From the NCBI GenBank assembly GCA_020912385.1, contig CP087208.1:3391364-3455363 (forward strand): 64,000 bases of DNA. Direction: 5' to 3'. A program made the translations under genes and the position numbers. The notes beneath the pieces are model-generated. The model had not been told where the DNA came from, searched no databases, and worked only from the letters and a program-made list of their open reading frames with translations. This stretch comes from Neofusicoccum parvum (lineage: Eukaryota > Ascomycota > Dothideomycetes > Botryosphaeriales > Botryosphaeriaceae). Shown piece by piece: positions 1-64,000 of this stretch (position 1 is its first letter; every line of letters starts with the position of its first letter).

Positions 1-1
1 C

Positions 2-343
2 TTGGACGAGTGTACTGCAGAGGTGTACACGCATGATAAGCAGCACCGAGTAACATTGGACCTAGGCGAAGGAAGACAACGGTATTATACGGACGACTCC
101 GATCTATCTCAAAATCCTGCTCAGGTCTTGCAGGATCAGTTAACGCGAGTGGAGAGAGAGAATAGGGATATGATGCGGAAAAATGAAGACATGGTGCGGG
201 AAAAGGAAGACATGGTGCGGGAAAAGGAAGACATGGTGCGGGAAAAGGAAGACATGGTGCGGAAAAATGAAGACATGGTGCGGGAAAAGGAAGACATGAT
301 GCGGAGGATAGCTGAATTAGAAGAGATGGCAAGAGAAAGGTAA
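2..343 (+). CDS. Coiled-coil ORF, cut by the left edge
   Basis: The frame is open from the first bases, so the true start is probably outside the window; the nominal first codon is TTG. The visible 113 residues begin with an acidic stretch (about residues 1-45) and then run into a highly charged segment with seven-residue repeats of the type MVREKED, which predicts an alpha-helical coiled coil. It ends in TAA at 341-343. I do not recognise the family. A DUF3638-like fragment follows in another frame within 30 bases, so this could be part of a broken larger gene. A spurious ORF opened by the minisatellite is also possible. Confidence 0.4.
   Translation: MDECTAEVYTHDKQHRVTLDLGEGRQRYYTDDSDLSQNPAQVLQDQLTRVERENRDMMRKNEDMVREKEDMVREKEDMVREKEDMVRKNEDMVREKEDMMRRIAELEEMARER
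170..295 (+). repeat. 21-bp in-frame minisatellite
   Basis: Six consecutive 21-base units (starting at 170, 191, 212, 233, 254 and 275) follow the pattern ATGRTGCGGRAAAANGAAGAC, and a seventh partial unit starts at 296. Each encodes one heptad (M-V/M-R-x-x-E-D), so expansion or contraction keeps the frame and changes only coiled-coil length. Two unit types (GAAAAG and AAAAAT in the middle) alternate irregularly, as unequal exchange would produce. Confidence 0.9.
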
Positions 344-365
344 TGTTATGGGTTGGACCCAAGTT

Positions 366-452
366 CCTCTTCTAGCTTCTTCGCTGGCCAACGACCTCAG
401 CGAGTGTCTCGTGTACCTGGACGAGGCGCATACCCGCGGCACAGACCTCAAG
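366..452 (+). pseudogene. DUF3638-family gene fragment
   Basis: One frame reads SSLANDLSECLVYLDEAHTR followed by GTDLK. The block 'YLDEAHTRGTDLK' is a hallmark segment of the very large fungal proteins with DUF3638/DUF3645 domains, which are usually near 3000 residues. Only about 29 codons survive. The frame ends exactly where an LTR begins at 453, and no continuation was found on the other side, so this is a gene remnant broken by retrotransposon insertion. Family recognition is from memory of the conserved block; no search was run. Confidence 0.5.
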
Positions 453-688
453 TGTTACGGCACAGCCTTCTCAGATCAGAGAATTACGGATCAACTCCGA
501 CGGAACAACGAGAAGTCGGAAGTCTCGCGGAGCCAGGGGTCACGAGATCACAGATACTACCACGTAAGGCGTCACGTGCGACCCACCTGTGCCCTCAAGT
601 AACGGCACGCCCAGTGATGCCCTTAAGAGAGGGCAAAAAAAGTTCTTCTACAACTGGAACCGTCAACTTGCACAATAGAATTTGGACT
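453..688 (+). mobile_element. LTR family A, 5' part
   Basis: This begins TGTTACGGCACAGCC and is alignable by eye with the complete family A LTR at 34787-35241: the shared 'gtgccctcaa..aacggcacgcc' block and the 'aatagaatttggact' block occur in the same order. The match stops at about 688, where LINE1 begins. The missing 3' end may be the piece at 10765-10815, but much other sequence lies between, so they may be unrelated copies. Confidence 0.7.
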
Positions 689-770
689 GATCATCATCAT
701 CACCTTCAACCCGACAATTATCTTCTTTGGCCAAGAGGTGACGACACATACACACCCCCGACGACGCGAG

Positions 771-787
771 CTCCTGCGCCGCAGGAG
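771..787. repeat. 17-bp palindrome CTCCTGCGCCGCAGGAG (copy 1)
   Basis: Perfect 8-bp arms around a single C. The same 17 bases recur at 15246-15262 in unrelated surroundings. This copy lies in the presumed 5' leader of LINE1, upstream of its ORF1. Confidence 0.9.
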
Positions 788-882
788 ATAGCCGCCCCTC
801 GGACCTTCTTGACGGATTCAACGACGACCTAATCTTTGAATTTTGCCCTCGCAATCGCGAATTCGACTTTCTCTGCCCTGCA

Positions 883-2175
883 ATGTCGGCGGACGACGAC
901 GGTGGTGGTGGGTTCGCGACCGTTGGCGCGTCGCGACGCGCTGCGCGTCTCCAACGCGACCGCCCTGACTATCGCGCCCTCCACCGCGGCAAACCAACTA
1001 CTCAACGCCGGTCTCACGCGTCAATTGCACCTGAGCTGTCAAAGGAAGCAACTTTAGACGATATTATCGACTTGCTGCGCATCGTCATCGAGCAGAATAG
1101 AGCGCTTACCGAACAGAATGAGGCCCTGATTGAACAGGGCGCTGGGAATGAGGAGGAGATTAAACGACTGTCTAGCGCGCTTGAAATGTCCGAAGAAACG
1201 CAGGCTAAGATGGAGGAGCGTATAGGGAAGATAGAAAAGCAGATGGTAGCGCTCGTAGAGACGACGCGTAGGAACCTAAGCTCACAGTCACAGATCAATA
1301 CCACCTACGCCAGCGTGCTCCAAGGAGCGGCGCCGCCAACCCCTCTAAGCAATAGCTCACCGTCCGTCCCTATTGTCCCAACACGTGTGACGAACCTACT
1401 AGCCCCAGTTGCACAGCAAATACCACCAACGGTCGAAATTGACCTTACTGAAGCCAGCGTCGATACCACAAAGCCGGGAGAGATTCGGGCCCAATTCTAG
1501 GCGGCACTGGAGGCCCAGGAAGCAACGAAGGATATTAGATGCTGTGGATTAACGAGGAACCCGAGCGACTCTGCTAAAGTACGGTTCTTCTTCAGGACTG
1601 AACGGGATGAAGAGCTCGTCAGGTCCAATCTTAGGTGGCTGGAGATAACCTTCCGAGGGGCGAGGATCAGAGGCAGGCAGTAGTATCCAGTAAAGATAGA
1701 CAACGTTAATAAATTGACTGTCTTGAATGAGGATCGCACTGGAGTACGCCCTGACGCTAGCCAGGTTATTAGCGCGGAGAATGATGTTGAAGTCATGTAA
1801 ACCCGCTGGCTAAGCAAGCCAAGCAACCGCTTGTACAGCTCCGCAGTAATCTATCTTTCTAAGAGGAGTGAGGCAGATTCGCTCCTTGCTAAAAGGATGA
1901 TTGATGTTGGCGGAGAGACAGCGTACACCAACGTGTTTAAATACCGCCCCCGCCCAAGACGCTGCTTTAAATGCCAGAGCTACGACCATCAGCAGTTCTG
2001 CTGTAGGGGAGAGGAGAGATGCGTTAAGTGCGTAGGCAGCGGTTATAAAGAAGAGAGCTGTTCGTCAGCTATAGAGAAGTGTGCCGCCTGCGGAGGTCCG
2101 TATAGGGCAGACGACAGGGGCTACCCAGAGTATAGAAAGCTCCTGAACAACATGCTCCACCAACGTAATGAATAG
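883..2175 (+). pseudogene. LINE1 ORF1 (Gag-like), with stops
   Basis: One frame runs from ATG 883 to TAG 2173-2175, broken by stops at 1498-1500 and several later points. The first 205 codons are intact: a basic N-terminus, then a coiled coil (about residues 60-130, with the repeat 'LTEQNEALIEQ'), then a Pro/Ser-rich stretch. The distal part carries three cysteine knuckles (CFKCQSYDHQQFC, CVKCVGSGYKEESC and a CAACGG motif), the usual nucleic-acid-binding end of a LINE ORF1. The last codons overlap the ORF2 start in the string ATGAATAG (2168-2175), as in LINE4, which suggests coupled termination and restart. Confidence 0.8.
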
Positions 2176-4842
2176 ACCTCTCAAGACGATCCACGCGAAC
2201 CTAGGAAAGAGCGGAACAGCACAATATAGTCTCCTAAATGACGAGGACCTTATCGACTTTAGCATCATCTCTATCTCTAAACCAAGCTGCTTCCGCAACG
2301 CCGAAGGAAAAACAATAGCAGCACCTATCACCCACCCCTATTAGACCTAATTATTACCAATGAAGTCCCGGCAAGGCCGGTTTCCCTTCCGCTCAATGAT
2401 GTGGATACGCAAAAGCATCTCAGTCCGTCAGATCTTAATACCCTCGCCCGACATCACAGCTGCAGTAATTACACTGTAAGATAGAACTATTCTTATAGCA
2501 TCGGTCTACGTCGTGAAAAAGGAGAGTCTAGCCGATTACGAGCTTACAACTATACTCGAGAAGCTCCAGGCAGCAGTTACGCAGTCTGGGGCTTAGACTA
2601 ACGGAGTGCTAGAGATCCTGATCTGTAGGGATTTTAATAGGCACGACTAGCTCTAGGGAGGTGATTTAGTACAAGGCTCCGCACGCAGTGGAGAAGCAGC
2701 GCCAATAATTGACTTTATAGAGGACCTTCACCTCCAAAGTCTGCTTCCCCGAGGCACAACTACCTACGAGTCAGCCGGATATAGCTCTACAATCGACCTT
2801 ATTCTCGCGTCACCGCGGCTAGCGGAGGACGTAAGCGCCTACCGTCCCTCTAGCACAGTATACGGACCCGATCACCAAGCGATTAAAGCACACTTTCAAA
2901 TCAACGCACCTGGCCAGGCACCAGAAACTCAATACGCCTTCCGGAGTACGAACTAGGAGGCGGTTAGGGCTGACGTAGGAAAAAGACTAGCCGAGAGGCC
3001 CCCTCTGGACTCTAGAGATATCGAAGGTGCCGCTAACTACCTAATAGGAGTCGTCTCTACGTCACTACAGAACCATGTCCCAAAAGCCAGGCCGTCACCG
3101 TACGTTAAGAAGTGGTGGATAGTAGACCTTACCCAGCTACGGAGGTCATTTACGTACTTCAGAAACCAGGCGCGAGCCGTCCGAAGGTGGGGACAGCAGG
3201 ATAGCTGGCTAGAGGAACAAGTAAAAGCAGTAGCAAAGAGATTTCATAATACTATAAGACGATAAAAGCGAGCCTACTAGAAAACCTTTCTAGCAGAGCC
3301 AACTAATATCTAGAAAGCAGCAAGATATCTCTCCAGCTTAGAAAAGAACAACTTCGCTCAAATTACGCGTATACATCACTGAAATGGCTGTGCTGAGTCG
3401 GATAAAGCAATCTTAGAAGCTCTTATTAAGAACTTCTTCCTAGAACTTCCACCAGTACAAGAACGCACATAGAACGAGACGTACCAGGCTCCTAATAACT
3501 AGTTTAGCCACGCCCCTCTCCTAATAGATGAACTCAAAGAGGCAATCCTCCGAGCTAGCCTGTACAAAGCACCTAGAGCAGACGGGATACCAGCAGTAGT
3601 CTAGCGTGAACTTTAGCCAGTAATCGACAAGTATATCCACCAATTATTCAACGAGTCGCTACTATAAGGCTACCTACCTAGCCATTAGCGACTCGCAAAG
3701 ATTGTTCCTCTACGCAAGGTAGGAAAACTGGACTACGAACTCCCACAAGTATACAGGCCGATCTCGCTACTATCAACACTAGGGAAAGCGCTTGAATCAG
3801 TAGTTACAGAGAGGATATCTACCCTAGTTAAAGAGTACTCTCTATTGCCAAAGAACCATTTCGGGGCCCGGAAACAGCGATCTACAATACAAGTACTAAC
3901 GGTCCTCTAATAGCGCATCTACGATATATAGCGCGAGGGGAAGGTCCTGTCGCTACTCTCGTTTAACGTTAAGGGCGCCTATAATGGCGTGGCGAAGGAA
4001 GTACTCCTTAAGAGACTCCGTCAGCGGAGAATTCCTAAGACTCTTATCAAATAGATTGACGCATTTTACTCTGGTAGAAGCGCGTCAGTAGTAGTCAACG
4101 GGAAGACCTCTAAAGTAATCGACCTCCCTCAAGCAGGACTACCGCAAGGATCTCCCCTCTCACTAATTCTATTCCTATTCTTTAACGCAGACCTGGTCCA
4201 GTCAGTTACGAACAAGAATAAGGGAGCAATTACGTTCGTCGACAACTATAGCGCCTGGGTAACCGGTCTCTTAGCGGAAGGGAACGTAGTAAAGCTTTAA
4301 GAAACTATAGTACCCCGAGTTGAAGAATAGGAGGCGACAAGCGGTATAATATTCAAAGCCGAAAAAACAACGCTTACTTACTTTACAAGAACCCCGCAAA
4401 GACTGTTAGAGAAAGCAGTAATAATAAAGGGAAATGAAGTACACCTAAAGACAGAGGCTAAAATTCTCGGTGTTATCTTTGACCAAGAACTGAAGTTTAG
4501 AGCCCACACAGGCAGGATCGTAAAGAGGGGAACCCAGGCCGCTTTAGCGCTAAGAAGGCTATAGGGCCTACGGCCAAGTAGCGTACGCTAGCTCTTTACA
4601 GCAACAGTAGCGCCAACAGTTGATTACGCCTCGCCGATATAGGCACCAGCGGCTATACACCTGACTCTTAGATCACTTAAGGCGATCTAAAGGATTGTAG
4701 GAAGAGCTATCACAGGAGCCTTTAGGACTATTACCTTACCAATTCTTAAGGCTGAAGCAGCAATCTTACCTACTAGGATTCGCCTTGAACAACAGTTACT
4801 CCGGTTTTAGGTTAACTATCACACTCTTCTACAGTCTCTCTA

Positions 4843-7035
4843 CCGAATAGACTAGCCAGACGGCTCCGCGAACAAGGATGGCCTATGCAGATAGCCAAAT
4901 AGGCACATGAATTCGTCACTAAACGAAAGGCAAGGGTACGCATGGAGGGGGTCACGACAACCGAAAAAGACCTCAACTGCGGAGTCCTACAAGGATCACC
5001 CGCGTCACCAATTCTATACATGCTATACCTCTCACCACTGCTGAAAAGAGGAGAGCAGGAGAAAAGATTCGCGTACGCGGACGACGTTAGCTTCCTACGG
5101 GTAGGCAAGAGCACGGCAGAAATAATAATGGCCCTTACGAAGGACCTGAAGGAAGCACTACAGTAGGGAGAAGAAAACGCAGTAGCCTTCACGTCAGATA
5201 AATACAAGCTGATCCACTTCACTAGAGGATTAACAGTAAGGGCACATAGAATCAAGATTGGGGAGTTGGAAATACACCCGGCCACAAAGCCGGTAAGGTG
5301 GCTAGGGGTATTCTTCGACCCCAAGCTAAGCTTTCGGCACCACGTGGAAACATGGAGCGCCAAAGCGAACAAAGTGGCATCTCACCTGAGAAACCTCAAC
5401 AAGGTAACAAAGGGAATACCACCAGCAGCAGCAGCGAAAGCGGCAGCGTCGTGCGTGGTCCCAGTGGCAACATACGGAGCGGAAATCTGGTATAAAGGCC
5501 CCGAAGTACCCTCCGACAAGGACAGAAGCAGGATGGTGGTACCAAGACAGGGAAGGCATATCAAGTCAGTCGACAAGGCACTCCGGACCGCAGCCCGGGC
5601 CGCCCTACCAGTCTGGAAAACCACCCCGGTCCCGGTACTACACAGGGAATCGGGAATCCCACCAGCAGACGTCATACTACAGCAAACAAGGAGGCGGGCA
5701 GCGTTAAGGCTGAAACTACTAGACCAAAACCACCCCCTGGTCGGGAGATCGCTACCAAGCGAGAAAAAGAAGGGTGGACGCCCCCCTAAGAACCCCGACG
5801 CGCAACCAGTGGCAACACGACTGCAGATGCTAGCGCAGATAGAGGAGAAATGCGAAAGGCCCGAGCTACTCATGCTAACATACTCAGACAACCCGACAAC
5901 CACGCTGCAAGGCAAGGAAAAAGGGAAAAAAGAGTTCGAAGAGAATCAGAGAAATGACTCACCAAACACGATATACATCTATTCGGATGGGTCAGCAACG
6001 GGACCGAAAACCTCATGGGCCTTCGTAGCCTACAGGGGAGAAGAACAACTACACGCGGAAGGCGGAAGCCTGCCCAAAGCGGAAGTATACGATGCGGAGA
6101 TCCGAGGGGCAACCGAAGGACTTAGTTGGGCGGAACAGATGAAAGAACGGCTGGCGCCGGAAAAAATCGTCCTCTGCATAGACAACACGTCGGTCATCCG
6201 AGGAATCACTGGACACACCCCGAACAGCTCCCAAAGCCAATTCACAAGGCTTAAGGACACGAAACGAAGGCTCGACCCCATCACCGTCGAAACAAGATGG
6301 TGCCCAGGCCACATGGGAATAAAAGGGAATGAGGAAGCTGACGCACTCGCCAAGGCATCCGCAGACTTACCAAACACCGAGGCAGACATAGCAACAGTCG
6401 CCTGGGCAAGGAGGAGGAACAGGGAAAAGAGGACACGTGACTACGTCACATGGTGGGAGAAGCACGCACCTACCACCTACAAAAACCTGGGACTCGGAGT
6501 GGGAAAACGAATACCCGAGCTGACGTTAACAAGACAGACGCTACACAGACTCATAGCTGAAAAGACGGGTCACGGGGACTTCGTAGAGTACCATAGAAGA
6601 TTCAAGCACGAAGGGAAAGAACTTACCTGTAAGTGCGGCGCCGAGAAAGCGCAATGGCACTTCATCGACTGTCCACAGACGGCGCGATGGACCTACCCAG
6701 AGATCGTAACAGACGCAGAGAAAGTCAGGAACCTCCTTGGTCCAAAAGGATGGTTCCTCTTTCAAAGCCTCGTTGAGACAACGGGGGTGTATCGGGGCGG
6801 CTAGAAGCCGCAGGTGGGAATATGCCGAACCAAGAAAAACGGCTTTGGCGCAGTCCACGGAGACAGGGAACTAGCGGGTAGGCACGAAGCCAGCCTGCCA
6901 CAAAGGAAGGAAAAAACAGAAAGAGAAGGATCTCATTTGTCACGCGAAAAGGTGGTTAAAACTCCACCCGTCTGTAGGCCCTAAGGGAGGCAGCTTAACT
7001 AGCACACACAGTAGACGTTAATACAATCATCATCT
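4843..7035 (+). mobile_element. LINE2: 5'-truncated LINE nested in LINE1
   Basis: A second, different LINE begins inside its RT domain at about 4843 and ends in a short (CAT)n tail near 7035. The flanking LINE1 sequence contains 'cagtctc' on both sides (about 4838-4844 and 7038-7044), a likely short target-site duplication. Codon usage is rich in ACA/ACC/AAC and the frame has few stops, unlike the surrounding LINE1, so it inserted later. Exact edges are uncertain by about 10 bases. Confidence 0.75.
4848..6804 (+). pseudogene. LINE2 RT/RNase H fragment
   Basis: One frame runs from about 4848 to TAG 6802-6804 with two in-frame TAGs (about 4900 and 5164-5166). After the second it is open for 512 codons (5266-6804). 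In order: RT palm ('NCGVLQGSPASPILYMLY', 'FAYADDVSFL', with the catalytic ADD intact), RT thumb ('PVRWLGVFFDPKLSF'), RNase H ('YIYSDGSATG', 'VYDAEIRGATEGL', 'LCIDNTSVIRG', 'WCPGHMGIKGNEEADALA') and a terminal C-x-C...H-x4-C motif ('CKCGAEKAQWHFIDC'). ORF1, the endonuclease and the RT fingers are missing, so it cannot be autonomous. Confidence 0.85.
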
Positions 7036-8579
7036 CCCGCAGTCTCATCCATTCTGGAGGTTGAAAAGAGCTATTAACCCAGCGAATAAAAGATTCGTCT
7101 CGCCACTCCAACGGATAATGCTCTTGGCTGGAGAAATAGACACCGAACGGCTAGAGGTAATCCAGCCGTTTGTGAGGATGCCCTGGGATAACAGGCCGGT
7201 AGTAAAGATTGAGAGCCTGGAGACAGTAAGCCTGCAAGCGAGCACGCCCCCAACGTTAGAGGTAGCTATCTTCACCGATAGCTCGTAAAGAAACCAGAGA
7301 GTCGGCGTCGGCATCTCCTACGTGGATAGTAAAGGCGTGACTGCTATAGCACACTCGCTCCTAATAGGCAGATCGGACTCAATCGATATCCTACACGCGG
7401 AACTACGGGCAATCCAGCAGGCCGTGGCCCTAGTACATGGCATATAGTCCAAAGAAGCCGTCGCCGCGTACCCAGGTATAGCAAGGACGAAACATATCAT
7501 CTATAGCGATAGCAAGACAGCCCTACGCTCCCTACTCCGACCGTGGTAGAGGCCAAGCCAGGAGGTTATTAAAGATACCCTCAACCTCCTACACCAGACC
7601 CAACAGAATAACGGGCCGCCGATTGAGTTCAGATGGGTGCCAGCGCACCAGGGAATCGCTGGAAACGAGAGGGCAAACCAACTAGCCCTACGGGCCACAG
7701 GGGGTACCCAAGAGCCCCCGCCTAGCACGATATTACGGTCCCTGGCGCTAGCAAAATGTGAAGCCGTAACTGCGAAGAAGAGAAGGGAATTATTTAAAGC
7801 CGTAAAGGGAGGTGAGGCATCTCGTAAACTCGATCAGGCACTTGCTCAGCTCCATACGAAACGGCTATACAACCAACTCAGCTATAGGGAGGCCTTAGTC
7901 ATTGCCCAGCTGAGAACGTCTAAAGCGAACCTTAACGAACCGCTATATAAAATTAAGCGAGCGTAGTCAGCAGCGTGTACCTGCAGAGCAGAGAAGAAGA
8001 CGGTCAAGCATTTCCTCCTCGAGTGCATACGCTGGATGGACATCCGGGTAGAACTACAAAACACCCTTAGAGACAGATTCGGCGACCTTGCATACATGCT
8101 AGGAGGCTGGTCAGGAACAAAACTACCGAATGGAAAATACAGGGACGGACCACCAGACAAGTAGCGGGCGAGTACGAGCGCGATTAGAGCAACGGCAGCT
8201 TTTACTTTAGCTACCGGAAGGCTTAATACAACCAGGGACTAGGAAACTGCGATGGCTACTCAATTACCCATCTTTCTACCAGCTAGTTGTCACGCTGATA
8301 CAGGGACTGACAACACCCGGGAATTAGTCTCGATAAGGCCTGGCACGAAGGGTTCAAGTAGTTAACTCCGCCCCTACCTCTCCTTTCACGTTCAACAGTC
8401 TTGGCTTTGACGCTTATTTTCTTTTGTTATTCTTTTCTATGTCAATTACGCTCGTTTCAAGAAGGATAGCGACTTCTATTCAGCATGTGGGCCTTGGATG
8501 AACCGGGATCCCAATGTAGTTTAGCGTAGATCTAGCGATTTTGTCCCTATGGCCCGCGGAGGCCGACGGGGTGTATGAA

Positions 8580-8606
8580 TACTACTACTACTACTACTAC
8601 TACTAC
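8580..8606 (+). repeat. (TAC)n tail of LINE1
   Basis: About nine TAC units mark the 3' end of LINE1. The next 30 bases lead into the ATG of the DUF7924 relic. The nominal ORF through this stretch (a run of tyrosines) is an artefact. Confidence 0.85.
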
Positions 8607-8636
8607 ACCGCACCTTCTACCTCGACTTCAGTCGCC

Positions 8637-10463
8637 ATGGCTCACCAGAAGACAGGCGCCACCGCAGTTACGCAGCGAGGCACACGATCGAAAAACAAAG
8701 ATCCTAGTACGACTACCCCTATTCCAACGTCCCGTCACGCTCAGCGCCTTACAATTCCCGCAGTGCCCGCGCCGGGGGCCCCCAACAAGCCTTTAAGAAA
8801 AAGCCTTCGCATCCGTAGATATAGCCCTAAATGGGGTCCATTAGAAGATAAACGTGGGAGGAAGAGTATAGTGGTTAAACATTTCACCCTCACTTTCTAA
8901 AGTACTAATCTGACATCGATGCAGCGGCGTCGAAACAAAACGATTACTCGCCAATCTCCCTCTCAGGTCCAAGAGCAAGAAGGCCTGGCTCCCCAAGAAA
9001 AACGTCGCAAGCTTCAAAAACATTCAGTCGCCAATATTCCGAGAGACTATCACCAGGACCGACACGTACCACAGAGAAGTGTCGCTCCGACTCCTATAAT
9101 ATCGAACAACCCCACGTATACTAAGCGAACTGAACGCTGGGTCGACGAAGCTCCCTTGCCGAAGTCATCACCAGATTAGATTGCCGCCATGGCGATACTC
9201 CCGCTAGCATGGCCAGATATAACGGCCCGTGGTCGTTCCAGAACAGGCGAGCCAAATGGTACGCCGAGGCTAGAATCGGACAAAGCTAGTTTAAGCTCGA
9301 AGATTGAGTCATCAGGCCCACACTTCGCCGATATACTGTCCAACAGCCATCCTTTCGTCAAAAGTCACATGAGGGACTACGATGGAATACAGGGTGATGG
9401 GCCTAATGTTGCGAGCATGGACCTTTGGAGAAAATTGCGAGACGCCCGCCCGTCCCGACTACCAGATCCCCGTTATGACAACAAAATGGTTTTCACAGAA
9501 AGCTTGGCAAGGCTGGCCTACGGAAACGAGGCGATGCTTCGACATATACTGCATGATATCGTTTGCCCGCCTGCTGGAGGTTTAGCAGCCCGCATCCGCT
9601 ATGACGCAAACCTAGCTCCAACGTTGTACCCGCATTACGATCTATTAGCTGACGCCATGGATGAGCTGTGGTATAATAGTAACGCGATGTTCAAAACCGA
9701 CACGCTTGTTTCGCTGCTAAAGCCCGGTTACTGTGTTGGATTCAGGCAATGGGCTTTCTCCAATACTCAGCAACGAAAGCTCCGGAAACTCACCCGGCAC
9801 CCGTAGTTCAAGTGGAACCCAACTGCGTTGTTATACTTCCCGTTCCTCACTTGCGAAGCAGCACACAAAGGAAGCATAGAGCATGGAAAGCAACGGAATG
9901 CCTATAGTATAACATTAGCTATCATGGCAGTGGTTGAGCTTTTCACCGTTGCGTAATGCAAGGAGTTACTTCGCCGCGAGATCTTGGGGTTCTCCATCAC
10001 CTATAACGAAACCGAGGTAAACCTCTTCTGCCATTACCCAGACATACAAGGGGACGTGACAGAGATATATCGCACTAGACTTCGAACATTCCACTATGAC
10101 AGCGACTTCTATGAGGGAAGGTGGGTGTCATATGATATTGTAAGGAATATCTACGAAATCTGGGCGCCCTATCACTTCAAGCGGCTTTCTACAGCCCTTG
10201 ATAGATGTGATGATAGCCTCGATATGGCGAGCTTACCGAGCAACGCACGAGGAACTCCCACCCCAAGCGATCATGCCAGTATAGCCCGGGAAATGAGAGT
10301 GGAGAGCGACACATCGACAGCCAAGGGAGCTGAAAGGGCTACAAGTAGCACACCGGTACCTGATATCCGATCTCATCAACCACTACCGACAACGGGAACC
10401 TCAGGACACCTTATTAGCGGCTCGACTATCGGAACTCCTCCTCCTAAAGATGGCTCTGTATAG
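8637..10463 (+). pseudogene. DUF7924-family gene, broken by stops
   Basis: A single frame from ATG 8637 to TAG at 10461-10463 is interrupted by stops at 8898-8900, 9177-9179, 9804-9806 and near 9954. Conserved blocks are still readable: 'DPRYDNKMVFTESL', 'VGFRQWAFSNTQQRKLRKL', 'LLYFPFLTCEA', 'AIMAVVELF', 'GFSITYNETEVNLFCHYP' and 'YEIWAPYHFKRL'. These match the order of the fungal DUF7924 family (function unknown, common in Pezizomycotina accessory regions). The N-terminal 200 residues are basic and Pro/Ser-rich, as in relatives. The stops are TAA/TAG and fit RIP. Family assignment is by recognition of the blocks, without a search. Confidence 0.7.
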
Positions 10464-11797
10464 CCGCCGGCCACCGTATCAAAAGCGGAGACTCAATGCC
10501 CAGTCAGCGAAGGCGAGACGAACAACCATATTAAGACACGTCTATTCTAGTAGCACAGGATGGTGTGGCGAAATAAGAGAGATGGCAAGATAGCTCTAGA
10601 AGCAGTTGATCTTGGCTAGTTATATATTTTTATCTAGCTTCAAGTAGTATAACTGAAGATGTTGAGTATCATGCTGTCTTCTATGTCCCCGATAGAAGGT
10701 CCACAAAACTGTGATACCCAACGACTGATGCCTGATAAAATAAAGGGATACTAGCCAACAGCTAACCACCCCTCTTCGATATTTGGACCCTAAGAGGCAG
10801 GGGCCCGCCGTTACACTGATCCTGTGGTATCTTCTAGATTTTGCTTTTCTTTGTGTCTTCTATGCTCCCTGGGCTCTTTCATTCTTCTCTGTACGTTATT
10901 CACCTCTTTCCAGCTGTAAAAACCGAACTGATCGTTGATAGTGATAGCAACGCACACGAGACGAGGTCAGCATCGCCTCTACAACACTCTCGCTCCCTCT
11001 CCACAATGTCAAACGCATCCATGCTTTTCGCGTTGTCCTTCATTCCCGACGAAGTCAGTAAACCCGGCCTAGCGTATACATAACGTAAGCAGCTTCGGGC
11101 CGCGTGGATGAGATATACTTCTCGAGCTCTAAGGAGGTGTTGATAGCGTTCTATCAGGCCGCTGGCTCGTCCACCGCCACTACGTGACGAAGCTTCTTAA
11201 TTCGTACCATCGTTATCACGTCGGGCTTGGGTCAACCGAGGTGTGGCAAAGCCTGTAAGGCCAGTCATGGCCACATATAAGATGAAGGTAGCGTGGCGCG
11301 GAGAGGTCAGGGAAGACTTCAGACTCGAACTAGGCCATCAGGTCGGCACGGTTCCATTCCAGGGTGGCCCGCAGGCCATGTAGCAGCCTGTACGGCTCTT
11401 CCAGCGAGTCGGTTCCCCCAGGTGATGCGCCCTAAAAATACACGCCCTGTCATCGCCGTCGAGGGCGACCACGTACGCTCCCGCCCACAGACAGCTCCTC
11501 CACCTTCCTCCGAAAAATGATAGGCAAAGTAGTTTATTAGATGTTAGAAATCTGCTAATTAGTGAAGAGCTTAGCACACTAGGGCAACTCACATGTCGCC
11601 GGCAGAGGCCTTTTTACTCGTGCTGGTAAGGGCTAAATCTACTACATCTAAGGCGAGTAATGTCCCATCCGCGCTCTGGGAAACTCCGCTAACAGCGTAT
11701 AGGAACGTTCTTACATATACCATAACTGCGAAACCCCCGCTTTCCTACTACTTCAAGTCAACTTCCCTCATCTTTCTGCGTCTTCGCGGAGGCTGTG
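10464..11797. other. Intergenic, no gene recognised
   Basis: Apart from the LTR A end at 10765-10815, I see only short ORFs without recognisable motifs. The minus frame at 11338-11592 contains 'AYVVALDGDDRACIFRAHHL' and could be a fragment of something, but it cannot be named. Confidence 0.5.
10765..10815 (+). mobile_element. LTR family A, 3' end remnant
   Basis: About 50 bases ending 'gaggcaggggcccgccgttaca' match the terminus of the family A LTR at 34787-35241 and, inverted, the start of the copy at 30485. It ends in the expected CA at 10815. Everything upstream in this LTR is missing or unrecognisable. Confidence 0.6.
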
Positions 11798-12144
11798 TGT
11801 GACGGTCCAAACCGCCAGCATCTCGTTCTCCAGGTAATAGGAAGGTGTTACTTCTACAGGTCGACAGGATTCAACAGAAGGACCTGTAGAAGCACTAAGC
11901 CTAATTAGGAAAGGGCTAGTAAGGAACGCCGAACTGTAGTTCTCTCACCAAGGAGCGATACTTGGCCAGAACTTACTAGAGAAGAGAAGCCTGGGCCCGG
12001 CCATTTGACTTTTAACTAGCACCTAGGCCATGTATATAAACTCCCCTCTTTCTCCCCCATTCTTCTTCTTTTCTTCTTCTTTTCTTTAGCTTAGAAACTT
12101 TAGTCAATTTCGAGAATCTGACTTGTTCTTCTTGAGTCGTGACA
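11798..12144 (+). mobile_element. Solo LTR family B
   Basis: This runs from TGTGACGGTCC to TCGTGACA (347 bases; TG...CA ends). The second copy, at 34660-35468, has the same ends and internal order ('ttctacaggtcgacaggatt', 'acctaggc', a TATA-like 'tgtatataaact', a CT-rich tract, 'gcttagaaactttagt') and is 349 bases without its insert. No internal coding region is attached, so it is a solo LTR. A five-base target duplication is not evident. Confidence 0.75.
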
Positions 12145-12386
12145 TAGGTGGCTTTCGGGCGAAGAGGACTGCGCCATTGGTAGCGAAGATGGCACGAATG
12201 GAAATTGTCGAATGGTGCGAGTAAATAAGACATCGTCGGTCCTGTGAATTAAAGCTGTCTAGATATCTATTGCAGTGATTATTTGCTTACGCGTTATATG
12301 ATGGCGTCTGATTACGAGCAACTCCTTCTCTCCTCCTCTACAGCTAGAGCTACTCCCTCTTTCATTCTTCACACTGACAGCGCGTT
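12145..12386. other. Spacer, nothing recognised
   Basis: No coding, repeat or element signal that I can support. Confidence 0.5.
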
Positions 12387-12776
12387 CTGACGGAAAGCTA
12401 CCATCCATCCCACGAGCTTCGTGTACGCCTCGGCCATTACCAGATCCATAATGCCAATTTCCTTCTCCACCTTCCTCGCTGTGAAGTCAACGTCGGCGCA
12501 CAGGCGGGCACTGGTCTCCGAGAGGTGGTCGAAGATCTGCTACTTGTGCTGCCTGAACGTCGTCTGCAGCTCGGTGAAATCCTTAAGCAATTCGAGTCCA
12601 CAGCGAGCGAAGCGTCGGTAGCGGTGCTCAAGGGTGCCGAGGGCGTCGACGAACGATGATATGGTTGGGGAATAGCATGGTAGAGCATAGTAGAGGTGCA
12701 GCGCGGAGCGGTCGAGCAAAGTGCGAAGGACGATGAGGGACGGCGACGACGGTGAAGGAAGGCGCGGACGTGACAA
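12387..12776 (-). pseudogene. Unknown protein fragment, minus strand
   Basis: One minus frame reads about 130 codons with a single TAG near 12540 in a CAG context and ends in TGA near 12387. The distal part ('FARCGLELLKDFTELQTTF', then after the stop 'QIFDHLSETSARLCADVDFT' and 'IMDLVMAEAYTKLVGWMVAF') has ordinary amphipathic helical composition, unlike the low-complexity shadow frames nearby. That is why I think it was once coding. No family is recognised. It might be the C-terminal part of a protein whose 5' part is lost in the tandem repeat region at 12820-12905. Confidence 0.35.
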
Positions 12777-12819
12777 GTTGGTCGCGAGCGGGCGCGGGGC
12801 TCCGCACCTGTAGCACAGA

Positions 12820-12905
12820 AGCTCATGGTTCCGCGCAGAAGCCTATAGTTCCGGGCACAGAAGCCTATGGTTCCGGGCAGAAGCTTAGGGCTTCGGGCAC
12901 AGAAG
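12820..12905 (+). repeat. Short tandem repeat, about 22-24 bp unit
   Basis: Three to four imperfect units of the form 'agaagcctatggttccgggcac' lie in tandem; differences are small indels and transitions. Confidence 0.7.
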
Positions 12906-14517
12906 CTCGCCGCCCCGCCACCGCCGCCGCACTCGCGCTCGTACTCTACATCACCACCGCCCACCTCTACCATCGCGCGGCTGGCCGCCCTACGCACCGT
13001 ACATGGGCTGCAAAGCTCGACGCGCTCGCAAAGAATATCCTGCGACCACGTTCTCTATCACGCAGCCAACCTGTGCCATCGCTCCAATATAGACATGCAG
13101 ACAGACAAAAGCCAGAATGAGCAGGGGAGCTAGGTGACGATGCCATAACGCGGTGACGCAACCTCGAGCCATTGCAGCAGAAGCCTTGGGCTCACCCAAC
13201 GGTCCGCCCCCGGCTTCGCCATCTCCATCCTCGCCGTCGCCGCCTCTCATCCACTCGAGTCCGCGCAAACTTCACCGACTTGCAGCGGAGAAAGCGAGCG
13301 CCAGCGGCGGATTTAATGCACCACAACTACACAGCAATGATGGCGAGGAGCGTAATGTTGAGCTCAGGAGGCATGATAATGCGCCTATTTTCAGCAGCCC
13401 TGCAGCCCTACCCACTCAAACGCAAAGCAGGCGGGGTGCTTCTGCGCACCACGCAAGACCACAGGGCACATGGCGCCAGCTCGGCGCCAGCGTTAGGAGG
13501 TATTATCACTAAGAGCACTCCCGCAGCGACAGCTACGGCAGCAGCCGCCAGCCGGCAGCCAGCCGGACGCGTCTTCTACGCCTCTGGTCGACGACCACAT
13601 CTCCGGTCCGCGGAAGCACCAGCTTCAGGCGAGCGTTGTGCCAGCGCACGCACACGCGCAAGTGGCGCGTAGAAACCTGACACGCCAACACGTGATAACG
13701 CGGATGGAGTCGAGGGCGGCGGAAACGCTGCTCATTCCCGTGCCGACCGTTTCCCAGGCGCAATGGCCACTACCACCAACAACAACACCGGCAACACCAT
13801 TACCTTCCGCCCGCACCCCCCGCCTCGCCCGCTGCCATGCAGTGCCATGCAGCACCCGCTAGGCCAGCCTGCTATCGCGATATCATCCGCCCCACTACCG
13901 CATCCGTCCAGCCTCCTGCACCCGATTAGCCTCTCTCGCAGCACTAGCCACCAGCGCGACCGCCGTCCATGTCCAACTATCTCAAGCCCACTGCCAACTC
14001 GTCGGCACGTACGGCCCTTCGCGGTCGTCCCGCACCTCGTCCTCGTATCAGCCATACCCCGCTGAGCCTCGCCGCCGCATACCTCCTACCGATCCGCGTC
14101 AGATCAGCCGCCTGTGGCAGGACGTCATGGACACGGGGCCGCACTACATGCAGCTGACCGGCAATGCTCGGAGGAAAGAAAAGAGCAGATAGAGAAAGGA
14201 CTCGGTGCTAGCGAGGACACAGCGATCGTGGTCGAGGAGCAGTTCCGCCGCCGCCCTCTCCACCACATCCTCGAAGCCCTTCAAGCGGACAGGCGACAGC
14301 ATCAAGGCTGCGCTGCAGCCGCATGGCATTGCCATTGAAGACGGCCCGGACATGTTCTGTAAAGGCTGAAGACGGCACTTAGGAACTTATCGACGCGGGC
14401 CGCTAGTGCCGAAAGTAAGTACCAGCAACTGCAAATATAACATTACGCACTAAACTACTATTAATGGTCCCTCCATCATGCTTGTCTGGCCATTGGCGTG
14501 AGACGTGATTCTACTGG
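12906..14517. other. GC-rich stretch with weak coding signal
   Basis: Many overlapping Pro/Ser/Arg/Ala-rich ORFs on both strands reflect base composition. One plus-strand frame near 14040-14170 reads 'RLWQDVMDTGPHYMQLTGN', which looks protein-like, and it continues with a TAG through 'KRTGDSIKAALQPHGIAIED' to about 14368. It may be the end of a degraded gene of unknown identity. I cannot define its start or exons. Confidence 0.3.
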
Positions 14518-15276
14518 ATGACTTTTTTGAGACCAGGTCAACGAGAATTCATTGCCCTTTGCTCTCGAAGACCGCGGAGGGCGGCGCATGTCGCTTGGGT
14601 ACGCCCGTCACCGCTCCACAACTACAACAACACCATGGGCGTCGCCGAGGTGCCACGTTTTTCTCTCCGGCCTCTCCTAACACCTTCTTTTCCTTTTACT
14701 TCTCTACTGTCTATTCCGCCGTCCTGCTTTTTAGCTTTAACTCCTCCACTAACCCTTCCCCTCTCCCGTCCGCAATCGCATGGCCGCCCGCCTCGGCCGC
14801 TTTCTCGACCTCCCGCTCGCCCTTCCCCGAACCCAATCGCCGTCGGAACCGGGCCGACAACCGTTACGCCGCACGTCGGCGAAGCCCGCTTGAACGTCAT
14901 CGACGACGAAGACGATATCCCGACCGTGTTCAACACTGACCTCAACGAGCCCCGAGCCGGCCGCGGTGCTCCAGGTGTTGTTCCAACGGTTCGATAGGCG
15001 CGGCTGCTTTTCGAGTATGAACAGCGCCTCCTCATTGCTTCCCTTCACCGCGTCCATCGGCCAATGCTTCGCGCCGGGAGACGTCAGCGGAACGCTTTTG
15101 GCGGGAACGGGTGTGTGTATCTCTCGCGACGGTTTGAACCTTCGCGTCGGGGTGTTTTTAGCGTTCTAGACGTCCCCTCACGCTGGCTGGCTGCTAGCGA
15201 CGGTATCGTGGTTTGCCCGCCATTTTTCAGGCCCTCGACCGCGTACTCCTGCGCCGCAGGAGAAAGTTGCATTAGG
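14518..15276 (+). pseudogene. Possible degraded gene, unknown family
   Basis: Two ORFs (14518-14997 and 15064-15279) lie in the same frame, separated by a TAG at 14995-14997; the intervening codons 'ARLLFEYEQRLLIASLHRVH' read naturally through the gap. The first 100 residues are Pro/Arg-rich low complexity. The middle has 'ARLNVIDDEDDIPTVFNTDL'. No family is recognised. It could equally be a composition-driven open frame. The 17-bp palindrome copy 2 lies inside its last codons. Confidence 0.25.
15246..15262. repeat. 17-bp palindrome CTCCTGCGCCGCAGGAG (copy 2)
   Basis: Identical to the palindrome at 771-787. The immediate flanks partly agree (gcg-a/t-... before, aga-a/t-ag after), but the wider context does not. 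Confidence 0.9.
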
Positions 15277-15279
15277 TAA

Positions 15280-16816
15280 TCAGACGCTTATACCGTCTGG
15301 TTTAGTATTACAGAGCGAGCCTATTCCTACATTCATTTATTTATTCTCTCACCTTAGTGTGTAAGCCTATATGCCCGCGATCCGTACTGTACAGCCTTGT
15401 CAGACAGTATTAATCTACAAGACCGGCGGGTGTTCTTTTTACTCGTACCCTCTACCTAATCCCTGCATAAAAGCAAAGGCGCTGCGTCTTTCCTACCCAC
15501 AAGCTAAAGCTAATGTATCTATCGGTTTGCGGGCTTCCGCTTGCTTATATTAATGGCAGCCGATCTTCTATTGATGCCATCCACTGAGCAAACCAGAGAA
15601 GATCCTTAATTAAGCTTTCGGTTTCCGGTAACAGTTGACCACGCAGCATGGCTACAATTAATCACGCACTCCACCTGGTATCCCAGACTCGACCAGTTCT
15701 GGCTCAGTCGACGGCCCACTCACCAACGCCAGCATAGCCGGTACCACTACCGTCCGCCCGGGAGCGTCTTAGGTGCTATGACAACTCGCACCTCCTTCCC
15801 TCTCGATGATAGACATCCCAACGGCTCCGCCCGCCCGTACATCCGAATCACCGGCCAATGTCATTCCCACATAAACAGCCACCCCTTCGCCGTCTTTATG
15901 CCAGGAGAGGTGAAGGACGAATCCCGCTTCCTCTAGATGCAGCCAGCATCCTTACTGCGAAGAAACACCCCGCCGCTTCGGTTTCTATTGTTTCCCCCCT
16001 CGTAGCACTACTTGGACACGTCTGCAGGTTGGCGGCGGCACACTAGGCTATCTCTCCAACCGCGCTAGCAGCTCTACGTGTCACACTACGGCGGCAGGAA
16101 CACCACCGATAACCTGGAGGTTAGACCGGCGTCTCAAGGTTGCTATTTTTATTAGCGTCGATGTGTTCCTACCGCTCGGCTTTGCGCCGACTTTTGGCCC
16201 TCCACTCTATCACGTATTGTAGCATGGTAGATGATCTTACAATAAAGAATATGTCTTAACATGGTGTTGAGAGGGGGGTAGGGGAGGTGCCCCTTATATT
16301 CGCCTCTCGCTTATCTAGCGTACATGCATCTGATTCGCTACAATAACACCGGCAGACCAATCAAGGTCCCTCCAGATGGACACTCTCGGTCTCAGGTTGC
16401 ACCACTGTATCGGTCGCCGCCGGTGCACTCTTTGGAGAAACGCAAGATGCTCGCCCGTGGCATGTACAATCGGGGAGACCCACGGCTCGTCATCGAACAA
16501 GTGTAGGATAGACTCGGGAAAGCGCGGTTGCGGTAAGCCGATTGGGAGGCGGTAGAAGGATACGAACGGAGTTCTCATGCACGTAAGTTTGGTGTGAAGA
16601 GCTAGATTCTGGGAGAAACTTTGTGGTATTCTATTGGTATATTGGGGGCGCTGTGTTCCGTCCACAGACAGATTTGAATGCACTGGTCCTGGCGGTCTCC
16701 TGGATGTATGCGCTCTCAAATCTAGGAAGCAGAGTCCGGCGAGTGACTGCACTCCTGCTAGTCGCTAGGACCCACCGGGCGCTTAGTAGCTGACGCCATC
16801 AATCAATCCAGGCTCT
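15280..16816. other. Intergenic, no gene recognised
   Basis: The only ORF above 100 codons (16315-16752, minus strand) has no recognisable motif and an unremarkable composition. No repeats or element ends are evident until the LINE3 fragment starts at about 16817. Confidence 0.5.
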
Positions 16817-17718
16817 CAGCCTTGCAAGCATTAGCAAACCCATATAAACGGCGATCAGGTCAAAGCATAGTACGGTCCATCACAGAAACCGCTCAGAAAA
16901 TTAAGGATAACCACCAGATCAGCTTCTCCCTCCAATGGATCCCAAGCCATAGTGGAATCAAAGGAAATGAAGAAGCAGACAAGCTTGCCAAGACAGCAAC
17001 CACACGCCTAAGAGAACACAGCTTTGAACCACTCGCATCACTCCAGATCCAGGAATCTAAGGAGGCAATACACGCATCATGGACAGCAGAATGGAAAAAC
17101 TCAGATAAAGGCCAACACCTCCGGAACATTGACACAGCACCACCAGGCCCCCACACACACCATCTGTACGACAAGCTCCCACGGAGCCTGGCTAGTCTCC
17201 TTGCCCAGCTTCGGACAGGCCACTGCTGGCTTAACCAACACCGTAAGCGGATGGGCCGCATCAACAATGAGCAGTGTGAATGTGGAGAAGTTGAATCAGT
17301 GTCACATATCCTTCTTGACTGTTACTTGCTTCAGCAAGGCCGTCAGAAGATGCTTCAAGAAAGTGGCTTACAAAAGAACAGCCTATCAGCCTTACTAGGT
17401 GGAAAGCCACCAAGTAACACAGCAGCCACGCAGAGTAAAGAAAATAAGTGGAGGATAACAACGTCACAGCTACAGGCTGTTCTCAGCTTTGCGCAAGACA
17501 CACAGCGGTTTATAAACAGAGATGAACCCATAGCGTAGAACACTCTTTACACCACACACCTAACACCTCACTCTCCGCCTCCCTTTACCTTCTCCTTCTC
17601 TCAAATTGACACACAACATGTATACTAGCATTGAAATTCTTTGAATAGTCGTAGCCTGCATATCGCTCAGGGCGATGGGTCAGGGTAAATGAATTCAACT
17701 CAACTCAACTCAATCAAT
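16817..17718 (+). mobile_element. LINE3 copy a: 5'-truncated 3' end
   Basis: Colinear and almost identical with 25213-26118 of the longer LINE3 copy. The match begins in the RNase H domain ('cagcctt.caagcattagc') and runs through the 3' UTR to a terminal (AACTC)n tail. This copy keeps codons that are stops in the longer copy (for example TGG here, TAG at 25479-25481), so it has suffered fewer C-to-T changes. 'tcaatcaatc' occurs both just before and just after it and may be part of a target duplication. Confidence 0.85.
16822..17538 (+). pseudogene. LINE3a RNase H/C-terminal ORF fragment
   Basis: 239 open codons. RNase H end ('LQWIPSHSGIKGNEEADKLA', with the catalytic-region His and Asp) is followed by a zinc-type motif 'CECGEVESVSHILLDC', characteristic of the LINE ORF2 C-terminus, and a TAG at 17536-17538. 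It has no ATG of its own and no RT, and is simply the tail of a truncated insertion. Confidence 0.85.
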
Positions 17719-18090
17719 CATATATCTTAGGATACCTTCGAGCCTTTTGGTTAGGATACCTTCGAGCCTTTTGGTTAGGATTTGCACCTTTTGGTTAGGG
17801 TTGGCGTTGGTGAGGTACGACAGCACCCGCTATATAATCACTGATCAAAGCTGAGTTGAGAAGTATTTTAAGACGGCTGTTATGTCTCCATAGAGGAAGG
17901 ATAACTGAGTCCGAATGCATCCATTACGTGACCCTAATGCTATATTGCTAGAAGTACAGAGACACATTATTACTTACCCTCTTCAACTATTTCTGCCAAG
18001 AAGTTATTCGAAATCGGCCTTTGAGTGTACATGCAACAACTGAAGAGTGAAATTTTCTCTTGCACAAAATCTCCCTGCTGGTGCATTTAT
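17719..18090. other. Spacer downstream of the P450 gene
   Basis: Contains the AGGATACC tandem repeat (17726-17800) and AT-rich sequence up to the P450 stop codon. No gene seen. Confidence 0.5.
17726..17800 (+). repeat. AGGATACC / TTTTGGTTAGG tandem repeat
   Basis: Two perfect 24-base units (aggataccttcgagcctttt + ggtt), then a shortened third ending in 'ttttggttagggttgg'. A mutated inverse relative lies at 35710-35753, also directly beside the 3' end of a LINE. Units contain the telomere-like string GGTTAGG. Confidence 0.75.
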
Positions 18091-19878
18091 TTACAGAGCA
18101 GATTGCTCTCTCCGCTTGAACATGACCTTTGCGAAGGGGTTGGCAGACATCATTTCAGACGACGTGATATGATCGGGCCGCCCAGCAGCCTCGTCGGCCA
18201 GTTTCCAATCGTACATCAGCAGGAGATGGCAAATGAGCACTTTTGACTCGTTTGCAGCGAAGAAGCGCCCTGGACACGCGTGGGTACCCAGACCGAACGC
18301 CAGGTGTTCCTGGCTCGTAGTGACGAACTGATGACTGTTTTCCTGACCGGGCTGTTGGCGTTTCTTCAGGAAACGATACGGGTCAAACTTCTCCGGCTCG
18401 GGATAGATAGCAGGATTCATCAACTCGTCGAACGTACAGCTGAGGGTGGCGCCTTTGGGGATCACGCTACCATCGGATAGCTGGATTTCCTCGAAAGCTA
18501 CTCGGTTCATGGCAACTGTAGATATAGTTAGAAATTCGTATCTTTGAAAAGATATGCTGGCAGGAAGTACCGGAACCTCCAGGCGAAAGCCGCTGGACTT
18601 CGTTCAAGAAACTGTCGAGAAACTTCATGTTGAATAGAGAAGTTTTTTTCCAGCCCTCTGCGCGGAGCACTCCTTCAATTTCATCACGAAGCGGCTCGAT
18701 ATATTCCGGGTGAGCGCAAATATCGTACATGACATTTGTGACCAGCTCGGTTGTGGTGTGGACTGCGAAAAGGGAGAAGAACAGCTGTGTCATGACAGGA
18801 TCGTAAGAACGGCCTTTGGCGACCTGGTCCATCCAGTCGATCGTGCCACGGGCTTTTCCGCTGTCATTGCTGTTTTCTCTTCTCCTCTGATCAATGAGGG
18901 GCTCGATGAGGCGACGCGCGTGAGCAATCTCCTGGCGGAGCTTACGCGATTCGGGCAGGAAGACGTTCGCAATCGGCCTAAACCATGGATGCCAGGTGCG
19001 AAGGCGCTGCATGGCTGAGAATGCATATGTGACAAAGTTGATGAAGACATCGAGCCACTCGTCGTTGCGACAAAGTTCGGGGCCAAGGAAGACTCTGGTC
19101 GATAGCCGTGCGAGGGTGTACGTGATGAACGGCTTTAGCGTGATTTCGGTCCATTCTGACACCTCGCATCAGCTCTAAACCATTAAATCTAAGGCATCAA
19201 CCATACCTTTCGATTCACCGAGTCCGTTATGAAGACATGATCTGCTCTCATCACATACAATGTCGGTGATGGAGCCTAAGACGTTAGCGACGTCAGCTAA
19301 TTTTCCTGTGGGCGAACACACCAAGTGCCTGCGTGAGCTTTCCCCGGACTACCTCCACGAAGACGCCATCCGCATGTACTCGGCGAAAGCCTTCAAATCC
19401 ACTAAGGTGGCTGTCAAACTCCTGCGTTCGTGTCAGTCTTCGGAAGAATGAAAGAATAGTGAAATATTGAAGCTCACCCTTGCTAACCATTCTCCAAAGC
19501 TAAGTCGAGAATCATTCTTGATTTCACTCGCGAACCGTCCGGGGAGCATGACTTTTGCCCCAACAGGGGTGATAACCTGAAATGGCCCCGAAAACTGAGA
19601 CTGTTGTCAGCGCATAGTAGCCGAGAGACCTCCGCCGAAGGTGCACTTGCCTGCTTTAAGCCGCGCCAGAGTAAGTCCCTTCCATTAGCGATGAACCGCA
19701 GCTGAGCTCGATGGAAATTGCAGTCCTCGAAGTCCAGGATAGGCAATCCTTTGAGAGGCTTCTCTTGCGCGAACCAGAAGGCGCCGACCAAGAGCACCAA
19801 TGCGGTGAGGATCATAGGCAGTACCATCGTGCTTTGTAGCAGCCCAGCTTCAGAACTTTCAAAGTATGCAAGACTCAT
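18091..19878 (-). CDS. Cytochrome P450 monooxygenase, five exons
   Basis: Proposed exons on the minus strand: 19878-19651, 19594-19478, 19421-19207, 19155-18571 and 18515-18091. The four introns are 51-56 nt; the first has a GC-AG boundary, the others GT-AG. Features in order: N-terminal membrane anchor (MVLPMILTALVLLVGAFWFA), I-helix 'FAVHTTTELVTN', ExxR in 'FLNEVQRL', 'PEKFDPYRF', and heme-thiolate motif FGLGTHACPGR about 60 residues from the end. The I-helix HTTT resembles fungal ent-kaurene-oxidase-type and indole-diterpene P450s, so an ER-bound secondary-metabolism role is plausible but the substrate is unknown. Exon 3 has one nucleotide too many for its flanking phases, near 19310-19325. 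This is either a 1-nt frameshift, making a pseudogene, or a 16-nt GT...AG segment that must be removed. Corrected length would be about 518-523 residues, normal for the family. Confidence 0.85.
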
Positions 19879-20787
19879 CGTGATGAAGGCCAGTGTGGTC
19901 GACAGTAGAGGGATATGGAGTCCATCACATTAGGTCCTTCCTGTGTTTAAGTAACCTCCATCGGATTGCCAACACCCCCTTCCGGCTTGGCACCGGAAGC
20001 GGACGATCCACTTCGCCGTGAAACAAACCAGGCCAGTGCTACCGCTCGATTTAGGCTTTGTGAGCCAATCTTTCGACTGGGCGACTAGTTCGGTGTTTCG
20101 GAGTTTTTACTACCCGTGCTACTGGTTGGCTGGAGCACCCGACAAGATAGCAAGTGCACCCTTCAAAAAGATATGCCCAGATTGTAGCTCACCCACTGTT
20201 GATTACTATTCATTCAGACTTGTTGGAATAATCAGTGCAGCTGATTCTTAGCGGATTTGAAGCAGGCGGGGCATATAAAGCTGAATTTTCAAGATGCGGG
20301 TTACGGCGAAGAGATTACAGGAGGGCACGGACCCCACACGCGCTACGTCTAGTAAGGTAAATTTCCTTTTCTAGAAGAAGTGCGAAGACGGATCACGCGT
20401 AGCCGAAATGTAATAACGAGATAAGCTTTAAAGCAGCGTCGGCCCACTAATAGAGAAGATGAGTGCAGACTGCTCAATCTAAGACGACTAGTGGCCCTCT
20501 TTTTCTCTCATCGCCGATTGCGCGGCATAATGAACTCAACGTTTCGGCCGGGGGTTCATGAACTCAATCAAGGGGAATCAATCCGCGAAAGGGATCTTAC
20601 TAACCAAGGCTCGGCCCGTGACCAAACCACTACTAAAAGAAAGCGCACAGCGGCCACACCACTTCAACTTAGCAGCAAAGCCTGCACCGCCAAAGCGCGG
20701 CCGCTAGGCTAGGCTATCGTACAGCGCCATCCACATCCACCAGACGCAAATTCCTTCCTCAAGTGGTCAAAGCGCAGGCTTGGCAAC
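19879..20787. other. P450 upstream region and LINE3 5' leader
   Basis: The P450 promoter should lie just right of 19878. LINE3's 5' UTR must occupy the right part, but I cannot place its start; no duplication was found. No other gene seen. Confidence 0.45.
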
Positions 20788-22041
20788 ATGACTGAACCCA
20801 CGGACCCCAACACTAGACCACCACTCACACGTGGCCGGTGTAAATCAACAACAGCTCCAGCTACTAGCCCAGCCAACACTCGATCTAAATCAGCCGCCCC
20901 AAAGCAGTCGGTTGGAGAAAAAAGACGCAATACCAGCCAGAGAATCAACCAAGACGTAGAGGATGAAATCCACGTGATTCCCACACAAGACAACCTTCCC
21001 AGTAGCCCAACGCTGCAATCCATGCAAGCAACCCTTCCAACAGAGACAAACCAAAATACCGGAGCACTAGTCCAGCTAGTAGCCCAGCAGCAACAGACCA
21101 TCAATCTTCTCCTCAAGGAAAGGGAGGAGACTAAGAAGGAACACCAGGAACTGGCCAAGCTTGTAAATCACTTAATAGACCAAGTCAAGAAACTTGAGAA
21201 CAAGCTCCAACCAGCAGCCACCAGTCCCCCTCAAAGCCAAAGCTGGGCAACAGTTACAGCCCACGGACCACTCCAAACGCCCCCAACCTACAATAGGCAA
21301 TCCGGAAACAACCCTGCGACGATACTCATCGACGTTCCACCACCAGGCCCTGACCAGACACCAGCCAACGGTTTCACCCGGAACCTACCCACCCCAACAG
21401 CAGTAAACCTCATATCACGGGCTCTCAAGAGCCAAGAACAAACCAAGCAAACAGAGGTTCTAGGAGCAAAGGCAACAAAGCGAGGATACCTCATCCACTT
21501 TAAAAGTAAGGAAGCCAAACAGCTTGTAATTCAGAATCAAGAATGGACTACGGTGCTAGGAAAAGATACGAAAATCAATCGCCCAAGATTTAGAGTGGTA
21601 GCCCACCGCACGCCAACAGGCGAAGTCCAGATAGAAGAGAAGGAAAACGCAATCCAAAAGATCACTCTTGAAAACAAGCTCTTGGAGACAGATACGCAGA
21701 TTGAGGATATAGCTTGGATGAAGAAGAAAGATAACCCCTTCGGCCAATACGCGTCCCTGGGGATCTGGTTCAACACTGAAGAAGCAGCCTAAAATGCAGT
21801 TCAGAATGGGCTTCTCTTTGGACAGGAGATCGTCAACCGTGTTGAATTCTACCGTATGGAAAGAAAGAGGTGTTATAGATACTAGGGGTTTAGACACCTC
21901 GCTAGTAACTGTAGGGAAAAGGAAAGATGCGGAAACTATAACGGAGGACACAATACGAGGAACTGCCCACCAGGCAGCTCTCCCCAGTGTGCAGACTGCC
22001 GCGGCAGCCACCCAACAGGAGACAGCCAGTGCAGAGCCTAG
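20788..22041 (+). pseudogene. LINE3b ORF1 (Gag-like)
   Basis: ATG 20788 to TAG 22039-22041, interrupted by TAA at 21790-21792 and a TAG about 90 bases later, both at former CAA/CAG codons. Residues 1-90 are hydrophilic; 90-140 form a coiled coil ('LLLKEREETKKEHQELAKLV'); about 140-330 include a possible RNA-recognition-type fold; the distal part has three cysteine knuckles, the best preserved being 'CGNYNGGHNTRNC' and 'CADCRGSHPTGDSQC'. Standard ribonucleoprotein-forming ORF1 of a LINE. The spacer to ORF2 is 23 nt, unlike the overlapping ORFs of LINE1 and LINE4. Confidence 0.85.
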
Positions 22042-22064
22042 ATCCTCCCCCATATTAGCTTCCA

Positions 22065-25000
22065 ATGCTAGAGCCCCTACGAATTGTCCAATTAAACATC
22101 TGGAAAACAAACGAATGCATGGAAGCCTTAATCAACGACCCAGACACGGAAAAACTCGACATCCTTCTTATTCAAGAACCACCAGTCTCTTTCTTTAAAA
22201 ACCTACCACAACACCGCTCATGGCACCTATACACCCCAACCTACACTGGAACTCAGAAAAAACGATCCGCCATCTACGTTAATAAACGAATCTCCTCCTC
22301 TGCACAGCAGCAAGTTCCATGCAATAGCCGAGACCTTACAGCGGTTCAAATCCAAACACCAAGCCAACCAATCCTCATCTTCTCAGTCTACGTACCTCCA
22401 ATGGGAGGAACCCAACAGTCTACAGAGAACGAAATACTCGCCGCCCTTCAATTAATTCGCCAGTCCATAGCAAAGCAGACAACATACAACACCCCAGGCC
22501 TAATCCTCGGAGGAGACTTCAACAGACAAGACCCGCTATAGGGCGGAGACAATATCAAACCATATCTAGTAGGAAGCGCAGCATCCTTAATCTCGTTTAT
22601 GGAAGAACATCACCTTCAGAGCCACCTCTATCGTGGTACACCAACCTGCTACGCCAGTAACAAAGCCGACAGTAGAACGACACTAGACCTTACTCTTAGC
22701 AACATTCCAAACCAGCTAGTTAAGTGTGAGCTTCTAGACCAAAACTACGGGTCCGACCACAGAGCCATCTTCTCTGAATGGAACATGGAGGTCGAACAGG
22801 CCAATATACGACCACCACGCAAGCTCTATGAGCGAACAGACTGGATAAAGACAGGACAGGCGATTCAGCGCGCCCTTAGGCAGGCAAGGCAGATTGCTAC
22901 ATGTGGGCAGCTCGATGAAGCAGTCGAGCAGCTTATTAGCGCAACCACAGCTATGACAAATGAGTTTACGCCAACTGCCAAGCCATGTCCATACTCGAAG
23001 CAGTGGTTTAACCCAGAACTCAAAGAACACCAATCTAAATACAACAAGCACCGCCGGCTCTGGCAAACCTTTAGCGCAAGCCTTGGAAGAGACAACTCAG
23101 ACACAGTGGACCAATACAGCGCAATGAAGATGGCCCGTAGAGAATGGGTAAAGGCAATAGCACATGCAAAGAGCAGCCACTGGAAGGACTTTTTAGACAA
23201 TGCAGGGAAAGGCAATCAGCTATAGAAAGCAGCCAAGTACGCCAGCCCAAACGACAACTACTGTAACATTCCCCCACTCTCTACTGGTAGTAGCAAAGCC
23301 ACAGAAAATGGAGAGAAGGTACAGCTTCTGTTAGACACCTTCTTTCTAAAGCCAACCAGCCCACAACCACCAGCTCAATCTACTATGGCAACCCCTATAG
23401 GGTGGGAACCAATCACAGAAGCCGAAATCCACCAGAGTCTAAGCTCTACCAAACCCAACTCTGCCCCTAGAGATGATGGCCTTCCTATGCTTGTCTAGCA
23501 GAAGCTTTAGCCCTACATTACTAAACATATCCACTACATCTTCTCTGCATCTATCAACCTCGGCCACCATCCTAAAGCCTGGCGTACAGCAGCAATCATT
23601 GTCCTCCGCAAAGCTGGCAAGCCTGACTACACAATTCCCAAAGCATACCGCCCAATCTCACTGCTTAACACACTCGGAAAGTTACTAGAAGCAGTAATGG
23701 CAAAGAGGCTATCCTACTATGCTGAGAAGCATAATCTCTTACCGGCCACCCAGTTTGGGGCAAGACCAGGTAGATCAACAGAGCAAGCTCTCCTTATCCT
23801 AGTTGATGCCATATGGAAGGCCTGGAAAGAGCATAAAGTGGTCACGCTTATGGTATTCGACCTAAAAGGTGCCTTTAATGCAGTTGGCAAAGAGGTACTA
23901 GACCACTGCCTGGCTAAGAGAGGGATTCCAACTGAAGCAAGGTGCTGGATTAGGAGCTTTATGGAGAATAGAACAGCCTCAATATCGTTTAATAACTATA
24001 CCAAGCCAGCTGCAGCTCTCAACCACCCTAGTCTCCCTCAAGGCTCACCTCTCTCACCAATTCTCTTTGCCTTCTACAACGCCGACCTAGTTGACCAGCC
24101 AGTTGACTTCACTGGAGGATCATCTGCCTACATTGATGATTACTGCCGGTGGCGAACAAGCCTATCTGCAAGCAAAAACCTTGCGGCCTTGTAAAGGGAG
24201 GACATACCAAGAATACAGCGCTGGGCAGAGCAAACTGGATCAAGCTTTAAAGCAGACAAGACAGAGCTCATACACTTTACAAGAAGTCCAGACCAGAACT
24301 GCTTAGGAGCAATAGTCATGGGCAACCATGTAATTGAGCCTAAGCAAGAAGTGAAGCTATTGGGAGTTATCTTTGACCAGTAACTCCGGTGGAGAGCCCA
24401 TATTTAGAGAGCAGTCACACGAGCAACTAAGACCTGCCTGGCCATAGGTAGACTACGACACCTCCGCCCAAAACAGATGCGCCAGCTCTACCAAGCATGC
24501 GTGGTTCCCCAAATGGACTATGCCTCAACGGTGTGGCACTCCCAAAAGAGATGTAAATGGCAGGTGGCAGTACTCTCTAGAGTCCAGCGAATGGTAACAA
24601 CCAAGGCTATCTCAGCCTTCCGCACTGTATCAACTGAAGCTCTGGACTACGAGAACTACCTACTACCAACAAAGCTACGTCTTCAAGCGAGAGCAGAGAG
24701 AGTTATCTACAACCTTAAAACACTTCCATCCTCACACCCATGCAAGGCACTGGTTAACAAGGGAACCTTAAAACTCGACCTAGCAGCCAGTTTCCTAAGC
24801 CCTCTCAATGCAACTCTCAAGCTACAAATCCCAAGCCTAGTAGAGAATACTAAAGTAGTTGACACCTGCCCCTTACCACCATGGAAGCCGCTACCACTAG
24901 ACGACATTCAACTTCAGCTCCCGGAACCTCAAACTCTAGAGGACTTTAAGGAAAAGCTTCAGCTAAACCAGTCTAAAAGAATCTACACAGATGCATCTAA

Positions 25001-25937
25001 AGTGAAGGGACAGCTTGGAGCAGCTGCAGTGATCCTCGACCAAACACAAAAAGTTTACAGGCAAGCCTAGGAGGGAGTTGGCTCTAGCAAGTTTTATAGC
25101 ATTACAGCTGCAGAGCTTGTTGCTATTAACACTAGTATGGAACTGGCAGTGGAGCAGAACTGTGGAGAGAACAACTCAAACCCAGCATACTACACTATCT
25201 ACAGTGACTCCAAGGCAGCCTTACAAGCATTAGCAAACCCATACAAACGGCGATCAGGTCAAAGCATAGTGCGGTCCATCATAGAAACCGCTCAGAAAAT
25301 TAAGGATAACCACCAGATCAGCTTCTCCCTCCAATGGATCCCAAGCCATAGTAGAATCAAAGGAAATGAAGAAGCAGACAAGCTTGCTAAGACAGCAACT
25401 ACACGCCTAAGAGAACACAGCTTTAAACCACTCGCATCACTCCAGGTCCAGGAATCTAAGGAGGCAATACACGCATCATAGACAGCAGAATGGAAAAACT
25501 CAGACAAAGGCCAACACCTCCGGAATATTGATACAGCACCACCAGGCCCCCACACACACCATCTGTACGACAAGCTCCTACGGAGCCTGGCTGGTCTCCT
25601 TGCCTAGCTTCGGACAGGCCACTGCTGGCTTAACCAACACCGTAAGCGGATGGGCCGCATCAACAATGAGCAGTGTGAATGTGGAGAAGTTGAATCAGTG
25701 TTATATGTCCTTCTTGACTGTTACCTGCTTCAGCAAGGCCGTCAGAAGATGCTTCAAGAAAGTAGCTTACAAAAGAACAGCCTATCAGCCTTGCTAGGTG
25801 GAAAGCCACCAAGTAACACAGTAGCCACGCAGAGCAAAGAAAATAAGTGGAGGATAACAACGTCACAGCTACAGGCTGTTCTCAGCTTTACGCAAGACAC
25901 ACAGCGGTTCATAAACAGAGATGAACCTATAGCGTAA
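22065..25937 (+). pseudogene. LINE3b ORF2 (EN-RT-RNase H)
   Basis: One frame from ATG 22065 to TAA 25935-25937 with in-frame stops at 22539, 23223, about 23497 and 23506, 24192, about 24380 and 24404, 25068, 25479 and about 25605. Domains in order: AP-type endonuclease ('LILGGDFNRQD', 'YGSDHRAIFSEW'), reverse transcriptase ('KAYRPISLLNTLGKLLE', 'FDLKGAFNAV', 'LPQGSPLSPILFAFY', 'AYIDDYC'), RNase H ('IYTDASK', 'YTIYSDSKAALQAL', 'WIPSHSRIKGNEEAD') and terminal zinc motif 'CECGEVESVLYVLLDC'. About 1290 codons, normal for Tad1-like ORF2. No frameshifts, so inactivation was by point mutation only. Confidence 0.9.
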
Positions 25938-26248
25938 AACACTCTTTACACCACACACCTAACACCTCACTCTCCGCCTCTCTTTACCTTCTCCTTCTCT
26001 CAAATTGACACACAACATGTATACTAGCATTGAAATTCTTTGAATAGTCGTAGCCTGCATATCGCTCAGGGCGATGGGTCAGGGTAAATGAATTCAACTC
26101 AACTCAACTCAACTCAATCATAGATAAAACAGTAAAAAGACGCGTGTTTGAGAGGCGAATGTGGTTAACACCATCTTAAGCTCCATATTCCCATACTACC
26201 GTTATAGACTAGTTCTAGCCTCTTGAAATCCTACCATACCTACTTCGA
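25938..26248. other. LINE3 3' UTR and spacer to amidoligase
   Basis: Up to about 26118 this is LINE3 3' UTR with the (AACTC)n tail. The remaining 130 bases form the downstream flank of the minus-strand amidoligase gene. Nothing else seen. Confidence 0.7.
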
Positions 26249-27628
26249 CTATGCTTCGCTAATATCTGGGTACTTTTCCTGGAGGAGCCTGTACACTACC
26301 TCTTCTGGTAGCCCGTAGTTACCTGACTTTAACTGCATGGCGATGGCCCGTATCACCTCAGTAGCGTTCTTCTGCTGCTCGCGACAATGCGCGAAAAACG
26401 GCGCCAGCGTAGTTAGCCGCGAATCGTGCATCTCGGCCATCTCTAACTGCTCTATGCGCTTGCTATACGTAGTGCTATTTAACCACATGTCGTAGTAATT
26501 GACTACCTGATCAGGCACGCCAATCATGTATAGGAACCGATCGAAGCTCATTTGGAGATCCATCGCATGCTGCCGAACAATTGATACCATATCGCCCGTT
26601 AAGGCTATCTTATGGGCGAAGCGGATCATGTTTGTCGTTACCTTAACCCACGCTATAATTTCGTCAGCCTCAAGTGTTCCGCGGTGCTGCCTAAACTCGA
26701 TTGTTCCCTTCGTATTCGGGTCGCTATCCAGCTTACCATCTACGACCTTTAGGTTCGCAATATTATATGCCTGGTTACGATCGTACTTGTAATACCTAAG
26801 TAGGTCATCGTCCCAGCTTCTAATCTCCTGCTCTATATGCTGGCACCAGCCGACCATACCCGATGGTATTAGATGGTTTCGCCACTCCATATCTTTAAAG
26901 AACCTCGGTATTGGCTTACAATAGTAAGCGCGCGAGTCGAAGCGTGGAACCGTATGTAACTCATCTACGACGCGCTGAAATCCGGTGCCGAGTTGGAGAA
27001 GGCTTTTAACTAATGCTAGCGGTAGTAGGTACTTCTCCCTCTGCGTTCCCACGCCTACATGTACGTGTAGAGACGTTGAATTGGGTAGGTATAGTCGGTA
27101 GTAGTCGTCCTTATGGTTGTTGAATAGGTCGTTCAGTGCCTGTAGCGTGCGCCGTAAATCGTCGCGCCAGCCATCTCCGTCATCCCACACGTACTTTAGG
27201 CTCTGCAGCTCCAACGCGCAGATCTCATACTTATCCGGCATGATATTCTTCATGTGCTCTAAGTCGCTCCAGGAAGTAACCACTGAAGGATCAAGAGCGG
27301 TTGTCCAGCGTGCGTATTGCGCCTCTTCAATTTCTTCGAGAGTTGCGGAAGAATCGAAAATATTTATTCCCGTTTCCTGTAGCGCTTTACTTACCACGTC
27401 TAAGGGGTGGACGAAGATTCTACCCTGGGTATAGCCACCGTGATCCTCCTTAGCAACGCAGTTAGCAGCTTCTAAAGCATCGATATCGTATAAAAAGAGC
27501 ATTTCTAGCTCTATACCAAAGGTAAGGGGAAGCGGGACCGATGCGTCAGTAAAGGAGGGGTGCTGGGGCTTCTTATCTTCCTCTTCGGCCATCCTCGCCT
27601 GTTGTGTCTCCTCGCTAGCATTACCCAT
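26249..27628 (-). CDS. Putative amidoligase-domain protein (intact)
   Basis: An uninterrupted 459-codon single-exon gene. The N-terminal 30 residues are hydrophilic; then 'TFGIELEM' (36-43), 'SLHVHVGVG' (186-194) and 'GTIEFRQHRGTLE' (308-320) form the glutamate/histidine core expected of the amidoligase_2 family (PF12224), relatives of carboxylate-amine ligases of the glutamine-synthetase/GCS-like fold. Predicted reaction: ATP-dependent formation of an amide bond; substrate unknown in fungi. No signal peptide or membrane segment. No stop or frameshift, although RIP-damaged genes and LINEs lie on both sides, so it is either under selection or single-copy and recently acquired. The start is chosen at the first ATG (27626-27628); an in-frame ATG at residue 13 is an alternative. 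Confidence 0.8.
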   Translation of the reverse strand: MGNASEETQQARMAEEEDKKPQHPSFTDASVPLPLTFGIELEMLFLYDIDALEAANCVAKEDHGGYTQGRIFVHPLDVVSKALQETGINIFDSSATLEEIEEAQYARWTTALDPSVVTSWSDLEHMKNIMPDKYEICALELQSLKYVWDDGDGWRDDLRRTLQALNDLFNNHKDDYYRLYLPNSTSLHVHVGVGTQREKYLLPLALVKSLLQLGTGFQRVVDELHTVPRFDSRAYYCKPIPRFFKDMEWRNHLIPSGMVGWCQHIEQEIRSWDDDLLRYYKYDRNQAYNIANLKVVDGKLDSDPNTKGTIEFRQHRGTLEADEIIAWVKVTTNMIRFAHKIALTGDMVSIVRQHAMDLQMSFDRFLYMIGVPDQVVNYYDMWLNSTTYSKRIEQLEMAEMHDSRLTTLAPFFAHCREQQKNATEVIRAIAMQLKSGNYGLPEEVVYRLLQEKYPDISEA

Positions 27629-28296
27629 TGTCTAATTGTGGCGGTAGGCTTTAGGATAAAGAATGAAACCGATTGGGAGTAAGAAGAGGATACTAAAAGG
27701 AAGCACCTGTGTAAAATCCGAGAAGAGCTACTCGACTTCGCTCTCTTCTTATTGTTAGAAGCCTGCTTCTAAATGCTAAGAAGCTAAGAGGTAAGCGTCT
27801 AAGTAGTCTGACTAGAAAATCTCGAACTGTGTAGTTTCTAATAACTCTTCGTTCCTCTCGTTCCTAGATATATACCTATTTCCATTCGCTATTGTTTAGT
27901 AAAACAAAGCCCTTATTAAGTATTTCTTTAAATACCTACCATCGAATTGTTCTCGTGAACTCTTTATCGTAACGACGAACAATAATATTGTCAACCATAT
28001 TGTCCCGCAAATCACGTGCTTCATTTGCTTTTTATACACGCGTCCTTTCTTTGCTTTTTTCGCTACACCATCACCTACCCCTACACACCTCATCTGCCCC
28101 GTTCATACGTATTTCCATAAATCCGATCATTATACGTATATAGTAGACCTTAGTAGTAATAATGAGAAAGCAAGCGGCGTCTTCTTTCTCGTACCGTTTC
28201 ACACTAGATTCTACTAGGGTTGGAAGGCCCGTAGGCGCTGTAGAGAGCGTAGAAGCGATAGACGGCAGACTATTAGAAGCCATAAGGTGGTGATGC
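27629..28296. other. Amidoligase upstream region
   Basis: AT-rich, no supported gene. It contains copy 1 of the three-copy module at 27988-28200. The amidoligase promoter should be within its left part. Confidence 0.5.
27988..28200 (+). repeat. Promoter-like module, copy 1
   Basis: Begins 'ttgtcaaccatattgtcccgc' (with an extra A before 'atcacgtg') and ends in 'cttctttctcgtaccgtttc'. Order and ends agree with copies 2 and 3, but the middle has diverged and is AT-richer. It contains CACGTG. Confidence 0.6.
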
Positions 28297-28765
28297 TTAG
28301 TTGAGTTGAGTTGAGTTGAGTTGAATTCATTTACCCTAACCCGTCGCCCTAAGCCATATACAGGCTATAGACTATTCAAAGTGTTTCTCTAGTAGTACAT
28401 TGGTGTGTGACAAATTAAGAGGATGGAAGGATGGATAGGGAGGGCGGGTAATAGGTAGAAGGGGTTGTTTATAGGGAGTTCTCTACTCCGTAGCTTCGTC
28501 TCTATTTGTAAACCAGTTTGTTTCTTTCGTAAAGCTTAGCACGGCCTGTAGCTGTTTACTAGATATCTTCCACTTCTTTTCTTTTCCTTGTCTGGGATCA
28601 GTCTTGTTTGGAGGTTTCCCGCCCAGTAAGGCTGATAAGCTGTTCTTCTCAAGTCCACTGTCTTCGTACATCTTTTGTCGGGCTTGTTGTAGCACCGGAC
28701 ATTCGAGTAGGACATGAGAGACTGATTATATTGGGCATGATTGATGCCTTCCATGTTGCCGTGAG
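28297..28765 (-). mobile_element. LINE3-related 3' fragment, inverted
   Basis: On the minus strand it ends in the same (AACTC)n tail and 'gaattc' preceding block as LINE3, and its ORF (28483-28695, minus) reads 'KNSLSALLGGKPPNKTD' and 'WKISSKQLQAVLSFTKE', clearly homologous to the LINE3 ORF2 terminus but diverged at many codons. It represents an older insertion or a sister subfamily, truncated to under 500 bases. Confidence 0.8.
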
Positions 28766-29161
28766 AAGATTCGAGAAATGAGTGATACCTGAGGCAGTAA
28801 TGAAATAGTCTAAGCGGGCCGCATTACTCGAACATTGATAATGAAAAGCCTCAGCCCTCAGCTGTTACTATAAACAACAAGCTACGCTTAACCATGTGTC
28901 GAACGGCGCGAGAAAGAATAACAACGCTGTCTTCTTTGATCAATGCTATCGAGTGCTACATAAATATCTGATCGTAAAGGGAACGCGTAAGCAAAAGAGG
29001 CTGTGCTGGGTACTAAGAATTGACGCGTACGGGGTGGAGTGATGGTGGTGTAGTGATCAGAAGATGAATACGAGACACGTGATTGCGGGCAAATATGGTT
29101 GACAACAAACGACATGCTCCGGTCCCTCTAGGAAGAAGGAAGCCTCTTAGATGGAAAGGTT
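28766..29161. other. Spacer holding module copy 2
   Basis: About 125 bases of unassigned sequence, then the inverted promoter-like module (28892-29105), then a 56-base spacer to copy 3. No gene supported. Confidence 0.5.
28892..29105 (-). repeat. Promoter-like module, copy 2 (inverted)
   Basis: Read on the minus strand it starts 'ttgtcaaccatatttgcccg' then 'caatcacgtg', and ends 'tattctttctcgcgccgttcg'. It faces away from copy 3, and the two are separated by only 56 bases. Confidence 0.65.
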
Positions 29162-29372
29162 TTGTCAACCACATTGGCCCGCAATCACGTGTTTTATCTT
29201 CAAGTTCAACGCCACCACACTAGCTTCTACACTACCCCTTTTCTCATCTCCTTACTACAACCGAGGTTAATATCATAGCTCCCGTGTTCTTCCGAACGCG
29301 TAGTATATAGTCAGCTTAGATAGCTTCAATTTACAAGACAGCGGTGTCTTACTTTCTCGCGCCGTTCAACAA
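29162..29372 (+). repeat. Promoter-like module, copy 3
   Basis: Starts 'ttgtcaaccacattggcccg' and 'caatcacgtg', ends 'cttactttctcgcgccgttc'. It runs directly into the HET pseudogene, which suggests that the repeated unit is the 5' flank of a HET gene. Confidence 0.65.
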
Positions 29373-30479
29373 TAGACTATGCATTGCCCAGGAAGAGCAA
29401 GATTCAACGTCAACCAAAGAACAGATCGACGCCATAGGAAGAATATACAACGCTGCCGAGTTTACTATCGTCGCTCTGACTGGAGATGATGTCGAACATG
29501 GCCTTCCTAGTGTTTCGGCACCCAGGAGCTTCAGGCAGTGTCGCTTGGACTGCCTTGGCATCGAAATCGTCCAAATGCTGCCCAATATCGTCGACATAAG
29601 GCGAGATTCGTTGTGGGATAAAAGAGGATGGACTTATTAAGAGGGTGTATTATCTAGAAGACGGCTTTTCTTTTCTGAAACGGCCGTCTATAGCATTTGT
29701 TCGTGTCTCTCCGGGGAAGAGCAGTATATTGAGGCCATTTACCACTGGCCTGCTGCCACACTGACCACCGTTGATGACTTTACATATTCGCGTGCCGTCG
29801 CAGAAATTTCTACCCGGAATTTCACCTATTCTGCGGACATATTAAGGGGGTTCGCTGGCATCCTCACTGTTTTCTTTCAGGAAAAGCATAGGTTCGGAAT
29901 GAGTTTCGAGAACTTCAATGAGGCAATCCTTTAGAGGGGCCGCGTGGATTCCGAACTAAGGCTTGTAGAAAAGCCACAGCTTAAGAAGTTCCCCAGTTGG
30001 CCATGGGCTAAAGTTTCTGGGGATATCGAAGTTGCCTTATTTGCGTTTATAGCTTCGAGATCATCTCAGTGCCCAAATCTACTTCCCGTAAATTCGGACC
30101 TCTAGCCAGTTCTCAAGGATCCTCGGGCTTCAAGCTACAATTCTAGTCTCGCTATCGTACTATGGACGCAGTAATGTGTCTACGGGTCAACGAATGATCA
30201 GCTTCCTCGCTAATCATCCTGGGAAGATCTTAATTCTTTTGTTGAAAAGGATTGTAAGGGACGTACTGCACTTTGGGCCCGCTTAAGAGGGAAAGACACA
30301 CGTGGCCGCCCCAAGTACCTCGAGAAGTCCTCCAGTGAGGAAGGAGATAGCGCTCGGCTTACGTCCCGATCGGCTTCTTGTACTTTCCCAATGTGCTGAT
30401 CTCGTCCTCGACCTATCGGGGTATATCGCCAATGGCGCAGATGACATGATCAAACTCCGAAATTTAAAGGATTAAGCCG
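29372..30479 (+). pseudogene. HET-domain gene, 5' truncated, with stops
   Basis: The frame contains hallmark HET (heterokaryon incompatibility) blocks: 'RLCIAQEEQ', 'KEQIDAIGRIYNAAEFTIVA', 'WDKRGWTY' followed by a TAA where CAA (Gln) is normal and then 'EGVLSRRRLFFSE', then 'FTYSADILRGFAGIL' and 'FPSWPWAKVSG'. HET proteins trigger cell death after fusion of unlike strains. The upstream part of the domain, before RLCIAQ, is replaced by the repeated module. Stops at 29638, about 29930, about 30103 and beyond fit RIP. It ends at the LTR inserted at 30485. Non-functional. Confidence 0.8.
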
Positions 30480-30484
30480 TTGGG

Positions 30485-30974
30485 TGTAACGGCGGGCCTC
30501 TGCCTCTAAGGATCCAAACACTAAAGAGGGTGGTAAGCCGTATTAGGGGTTTACCTTGAGTGGGTACAAGAGAGGGTGAGCGAGAACGAAGTAATGAACG
30601 TATATGACTGAGCACTCTGTGCGAAGGCTGCGTTACCAATAGAGTCCAAACTCTATTACGAAGTTGACTACGAAGGTCAAAGCTATGCTAGTGAGCGTGG
30701 TTTATATACGTAGGAGAGTTCTATACAATCTGTTCGGGATCCGTTTAATCTGCTTCCCGTTGTTAGGTAGGCCCTACGGATCAGATAGATCATGGCGAGG
30801 TTGATCCCTTTGATCTGTCTCTAGATGCCTGAGGCTCGTCAGATCAGACAGATCATGTCCTTGGCATCACGTGAGCCATGTGATCCTTGTGGGTCTTCCT
30901 ACGCCATACGCGTGCACCCTACTTGTTCCTTCATTCTGCTGTTTACCCGCTTCTGAGGAGGCTGCGCCGTAACA
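30485..30974 (-). mobile_element. Solo LTR family A (inverted)
   Basis: Plus-strand ends TGTAACGGCGGGCC...GCTGCGCCGTAACA are the reverse of the family A LTR. 490 bases. Flanked by TTGGG (30480-30484) and TTAGG (30975-30979), a five-base target duplication with one G-to-A difference. It cuts the 3' side of the HET pseudogene. Confidence 0.85.
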
Positions 30975-30979
30975 TTAGG

Positions 30980-31471
30980 TACATGAGTGTTTACGATCCG
31001 GATTTTGACGCAATCTTTGTACATAACGAGATGTCGAACTTGTAAAAGTACGACGCCGCACTGTTACCAGTGCGTGCTAATCTGCCTAATATTCTGACAC
31101 GAGACTTTGGGAGATCCGGTAGAGTTGAGGTATAAGACGGGATTTTATAGTACTTAAATATTTCTATTAGATGGTCTTTATTATAACTTACGTACTAGGC
31201 TGAAGTATTCTACTCGTAATCTTCCTTGTTTGGTGTTCCTATCACTGGGTCTCTAGAGTCAACTAAGCTAAGATAGGCCTAGCGGCAACAGGTTGAGCTT
31301 CGCGACGCTCTGGACATGTTGCCATTTATACGACAACGATAAGGCTGAATAATTCAGGAAAGCGGGGTTCTAGGTCCTTGAGCTGGGCTGCGGACGCAGC
31401 CTTATCGCTCAACCTCTTTCCACAGTCCTACCTCATCAGTAGCAGCTGTTGCACATTTAAACCCATGCATC
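30980..31471. other. Spacer, nothing recognised
   Basis: Between the LTR and the JmjC relic. Possible degraded remainder of the HET locus; no motif supports it. Confidence 0.4.
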
Positions 31472-34444
31472 ATGGGTAATACCAAACCTAGGAAAGCATG
31501 GCATACCGCCGTATCGGCGCTTGGAACCCGCTTGACTCGGATCGCGGGTCAACTAGCGGTATGAACACACTAATCAACGCGCGCCACTGCCGGAAATGCC
31601 TCTACTAACGCTGGTTAGGACTTATCCGCCGCACCTATTTCACGTTCCTTAGCTGACGACCTTGTTTCTGCGCAGAGTTAGGTTCAAGCTCTCAAGCGGA
31701 GCATTGGTGCTATTACTCGACATATCGATAGACTTTCGAAAGCTATCAAGTCTGAGCGGTAGCGGCGTAGCCGTCTCCCCACGCCCGACTTATCGGAGCA
31801 CGAGATAAGAACAGGCGAACATCGCTCATGCATCGGCTTCTACGACGGCGAGATTAGCTTTGGCCTGGCGTAGATGAATACACGCTTGGTTCCGACTATA
31901 TACGAGATGCTAAATGACTTTCTGGAGTGTAACGAGTTGGGATACTGTAAGGTTCGGGTTGGAGACGATGTGATATGCGGCATTGACCATGAGAAGATGA
32001 ACCGTTATACAGTCCACGCACTCGAAGGCTACCAATCTACTACTATAGGTCTCGAGGAATGGGGTGGGAGAGATGAGCTTTAGGAGTTGGTATGCTCTGT
32101 CTTCATCGCTGTAGGTGAGGAAGGCAATCCAATCTCAGAATTCCAGTTCTAAGACATGCGTACTGCCGAGATCGAGGCGGATGCTATAGAACTGAATGGG
32201 CGTGCGCTTCTCTGCTCTACAGTAGAGTCTACCTATGAACGACGCGATAGGCCTTATCTGGTCATTCCGACTGAACTCACACCAGACTGGCGGTAATTAG
32301 CGGGCCTGCCCGCTAAATCCTACCTCGACTGTGGCGATCGGTTATCCTAAACCGTGGGAAGGATTCCTGGTATTCACACACCTTACGAATATGTCAGCTC
32401 AGATACGTGCTCAGCTACCGGTATGTATGTTGAAGATGCCTCGCTCGGTTCCATCAACGTCGTTCTTACTAGCGCACCTAAAGTTTGGCTCATAGTTCCG
32501 CCACGATTCCAGGAAGCGTTAGAGACCCGGGTACGAAATAATCTTACAGACGGTCTACGTTTAGCGCGGAATTGCTCACAATCAGTACGGTATATAGACG
32601 TATTGTTATCGCCCACCCTGCTCGACAGCTGGGAGATACCGTACTATATCGTTGTCTGTAAAGCTGGCCAGATGGTGGTGACACTACCTAGCACGTATCA
32701 CCAGGTCATCAACGCGGGACCGAACTATGCGCAAGCGATCAACTTCGCGATGCCTGACTGGGTGGGGCCGCCTTCTCGATACTGGTTCTGTGGAAAGGCA
32801 TGCCCGCAGTCTAACGCCCCTACCCCTGAGCATTTTCGTGTACAGCGTGTACCGCAAAGCGAGAGCCAGCAGAATCCAAGCGATGAAGGATCTGATGACA
32901 GAGTTTAAGATAAACAAGAAGAAGAGTGCGAAAGTGCCGAAGGTGAAGTAAGCAATAACGAAGACAATTTAAAAGACGATACGCAAGACGTGCCGGATCA
33001 GAGAAATTAAGAAATAGACGGAGTGGAGGAACGAAAACAATCGGAAATGCGCGAACTAGAGCATAGGGGCCAAGCCTATAAGACACAGTATTCTAGCGAA
33101 TATGACCCGGACCTTCCACATGGAGTTGATGGTGTTGGTATACTATTAAGCGCTTTGGTCTGCCAGGTCGATCCAATCAACCAATCAAACGGACGTTATT
33201 TTAATGCGGTCAGGGCGCTTAACGAACATATAACCAAGGAGTTGAGTAACCCTCGTAAGCGCCGTGCATCACTGGTAGACAAAAATACCGAATCTGGAAA
33301 AGACCGCGGGGATGACAGTGTTAATGATTCCGTCGGACTCCGGATCGAAGAATCTTTCAACGACAACACCAGCCATTTCAACATACGCCGCGTAATTCCA
33401 GAGTCTAAGTTCAATTAATGGAGCGCCTGCGTCTCCCGCGCTGTAGAAGGTGGAGGGTTTAACGTTTAGGATGTCGTCTAGGCCTTTCATAATGCCCCTG
33501 GAAATGAGCTAATCGAGAAAGTGCTTAGAGCTTTGTAGTGTATTTGTGAAATTGCTAACATACCCCTCCTCTTACAAATTAGGGAACGACTGTTAACCAA
33601 TCCGGCTACAATAGCGGTAATCAACATACTAGCGGCTTCAGACGACGCTGAAGATTTGCAAAGACTAGTGCGGCTTTATTATGATATAAGCACACTTCGA
33701 ACTGTATCTTGGGCTGCCAAATACCATCTTGCACTTCAACAGTTGCAATATTACGAGCACTTTAAGGCTATAGTCGAAAGGAATCGCACACAGGCGGTAA
33801 AAGATAGGAATAAGCGAAGGAACTATAAGAAACGCCTAGCCACCAAAGGTGTATCACTCGACGGAGAACCCTCCCCAATACCTCCTGTTCGAACAGAGGT
33901 TATGGTAAAGCGGGAGATTATATCATCAATGATTGGATACGGTATCTGTGAGAAGGTTGCAAAAGATGACTTAGAGAAGTATCTTGAACGGGGGAAGAAG
34001 CTCCATTTATTCCTTAGATCAGCCAGCCAGAGTCTACTCGCTCTATTCCCACTATATAGTATAAATATAACCCGACCTTCGCTTGATCTTCTTTTATACG
34101 AGCCTCCTGAAGATGTTTCAAAGCTAGCGGAATTACGGCTGAGTAGACCTATCGAGTCTTCATGGTGAGCTCTTCAGCTTTAGTTAACTCGTACGTCTAA
34201 CGTACTTACGCGCGATAGTCTATTCAAGCTGAGCACTCGCTTATCCACCTACTTCGGACAACAAATACTTGTCGCTCGCCCTGAACTTAAGAATCATTGG
34301 TGCGACAACGAAAACATTCCCACGACTGCCTCAGCTCTTTCCCTAAGAACTTACTTAGAAGATGAATTGGCATCAACAAAACCTTCCCAAATAGCCGAGC
34401 TGTTTGAATCATTCAGAGGCCCAGTGGCTGGTTTTACTGCGTAG
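31472..34444 (+). pseudogene. JmjC-domain gene, broken by many stops
   Basis: One frame is readable from ATG 31472 to about 34444, close to 990 codons, with more than ten in-frame stops and no frameshift. Residues about 295-430 form a JmjC fold: 'GIHTPYEYV', then 'GMYVEDASLGSINVVLTSAP' plus 'KVWLIVPP', and 'TLPSTYHQVINAGPNYAQAINFAMPDW'. In active JmjC dioxygenases (Fe(II)/2-oxoglutarate histone demethylases such as KDM4) the iron-binding motif is H-x-E/D; here the first His is Tyr (TAT), a change C-to-T mutation of CAT would produce. The N-terminal part is a coiled coil ('ALKRSIGAITRHIDRLSKAI'); the C-terminal half is acidic then helical and unassigned. Stops are mainly TAG/TAA, as RIP predicts. 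Confidence 0.7.
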
Positions 34445-34583
34445 CTTTCTATAGCGAATCATATTATTATATGCTAGTCCATATATGGTTAGTGCGAGAG
34501 GAGGCTAAATAAAGGCACCTCCCTAACCCTCCTCTTAATAGTATGCTAACTTTCTTACTAACTACTTTACAAGATCATCCACT
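34445..34583. other. AT-rich spacer
   Basis: Nothing recognised between the JmjC relic and the LTR cluster. Confidence 0.4.
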
Positions 34584-34659
34584 TATAACGGCGGGCCTCG
34601 ACCTCTAAAGATCTAAACACCAAAGAGGGTGGTAAGCCTTAGGGTTTACCTTGAGTAGA
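34584..34659 (-). mobile_element. LTR family A fragment (inverted)
   Basis: About 75 bases from 'tataacggcgggcctc' to 'tttaccttgag' match the first 70-odd bases of the inverted LTR at 30485. It is cut off by LTR B at 34660. Confidence 0.7.
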
Positions 34660-35468
34660 TGTGACGATTTAGACCGTTAACATCTTACTCTCTAGGTAAG
34701 AAAGGAGTGTTAGCGCCAAGCCCTTCTACAGGTCGATAGGATTGAGCAGGTCGACCTGTAGAAGACTAAGCCTAATCGGGCTAAAGTGTTACGGCGCAGC
34801 CTTCACAGACAGTGAACTGAGGATCAACCCGAAGGAACAACGAAGAAGTTGGAAGTCAGAAGGATCCGAGGTCACGGGATCACTCCACGTGAGATAGCAC
34901 GTGCGCCCCACTCGTGCCCTCAATAAACGGCACGCCAATTTGTGCCCTCAATAAACGGCACGCCAACGTGTGCCCTTCAGTAACGATACAACCAGATTAT
35001 TATAGCTTTCCTACAGTATATAAGCATACTCACTTAGCTAGATACTTGACCCTTCGTGGTTAACTTCGCAATAGAATTTGGACTCTATTAGTAACGTAGT
35101 CTCGTATAGAGTACTTAGTCACGTACCTTTATCACTTTATTCTCGCTCACCCTCTCTTGTACCTACTTAAGGTAAACCCCTAACACGGCTTACTACCCTC
35201 TTTAGTATTTAGATCCTTAGAGGTAGAGGCCTGCCGTTATATAAAGTACTTATCTAAGACTAGATGTCTAAGACACGGGGTTTACTAAGAGTAAATACTT
35301 AGCGGGAACGTACGGGAAAGGGAAGCCTAAGACCGGCTATTCAACTTCTAACTAGTACCTAGGCTAGATATATAAGTTCCTCCTTCCTTCTCCATTCTCT
35401 TTCTTTTCTCTAGCTTAGAAACTTTAGTTAATTTTAAGAATCTAACTTATTCTTCTTAAGTCGTGATA
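34660..35468 (+). mobile_element. LTR family B, split by an LTR A insertion
   Basis: The left part 34660-34786 and right part 35247-35468 together make a 349-base copy of the solo LTR at 11798-12144, in the same order, ending TCGTGATA (mutated from TCGTGACA). CpA-to-TpA differences are frequent. Confidence 0.85.
34787..35241 (+). mobile_element. LTR family A, complete, nested in LTR B
   Basis: 455 bases from TGTTACGGCGCAGCC to GCCGTTATA (mutated TA end instead of CA). Bracketed by a perfect TAAAG duplication at 34782-34786 and 35242-35246, proving insertion into LTR B. It contains internal tandem 'gtgccctcaataaacggcac' units and TATA-like sequence. Confidence 0.9.
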
Positions 35469-35753
35469 ATTTCCTTCGCTAGGCTGAATTCGCCTAGTAG
35501 CTCCAGCTTTAGAAACTACTCTATGGCCGTATAGACTCCTTTCTTTATTATTAGCAGAGTGCGGTAGTCTATAGTTTAAGCTATATAAAGCATCTAGGCT
35601 CTACCTGCTTAGAAGTAAGGACATATTGAATTTTAATCACGTTAGTATCACGTGTATTTAACTTTAGTGCGAGACGGTTAAGAAGGGGGCCTCCCCTACC
35701 TCCTAAGTTAGAGACCCTAACCTAAAGGCCTAAAGGTATCCTAACCTAAAAGG
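35469..35753. other. AT-rich spacer ending in an AGGATACC relative
   Basis: No gene. The last 45 bases are an inverted, mutated version of the 17726-17800 repeat and also carry the string CCTAACC twice. Confidence 0.5.
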
Positions 35754-36571
35754 TTTGATTGATTGATTGATTGATTCTGTCAGGCTACGATACATTCTAG
35801 GTAGTATAAGAGCCGTCCCTCTCTTTAGCCTTACATTATCCTGTTCTTTAGCCTCTTCTCACTTCTTAGTCCAATCTGTTTACTTCCTTCGCTGCCATTA
35901 CATCTCTTGTGGTGGGTTCGATGTGTAAGCCTCCCCATGTTCATCTCGGAACCGCCCGGTTCTTTGTAGGAACTGAATGGCTGCCTTGACTACTGTATAG
36001 TTAGGCTTCCACTTCTCCTTTGGACCGTCTACTGGTTTCCCAGTGTGCCGGTCCTCCCATCCGCTCCATCCACCTAATAAAAAGGAAACATCCCCCCATC
36101 TCTCCCCTGCTGCTACCACCAGCTCTCGTCTAGGGTCCCGCCACTGCGGACACTCTAGTAGTACATGTTTAATTGTCTCCTGGCTCATGCCACACTCGCA
36201 CTCATCTGACTCCTCTCGACCTATTCTGTGAAGATAGGGCTTAAGTCGGCAGTGGTTTGAGCGGCACTGAATCAGGACTGCTGCCTGCTCCGAGTCCAGT
36301 CTGTTATAGAGGTTGATAGTGTGTTTGCCTGGTGCAGCACCATCCAGCTCCCACGTATATCTTCCGTACCTCTTTCTCTGCTTCGCATTTTCCTTCTCTT
36401 CCTCTTGCACCCTTACAAGCACTGCCTGCGTGACTGTTTTGACCAGCCTCCGACGGTCCTGGGAGTCTCGGTCCGGTCTCTGGCCTGGTTTAACTGCCCT
36501 CTTTGCTGCTCTGTCCGCTGCCTCATTCCCCTTCACCCCTGAGTGGGCTGGCACCCAGATGAGCCAGGGGG
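35754..36571 (-). mobile_element. LINE4 copy a: truncated 3' end
   Basis: 818 bases that appear identical to 36583-37397 of LINE4b, with the (AATC)n tail at the left, since the element is on the minus strand. Its ORF gives the last approximately 225 residues of LINE4 ORF2 without a difference. Flanked by 'ctaacctaaaagg' (left) and 'ctaacccaaag' (right), an imperfect target duplication. Recent insertion directly beside the tail of LINE4b. Confidence 0.9.
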
Positions 36572-36722
36572 CTAACCCAAAGTTTGATTGATTGATTGAT
36601 TCTGTCAGGCTACGATACATTCTAGGTAGTATAAGAGCCGTCCCTCTCTTTAGCCTTACATTATCCTGTTCTTTAGCCTCTTCTCACTTCTTAGTCCAAT
36701 CTGTTTACTTCCTTCGCTGCCA

Positions 36723-39700
36723 TTACATCTCTTGTGGTGGGTTCGATGTGTAAGCCTCCCCATGTTCATCTCGGAACCGCCCGGTTCTTTGTAGGAACTG
36801 AATGGCTGCCTTGACTACTGTATAGTTAGGCTTCCACTTCTCCTTTGGACCGTCTACTGGTTTCCCAGTGTGCCGGTCCTCCCATCCGCTCCATCCACCT
36901 AATAAAAAGGAAACATCCCCCCATCTCTCCCCTGCTGCTACCACCAGCTCTCGTCTAGGGTCCCGCCACTGCGGACACTCTAGTAGTACATGTTTAATTG
37001 TCTCCTGGCTCATGCCACACTCGCACTCATCTGACTCCTCTCGACCTATTCTGTGAAGATAGGGCTTAAGTCGGCAGTGGTTTGAGCGGCACTGAATCAG
37101 GACTGCTGCCTGCTCCGAGTCCAGTCTGTTATAGAGGTTGATAGTGTGTTTGCCTGGTGCAGCACCATCCAGCTCCCACGTATATCTTCCGTACCTCTTT
37201 CTCTGCTTCGCATTTTCCTTCTCTTCCTCTTGCACCCTTACAAGCACTGCCTGCGTGACTGTTTTGACCAGCCTCCGACGGTCCTGGGAGTCTCGGTCCG
37301 GTCTCTGGCCTGGTTTAACTGCCCTCTTTGCTGCTCTGTCCGCTGCCTCATTCCCCTTCACCCCTGAGTGGGCTGGCACCCAGATGAGCCAGGGGGTAAC
37401 ACCTCGGGCTACAATCTTATCCAACACCTTGTAGATGTCTTGTAGGATGTACTGCCCCTCCGTTTGAGTGTCAGTCTGGATTGCCTTCAGTGCCTTCTGG
37501 CTGTCTGTGACCAGAAAAACGTTTCTTCTCCCTTTTCTCTCTGTGACCAGGTTTTCCAGCCCTGCCAGTATTGCAAGGAGCTCTGTAGCAAGAACTGAAA
37601 AGGACTTCGCTCTTGCCACTGTTTCTTGAAGGACTGTCACTGGCTGGTGTGTATTTACCATACGGACCACCCCAATACTGCACATCCCTTCTCTTACTGC
37701 GCCGTCAACATAGACTGTGCTTGACTGCGGTAATTGCTGTACTTTTCTCTTTGCCTGTTCCTTCTCTTCAATCTGAATCCGCGTTCCAGCCAGCGCTGCC
37801 CATGGGGGACGGCTCCAAGGCAGGATTATCTCCATCTGGGGGGCCTTCTCTGGTCTGGCTAGTTCTGTAAATTCGTTCCATGTGTGCTGCAAGGGACTCT
37901 GCCACCTTCCACCTTGTGACCTGAGTGCCTTTACACACCTGGCTGCTGGATTCGCCTCTGGGAGACTGAGGAGTCCAACGAGGTGCTTGCCCACCTTCCT
38001 CTTCAGTCTGGATTCTACCGAGCACAAACCAGCTTCCGCTTCCAGTACTGGTAGCGCCACTGTTTTAAACGCTCTAGTGATCACCTGGGCTCCTAGTCGC
38101 TGGATCCTTTCAAGCATACCGAGCAGTTTGCTTGTTCCCAACCGGCCTGGCCCGTACCAGCATGAAGCAGCGTAGTCAGTTATAGGGACAACTGTGGTAA
38201 TAAAGAGTTGTCTCATTGCCCTTGGCCGTACCCCTTTTAACCGCTTTATTGCTAGACACTGCTTCATTGCCTTTGTCGTAGCTCTCGCCATATGGTCCTT
38301 CATCTGCATCTTCTTGTCTAGTAGCACACCAAGGATCTTGACAGTATCGCTTGGCTGGATTTCCTGGCTTTGAAAGGTAAGGGCCTGGGTTGGGACGTCA
38401 TCCTTTATTGGATTCCGCGTGAAGTGGATCAGCTTGGTTTTCTCCGCTTCAAAGGTGACCCCGCTTTTACGTGCCCAGCCCTCTACCTTTGGTATGAACT
38501 TTTCCTGGAGAGTCTTGACGTTGGTGCTTACACAGGGCCCAGTTACCCAGGCTGTGTAATCATCTACAAAGCCTAGAGTGCCTTGCTCCTTGTTGATTGG
38601 CCCTTCCACCAGTCCTGCATTGTACAGGATGTATAGGATTGGTGATAGTGGTGAGCCTTGGGGTACTCCTGGGTGTTCAATGTCCTGCAGAGGCGAACAG
38701 TGCCCATTTACCATCACACAACCTTTTCTCTCTGAACAGAAGCTGTCCACCCACCGGACAATGTTTTCAGGTAGCCGCCTCTCCCGCAGTCTCTGCAGTA
38801 GTACCTCTTTACTCACACCATTGTAGGCGCCTTGAACATCAAACGTGACTAGGGAAAGAACGCGTTGTCCTCTCCACGCCTCGTAAATCTTTTCCACAAG
38901 GATGTTGAGTGCTTGCTCACAGGATCGTTTGCGCCGGGCACCAAAGTGATTCTTTGGGAGTAGCTGGTGCTCCTCTGCTAGGTATGACACCCGCCTTGCC
39001 ACGACTGTCTCAAGCCCTTTGCTAATTGTTGCTAGCAGTGAGATTGGCCTGTACGCTTTAGGCATTGTGTAGTCCCTGCCCGGCTTCCGTAGTGGGATAA
39101 TCTTGGCTGTCCTCCACTTAGCTGGCAGATGACCTAGCCGTAGCGATGCCTCGTAGAGGTTGGTGATGTGGTCACCTGCCACCTGCCAGATTTCTTTCCA
39201 TACCCGGGCTGGGAGCTCGTCTGTGCCTGGTGCTTTGTCCGGGTTTGCCAGCATGATTGCCCTCTCTACCTCAGGCTTCTCAATTGGCGGGACTTTTAGC
39301 TGCTTCTGGCGTTGTGGATCCGTTTGTTCTTCCGGCTCTGGCTGCTTAGGAAAGAAGGTGTCTAGTAATAGGCTTGCCTTTTCCTCCTCTGTTGTTGCAG
39401 TTCTATCATCCTTTACCAACGTGGGTATCTTTCCAGTGGAGGACTCCACCCGTGTAAAGCTGTTGGCCTTCCACACGTTGGTAGGATCATCGAGGAACTC
39501 CCTCCAGTGCGCTCGCTTCTGGGCTTTGATTTCCTGCAGGTAGAGGGCCCTAGCGGTCGCCAGCTTCTCTGCTACTAGGCGGAGATCTACTTCTTGTTCA
39601 TTTCTTTGCCTTCTTAGTGCTGTGTAGTGGTTTCGAAGCGTAGACACGCTTTGGCGAAGCGTTGTAAGCTTATCGGTCCACCAACGCTTTGCGTATGGTG

Positions 39701-40649
39701 ATGGTTTAGCCCGTGGTGTTCTTGCCTCTACTGCCTCCTGCACTATCCGAACAAGTTGGTCTGCTTCTTTCTCCAGGGTCTCCTTGTCTTTAATCCTTAC
39801 TGGTGGAAGGAGGGTAGAGAGGAGGTCTCTATTTACCTGATCCCAGTTGGTTTTCCGAAAAAGTAGCCGTCCCTTCTTCTCTTCCGCCCGTGTGACTGAT
39901 AGGTCAAAGCAGGTCTCAATTGCGCGGTGGTCGGAGCCATGGTCGGTTTGGTGTGTCCTGCAGAACTCTTGCCTTTCTGCTAGGAACTCGGATGCAAGTA
40001 TAAGGTCGATGGTGGACCTTACTCTTCCATTTTGATGCTCCCAGGTGATTGTGCCTGGCCGGAGCAAGGACTGCAGCCCTCGCTTCTGTATGAGCCTGAT
40101 CACCTCACTTGCTTCTCCCTGGCGTGCCTCATGAGCAACTGCATCTCCTCCCCAGAGCTGGTCATGTCGGTTCAGGTCTCCTGCAATGATAGTCTCTAGC
40201 TCTTTTCCTTCCTGCTGTTCCGTTTCTTGTATGGCCTGGTCAATGAGTCTAACTCTCTCTGCAAGAGTACTAGCATCATTATAGACCGCTCTACCTTCCC
40301 TGGGTACATATGCTGAGAACAAAAGTATTGGCTTTCCTCCTGCCTGTAGTAGGACTGCTGCAATATCTGGCGATTCCACTGGTACTACCTGAGCTTTGAT
40401 CCGGTTATTTACCCAGATCATTGCTCGGAATCTGTGCCGTATGTGCCCTTCTCTGTGTGCTGTTGGGGTCACGGCCTCCCACTGGTGGTGGAAGTTGACC
40501 CTTGGTTTGTCGTCTTCTCCTCTGTACAAGTACGGCTCTGATACTACCAACACGTCGAACTGGGCCGTTTCCAGGTTGTTGAGGAGGCTCTGTTGAACCT
40601 CCATTCTCTTTCCGACGTTTAGCTGGAGGATCCGGAGGCCCTCTAACAT
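36723..40649 (-). CDS. LINE4 ORF2: endonuclease-RT-RNase H (intact)
   Basis: 1308 codons without interruption. AP endonuclease (about 1-240: 'LRILQLNVGK', 'IIAGDLNRHDQLWGG', 'HGSDHRAIE'), linker, reverse transcriptase (about 480-770: 'KAYRPISLLATISKGLE', 'FDVQGAYNGV', 'VPQGSPLSPILYILY', 'GFVDDYTAWV' with the catalytic DD near 695), RNase H (about 985-1120: 'TVYVDGAVREG', 'ATELLAILAGLENL', 'FLVTDSQKALKAI', 'IWVPAHSGVKGNEAADRAA') and terminal zinc motif 'CECGMSQETIKHVLLEC'. It makes the nick and copies element RNA into the target site. The start ATG overlaps the ORF1 stop in ATGTTAG (40649-40643), arguing for termination-reinitiation. Potentially active if a full 5' end exists elsewhere. Confidence 0.95.
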   Translation of the reverse strand: MLEGLRILQLNVGKRMEVQQSLLNNLETAQFDVLVVSEPYLYRGEDDKPRVNFHHQWEAVTPTAHREGHIRHRFRAMIWVNNRIKAQVVPVESPDIAAVLLQAGGKPILLFSAYVPREGRAVYNDASTLAERVRLIDQAIQETEQQEGKELETIIAGDLNRHDQLWGGDAVAHEARQGEASEVIRLIQKRGLQSLLRPGTITWEHQNGRVRSTIDLILASEFLAERQEFCRTHQTDHGSDHRAIETCFDLSVTRAEEKKGRLLFRKTNWDQVNRDLLSTLLPPVRIKDKETLEKEADQLVRIVQEAVEARTPRAKPSPYAKRWWTDKLTTLRQSVSTLRNHYTALRRQRNEQEVDLRLVAEKLATARALYLQEIKAQKRAHWREFLDDPTNVWKANSFTRVESSTGKIPTLVKDDRTATTEEEKASLLLDTFFPKQPEPEEQTDPQRQKQLKVPPIEKPEVERAIMLANPDKAPGTDELPARVWKEIWQVAGDHITNLYEASLRLGHLPAKWRTAKIIPLRKPGRDYTMPKAYRPISLLATISKGLETVVARRVSYLAEEHQLLPKNHFGARRKRSCEQALNILVEKIYEAWRGQRVLSLVTFDVQGAYNGVSKEVLLQRLRERRLPENIVRWVDSFCSERKGCVMVNGHCSPLQDIEHPGVPQGSPLSPILYILYNAGLVEGPINKEQGTLGFVDDYTAWVTGPCVSTNVKTLQEKFIPKVEGWARKSGVTFEAEKTKLIHFTRNPIKDDVPTQALTFQSQEIQPSDTVKILGVLLDKKMQMKDHMARATTKAMKQCLAIKRLKGVRPRAMRQLFITTVVPITDYAASCWYGPGRLGTSKLLGMLERIQRLGAQVITRAFKTVALPVLEAEAGLCSVESRLKRKVGKHLVGLLSLPEANPAARCVKALRSQGGRWQSPLQHTWNEFTELARPEKAPQMEIILPWSRPPWAALAGTRIQIEEKEQAKRKVQQLPQSSTVYVDGAVREGMCSIGVVRMVNTHQPVTVLQETVARAKSFSVLATELLAILAGLENLVTERKGRRNVFLVTDSQKALKAIQTDTQTEGQYILQDIYKVLDKIVARGVTPWLIWVPAHSGVKGNEAADRAAKRAVKPGQRPDRDSQDRRRLVKTVTQAVLVRVQEEEKENAKQRKRYGRYTWELDGAAPGKHTINLYNRLDSEQAAVLIQCRSNHCRLKPYLHRIGREESDECECGMSQETIKHVLLECPQWRDPRRELVVAAGERWGDVSFLLGGWSGWEDRHTGKPVDGPKEKWKPNYTVVKAAIQFLQRTGRFRDEHGEAYTSNPPQEM

Positions 40650-42102
40650 GTGGTAGTGGTGCTAGCTTCCCCCATTTCAACATCACCCGTTGCCAGCGTC
40701 CCTGCTGGCTGGGAGGTTACCGGCTTTTCTGTGGGCTTGGTTGCTAGCTTCTCTGTAGGCTTGGGTACCGGCTTCCCTGCAGGCTTGGTTGCCGGCTTCT
40801 CGGATACCGGCTTCCCAGCTGGCGTGTTTGCCGACTTTCCTGTTAGCCTTGCAGCTGTTCTAACGCCTGGTCTTGTGTGCCTTGGGTGAAGTGGGCACCC
40901 TCTATCAAAGATAGTGTGTGCGTCGCCGCAGGCTGGACACCTTGGACTGTCCCTCTTGTTGCAGTTGCGTGTGTCGTGTCCACTAGAACAGATTCCACAC
41001 CGGATGCTCCCAGTGCATCTGCTTTGCTTGTGGCCGTATTTGTTGCATCTGAAGCATGGCCTTTGGTCCTCTCTCTCCTTGAACATGGTGCAGTAGGCTG
41101 CAGAGGCCCCAAACCGTACTGAGCCTTGGGTGAGGAGGTACTGAGCCGCCTCCTTCTTTGCCAGCCAGATGACCAGCGATCCAGTTGCCTTTCCCACCTC
41201 AGTTTTACTGAGCCACGCAGCTTTCCTTGCTGCGCAGTTAACCTTACCATCCCCATTCTCCTTTTGGAAGTTGCTAAGAACCTCCTCTTTGATGGATCTA
41301 TCCCTAGTGGTGGTCCAGTTTAGAACCATGTGTTTGGACACTCCATCACACTTGATTGGGTACCAGGTCTCTCCTCTCGTCCTAGCTCCTGGCAATGTAC
41401 TCTGCAGCCAGCGGGGGTGTTGGCGCGCCTTCTGGGCCTCGGCCTCAGAGCTAAAGACCAGGTCAATGGCGCCCTCTCCATGAGGCCGGATGAATTCAAT
41501 AGAAACTTCCTTAGTAACCTCGTAGCTATCCAGGCCCTCGTCCAGAGCTGCTTTAACCTTATTTAGGTCGCTTCTCTCGCCTTTAGCTCTTGTAATGTCC
41601 ACTGTCACCGTTCTGGGTTCCTCATTCGCTTTTGCTTTTGCTGCTCCCTGGAGTGGCAGCTTAGGGCTTGCTGCTACTGGTGCTGCTCCAAGGACCGCGC
41701 TATATGTTGGCTTTATCTGGCTGGGAGGCTTAGCCAGCCTTGCCTTGATTTCCCCGGCTTCGCGAGAGAAGCGGGCTTGTTCATTTTTCGTTGCTTTTAT
41801 CTCCTGGGATAGCTCCTTGACTGCAGCTGTGAGAGTTGCCATAGCCTTCTGTTGGTCCTTGATCTGCTCACCCTGAGCGCTGATCATGTCCTCTTGTCTC
41901 TGAAGCATTTCTAGCTGGCTCTTAACTAGGCGCTGGAGCTGCTCTGCCTTCTGACGCAAAATTTGCGTGTCTTCTTTGTTGGCGCCTGTCTTGCTTGAAA
42001 AGGCCGTAGGCGCTCCAATAGCTACCTCAATGGTATCCTCTGTCCTTGCTCTTTTACTTCCCTGCCTTGCTGGTAGCTTACGCCTCTCCTTTACCGCCTT
42101 TT
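40643..42102 (-). CDS. LINE4 ORF1 (Gag-like), 5' end missing
   Basis: The frame is open from the right junction at 42102 to TAG 40643-40645, about 486 codons. The first ATG inside it (41957-41959) begins in the middle of a coiled coil, so the real start is probably beyond the junction and lost. In order: basic segment; coiled coil ('LVKSQLEMLQRQEDMISAQ'); central domain with 'TVDITRAKGERSDLNKVK'; three knuckles 'CFRCNKYGHKQSRC', 'CGICSSGHDTRNC' and 'CPACGDAHTIFDRGC'; then a Lys/Pro/Thr tail of short repeats (KPVSEKPATKPAGKP type). It binds element RNA and chaperones reverse transcription. Confidence 0.9.
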
Positions 42103-42118
42103 CCTAACCGAAAGACGC

Positions 42119-42144
42119 AAATCCAGCGCGACCGCGCTGGATTT
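42119..42144. repeat. Perfect hairpin at TLH module start
   Basis: AAATCCAGCGCG, a two-base AC loop, and CGCGCTGGATTT: 12-bp perfect arms, 9 bases inside the CCTAACC start. An identical copy is at 54818-54843. Confidence 0.95.
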
Positions 42145-42513
42145 AGATTGTGTGGGAAAGAATCGTCGGGTGGGCTGGACGCGCACCGCACTGGATTTAC
42201 CGCACTGGATTTGGAGCGAGGTGCTCGGATCGAGTCTACACTCGGTCAGATTTCCAAGCGTGGCTCTGCGACCACTTTTTATATGAGCCACCTTAAAATC
42301 CGACCGCTGCGTCGTGAGAAAACCAGCCACTTGGGGTAAGAGTAGGGTTAGGGTTGAGGTTTTTTGATGGGGTAAGGGTGATCCGTGCGGCGGCGGCGGC
42401 AGCAGCGGCGGTAGCAGTAGTAGTAGCAGCAGCATTTACGAGCTTTCTCACACCAGCATCATTCTCTCTAGCAACTTTCAGTATTAGCAAGACAATACTA
42501 GCTAGCGCACCAA
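42145..42513 (+). promoter_or_regulatory. TLH leader: TATA, repeated sites, telomere tract
   Basis: ACCGCACTGGATTT occurs twice in direct tandem (42185-42198, 42199-42212); its core CTGGATTT is the same as the hairpin arm. A TATA-like 'tttttatatgag' lies at 42275-42286. An interstitial telomeric tract TAGGGTTAGGGTT lies at 42343-42355, then CGG/CAG/TAG triplet runs (42388-42433) before the ATG at 42514, which has a good context (CACCAAATGG). The promoter assignment is inference from position. Nearly the same sequence is in module 2. Confidence 0.5.
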
Positions 42514-42784
42514 ATGGCGACAGCGTACTTTTATCACCAGGCGGAATACCGGCTCGCGATCTGCAGGGAGTGCCGGCACGCCGTCTGGCCGGACCAGGTG
42601 GAAGGCCATCTGCGGGGGAAACACCACCGGATGGGCCGGAAGCAGGCGGAGCTGGTCGGTGGTGAGGTTAGAAGCTGGCATGGCTTGATTGCATTCTCGA
42701 GCGAGCTGGAAGTGCCAGCCCGGGTGCAACGGCCCGTCACAGAGCTGCCACTGTTCAAGGACGGGCTGCTGTGCCAGAAGGACC

Positions 42785-42830
<46 letters not shown>

Positions 42831-45800
42831 CAGTAATAGTAGCAGCTGCCAGTACGTCTGCAGGAATGAAAGGATGATGAAAGAGCACTGGCGCACCGAG
42901 CACGGATGGTCGATTGGAGGAGGCAAAGGCCGGCAGAGCAGGATGGTGGAAGAGGGGTTGAATAAGAGGTTCCAAGAGGCGGTAAAGCAGGTCTACTGCC
43001 AGCGCTTCTTCCCCACCTTCCACGGCTCGCAGTACTTTGAAGTGTGCCAGCCAGAGGAGCAAGCGCAGCAGGAGGACCAGGCGCAGCCCGCCCAGGAGGG
43101 AGGGGAGAGAGGGGAGGGAGGAGGGGAGCAGCTGTGGCAGCAGGCGTGGAACAAGGCGAACCAGAACTGGGAGGAGCTGGAGAAGCGGGCCCGGGCCACC
43201 ATCGAGGAAGGAGAGAAGGACGAGGTCAGCCCGTGGCTGGACAGGACGCAGTGGCTGCCGTATCTGGCGCGGCTGGACCGCGACGATCTGCTAGCGTCGG
43301 TTGAGGAGCCCAACGCCAACCCGGACAGGCCAGAGGAGGAGGAGGAGCCGGCGGCAGCGGCCATCTGGAAAGCCATGGACGAGGTTGCGCGCATCGGCCA
43401 GCAGGCGGTGACCCAGCAGGTCGGCATATTCATCCGCATGGAGCTGATGAGGACGGAGAAGCACCAGAACCGGTACCACCCGCTGCAGCCGTACATGGAG
43501 GAAAACGCGGTCGCGGACAGGTCGAGGGCGTGGAAGCAGGTGCTGATGTTCTTCGTCAGGACGCAGCAGGAGCATGACTGGAGAAGCCCAGAGTACAGGT
43601 TCACCCGCAGGCAGTCCAGGGCATTCACCAGGCTGATGGAGGAGGCAGAGCAAGCTGTAAAGAAGCAAGAAGAAGGGAAAGGGGGAGGAAGAGATAAAGA
43701 AGAAAGCGAGGAAGAAGAGGGAGGAAGAAGTGATGGTGATGATGATGATGATAATGAAGAAGAAGAAGGAGCTGGTTTAGAAGAGCAGCAGCAGCAGCAG
43801 CTGCCACCAAAGCTGTCCGGGATCCAGAAGGCGTGCTTGGACTTTTGCATTGAACTGCTGAACCAGAGGATCACGCAGCGCGAGTACGACAGCGCTCTGG
43901 TCTGCGCTCTGGCGGTGCAGGGGGTCACGCCCACCGGCTGGAGGGAGCCGGGTCTGTACACGGCGATTCTGTCGGCCATCATCAAGGTGGGGCGCTTCAT
44001 GGTGGTGCAGAAGGCGCTGGAGATGGCGGGTCCAGCAGCAGCAGCAGCAGCAGCAGCAGAAGGGGAGGAGGATGGTAGGGAGGAGTTTAGCAGTGGGGGC
44101 AGCGCATGGGACTTTGAGAAGGAGGAGGAGGAGGAGGAGGAGGAGGAGGAGGAGGAGGAGGAGGAGGACGGCGCTGGCGGTTATGGTGGAGGCGATGCTG
44201 GCGGCAGCAGCAGTAGCAGCAGCAGTAGCAGCCAGGGCGGCAGGAGCAGCAGCAGCCAGGGCGGCAGGAGCAGCGCCGGCCAGGGCAGCGCCGGCCAGGG
44301 CAGCGCCGGCCAGAGCAGCAGTGGCCAGGACAGCAGCAGGAACAGCGGCCAGGGCAGCGCCAGGGACAGCAGTGGGCGCAGCGGGCGCAGCCAGGGCGGC
44401 AGGAGCAGTAGCAGCCAGGGCAGCGCCGGCCAGAGCAGCAGTGGCCAGGACAGCAGTGGCCAGGATAGCGCCAGCAGCAGGACCAGCAGCGGCCAGGGCA
44501 GCAGCAGGAACAGCGGCCAGGGCAGCGCCAGGGACAGCAGTGGGCGCAGCCAGCGCAGCCAGCGCAGCCAGCGCAGCCAGCGCAGCCAGCGCAGCCAGAT
44601 GAAGATGAGCTGCTTAGAGCTGGTGACCAAGATGATGGACAGCTTCATGATCCGAGGCAGCCACAGTCCCATGCAGTGGATACTGGATCTGCGCACTTAC
44701 GGGATGAAGATCCACTACAACACCACCACCAAGGGCCATGTGGGATGGAATGGGCGGGAGCAGCTGCTGTACCAGGGCATCCAGTTCACCATGGCCAAGT
44801 TCAGGGGCATGGTGCACGGCTTGCTGAACGACACTCGCCAGCTGCTGCTCCAGGAGCTGCTGTTTGGCGGCTACAGCAGCCACAAGAAAGAGCATAGGGA
44901 AATGGACGTGCCAGCAGTGCCGTGGCATTCCATCAGGGACAACCCAGCTGAGGAGCGCAGAGGGTGGAGCTTTCTGCAGGACCAGCGCACCAGGCTGCCA
45001 GCAGACGGGAACACTTGGTTGTTCAACAGGATCATGGGAATCACTGCTGCGAGGAAGAGGTTCACCAGGGAAAACGCGAGCTCAGGTATCAGCAGGCAGG
45101 CGGTAGATGCATATGCAGCGCAGGTGGCCGAGTTTAGGGAGAAGCTGCTACTGCTGATGCACATTACCGGTGGACAGCCGGCAAGAGGGCCGGAGATTCT
45201 CAGCATCAGGCATAGCAATACGGCCAAGGGAGGGCACCGCAACATCTTCGTGGAGGATGGGCTGGTTGTGTTCGTCACGCGCTACCACAAGGGCTACGCC
45301 ATGTCCGGGGATGTCAAGGTGATCCACAGGTATCTGCCCAGGGAGGTGGGCGAGCTGGTGGTGTGGTATCTATGGCTAGTCTTGCCATTCCACCAGCGCA
45401 TGCTGGCAGCAGTACGTGGGAGCGAGCAGATCTCAGCCCACATGTGGCCGGCGGAGGCGGGGGAGAAGAGGTGGACGACGGAGCGCATGAGGGAGGCGAT
45501 GAAGAAGGAGAGCAGGATCGGCTTAGGCCAGGAGCTGACGGTCAGGGCGTACAGGGACGTCGCTATCGGCATCAGCAGGCGGTTCATGCGCGGCTCCAGC
45601 GCGTTCAGGGTAGACGAGGAGGGGGGAGAGAATGGGAATGAGCAGGAGCAGCAGCAGATGGAGGTGGGAGAAGACCGGGCAGCAGCAGCCATTGCAGACG
45701 CCCAGGCAGGACATACTTCCCACACTGCAGGCTTGATCTACGCGCGTGGGATGATGGAGCAGGCAGGTGTGGTGGCGGAGAAGAGGCTGCTGTTCCGTGC

Positions 45801-48204
45801 TTCCAGTACCGACTGGCACCGCTTCTTGGGCTTCCAGTCGGCATTTAAAAGCCAGGAACCGGCTGCTTCCAGGAAGAGGAAGCGCTGCCCGTTTGAGGAT
45901 GACGCTGACGAGGAGCGGCTGGACCGCTGGGCAAGGCTGAAGAGGGCCAACGTGAAGGAGCAGCTGCAAAGATTGATGGGAAAGGAAGCCGAGTTCCGCA
46001 GCATCCAGGAAGAGGCGGTGACCGCCATCCAGGCTGGAGTGAGCCCGGTGGTGGCAGTGATGCCGACTGGGGCTGGGAAAAGCATCTTGTTCATGCTGCC
46101 GGCTTGGACGGAGCCAGGAGGAACAACGGTGGTGGTGGTACCGCTCATCGCGCTGCGAGCGGACATGAAAGAGCGCTGCAGCAAGCTGGGCATCAGCTGT
46201 GCAGAATGGGAGGCGAGGCGGCCACCAGACGCGGAGTCCATCGTGCTGGTCACGCCAGAGGCAGCACTGAGCGACGAGTTCATGACGTTTTTGAACCGGC
46301 TCAGGGCGATGAGGCAGCTGGACAGGATCATCATCGACGAGTGCCACGTGGTGCTGAACGACCAGGTGGACTTCCGCAAGCAGCTGCAGCAGCTGGGGAA
46401 GCTCATGGCGGCAGAAACGCAGATGGTTCTGCTCACAGCGACGCTGCCACCCAGCAAAGAGGCGGAGCTGTGGCGCAGGATGGGCTGGACTGCGGCCGAG
46501 GTGGTGGTGTTCAGGGCGGTCACCACCCGCAGAAACATCAGCTACCAGGTGGTGGGGGTGGAGTTGGAGGTGGAGGTGGAGAATGGAGGAGGGAGAGGAG
46601 GGAGAGGAGGGAGAGGAGGGAGAGGAGGGAGAGGAGGGAGAGGAGGGGGAGGAGGGAGAGGGGGAGGATGGCGAGGAAGACAAGGAGGGAAGGAGGCGCA
46701 GAATAGGAAAATAGAAGAGATGGTGGAAGAGGAACTACAGGCAACGGTGGAAGGAAAGGTGGTCATCTACTGCAACACAGTGACCAGGGTGAAGAGCTTG
46801 GTGGACGCAGGGCTGTTCCAGTGCGAGGCATTTTACAGCAAGATGTCAGAAGCTAGGAAGAAGGAGGTGCTAGAGGACTTCAAGGCGGGAGTGGTGCGTG
46901 TAGTGGTGGCCACCAGCGCGCTGGGCATGGGGATTGACATTCCAGGCATCAGGCTCATCATCCACACGGATGAGCCGCGGGATTTTCTGGACTACGCGCA
47001 GGAGAGCGGCAGGGCGGGAAGGGATGGACTGGCCAGCAGAGCAGTGATGGTTCAGGGGGGGGAGAAGAGCGATGACCGGCTGGTAAGGCAGTATCTGGAT
47101 GGGGGACTGTGTAGGAGAACGGTGATGGACGAGTTTTTAGATGGTAGTTTTAGGCGGATAGAATGCAGGCAGGAGGAGGGGGAAGAAAAGTGTGATTTTT
47201 GTAGAAGGAGCAGGGAGTCTAGGCGAGAGATCACGGATGATGATAATGATGATAATAATGAGGAGGAGGAGGTAGAGGAGGTAGATGAGGTGGAAGAGGT
47301 AGATGAGGTGGAAGAGGTAGACAGGGAGGTAGAGGAAGAACAGAGGGTAGACCAGTACCAGCAGCGGCAGCAGGGGCAGCAGTGGAGGGAGCAGCAGCAA
47401 AGAGAGCAGCAGCAGAGGATGCGGCAGCAGGAAAATCAGCAGCAAAGAGAGCAGCAGCAGAGGATACGACAGCAGCAAAGAGAGAAGCAGCAGGAAAATC
47501 AGCGGGAAAGTCGGCAGGAAAGTCGGCAGGAAAGACAGCAGGAGGAAGAGCAGAGTGCGCAACAAAGAGAATTAGATAGGCAGGAGTTTCAAAGGCAGCA
47601 GCAGCAGCAGGTAGGAATAAGGGTAAGGCAGGCCAGGCAGACACAACAGGTGTATGCGGATGCAGAACTGCTTCAGAGAAAGCTGCAGAGGTGGAAGGGG
47701 GTGTGTTTGGTGTGCAAGGCAGCGGGCAGGGAAGACCAGCACAGTGTTAGCCACTGTCCAACAGAGCGGGGTAGGCAGGCGGATGGGGAGAGGCGCGAGA
47801 TGCAGGGAAGAATCAGGTTTGAGAGGTACTCGGGCTGCTTTCGCTGCGGGGTACCACAGGCAATCTGCAACAGGTGGGAGAGTAATGGTAGGCAGGGGTG
47901 GCGGCAGGTTCATGGCAGCGAGTGCCAGTTCTTCGGGGTGATGATTGGTATATTATACGGGATCAAGCACGGGTATAAGACGGTGTGGAAGAGGTGGTTA
48001 TTACGGCTAGGAGAGGAAGTAGTAGGAGCGGGAGTAGCGGCGGCGGCGGTAGAGGATAGAGATGAAGATAAAGATAGACTGCTAGGATATCTTAGACAGG
48101 TATGGAGGAAGGACGAGCTCGAGAGTAATAACTTGGCTCGGGAGTTTTTATGGCTGATAGGAAGGGTGGAGAGCTTAATAGAGGAGAGAGGAGTAGGGAG
48201 ATAA
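42514..48204 (+). CDS. TLH: Telomere-linked RecQ helicase with OrsD-like finger and YR-like domain
   Basis: An intact 1896-codon ORF. N-terminus: CRECRHAVWPDQ...H-x4-H (C17, C20, H32, H37) and a second finger C112-x3-C...H125-x4-H130, then 'CQRFFPTFHGSQYF' (about 160-175), all OrsD/DUF3505-like. Acidic tracts and a Ser/Gly/Gln repeat (about 550-690) follow. Residues about 875-1080 resemble a tyrosine recombinase: 'TGGQPARGPEIL' (R891), 'YHKG' (K926), 'RAYR' (R1014), 'GHTSHTAGLIYAR' (H1067, Y1076). RecQ-type helicase: 'MPTGAGKS' (1183-1190), DECH (1275-1278), 'TATLPPS' (about 1307), 'ATSALGMGIDIPG', 'QESGRAGRDG' (1496-1505). A Gly/Arg-rich stretch (about 1355-1390) splits the two helicase lobes. 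A Gln-rich region and a C-terminal zinc cluster (C1731, C1734, H1747, C1748; C1775, C1778, C1785) end the protein. Known TLH proteins are encoded next to fungal telomeres; unwinding or recombination of chromosome ends is the inferred role. Confidence 0.9.
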
Positions 48205-49080
48205 TAAAGCTAATAGATAGATAGGGCTAGCTAGTAGGTAGAGCTAGTAAGATGGAACTAATAGAGGAGTAATAGTTGAAAAGAGTGGGAATAAACAAGA
48301 AAGATAGATTTTTAGGAATAATAATAACTGGATGTACTATATGAGTAGAATTAAATGGAATTGAATACAGATATAAAGTGATATATAAAAGAGGTGAAAG
48401 ATGGATTTAAAAGAACTAGAACTAGAATTAAAGCTAGGACTAGAATTAAAACTAGAGTTGAAACTAGAGGTAGAACTAGAATTAAAACTTGAATTAAAAC
48501 TAGAAGTAGAAGTAGAATTAGAAGAACTAGAAGAACTAGAAGAACTAGAAGAACTAGAAGAACTAGAAGAACTAGAAGAACTAGAAGAACTAGAAGAACT
48601 AGAAGAACTAGAAGAACTAGAAGAATTAAAAAAAACAAAAAAAAAAAAATAAAAAAAACTAGAAGGACTAGAAGAAGTAGAACTAGAATTAAAAGAACTA
48701 GAAGAACTAAAAGAATTAAAAAAGAATTAGAAGGACTAAAACTAAAACTAGAATTAGAAATTAAGACTAGAACTAGAGGTAGAACTAAAGGAACTAGAAG
48801 AACTAGAAGAATTAAAAAAGAAAAAAAAAAAAAAAAAAAAAAAACTAGAAGGAACTAGAAGAAGTAGAACTAGAATTAGAAGAACTAGAACTAAAACTAG
48901 AATTAGAAACTAAGACTAGAACTAGAACTAGAACTAGAACTAGAACTAGAACTAGAACTAGAACTAGAACTAGAGTTAAAACTAGAGGTAGAACTAAAAC
49001 TAGAACTAAAAGAACTAGAAGAAGAATAATAGATTTAAAAGTAGAGAGTAATAATTTAATATAGGAGTTTTTAACAGTTA
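48205..49080 (+). repeat. Purine-rich (GAACTAGAA) satellite after TLH
   Basis: From about 48400 to 49030 the plus strand is almost only A, G and the triplet CTA: long runs of GAACTAGAA/AGAACT and homopolymer A tracts. A 252-base open frame of Leu-Glu repeats (48401-48652) is a by-product. Copied virtually unchanged at 61049-61680, and in diverged form at 63418-63690. Confidence 0.9.
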
Positions 49081-49207
49081 GTAAGAGTAGGGTGAGGGAT
49101 AGTAATTTTAAGTAGGATGAGGGTTAGCAATTTTAAGTAGGGTAAGGGTTAGTAATTTTGAGTAGGGTGAGGGTTAGTAATTTTGAGTAGAGTGAGGGTG
49201 ATGTATA
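49081..49207 (+). repeat. Telomere-adjacent repeat, block 1 (internal)
   Basis: Four to five units of about 26-30 bases, 'gagggttagtaattttgagta' followed by 'gggt'. The same unit directly precedes the true telomere at 63795-63886 and ends module 2 at 61728-61858. Its presence here suggests this point was once next to a chromosome end. Confidence 0.85.
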
Positions 49208-49391
49208 TGTTAGAGTCTAGAGCCTCGAGAGAAGCCTCAGAGGATCATCGGCAGGTCATGTGATGCCAAGAACTCCTTGTATTTAAGTCGTTCTCTTCTT
49301 CTTTCTACTTCTTCTTCTCTCCTTAAGTCTTAGCTTAACGTACATAGCGCAATAAACCTTTCAGTGATCATCCTGAGGTTGAGCCCTGACA
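49208..49391 (+). mobile_element. Gypsy 5' LTR
   Basis: TGTTAGAGTC...GCCCTGACA, 184 bases with TG/CA ends. It contains 'tgtatttaag' (TATA-like, about 49278) and AATAAA (about 49351). Boundaries are inferred from ends and from where module 1 stops; there is no second LTR to compare. Confidence 0.65.
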
Positions 49392-49444
49392 ATAGCTAAG
49401 ACTTCAAACCCATTGGACTCACTGGACATCGGATCATTGGTACA

Positions 49445-49530
49445 GTCGCGCACTGGAATCACTGGAATCACTGGAATCACTGGAATCACTGGAATCACTG
49501 GAATCACTGGAACTACTGGAATCACTGGAG
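49445..49530 (+). repeat. 9-bp tandem repeat in Gypsy leader
   Basis: About nine units of AATCACTGG (one AACTACTGG) between the LTR and the gag ATG at 49549, in the region where packaging and primer-binding signals normally sit. Confidence 0.9.
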
Positions 49531-49548
49531 ACAACGGGATCAACGACA

Positions 49549-50778
49549 ATGGTCAACGAACAGCAAATACAAGAGCAGCAGGCTCAAGAGCCTCAAGGAA
49601 TAATGCAGATACTGCAACAGATGATGACGAGGATGGACACCCTCACCAACGAGCTCACACAGCTAAAGAAGGACAAGCAGAATCCTCTCCAGGTAGGGGA
49701 TATCCAAACCCCCTCTACGCAACCCTCAGAGGAGGCTGGGGAAAAGGAGGCTAAACAGGAGGCTGGGAAAAAAGAGGCTGGAATAACCGGAGACACCTCG
49801 GGCCTACAGGCCCCTGAGTCAGGATTCACCAGCCACCACACCAAGACAGGCCCCACCAAGAATCTCGGTCCTTTAGCTGAATACTCAGGCAATAGAGATG
49901 AGTTAGAGCCTTGGATTACCCAAGCTCAAGCAAAGCTTACAGTGGACTACGCAACCTGCACTGAAGCTACGAAGTTTTTCATGCTCCATAACCGGCTGAG
50001 AGACGAAGCAGCGCGTCAGTTACAGCCCTGGGTACAAGCTACCACCAACACAAGCAGTATGACTGCTCAGTGCCTACTGGACCAACTACGCCTATCATTT
50101 GGCGACCCCCACGTGCAAGAAAAGGCCCAGCGTAAGCTGCATAAGCTACGCCAAACCAACAAGCCTTTCATGGAATACTTCACTGAGTTTCGCAAACTGG
50201 TACTGGAGGCAGGAGGTACCCACTGGCCAGACGAGATCCTGAAAGCCTACTTAGAAGCAGGACTCAGCCAAGAGCTTCAGCATAGCATGATTGGCCTTGG
50301 AAGCATAAGCCAGTCCTTTGAGGACTACTGCACTGAGCTGAAACGTGTCAGTGATCAACTGGAGGCATTCAACCTGCGCAACAATGGCAAGAAAGCCCAG
50401 CAGGACTGGAAGCAAGGCTGGTGGCGTGGTCAGAATAAGGTTGGCTCGGCAGGGTCCACTAGCAGGCAGCCAGGGTCCAAGCAGCCAAAACCAACGACGC
50501 CCCAACACGACAACATGGATTGGGAACCTACTGGGCCGGCCAAGGCAGCCCAAGGGCGCCGTGTCAAGTGGGTGGATGATCAAGAGATGCAGAAACGAAA
50601 GGAGGAACACCGTTGCCTACGCTGTGGCGACTCGACGCATCTGATTGCCCAATGCCCCTGGCTACCACCAAGGAGACCCGCACGCTTTGCAAAGCCTGCC
50701 CAGCAGGAGGGACACGTGGGACCGCAACTGGAAGACATGGAGGATAATGAGACTTCCTCCCAGCAGTCGGAAAACTGA
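49549..50778 (+). CDS. gag: Gypsy Gag (capsid/nucleocapsid)
   Basis: 409 codons. Residues 1-45 are Gln-rich and coiled; 45-105 are low complexity; 110-265 form a retrotransposon Gag capsid domain ('FMLHNRLRDEAARQLQPWV', 'DPHVQEKAQRKLHKLRQTN', 'YFTEFRKLVLEAG'); 355-368 are one CCHC knuckle 'CLRCGDSTHLIAQC'. It forms the virus-like particle and binds element RNA. The stop at 50776-50778 overlaps the pol frame by 28 bases; pol is in the -1 frame. Confidence 0.9.
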   Translation: MVNEQQIQEQQAQEPQGIMQILQQMMTRMDTLTNELTQLKKDKQNPLQVGDIQTPSTQPSEEAGEKEAKQEAGKKEAGITGDTSGLQAPESGFTSHHTKTGPTKNLGPLAEYSGNRDELEPWITQAQAKLTVDYATCTEATKFFMLHNRLRDEAARQLQPWVQATTNTSSMTAQCLLDQLRLSFGDPHVQEKAQRKLHKLRQTNKPFMEYFTEFRKLVLEAGGTHWPDEILKAYLEAGLSQELQHSMIGLGSISQSFEDYCTELKRVSDQLEAFNLRNNGKKAQQDWKQGWWRGQNKVGSAGSTSRQPGSKQPKPTTPQHDNMDWEPTGPAKAAQGRRVKWVDDQEMQKRKEEHRCLRCGDSTHLIAQCPWLPPRRPARFAKPAQQEGHVGPQLEDMEDNETSSQQSEN

Positions 50779-53700
50779 AAGCTCCTGTCAAAAAACGCAG
50801 GCAGGAGCTAACAGTGGAGGAAAAGCAGGAAGCACAGAATGAATGGCACAAGCAACAACCTAAATTGGAACAGGATTCACTTCTCACTTCAGTTATGATC
50901 AATAAAGAGACTTTTGGAAAAGCTCTTGCTGATACTGGTTGTGAATTCTACGCTGTAATGAGCCATAAATTCGCTGAACGCTGTAACCTCCCGCGTATTA
51001 AAATCTCACCAAGGACACTAGACGGACTAACACCAACTGGGTGGAAGATCAATGAAGTTGCCTGGGCTGAAGTCGACATTGGGGGCCATCATCAAAAGCG
51101 CATGTTCTTCTATATCGTCCCAAGACTCTCTGGCTGTGATCTTATGCTAGGGAGCCCCTGGATGGTGCAAGAAAAAGCAGTACTTGACCAGAGCGAACGA
51201 ACCATCACCTTCAAGGATACTGGATTGACTGTAAAGCAAGACACTGATCTCCCTAAGTCTCAAGGCAAGCTAATTGGAGCTGCTGCCTTTTGCCACCTTA
51301 TGAGGCTTGGAAAAAAGAAAGGATATCAGATCTTTACAGCCAGCCTCGCGGATATCAACAAGGCCTTACAGGAGAAGCCCCTTATGGATTTCCGAAGCCA
51401 GTTACCTAGCTGGGTAGACCCTAAACGGATCAGTCTATTTGACAAGAAAGAGGCGGAAAAACTCCCACCGCACCGACCTGGAATTGACCATCAAATTGAA
51501 CTGGAAAAGGATACCAACGGCAAGATACCTGATGCCCCATGGGGACCTTTATATAATATGTCTCGTGATGAGCTTCTTGTACTAAGGAAGACTCTTAACG
51601 AGCTACTAGATAAAGGCTTTATCCGTGTAAGCAACTCGCCAGCAGCAGCACCTGTCCTCTTTGTAAAGAAACCTGGAGGAGGCCTTCGTTTCTGCTGTGA
51701 CTACCGGGCTCTTAATCGGATTACAAGAAAGGACCGCTATCCCCTACCACTGATCCAGGAGACACTTAATCGAATTAGTAAGGCCAAGTGGTTTACGAAG
51801 CTCGACGTGAGTGCTGCCTTCCACCGGATACGAATTGCGGAAGGAAGCGAGTGGTTAACAGCATTCCGGACACGCTTTGGGCTCTTTGAATGGTTGGTAA
51901 CACCATTTGGACTAGCAAATGCACCTAGTACTTTCCAACGGTATATCAACTGGACGTTAAGAGATTTCCTAGATGACTTTGTCTCTGCCTACGTCGACGA
52001 CATTCTTATCTTCACGGACGGAACTCGTCGGGAGCACCGAGAAAAAGTAAACAAGGTGTTAGAGAAGCTAGACGCTGCAGGACTACAACTTGATCTAAGG
52101 AAATGCGAATTCGAAGTCCAGTCTACTAAGTACCTTGGGTATATTATTGAGGCTGGAAAAGGCATCCGTATGGATCTAGAGAAGGTCAAGGCAATTCAGG
52201 AGTGGAAGGCACCCACCACGGCTAAAGGAGTACTCGGATTCCTCGGTTTTGCCAACTTTTACCGACGGTTTATCAAGGGCTTCTCTAACCTGGTATCTCC
52301 CCTGGTCTCCCTAACAAGAAAGAACACCGTCTTCCAATGGAGCCAAGAAGCCAATGCCGCATTTGAGAAACTAAAGAAGGCCTTTATTACTGCACCAGTC
52401 CTTATACAATTCGACCCAGAACGAGAAACAATCCTCGCAACGGACTCATCTGGCTACTGCACAGGAGGAGTGCTCCAACAATTTGATAACGACGGCTTTC
52501 TACGACCAGTAGCGTTCTTCTCAAAGAAGAATCTCCCAGCAGAATGCAACTACCCGATCTATGACAAGGAACTACTTGCAGTGGTTAAATGCCTACGTCA
52601 GTGGGATGCTGAACTGAAAGGACTTCATCAGTTTAAGATTCTCACTGATCACAAGAACCTAGAATACTTTACCACAGCAAGAAGGCTTTCTGAAAGGCAG
52701 ATTCGATGGTGGAGAGAGCTTAGCCGCTTCTCCTTTATTATTGAATATACCCCAGGGAAAACCAATGGATTAGCAGACGCATTGACAAGAAGGGACCAAG
52801 ACTTACCTACAACAGATATGGATGAGAGACTCGAACAAAGAACGGCTCAATTACTTCAGTTAATGCCCCACGGATTGGTCCTCAATACTGGATCACCAGA
52901 GGACCCTGAAGAACAAGAATGGAGCAATGAAGATTCACTTCTATCTGAAGAAGCCATGGCAGTCAAACCTCGACAAGCACGACCAGGACAACAAGCACGA
53001 CCAGGACAACAAGCACGAGAACCTCCTTCCCTAGAGGATCAATGGCAAGAGGCACTCCAGCAGGACCAAGTGTTAAGGCAACTCCGAGAAGCAGTACAGC
53101 AAGGGGAAAGAACATTCCCACTGGAGTTTGCTACAAAGTTCAAGGTCTCAATCACTGAGTGCTCACTGGATAACCAAGGAAGCCTCCTCTTCAGGGGTAG
53201 GAAATGGGTACCAGACTCTGAGCCACTGCGAACGAGAATCATTCAAGAGATGCATGACTCCCCCCTCTCAGCGCATCCTGGGCGTATTCAAACAGTCTCT
53301 CTCGTGGCAAGGCATTTCTTCTGGCCAGGATTTGTCAATGATATCCGGAGATTCTGCCGGAACTGTGATGTCTGTGGAAGGACCAAGGTCTGGAGGGATA
53401 GGAAGCAAGGACTACTTAAGCCGTTACCAGTACCAAGCCGTCAATGGAGGGAGGTCTCTATTGACTTCACTGGGCCACTACCATCTAGTAACGGTTGCGA
53501 GATGCTTATGGTAATAACCGACCGCCTAGGGAAAGGAGTAATCCTTGAAGCCTGCCCGAATACCGAAACAGAAACCATTGCAAGGCTATTCATTGGATGC
53601 TTCTACCGGAATCATGGTGTCCCAGCAGCAATCGTATCTGATAGGGGAACGCAATTTGTGAGCCTTCTTTGGCAACGCATTTGTCAACTGCTTAAGATCA

Positions 53701-54533
53701 AGAGACGTATCTCAACGGCCTACCACCCCCAAACGGATGGATCAACGGAAAGAATGAACACTGAAGTGGCAAGGAAACTCGCACTGTTTGTGGATCACTA
53801 CCAACAAGACTGGGCGGACTGGTTACCGGTTGTTCAGCTAGCCCTCAATGGAAGAACGTCAACAACGACTCAGACAAGCCCCTTCTTCCTCTCCCACGGG
53901 TTCCACCTCGAGCCACTGGAACTGCTTGAGGACATTCAACCCAATGACCCCCACAGGGACTCCCCAGCGGCAAGAGCGGAGGCAATTGTAGCCAAGATTA
54001 AAGAAGTCACGGACTGGGCGCAGATGTCCATGGCAGAGGCTCAACAGGAACAAGAGAGGCAAGCCAACCGGCAAAGAAACCCTTCACCTGCGTATAAAGT
54101 AGGTGACAAGGTTTGGCTACACCTACGAAACCTGAAGACGGATAGGCCAAGCAAGAAACTCGATGATAAGGCAGCAAAATTCACTATCATTGAGGTAGTT
54201 GGATCTCACAACTACAAACTGGATATCCCTGGAGCAGTACACAATGTCTTCCACGTAGACCTCCTCCGGCCGGCAGGAATGGACCCACTACCAAGCCAAG
54301 TACAGGACGACTATCAACCCCCACCAGTCCAAGTGGACGGCCAGGACGAATGGGTAGTAGAGGCAATCCTAGGCGAGAGAATGGCAAAAAGACCGGGTCA
54401 ACAAAGGCGCCAATTGCAGTATCAAGTCAAATGGGAAGGGTACGCTCGGCCAACATGGGAACCGGCATCAGCATTGCAGGACACAGCAGCGCTGGACTCC
54501 TACTTAGAGCAAAAGAACCAGCAACGACCATAA
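50751..54533 (+). CDS. pol: Gypsy Pol: PR-RT-RNase H-IN-chromodomain
   Basis: Open from 50751 (no early ATG; -1 relative to gag, so probably made by frameshifting) to TAA 54531-54533, 1260 codons. Numbering from codon 50814: aspartic protease 'ALADTGCEFY' (DTG near 40); reverse transcriptase ('KLDVSAAFHRIRI', 'YVDDILIF' 393-400); RNase H ('LATDSSGYCTGGVL', 'YDKELLAVVKCLRQW', 'ILTDHKNLEYF'); integrase with H-H-C-C finger ('HPGR...H...CRNCDVC'), catalytic D-D-E in 'SIDFTGPL', 'SDRGTQF' and 'DGSTERMN'; C-terminal chromodomain ('EWVVEAILGER', 'YQVKWEGYARPTWEPASAL'). The chromodomain steers integration to modified histones, which fits its insertion in a heterochromatic subtelomere. All catalytic residues I could check are present. 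Confidence 0.95.
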   Translation, partial: DFLPAVGKLKAPVKKRRQELTVEEKQEAQNEWHKQQPKLEQDSLLTSVMINKETFGKALADTGCEFYAVMSHKFAERCNLPRIKISPRTLDGLTPTGWKINEVAWAEVDIGGHHQKRMFFYIVPRLSGCDLMLGSPWMVQEKAVLDQSERTITFKDTGLTVKQDTDLPKSQGKLIGAAAFCHLMRLGKKKGYQIFTASLADINKALQEKPLMDFRSQLPSWVDPKRISLFDKKEAEKLPPHRPGIDHQIELEKDTNGKIPDAPWGPLYNMSRDELLVLRKTLNELLDKGFIRVSNSPAAAPVLFVKKPGGGLRFCCDYRALNRITRKDRYPLPLIQETLNRISKAKWFTKLDVSAAFHRIRIAEGSEWLTAFRTRFGLFEWLVTPFGLANAPSTFQRYINWTLRDFLDDFVSAYVDDILIFTDGTRREHREKVNKVLEKLDAAGLQLDLRKCEFEVQSTKYLGYIIEAGKGIRMDLEKVKAIQEWKAPTTAKGVLGFLGFANFYRRFIKGFSNLVSPLVSLTRKNTVFQWSQEANAAFEKLKKAFITAPVLIQFDPERETILATDSSGYCTGGVLQQFDNDGFLRPVAFFSKKNLPAECNYPIYDKELLAVVKCLRQWDAELKGLHQFKILTDHKNLEYFTTARRLSERQIRWWRELSRFSFIIEYTPGKTNGLADALTRRDQDLPTTDMDERLEQRTAQLLQLMPHGLVLNTGSPEDPEEQEWSNEDSLLSEEAMAVKPRQARPGQQARPGQQAREPPSLEDQWQEALQQDQVLRQLREAVQQGERTFPLEFATKFKVSITECSLDNQGSLLFRGRKWVPDSEPLRTRIIQEMHDSPLSAHPGRIQTVSLVARHFFWPGFVNDIRRFCRNCDVCGRTKVWRDRKQGLLKPLPVPSRQWREVSIDFTGPLPSSNGCEMLMVITDRLGKGVILEACPNTETETIARLFIGCFYRNHGVPAAIVSDRGTQFVSLLWQRICQLLKIKRRISTAYHPQTDGSTERMNTEVARKLALFVDHYQQDWADWLPVVQLALNGRTSTTTQTSPFFLSHGFHLEPLELLEDIQPNDPHRDSPAARAEAIVAKIKEVTDWAQMSMAEAQQEQERQANRQRNPSPAYKVGDKVWLHLRNLKTDRPSKKLDDKAAKFTIIEVVGSHNYKLDIPGAVHNVFHVDLLRPAGMDPLPSQVQDDYQPPPVQVDGQDEWVVEAILGERMAKRPGQQRRQLQYQVKWEGYARPTWEPASALQDTAALDSYLEQKNQQRP

Positions 54534-54801
54534 GAACTCTAGTACTAAAATTAGACTGGTAGGTAACTGAACGAGAACTGGCAGTGAGCAAAAGACAAGC
54601 GGTTTGGCCCGGCCGAAGCCGAGCCCGATCCAGGTGACATTGATCCTTCCTGTCACCAGGCAGCGAACTGCGAGACAACAGTACTAGGTCACCTGGTCGG
54701 GCATTACAGACCACTGGACGGAATCCGCCAGTGCCGGAGAACCCTCTTCCTGTCAACAGACAGGCCCTCAATTCGACAGCCAGTCGACAAGCCTGTAACA
54801 G
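54534..54801. other. Gypsy 3' flank, truncated
   Basis: Non-coding sequence downstream of pol, up to the CCTAACC start of module 2. No polypurine tract followed by TGTTAG (the LTR start) is seen, so the break lies upstream of the 3' LTR. Confidence 0.7.
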
Positions 54802-54817
54802 CCTAACCGAAAGACGC

Positions 54818-54843
54818 AAATCCAGCGCGACCGCGCTGGATTT
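54818..54843. repeat. Perfect hairpin at TLH module 2 start
   Basis: Identical to 42119-42144 (12-bp arms, AC loop). Confidence 0.95.
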
Positions 54844-55221
54844 AGATTGTGTGGGAAAGAATCGTCGGGTGGGCTGGACGCGCACCGCACTGGATTTACC
54901 GCACTGGATTTGGAGCGAGGTGCTCGGATCGAGTCTACACTCGGTCAGATTTCCAAGCGTGGCTCTGCGACCACTTTTTATATGAGCCACCTTAAAATCC
55001 GACCGCTGCGTCGTGAGAAAACCAGCCACTTGGGGTAAGAGTAGGGTTAGGGTTGAGGTTTTTTGATGGGGTAAGGGTGATCCGTGCGGCGGCGGCGGCA
55101 GCAGCGTAGCAGCAGTAGTAGTAGTAGTAGTAGTAGCATTTACGAGCTTTCTTACACCAGCACTATTCTCTCTCCAGCAACTTTCAGCATCGGCCAGGCA
55201 AAATACTAACTAGCGCACCAA

Positions 55222-58200
55222 ATGGCGACAGCTTACTTTCATCACCAGGCGGAATACCGGCTCGTGATCTGCAGGGAGTGCCGGCACGCGGTCTGGCCGG
55301 ACCAGGTGGAAGGCCACTTGCAGGGGAAACACCACCGGATGGGCCGGAAGCAGGCGGAACTCATCAGCGGCGAGGTCAGCGGAGGATGGCACGGCTTGAT
55401 CATGTTTCCCAGCGAGCTAGAGGTGCCGGCCCGGGTGGAGCGGCCCGTCGCCGAGCTCCCACTGTTCGAAGATGGACTGCTGTGCCAGAAGGACCCCGGC
55501 AACTGCCGGTATATCTGCAGGGACACCAAGGGGGATAAGATGACGATGAAGAAGCACTAGCGCGTCGAGCATGGATGGTCAGTTGGAGGGGGAAGCAGAG
55601 GCCGGCTGAGTAGGAGGACTGAAGAAGGGTTGGACAAGAGGCTTCAAGAAGCGGTGAAACAGGTCCGCTGCCAGCGCTTCTTCCCCACCTTCCACGGCTC
55701 GCAGTACTTTGAAGTGTGCCAGCCAGAAGAAGCGCAGGAAGAGCGGGAAGAGCAGGAAGAGCAGGTAGACCCAGGCCAGCAGGGCGGAGAGCAGCTGTGG
55801 CAGCAGGCGTGGAACAAGGCGAACCGGAACTGGGAGGAGCTGGAGAAGCGGGCGCGGGCCACCATCGAGGACGGGGAGAAGGACGAGGTCAGCCCGTGGC
55901 TGGACAGGACGCAGTGGCTGCCGTATCTGGCGCGGCTGGACCGCGACGATCTGCTAGCGTCGGTTGAGGAGCCCAACGCCAACCCGGACAGGCCAGAGGA
56001 GGAGGAGGAGCCGGTGGCGGCGGCCATCTGGAAAGCCATGGACGACGTTGCGCGCATCGGCCAGCAGGCGGTAACCCAGCAGGTCGGCATATTCATCCGC
56101 ATGGAGCTGATGAGGACGGAGAAGCACCAGAACCGGTACCACCCGCTGCAGCCGTACATGGAGGAAAACGCGGTCGCGGACAGGTCGAGGGCGTGGAAGC
56201 AGGTGCTGATGTTCTTCGTCAGGACGCAGCAGCAGCGGCAGCAGCAGCAGGGGCAGCAGCAGGAAGAGCATGACTGGAGAAGGCCAGAGTACAGGTTCAC
56301 CCGCAGGCAGTCCAGGGCGTTCACTAGGCTGATGGAGGAGGCGGAGCAAGCTGCAAAGCAAGAAGAAGGGGGAGGAAGAGATGAAGGAAGCGAGGAAGAA
56401 GAGGGAGGAAGAAGTGATAATGATGATAATGAAGAAGAAGGAGCTGATTCAGAAGAGCAGCAGCAGCAGCAGCTGCCACCAAAGCTGTCCGGGATCCAGA
56501 AGGCGTGCTTGGACTTTTGCATTGAACTGCTGAACCAGAGGATCACGCAGCGCGAGTACGACAGCGCTCTGGTCTGCGCTCTGGCGGTGCAGGGGGTCAC
56601 GCCCACCGGCTGGAGGGAGCCGGGTCTGTACACTGCGATTCTGTCGGCCATCATCAAGGTGGGGCGCTTCATGGTGGTGCAGAAGGCGCTGGAGATGGTG
56701 GGTCCAGCAGCAGCAGCAGCAGCAGCAGAAGGGGAGGAGGATGGTGGGGAGGAGTTCAGCAGTGGGGGCAGCGCATGGGACTTTGAGGAGGAGGAGGAGG
56801 AGGAGGAGGAGGAGGAGGAGGAGGAGGAGGAGGAGGAGGAGGAGGAGGAGGACGGCGCTGGCGGTTATGGTGGAGGCGATGCTGGCAGCAGCAGTAGCAG
56901 CAGCCGCAGCCAGGGCGGCAGGAGCAGCAGCAGCAGCCAGGGCAGCAGGAGCAGCGCCGGCCAGGGCAGCGCCGGCCAGGGCAGCGCCGGCCAGAGCAGC
57001 AGTGGCCAGGACAGCAGCAGGAACAGCGGCCAGGGCAGCGCCAGGGACAGCAGTGGGCGCAGCGGGCGCAGCCAGGGCGGCAGGAGCAGCAGCAGCCAGA
57101 GCAGCGCCGGCCAGAGCAGCAGTGGCCAGGACAGCGCCAGCAGCAGGACCAGCAGCGGCCAGGGCAGCAGCAGGAACAGCGGCCAGGGCAGCGCCAGGGA
57201 CAGCAGTGGGCGCAGCAAGCGCAGCCAGCGCAGCCAGCGCAGCCAGCGCAGCCAGATGAAGATGAGCTGCTTGGAGCTGGTGACCAAGATGATGGACAGC
57301 TTCATGATCCGAGGCAGCCACAGTCCCATGCAGTGGATACTGGATCTGCGCACTTATGGGATGAAGATCCACTACAACACCACCACCAAGGGCCATGTGG
57401 GATGGAATGGGCGGGAGCAGCTGCTGTACCAGGGCATCCAGTTCACCATGGCCAAGTTCAGGGGCATGGTGCACGGCTTGCTGAACGACAGTCGCCAGCT
57501 GCTGCTCCAGGAGCTGCTGTTTGGCGGCCACAGCAGCCACAAGAAAGAGCATGGGGAAATGGACGTGCCAGCAGTGCCGTGGCATTCCATCAGGGACAAC
57601 CCAGCCGAGGAGCGCAGAGGGTGGAGCTTTCTGCGGGACCAGCGCACCAGGCTGCTAGCAGACGGGAACACTTGGCTGTTCAACAGGATCATAGGAATCA
57701 CTGCTGTAAGGAAGAGGTTCACCAGGAAAAACACGAGCTCAGGCATCAGCAGGCAGGCGGTGGATGCATATGCAGCGCAGGTGGCCGAGTTTAGGGAGAA
57801 GCTGCTGCTGCTGATGCACATCACCGGTGGGCAGCCGGCGAGAGGGCCGGAGATTCTCAGCATCAGGCACAGCAACACGGCCAAGGGAGGGCACCGCAAC
57901 ATCTTCGTGGAGGACGGGCTAGTCGTGTTCGTCACGCGCTACCACAAGGGCTACGCCATGTCCGGGGATGTCAAGGTGATCCACAGGTATCTGCCCAGGG
58001 AGGTGGGGGAGCTGGTGGTGTGGTATCTGTGGCTAGTCTTGCCATTCCACCAGCGCATGCTGGCAGCGGTGCGAGGTGGGAGCCAGCAGATCTCGGCCCA
58101 CATGTGGCCGGCGGAGGCGGGGGAGAAGAGGTGGACGACGGAGCGCATGAGGGAGGCGATGAAGAAGGAGAGCAGGATCGGCTTAGGCCAGGAGCTGACG

Positions 58201-60852
58201 GTCAGAGCGTACAGGGACGTCGCCATCGGCATCAGCAGGCGGTTCATGCGCGGCTCCAGCGCGTTCAGGGTAGATGAGGAGGGGGGAGGAGAGAATGGGA
58301 ATGAGCAGGAGCAGCAGCAGCAGATGGAGGTGGAGGGAGAAGACCGGGCAGCAGCAGCCATTGCAGACGCCTAGGCAGGACACACATCCCACACCGCGGG
58401 CTTGATCTACGCGCGTGGGATGATGGAGCAGGCGGGCGTGGTGGCGGAGAAGAGGCTGCTGTTCCGCGCTTCCAGCACCGACTAGCACCGCTTCTTAGGC
58501 TTCTAGTCGGCATTTAAAAGCCAGGAACCGGCTTCTAGGAAGAGAAAGCGCTGCCCGTTTGAGGACGACGCGGACGAGGAGCGGCTAGACCGCTGGGCGA
58601 GGCTGAAGAGGGCCAACGCGAAGGAGCAGCTGCAAAGGTTGATGGGAAAGAAAGCCGAGTTCCGCAGCGTCTAGGAAGAGGCAGTGACCGCCATCTAGGC
58701 TGGAGTGAGCCCGGTGGTGGCAGTGATGCCAACCGGAGCTGGGAAAAGCATCTTGTTCATGCTGCCAGCTTGGACGGAGCCAGGAGGAACGACGGTAGTG
58801 GTAGTACCACTCATCGCGCTGCGAGCGGACATGAAAGAGCGCTGCAGCAAGCTGGGCATTAGCTGTGCAGAATAGGAGGCGAGGCGGCCACCAGACGCGG
58901 AGTCCATCGTGCTGGTCACGCCAGAGGCAGCACTGAGCGACGAGTTCATGACGTTTTTAAACCGGCTCAGGGCGATGAGGCAGCTGGACAGGATCATCAT
59001 CGACGAGTGCCACGTGGTGCTGAACGACCAGGTGGACTTCCGTAAGCAGCTGCAGCAGCTGGGGAAGCTTATGGCGGCAGAAACGCAGATGGTTCTGCTC
59101 ACAGCAACGCTACCACCCAGCAAAGAGGCTGAGCTGTGGCGCAGGATGGGCTGGACTGCGGCCGAGGTGGTGGTGTTCAGGGCGGTTACTACCCGCAGAA
59201 ACATCAGCTACCAGGTGGTGGGGGTGGAGTTGGAGGTGGAGGTGGAGAATGGAGGAGGGAGAGGAGGGAGAGGAGGGAGAGGAGGGGGAGGAGGGGGAGG
59301 AGGGAGAGGGGGAGGATGGCGAGGAAGACAAGGAGGGAAGGAGGCGCAGAATAGGAAAATAGAAGAGATGGTGGAAGAGGAACTACAGGCAACGGTAGAA
59401 GGAAAGGTGGTCATCTACTGCAACACAGTGACCAGGGTGAAGAGCTTGGTGGACGCAGGGCTGTTCCAGTGCGAGGCATTTTACAGCAAGATATCAGAAG
59501 CTAGGAAGAAGGAGGTGCTAGAGGACTTCAAGGCGGGAGTGGTGCGTGTAGTGGTGGCCACCAGCGCGCTGGGCATGGGGATTGACATTCCAGGCATCAG
59601 GCTCATCATCCACACGGATGAGCCGCGGGATTTTCTGGACTACGCGCAGGAGAGCGGCAGGGCGGGAAGGGATGGACTGGCCAGCAGAGCAGTGATGGTT
59701 CAGGGGGGGGAGAAGAGCGATGACCGGCTGGTAAGGCAGTATCTAGATGGGGGACTGTGTAGGAGAACGGTGATGGACGAGTTTTTAGATGGTAGTTTTA
59801 GGCGGATAGAATGCAGGCAGGAGGAGGGGGAAGAAAAGTGTGATTTTTGTAGAAGGAGCAGGGAGTCTAGGCGAGAGATCACGGATGATGATAATAATGA
59901 TAATAATGAGGAGGAGGAGGTAGAGGAGGTAGATGAGGTGGAAGAGGTAGATGAGGTGGAAGAGGTAGACAGGGAGGTAGAGGAAGAACAGAGGGTAGAC
60001 CAGTACCAGCAGCGGCAGCAGGGGCAGCAGTGGAGGGAGCAGCAGCAAAGAGAGCAGCAGTAGAGGATGCGGCAGCAGGAAAATCAGCAGCAAAGAGAGC
60101 AGCAGCAGAGGATACGACAGCAGCAAAGAGAGAAGCAGCAGGAAAATCAGCGGGAAAGTCGGCAGGAAAGTCAGCAGGAAAGACAGCAGGAGGAAGAGCA
60201 GAATGCGCAACAAAGAGAATCAGACAGGCAGGAGTTTTAAAGGCAGCAGCAGCAGCAGGTAGGAATAAGGGCAAGGCAGGCCAGGCAGACACAACAGGTG
60301 TATGCAGATGCAGAACTACTTCAGAGAAAGCTGCAGAGGTGGAAGGGGGTATGTTTAGTATGTAAGGCAGCAGGTAGGGAAGACCAGCACAGCGTCAGCC
60401 ACTGTCCAACAGAGCGGGGTAGGCAGGCGGATGGGGAGAGGCGCGAGATGCAGGGAAGAATCAGGTTTGAGAGGTACTCGGGCTGCTTTCGCTGCGGGGT
60501 ACCACAGGCAATCTGCAATAGATGGGAGAGTAATGGTAGGCAGGGGTGGCGGTAGGTTCAGGGCAGCGAGTACCAGTTCTTCGGGGTGATAATTGGTATA
60601 TTATACGGGATCAAGCACGGGTATAAGACGGTGTGGAAGAGGTGGTTATTACGGCTAGGAGAGGAAGTAGTAGGAGCGGGAGTAGCGGCGGCGGCGGTAG
60701 AGGATAGAGATGAAGATAAAGATAGACTGCTAGGATATCTTAGACAGGTATGGAGGAAGGACGAGCTCGAGAGTAATAACTTGGCTCGGGAGTTTTTATG
60801 GCTGATAGGAAGGGTGGAGAGCTTAATAGAGGAGAGAGGAGTAGGGAGATAA
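55222..60852 (+). pseudogene. TLH: TLH copy 2: RecQ helicase gene with ten stops
   Basis: Same architecture as the intact copy and a single continuous frame, with stops at 55558, 58372, 58483, 58504, 58672, 58696, 58873, 60061, 60238 and 60553. Compared with copy 1, seven are Gln codons (CAG or CAA to TAG or TAA) and three are Trp (TGG to TAG). Every one is a C-to-T change at CpA on one strand or the other. The longest open piece is 55630-58374 (914 codons), ending just before the recombinase-like His/Tyr box. The helicase core is open again at 58909-60063 but starts after the Walker A motif. Not functional as a full protein. Confidence 0.9.
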
Positions 60853-61727
60853 TAAAGCTAATAGATAGATAGGGCTAGCTAGTAGGTAGAGCTAGTAAGA
60901 TGGAACTAATAGAGGAGTAATAGTTGAAAAGAGTGGGAATAAACAAGAAAGATAGATTTTTAGGAATAATAATAACTGGATGTACTATATGAGTAGAATT
61001 AAATGGAATTGAATACAGATATAAAGTGATATATAAAAGAGGTGAAAGATGGATTTAAAAGAACTAGAACTAGAATTAAAGCTAGGACTAGAATTAAAAC
61101 TAGAGTTGAAACTAGAGGTAGAACTAGAATTAAAACTTGAATTAAAACTAGAAGTAGAAGTAGAATTAGAAGAACTAGAAGAACTAGAAGAACTAGAAGA
61201 ACTAGAAGAACTAGAAGAACTAGAAGAACTAGAAGAACTAGAAGAACTAGAAGAACTAGAAGAACTAGAAGAATTAAAAAAAACAAAAAAAAAAAAATAA
61301 AAAAAAACTAGAAGGACTAGAAGAAGTAGAACTAGAATTAAAAGAACTAGAAGAACTAAAAGAATTAAAAAAGAATTAGAAGGACTAAAACTAAAACTAG
61401 AATTAGAAATTAAGACTAGAACTAGAGGTAGAACTAAAGGAACTAGAAGAACTAGAAGAATTAAAAAAGAAAAAAAAAAAAAAAAAAAAAAAAAACTAGA
61501 AGGAACTAGAAGAAGTAGAACTAGAATTAGAAGAACTAGAACTAAAACTAGAATTAGAAACTAAGACTAGAACTAGAACTAGAACTAGAACTAGAACTAG
61601 AACTAGAACTAGAACTAGAACTAGAGTTAAAACTAGAGGTAGAACTAAAACTAGAACTAAAAGAACTAGAAGAAGAATAATAGATTTAAAAGTAGAGAGT
61701 AATAATTTAATATAGGAGTTTTTAACA
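60853..61727 (+). repeat. Purine-rich satellite after TLH copy 2
   Basis: A base-for-base counterpart of 48205-49080, with only a few changes in A-tract length and arrangement. Confidence 0.9.
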
Positions 61728-61858
61728 GTTAGTAAGAGTAGGGTGAGGGATAGTAATTTTGAGTAGGATGAGGGTTAGCAATTTTAAGTAGGGTAAGGGT
61801 TAGTAATTTTGAGTAGGGTGAGGGTTAGTAATTTTGAGTAGAGTGAGGGTGATGTATA
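61728..61858 (+). repeat. Telomere-adjacent repeat, block 2 (internal)
   Basis: The same units as 49081-49207. Here the sequence passes directly into the third TLH fragment instead of a retroelement. Confidence 0.85.
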
Positions 61859-62175
61859 TAGTGGTAGTGGTGGTAGTGGCGGTGGCAGCAGTGGCGGCAG
61901 CAGCGGCAGCAGCAGTAGTAGTAGTAGCCAGGATAGTAGTAGGACTAGCAGCAGCTTAGGGCAACGATGGTAGTAGTAGCAGCTAGGATAGCAGCAGGAC
62001 TAGTAGTAGAGGAAGCACTAGCAGCAGTAATAGCAAAGGGAGTAGGAGAGGATGTAGCAGAGGGAGCAGCAGCAACTACAGTAGGAAAGGGAGTAGGAGA
62101 GGACGTAGTAGAGGGAGTAGCAGAGGGAGCAGTAGAGGGAGCACCAGTAGCAGTAGCAGCAGAGGGAGCACTACT

Positions 62176-62207
<32 letters not shown>

Positions 62208-63113
62208 AGGGAGCAGCAGCAGCAGCAAAGAGAGCAGGAGAGGACGCAGCAAAGGGAGTAGTAAAGAAAGCAGTAGTGGCAGTAGGAGCAGTAGCAGCAA
62301 AGAGAGCAGTAAAGAAAGCAGCAGTAGTAGTAGGAGCAGTAGTAAAGAGAGCAGCAGAGGACGTAGTAAGAAGAGCAGTAGAGAATACAGCAGGAAAATC
62401 AGCAGGAAAGTCGGCAGGGAAGTTGGAAGGAAGAGCAGAGTACGTAATAAAGAGAATTAGACAGGTAGGAGTTTCGAAGGCAGCAGCAGCAGCAGCAGGT
62501 AGGAATAAGGGTAAGGCAGGCCAGGCAGACATAATAGGTGTATACAGATGCAGAACTGCTTCAGAGAAAGCTGCAGAGGTGGAAGAGGGTGTGTTTAGTG
62601 TGCAAGGCAGCGGGTAGGGAAGACCAGCACAGTGTTAGCCACTGTCCAACAGAGCGGGGTAGGCAGGCAGATGGGGAGAGGCGCGAGATGCAGGGAAGAA
62701 TCAGGTTTGAGAGGTACTCGGGCTGCTTTCGCTGCGGGGTACCACAGGCAATCTGCAACAGGTGGGAGAGTAATGGTAGGCAGGGGTGGCGGCAGGTTCA
62801 GGGCAGCGAGTGCCAGTTCTTCGGGGTGATGATTGGTACGTTGTACGGGATCAAGCACGGGTATCAAAGGGTGTGGAAGAGGTGGTTGTTACGGCTAGGA
62901 GAGAAGGAAGTAGTAGGAGGAGTGGTAGCGGCGGCAGTGGCGGCAGCGGTAGAGGATGGAGATGGAGATGGAGATGGAGATGGAGATGAAGATAAAGATA
63001 GACTACTAGGATATCTTGGACAGGCATGGAGGAAGGACGAGCTTGAGAGCAATAACTTGGCTCGAGAGTTTTTATGGCTGACAGGAAGGGTGGAGAGCTT
63101 AATAGAGGAGTAG
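61859..63113 (+). pseudogene. TLH: TLH copy 3: C-terminal remnant
   Basis: 61859-62400 is a triplet-rich stretch (GTAGCA/AGCAGT runs) that reads as Ser, Ala or Val repeats depending on frame. From about 62390 the sequence matches the TLH Gln-rich region with stops (TAA, TAG at former CAA, CAG), and 62538-63113 is open for 191 codons with the C-terminal zinc cluster ('CLVCKAAGREDQHSVSHC', 'CFRCGVPQAIC', 'GSECQFFGVMIGTLYGIKHGY') plus a short Asp/Gly repeat (GDGDGDGD). The finger, recombinase-like and helicase domains are all absent. A deletion joined the Ser-rich region to the Gln-rich tail, or this is an independent truncated capture. Confidence 0.8.
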
Positions 63114-63794
63114 GAAGAGGGGTAGGAAAGTAATAGAGCTAATGGAAATAGATGGATAGGACTAGCTAGTAGGTAGAGAGAGCTAGTAAAATTTTAGAAC
63201 TAATAGAGAAAGAAGTAATAGTTGAAAAAGAGTAGGTAGAAATAAATAAGAAAGATGGATTTAAAAAGAATAAATGAATAAATAAATAAACAAATAAATA
63301 AATAGTAAGTACCAGTTTATTTTAGAAATAATAATAGCTGGATAAGTATTACTATATAAATAGAATTGAGTGGAATTAAATACGAATATTAAGTAATATA
63401 TATAGAAGAGGTAAAAGATGGATTTTAAAAAAAAAACTAGAACTAGAACTAGAACTAGAACTAGAATTAAAGCTAGAACTAGAATTAAAACTAGAGTTAA
63501 AACTAGAGTTAAAACCAGAAGTAGAAGTAGAAGTAGAAGTAGAAGTAGAAGTAGAAGTAGAAGTAGAAATAAAATTAGAAGAACTAGAAGAACTAGAAGA
63601 ACTAGAAAGAAGTAGAAGTAACTAGAATTAAAAGTTAGAACTAGAAATAGAAGTAGAATTTTAGAAGAACTAGAAGAACTAGAACTAAATAAAGGAAGGT
63701 AGAAGAAGAAGAAGAAGAAGAGTATAAAAGAGAAGAAATTAAATAGAAAGAAAGTAAAAGATATAATAGAAATAGAGGTAGTAAAAGTAGAATA
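63114..63794 (+). repeat. Diverged purine-rich satellite after TLH copy 3
   Basis: Same organisation as after copies 1 and 2 (short A/T-rich spacer, then ACTAGA/AGTAGA repeats at 63418-63700), but shorter and with different unit order, so this copy did not take part in the recent homogenisation of the other two. Confidence 0.8.
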
Positions 63795-63886
63795 AGAGTT
63801 GATAATTTTAGACTAGGGTGAGGGTTAGTAATTTTAGATTAGGGTGAGGGTTAGTAATTTTAGATTAGGGTGAGGGTTAGTAATTT
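63795..63886 (+). repeat. Telomere-adjacent repeat, terminal block
   Basis: Three units of about 26-27 bases, 'tagattagggtgagggttag' followed by 'taatttt', directly left of the telomere. Confidence 0.9.
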
Positions 63887-63924
<38 letters not shown>

Positions 63925-64000
63925 GGTTAGGGTTAGGGTTAGGGTTAGGGTTAGGGTTAGGGTTAGGGTTAGGGTTAGGGGTTAGGGGTTAGGGTTAGGG
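63887..64000 (+). repeat. Telomere (TTAGGG)n
   Basis: About 18-19 TTAGGG units run off the right edge. Variants: one TTTAGGG near 63901 and two TTAGGGG near 63980. G-strand on the plus strand, so the chromosome ends to the right. Confidence 0.98.

What the first reader, a model, noticed from the sequence alone, without database searches (positions are those of the whole stretch)
45150..45745. Tyrosine-recombinase-like active site inside the telomere-linked RecQ helicase
Seen: in the intact TLH protein, 'TGGQPARGPEILSIR' (R891, with E894 three residues on, as in the TGxRxxE box), a beta-hairpin-like 'FVTRYHKG' (K926), 'LTVRAYRDVAIGI' (R1014, where integrases have HxxR), and 'AGHTSHTAGLIYAR' (H1067, Y1076). 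Known: XerD, lambda Int and relatives use R..K..HxxR..H/W..Y, with nine residues from the third-box His to the Tyr. Here the spacing is also nine, and the GH-S/T-x-x-x-T-x-x-I-Y pattern is matched. The extra length between R1014 and H1067 is a Glu/Gln low-complexity insert. Inference: TLH may be a fusion of a YR recombinase and a helicase, so the module could be an integrating element related to Cryptons or Starship captains. The first His of box II is Arg here, which is the main departure.
Basis: partly seen in the sequence, partly recalled or inferred. Interest (0 to 1): 0.9.

Follow-up and report, generated by a model that had tools for sequence, protein, structure and literature searches.

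The report
Recombinase-helicase on mobile chromosome tips
A helicase gene at the chromosome ends of a fungus appears to carry a hidden DNA cutting-and-joining enzyme of the tyrosine-recombinase type, and the telomere-capped segment that holds it starts at one exact base on many unrelated chromosome arms, as if whole chromosome tips were mobile.

Summary

The surroundings matter more. The TLH unit has a base-exact inner end, CCT^AACCGAAAG, and runs to the telomere. It lies at 34 of 36 contig ends, pointing outward; 43 junctions gave 38 distinct flanks. Of 25 joins with an unoccupied counterpart, 18 carry CCT, against 0-3 at other offsets. Nothing distal to unit B's target remains in the window.

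Best explanation: TLH is a mobile chromosome tip, probably joined to CCT sites by its own recombinase. Residues and fold are well supported, mobility strongly, catalysis only inferred. A LINE-based mechanism is the main rival; Crypton or Starship kinship is not shown. One genome was examined.

The parts
42103..42114 (+). Inner terminus of TLH unit A, CCTAACCGAAAG; join falls at CCT^AACC (after 42105)
   Evidence: similarity of the genome copies starts here or within a few bases; 84 exact genome copies of the 12-mer against 7 for the reversed pattern; 79 lie within 50 kb of a contig end, 78 of them reading towards the telomere
42119..42212 (.). Four copies of a 12-bp motif: 42119-42130 (-), 42133-42144 (+), 42187-42198 (+), 42201-42212 (+); the first two form a 12+12 bp palindrome
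   Evidence: the four copies differ together between three head subfamilies
42514..48204 (+). TLH protein, 1896 aa: OrsD - recombinase-like domain - DEAD/Helicase_C
42529..42906 (+). OrsD domain (PF12013), residues 6-131
   Evidence: E 8.1e-18
44581..45948 (+). Modelled tyrosine-recombinase-like region, residues 690-1145; catalytic part about 860-1110 (45091-45843)
   Evidence: AlphaFold2 model; VIA-align
45184..45186 (+). R891, proposed catalytic Arg I
   Evidence: 121/121
45289..45291 (+). K926, Lys in the turn after a predicted beta strand
   Evidence: 121/121; model strands 228-236 and 245-251, K at 237
45553..45555 (+). R1014, proposed catalytic Arg II
   Evidence: 121/121
45712..45714 (+). 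H1067, proposed box-III His
   Evidence: 118/121; low-confidence part of the model
45739..45741 (+). Y1076, proposed nucleophile
   Evidence: 120/121; low-confidence part of the model
46000..46458 (+). DEAD helicase domain, residues 1163-1315
46717..47028 (+). Helicase_C domain, residues 1402-1505
42103..49207 (+). TLH unit A, joined to a LINE on its inner side and cut on its outer side by an LTR retroelement
54802..64000 (+). Terminal TLH unit B with its tail and telomere; TLH frame broken; joined inside the retroelement at CAG|CCT
62270..63864 (+). Truncated TLH C-terminal copy and tail forming the outer part of the terminal unit
63865..64000 (+). TTAGGG telomere

Best explanation
The TLH protein is a tyrosine-recombinase-like enzyme fused between an OrsD domain and a RecQ-type helicase. 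It is carried by a mobile chromosome tip: a block, at most ends about 9.2 kb, that starts with CCTAACCGAAAG and ends in the telomere. SHOWN by computation: the predicted fold of the core and the conserved active-site residues; the base-exact inner end on many unrelated flanks; CCT at the join in 18 of 25 unoccupied sites; the outward orientation; absence from the window of what lay distal to unit B's target. INFERRED: the TLH recombinase recognises the head of its own unit, perhaps with another part (OrsD) holding the four co-changing 12-bp motifs; it exchanges strands at CT^AA with a CCT in another arm, as one Cre-type crossover between two linear chromosomes would swap their tips; the helicase opens DNA or helps copy the new tip to the telomere. 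The reciprocal product is lost, or the step is one-sided copying.
Against: No recombinase Pfam match and none in PDB by sequence profile. Foldseek E-values are weak (0.89 and 0.01). H1067/Y1076 and their counterparts in the second model fall in or beside stretches below pLDDT 50, and many VIA-align rows stop near Arg II (model residue 320), so the fold supports the core better than the His/Tyr end. The first box-II His is absent in 118 of 121. 7 of 25 unoccupied sites do not read CCT: L015 fits as TCT, L039 and L012 lie in mutated copies, L042, L019, L024 and L044 do not fit. The palindrome is not centred on the exchange point. Unit B has head type 1 with an OrsD region like head type 3. A reciprocal product of unit B was not found (one pattern). 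Neither activity nor recent movement was shown. A LINE uses the same 12-mer as target. One genome only.
Confidence: 0.55

Rival explanations
1. A telomere-directed LINE does the work. Either its reverse transcriptase extends a broken end ...CCT-3' on an antisense tip RNA ending ...GGTTAGG-3', or its endonuclease, which uses the same 12-mer, frees tips with a 12-nt 3' overhang that end-joining pairs to CCT ends. TLH is cargo.
For: All 26 LINE matches lie within about 80 kb of a contig end in one orientation. Full-length LINEs are flanked on both sides by CCTAACC[G/C]AAAG at C17, C2, C10 and C18 (C17 and C2 share flanks and count as one). CCT/AGG pairing fits the overlap. LINE-bearing junctions L054 and L020 show CCT, L012 CCC.
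Against: Reverse transcription should leave many distally truncated tips; the 34 outermost heads are all 9.18 kb or more from the end, 26 of them 9.18-9.43 kb, and 32 of 36 ends keep the same distal marker. It explains neither the four co-changing motifs in TLH heads nor the conserved recombinase residues. End-joining should often trim the head; 40 of 43 heads keep CCT.
Confidence: 0.2
2. Host repair (break-induced replication, telomere capture) spreads the tips, and the recombinase-like domain is a DNA-binding or topoisomerase-like part with another job.
For: A paper calls TLHs host genes and two others name them only as subtelomeric genes (passages). The 25 scored copies are 97-100% alike in protein, as ongoing exchange between ends would give. 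Topoisomerases share the fold.
Against: Homology-driven copying should not begin at the same base on 38 distinct flanks, nor pick CCT in 18 of 25 targets.
Confidence: 0.18
3. The recombinase likeness is chance convergence in a helical domain.
Against: Two separate models list almost only this superfamily above the noise, and the proposed catalytic positions are conserved and in register in two families at 22% identity.
Confidence: 0.04

Closest known systems
Telomere-linked RecQ helicases (TLH/tlh) of fungi
   Same: Subtelomeric, telomere-adjacent, RecQ-type helicase core; OrsD in many of the 120 listed homologues
   Different: No recombinase domain is described for them in the passages read; [quoted passage not shown]
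Xer/Cre-type tyrosine recombinases
   Same: Predicted core fold and R-K-R-H-Y set
   Different: No box-II His, low-complexity insert before the H/Y box, helicase and OrsD fusion, no sequence-profile match
Starships (DUF3435 captains)
   Same: Fungal mobile DNA with a tyrosine recombinase
   Different: No PF11917 match; one-ended telomeric tip, not cut-and-paste insertion with cargo (Starship features from passages of PMC12134995)
Cryptons
   Different: Helicase fusion, terminal position, no two-sided copy seen
MoTeR/FoTeR telomeric retrotransposons
   Same: Mobile DNA of chromosome ends
   Different: These reverse-transcribe; no reverse transcriptase domain was found in TLH and its gene points towards the telomere
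Protelomerases TelA/TelK
   Different: Hairpin ends (recalled); here TTAGGG telomeres

Membership tests
Tyrosine recombinase superfamily | Conserved R, K, R, H/W, Y in order with nine-residue box-III spacing | tested here: met
Tyrosine recombinase superfamily | Catalytic-domain fold | tested here: met
   predicted models only, His/Tyr end at low confidence
Tyrosine recombinase superfamily | HxxR first His of box II (usual, not universal; recalled) | tested here: not met
   H in 3 of 121
Tyrosine recombinase superfamily | Match to a curated sequence profile (PF00589) | tested here: not met
Tyrosine recombinase superfamily | Covalent 3'-phosphotyrosine strand exchange | not testable with these tools
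   needs biochemistry
Starship | DUF3435 (PF11917) captain | tested here: not met
Starship | Two-sided insertion flanked by direct repeats | tested here: not met
   one-ended in the copies examined
Crypton | Kinship of the recombinase to Crypton recombinases | tested here: inconclusive
   no Crypton profile compared; only one weak QRICH1 fold row
Crypton | Two-sided insertion | tested here: not met
   one-ended in the copies examined
Telomere-linked RecQ helicase (TLH) | RecQ-type helicase core next to telomeres | tested here: met

The most novel reading that the evidence does not exclude
Fungal TLH genes define a new class of mobile element, the mobile chromosome tip: a telomere-capped terminal block encoding its own tyrosine recombinase-helicase, which joins the block to a CCT in a chromosome arm, replaces the arm's old end, and has thereby capped nearly every chromosome end of this fungus.
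Probability: 0.45. Interest if true: 0.95.

Novelty: new variant of a known kind. Interest (0 to 1): 0.87.

Why it matters
Telomere-linked helicases have long been known in fungi and are mostly read as host telomere genes of unclear use. If they encode a recombinase that moves chromosome tips, that explains their place, their number and the uniformity of chromosome ends, gives subtelomere turnover a site-specific mechanism, and offers an enzyme with a 3-bp target to test. The head/CCT rule makes the idea directly testable in any long-read fungal assembly with TLH.

Tried and rejected
Position 49208 was first taken for the 3' end of the unit; 23 of the 24 other scored copies continue past it and unit A is merely cut there by an LTR element. 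L012 is cut earlier, at 48494.

The C17/C2 junction without CCT overlap was first counted as a tip junction; it is better read as the target duplication of a LINE in a TLH head. It is still among the 43 junctions, and was set aside together with satellite-context junctions (11 of 52 set aside, 41 examined, 25 with an unoccupied site).

L052, first thought to be a fourth TLH head, shares the 12-mer and then has a LINE-like ATTG tail.

Left open.

A tblastn of L048 found only part of TLH; DNA comparison showed it about 94% alike to unit A, so that tblastn result misled.

A reciprocal product of unit B was sought by one pattern and not found. Relatives in viral contigs: 26 pattern matches, none confirmed. 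PDB sequence-profile search with A3: helicases and two chance-level rows.

Not listed by VIA-align but not excluded: captain or Crypton recombinase structures.

Papers: passages only of PMC4522978, PMC12857005, PMC8381367, PMC7473861, PMC12810828, PMC12134995; all others as search listings. No paper linking TLH with a recombinase appeared. Salimi 2024 (tlh in F. oxysporum) is not held and was not read; most subscription papers and all bioRxiv preprints were out of reach.

Full report
The observation. The 42514-48204 frame encodes an intact 1896-aa protein with OrsD at 6-131, DEAD at 1163-1315 and Helicase_C at 1402-1505. A search with residues 690-1120 gave 319 homologues, of which 120 were listed and used; the named ones are fungi except P0047, which comes from a plant record. 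With the query they make 121 sequences: R891, E894, K926 and R1014 occur in 121, H1067 in 118 and Y1076 in 120. The box-II first His is missing almost everywhere (H in 3). Conservation by itself is modest evidence, because the whole region is well conserved (76 of 456 columns at 97.5% or more; about 1.2% chance for five residues of the same types).

A second family. One homologue (P0114) holds a second, distant copy of the domain. Searching with that copy gave 89 proteins, itself included, mostly with OrsD and without a helicase in the same protein, one (P0291) with DEAD and Helicase_C. Its profile matches the first family at 22% identity (probability 100, E 7.7e-50), with R, K, R, H and Y in register, kept in 89, 86, 86, 85 and 85 of 89. 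The active-site set is therefore old and maintained.

The surroundings: a mobile tip. In the genome that holds the window (44 Mb, 18 contigs) a protein search scored 25 TLH copies out of more candidates. Aligning their DNA showed that homology starts at or within a few bases of window 42103, CCTAACCGAAAG. A DNA search with the 5' 411 bp listed 44 matches (a lower bound), all pointing outward, at 34 of 36 contig ends; none was listed for C16 right and C17 right. The outermost heads lie 9.18-9.43 kb from the end in 26 cases, 9.76 kb in 2 and 11.3-11.4 kb in 6. A 20-bp marker 2.1-4.3 kb from the end is present at 32 of 36 ends. So nearly every chromosome ends in the same telomere-capped block. 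Reading 43 head junctions gave 38 distinct upstream 30-mers.

Unoccupied sites. Because many flanks are repeats, unoccupied versions could be found. For unit B, four other retroelement copies read CAG|CCTATCAACTG where the window reads CAG|CCTAACCGAAAG. For unit A, LINE copies read TTTT|CCTCTCC. A script then treated all sequence in hand alike: 52 distinct junction flanks, 11 set aside (satellite context or LINE duplication), 41 examined, 25 with an unoccupied site at 27 of 30 identity or better. The trinucleotide at the join is CCT in 18, TCT in 2, CCC in 2, and CGT, TTC, TCC once each. CCT at the 39 neighbouring offsets occurs 0-3 times, mean 0.7. Some of the 25 may share an ancestral event, so the binomial figure should not be taken literally. 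In L015 the filled site keeps the target's T, which puts that exchange after YCT. Of the seven that do not read CCT, L015 is this case; two (CCC; L039, L012) have flanks with RIP-like changes that the reference copies lack; one (TTC, L019) would fit with a one-base slip; L042, L024 and L044 stay unexplained.

One-ended. Unit B sits inside a retroelement of which four other copies run on to an LTR about 230 bp further; the window has that LTR sequence once, at 49208. Nothing distal to the target is left in the window, and one pattern search for the missing piece elsewhere found nothing. Older units are cut by newer heads in the same way (L009 at 42290; L015 inside the coding region of an older TLH).

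The head. Behind the 12-mer, unit A has a 12+12 bp palindrome (42119-42144; 0 of 2000 letter shuffles reach it) and two direct copies of the same motif. In three subfamilies the copies differ together: CGC[GA]CTGGATTT, CGCACAGC.., CGCGGTCGATTT (within-set identity 9.6 of 12, between sets 6.6; one copy of set 2 was cut one base out of register in that script, which lowers the first figure). This is what binding sites of one protein should do. Which domain reads them is not known; unit B combines head type 1 with an OrsD region like type 3.

The LINE. The same 12-mer also stands at the inner end of an antisense LINE (26 matches, all within about 80 kb of contig ends). At C17 and C2 (shared flanks, one event), C10 and C18 it flanks full-length LINEs on both sides, with matching G or C variants, so the LINE appears to use TLH heads and satellites as target. 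Of the 26 LINE ends read, 8 (L057, L065-L071) carry only part of it or none. A LINE-based mechanism for the tips cannot be excluded and is the main rival.

Mechanism. Most likely TLH's recombinase acts at its own head and a CCT in another arm. One crossover between two linear molecules swaps their ends, which is all that is needed to move a telomere-capped tip; the helicase may drive one-sided copying to the telomere. Fold, residues, head and CCT rule are computed results; catalysis, helicase role and the reciprocal step are inference.

Known or new. TLH genes are known; in the passages read they appear as helicase genes without other domains (PMC7473861), as host genes near FoTeR retrotransposons (PMC12857005) or merely named (PMC8381367). 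Starships are defined by DUF3435 captains (PMC12134995 passages), which was not matched here. No held paper joining TLH and recombinase surfaced in ten searches; much subscription literature and all bioRxiv preprints were out of reach. Protein matches of 90-96% to Neofusicoccum parvum over 49-93% of the domain suggest that the window comes from that genus; this was not verified.

Noticed in passing
36584-42102 (-): Subtelomeric LINE with endonuclease, reverse transcriptase and RNase H domains; 26 matches in the genome, all antisense and within about 80 kb of contig ends, apparently inserting at CCTAACC[G/C]AAAG with 12-bp duplications.
   Followed up: partly
49208-54801: Ty3-type retroelement with gag, protease, RT, RNase H, integrase and chromodomain, with one LTR only; its 3' part is missing where unit B is joined.
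   Followed up: yes
17727-17781: 24-bp satellite (TTAGGATACCTTCGAGCCTTTTGG); related CCTAACC-containing arrays flank several TLH heads at other chromosome ends.
   Followed up: partly
L006-L025: These TLH copies carry TAG/TAA stops of a RIP-like kind or are near-identical variants, while five scored copies (L001-L005, unit A among them) have no stop inside.
   Followed up: no
P0110, P0114: Single predicted proteins with two copies of the recombinase-like domain, possibly tandem or nested elements read as one gene.
   Followed up: partly
26252-27628 (-): Putative amidoligase (PF12224) gene in the subtelomere.
   Followed up: no
L007, L017, L021: Composite tips: a 132-bp head of subfamily 2 followed by a second full head at the same CCTAA site, on three different flanks, as if the composite had moved as a unit.
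   Followed up: partly
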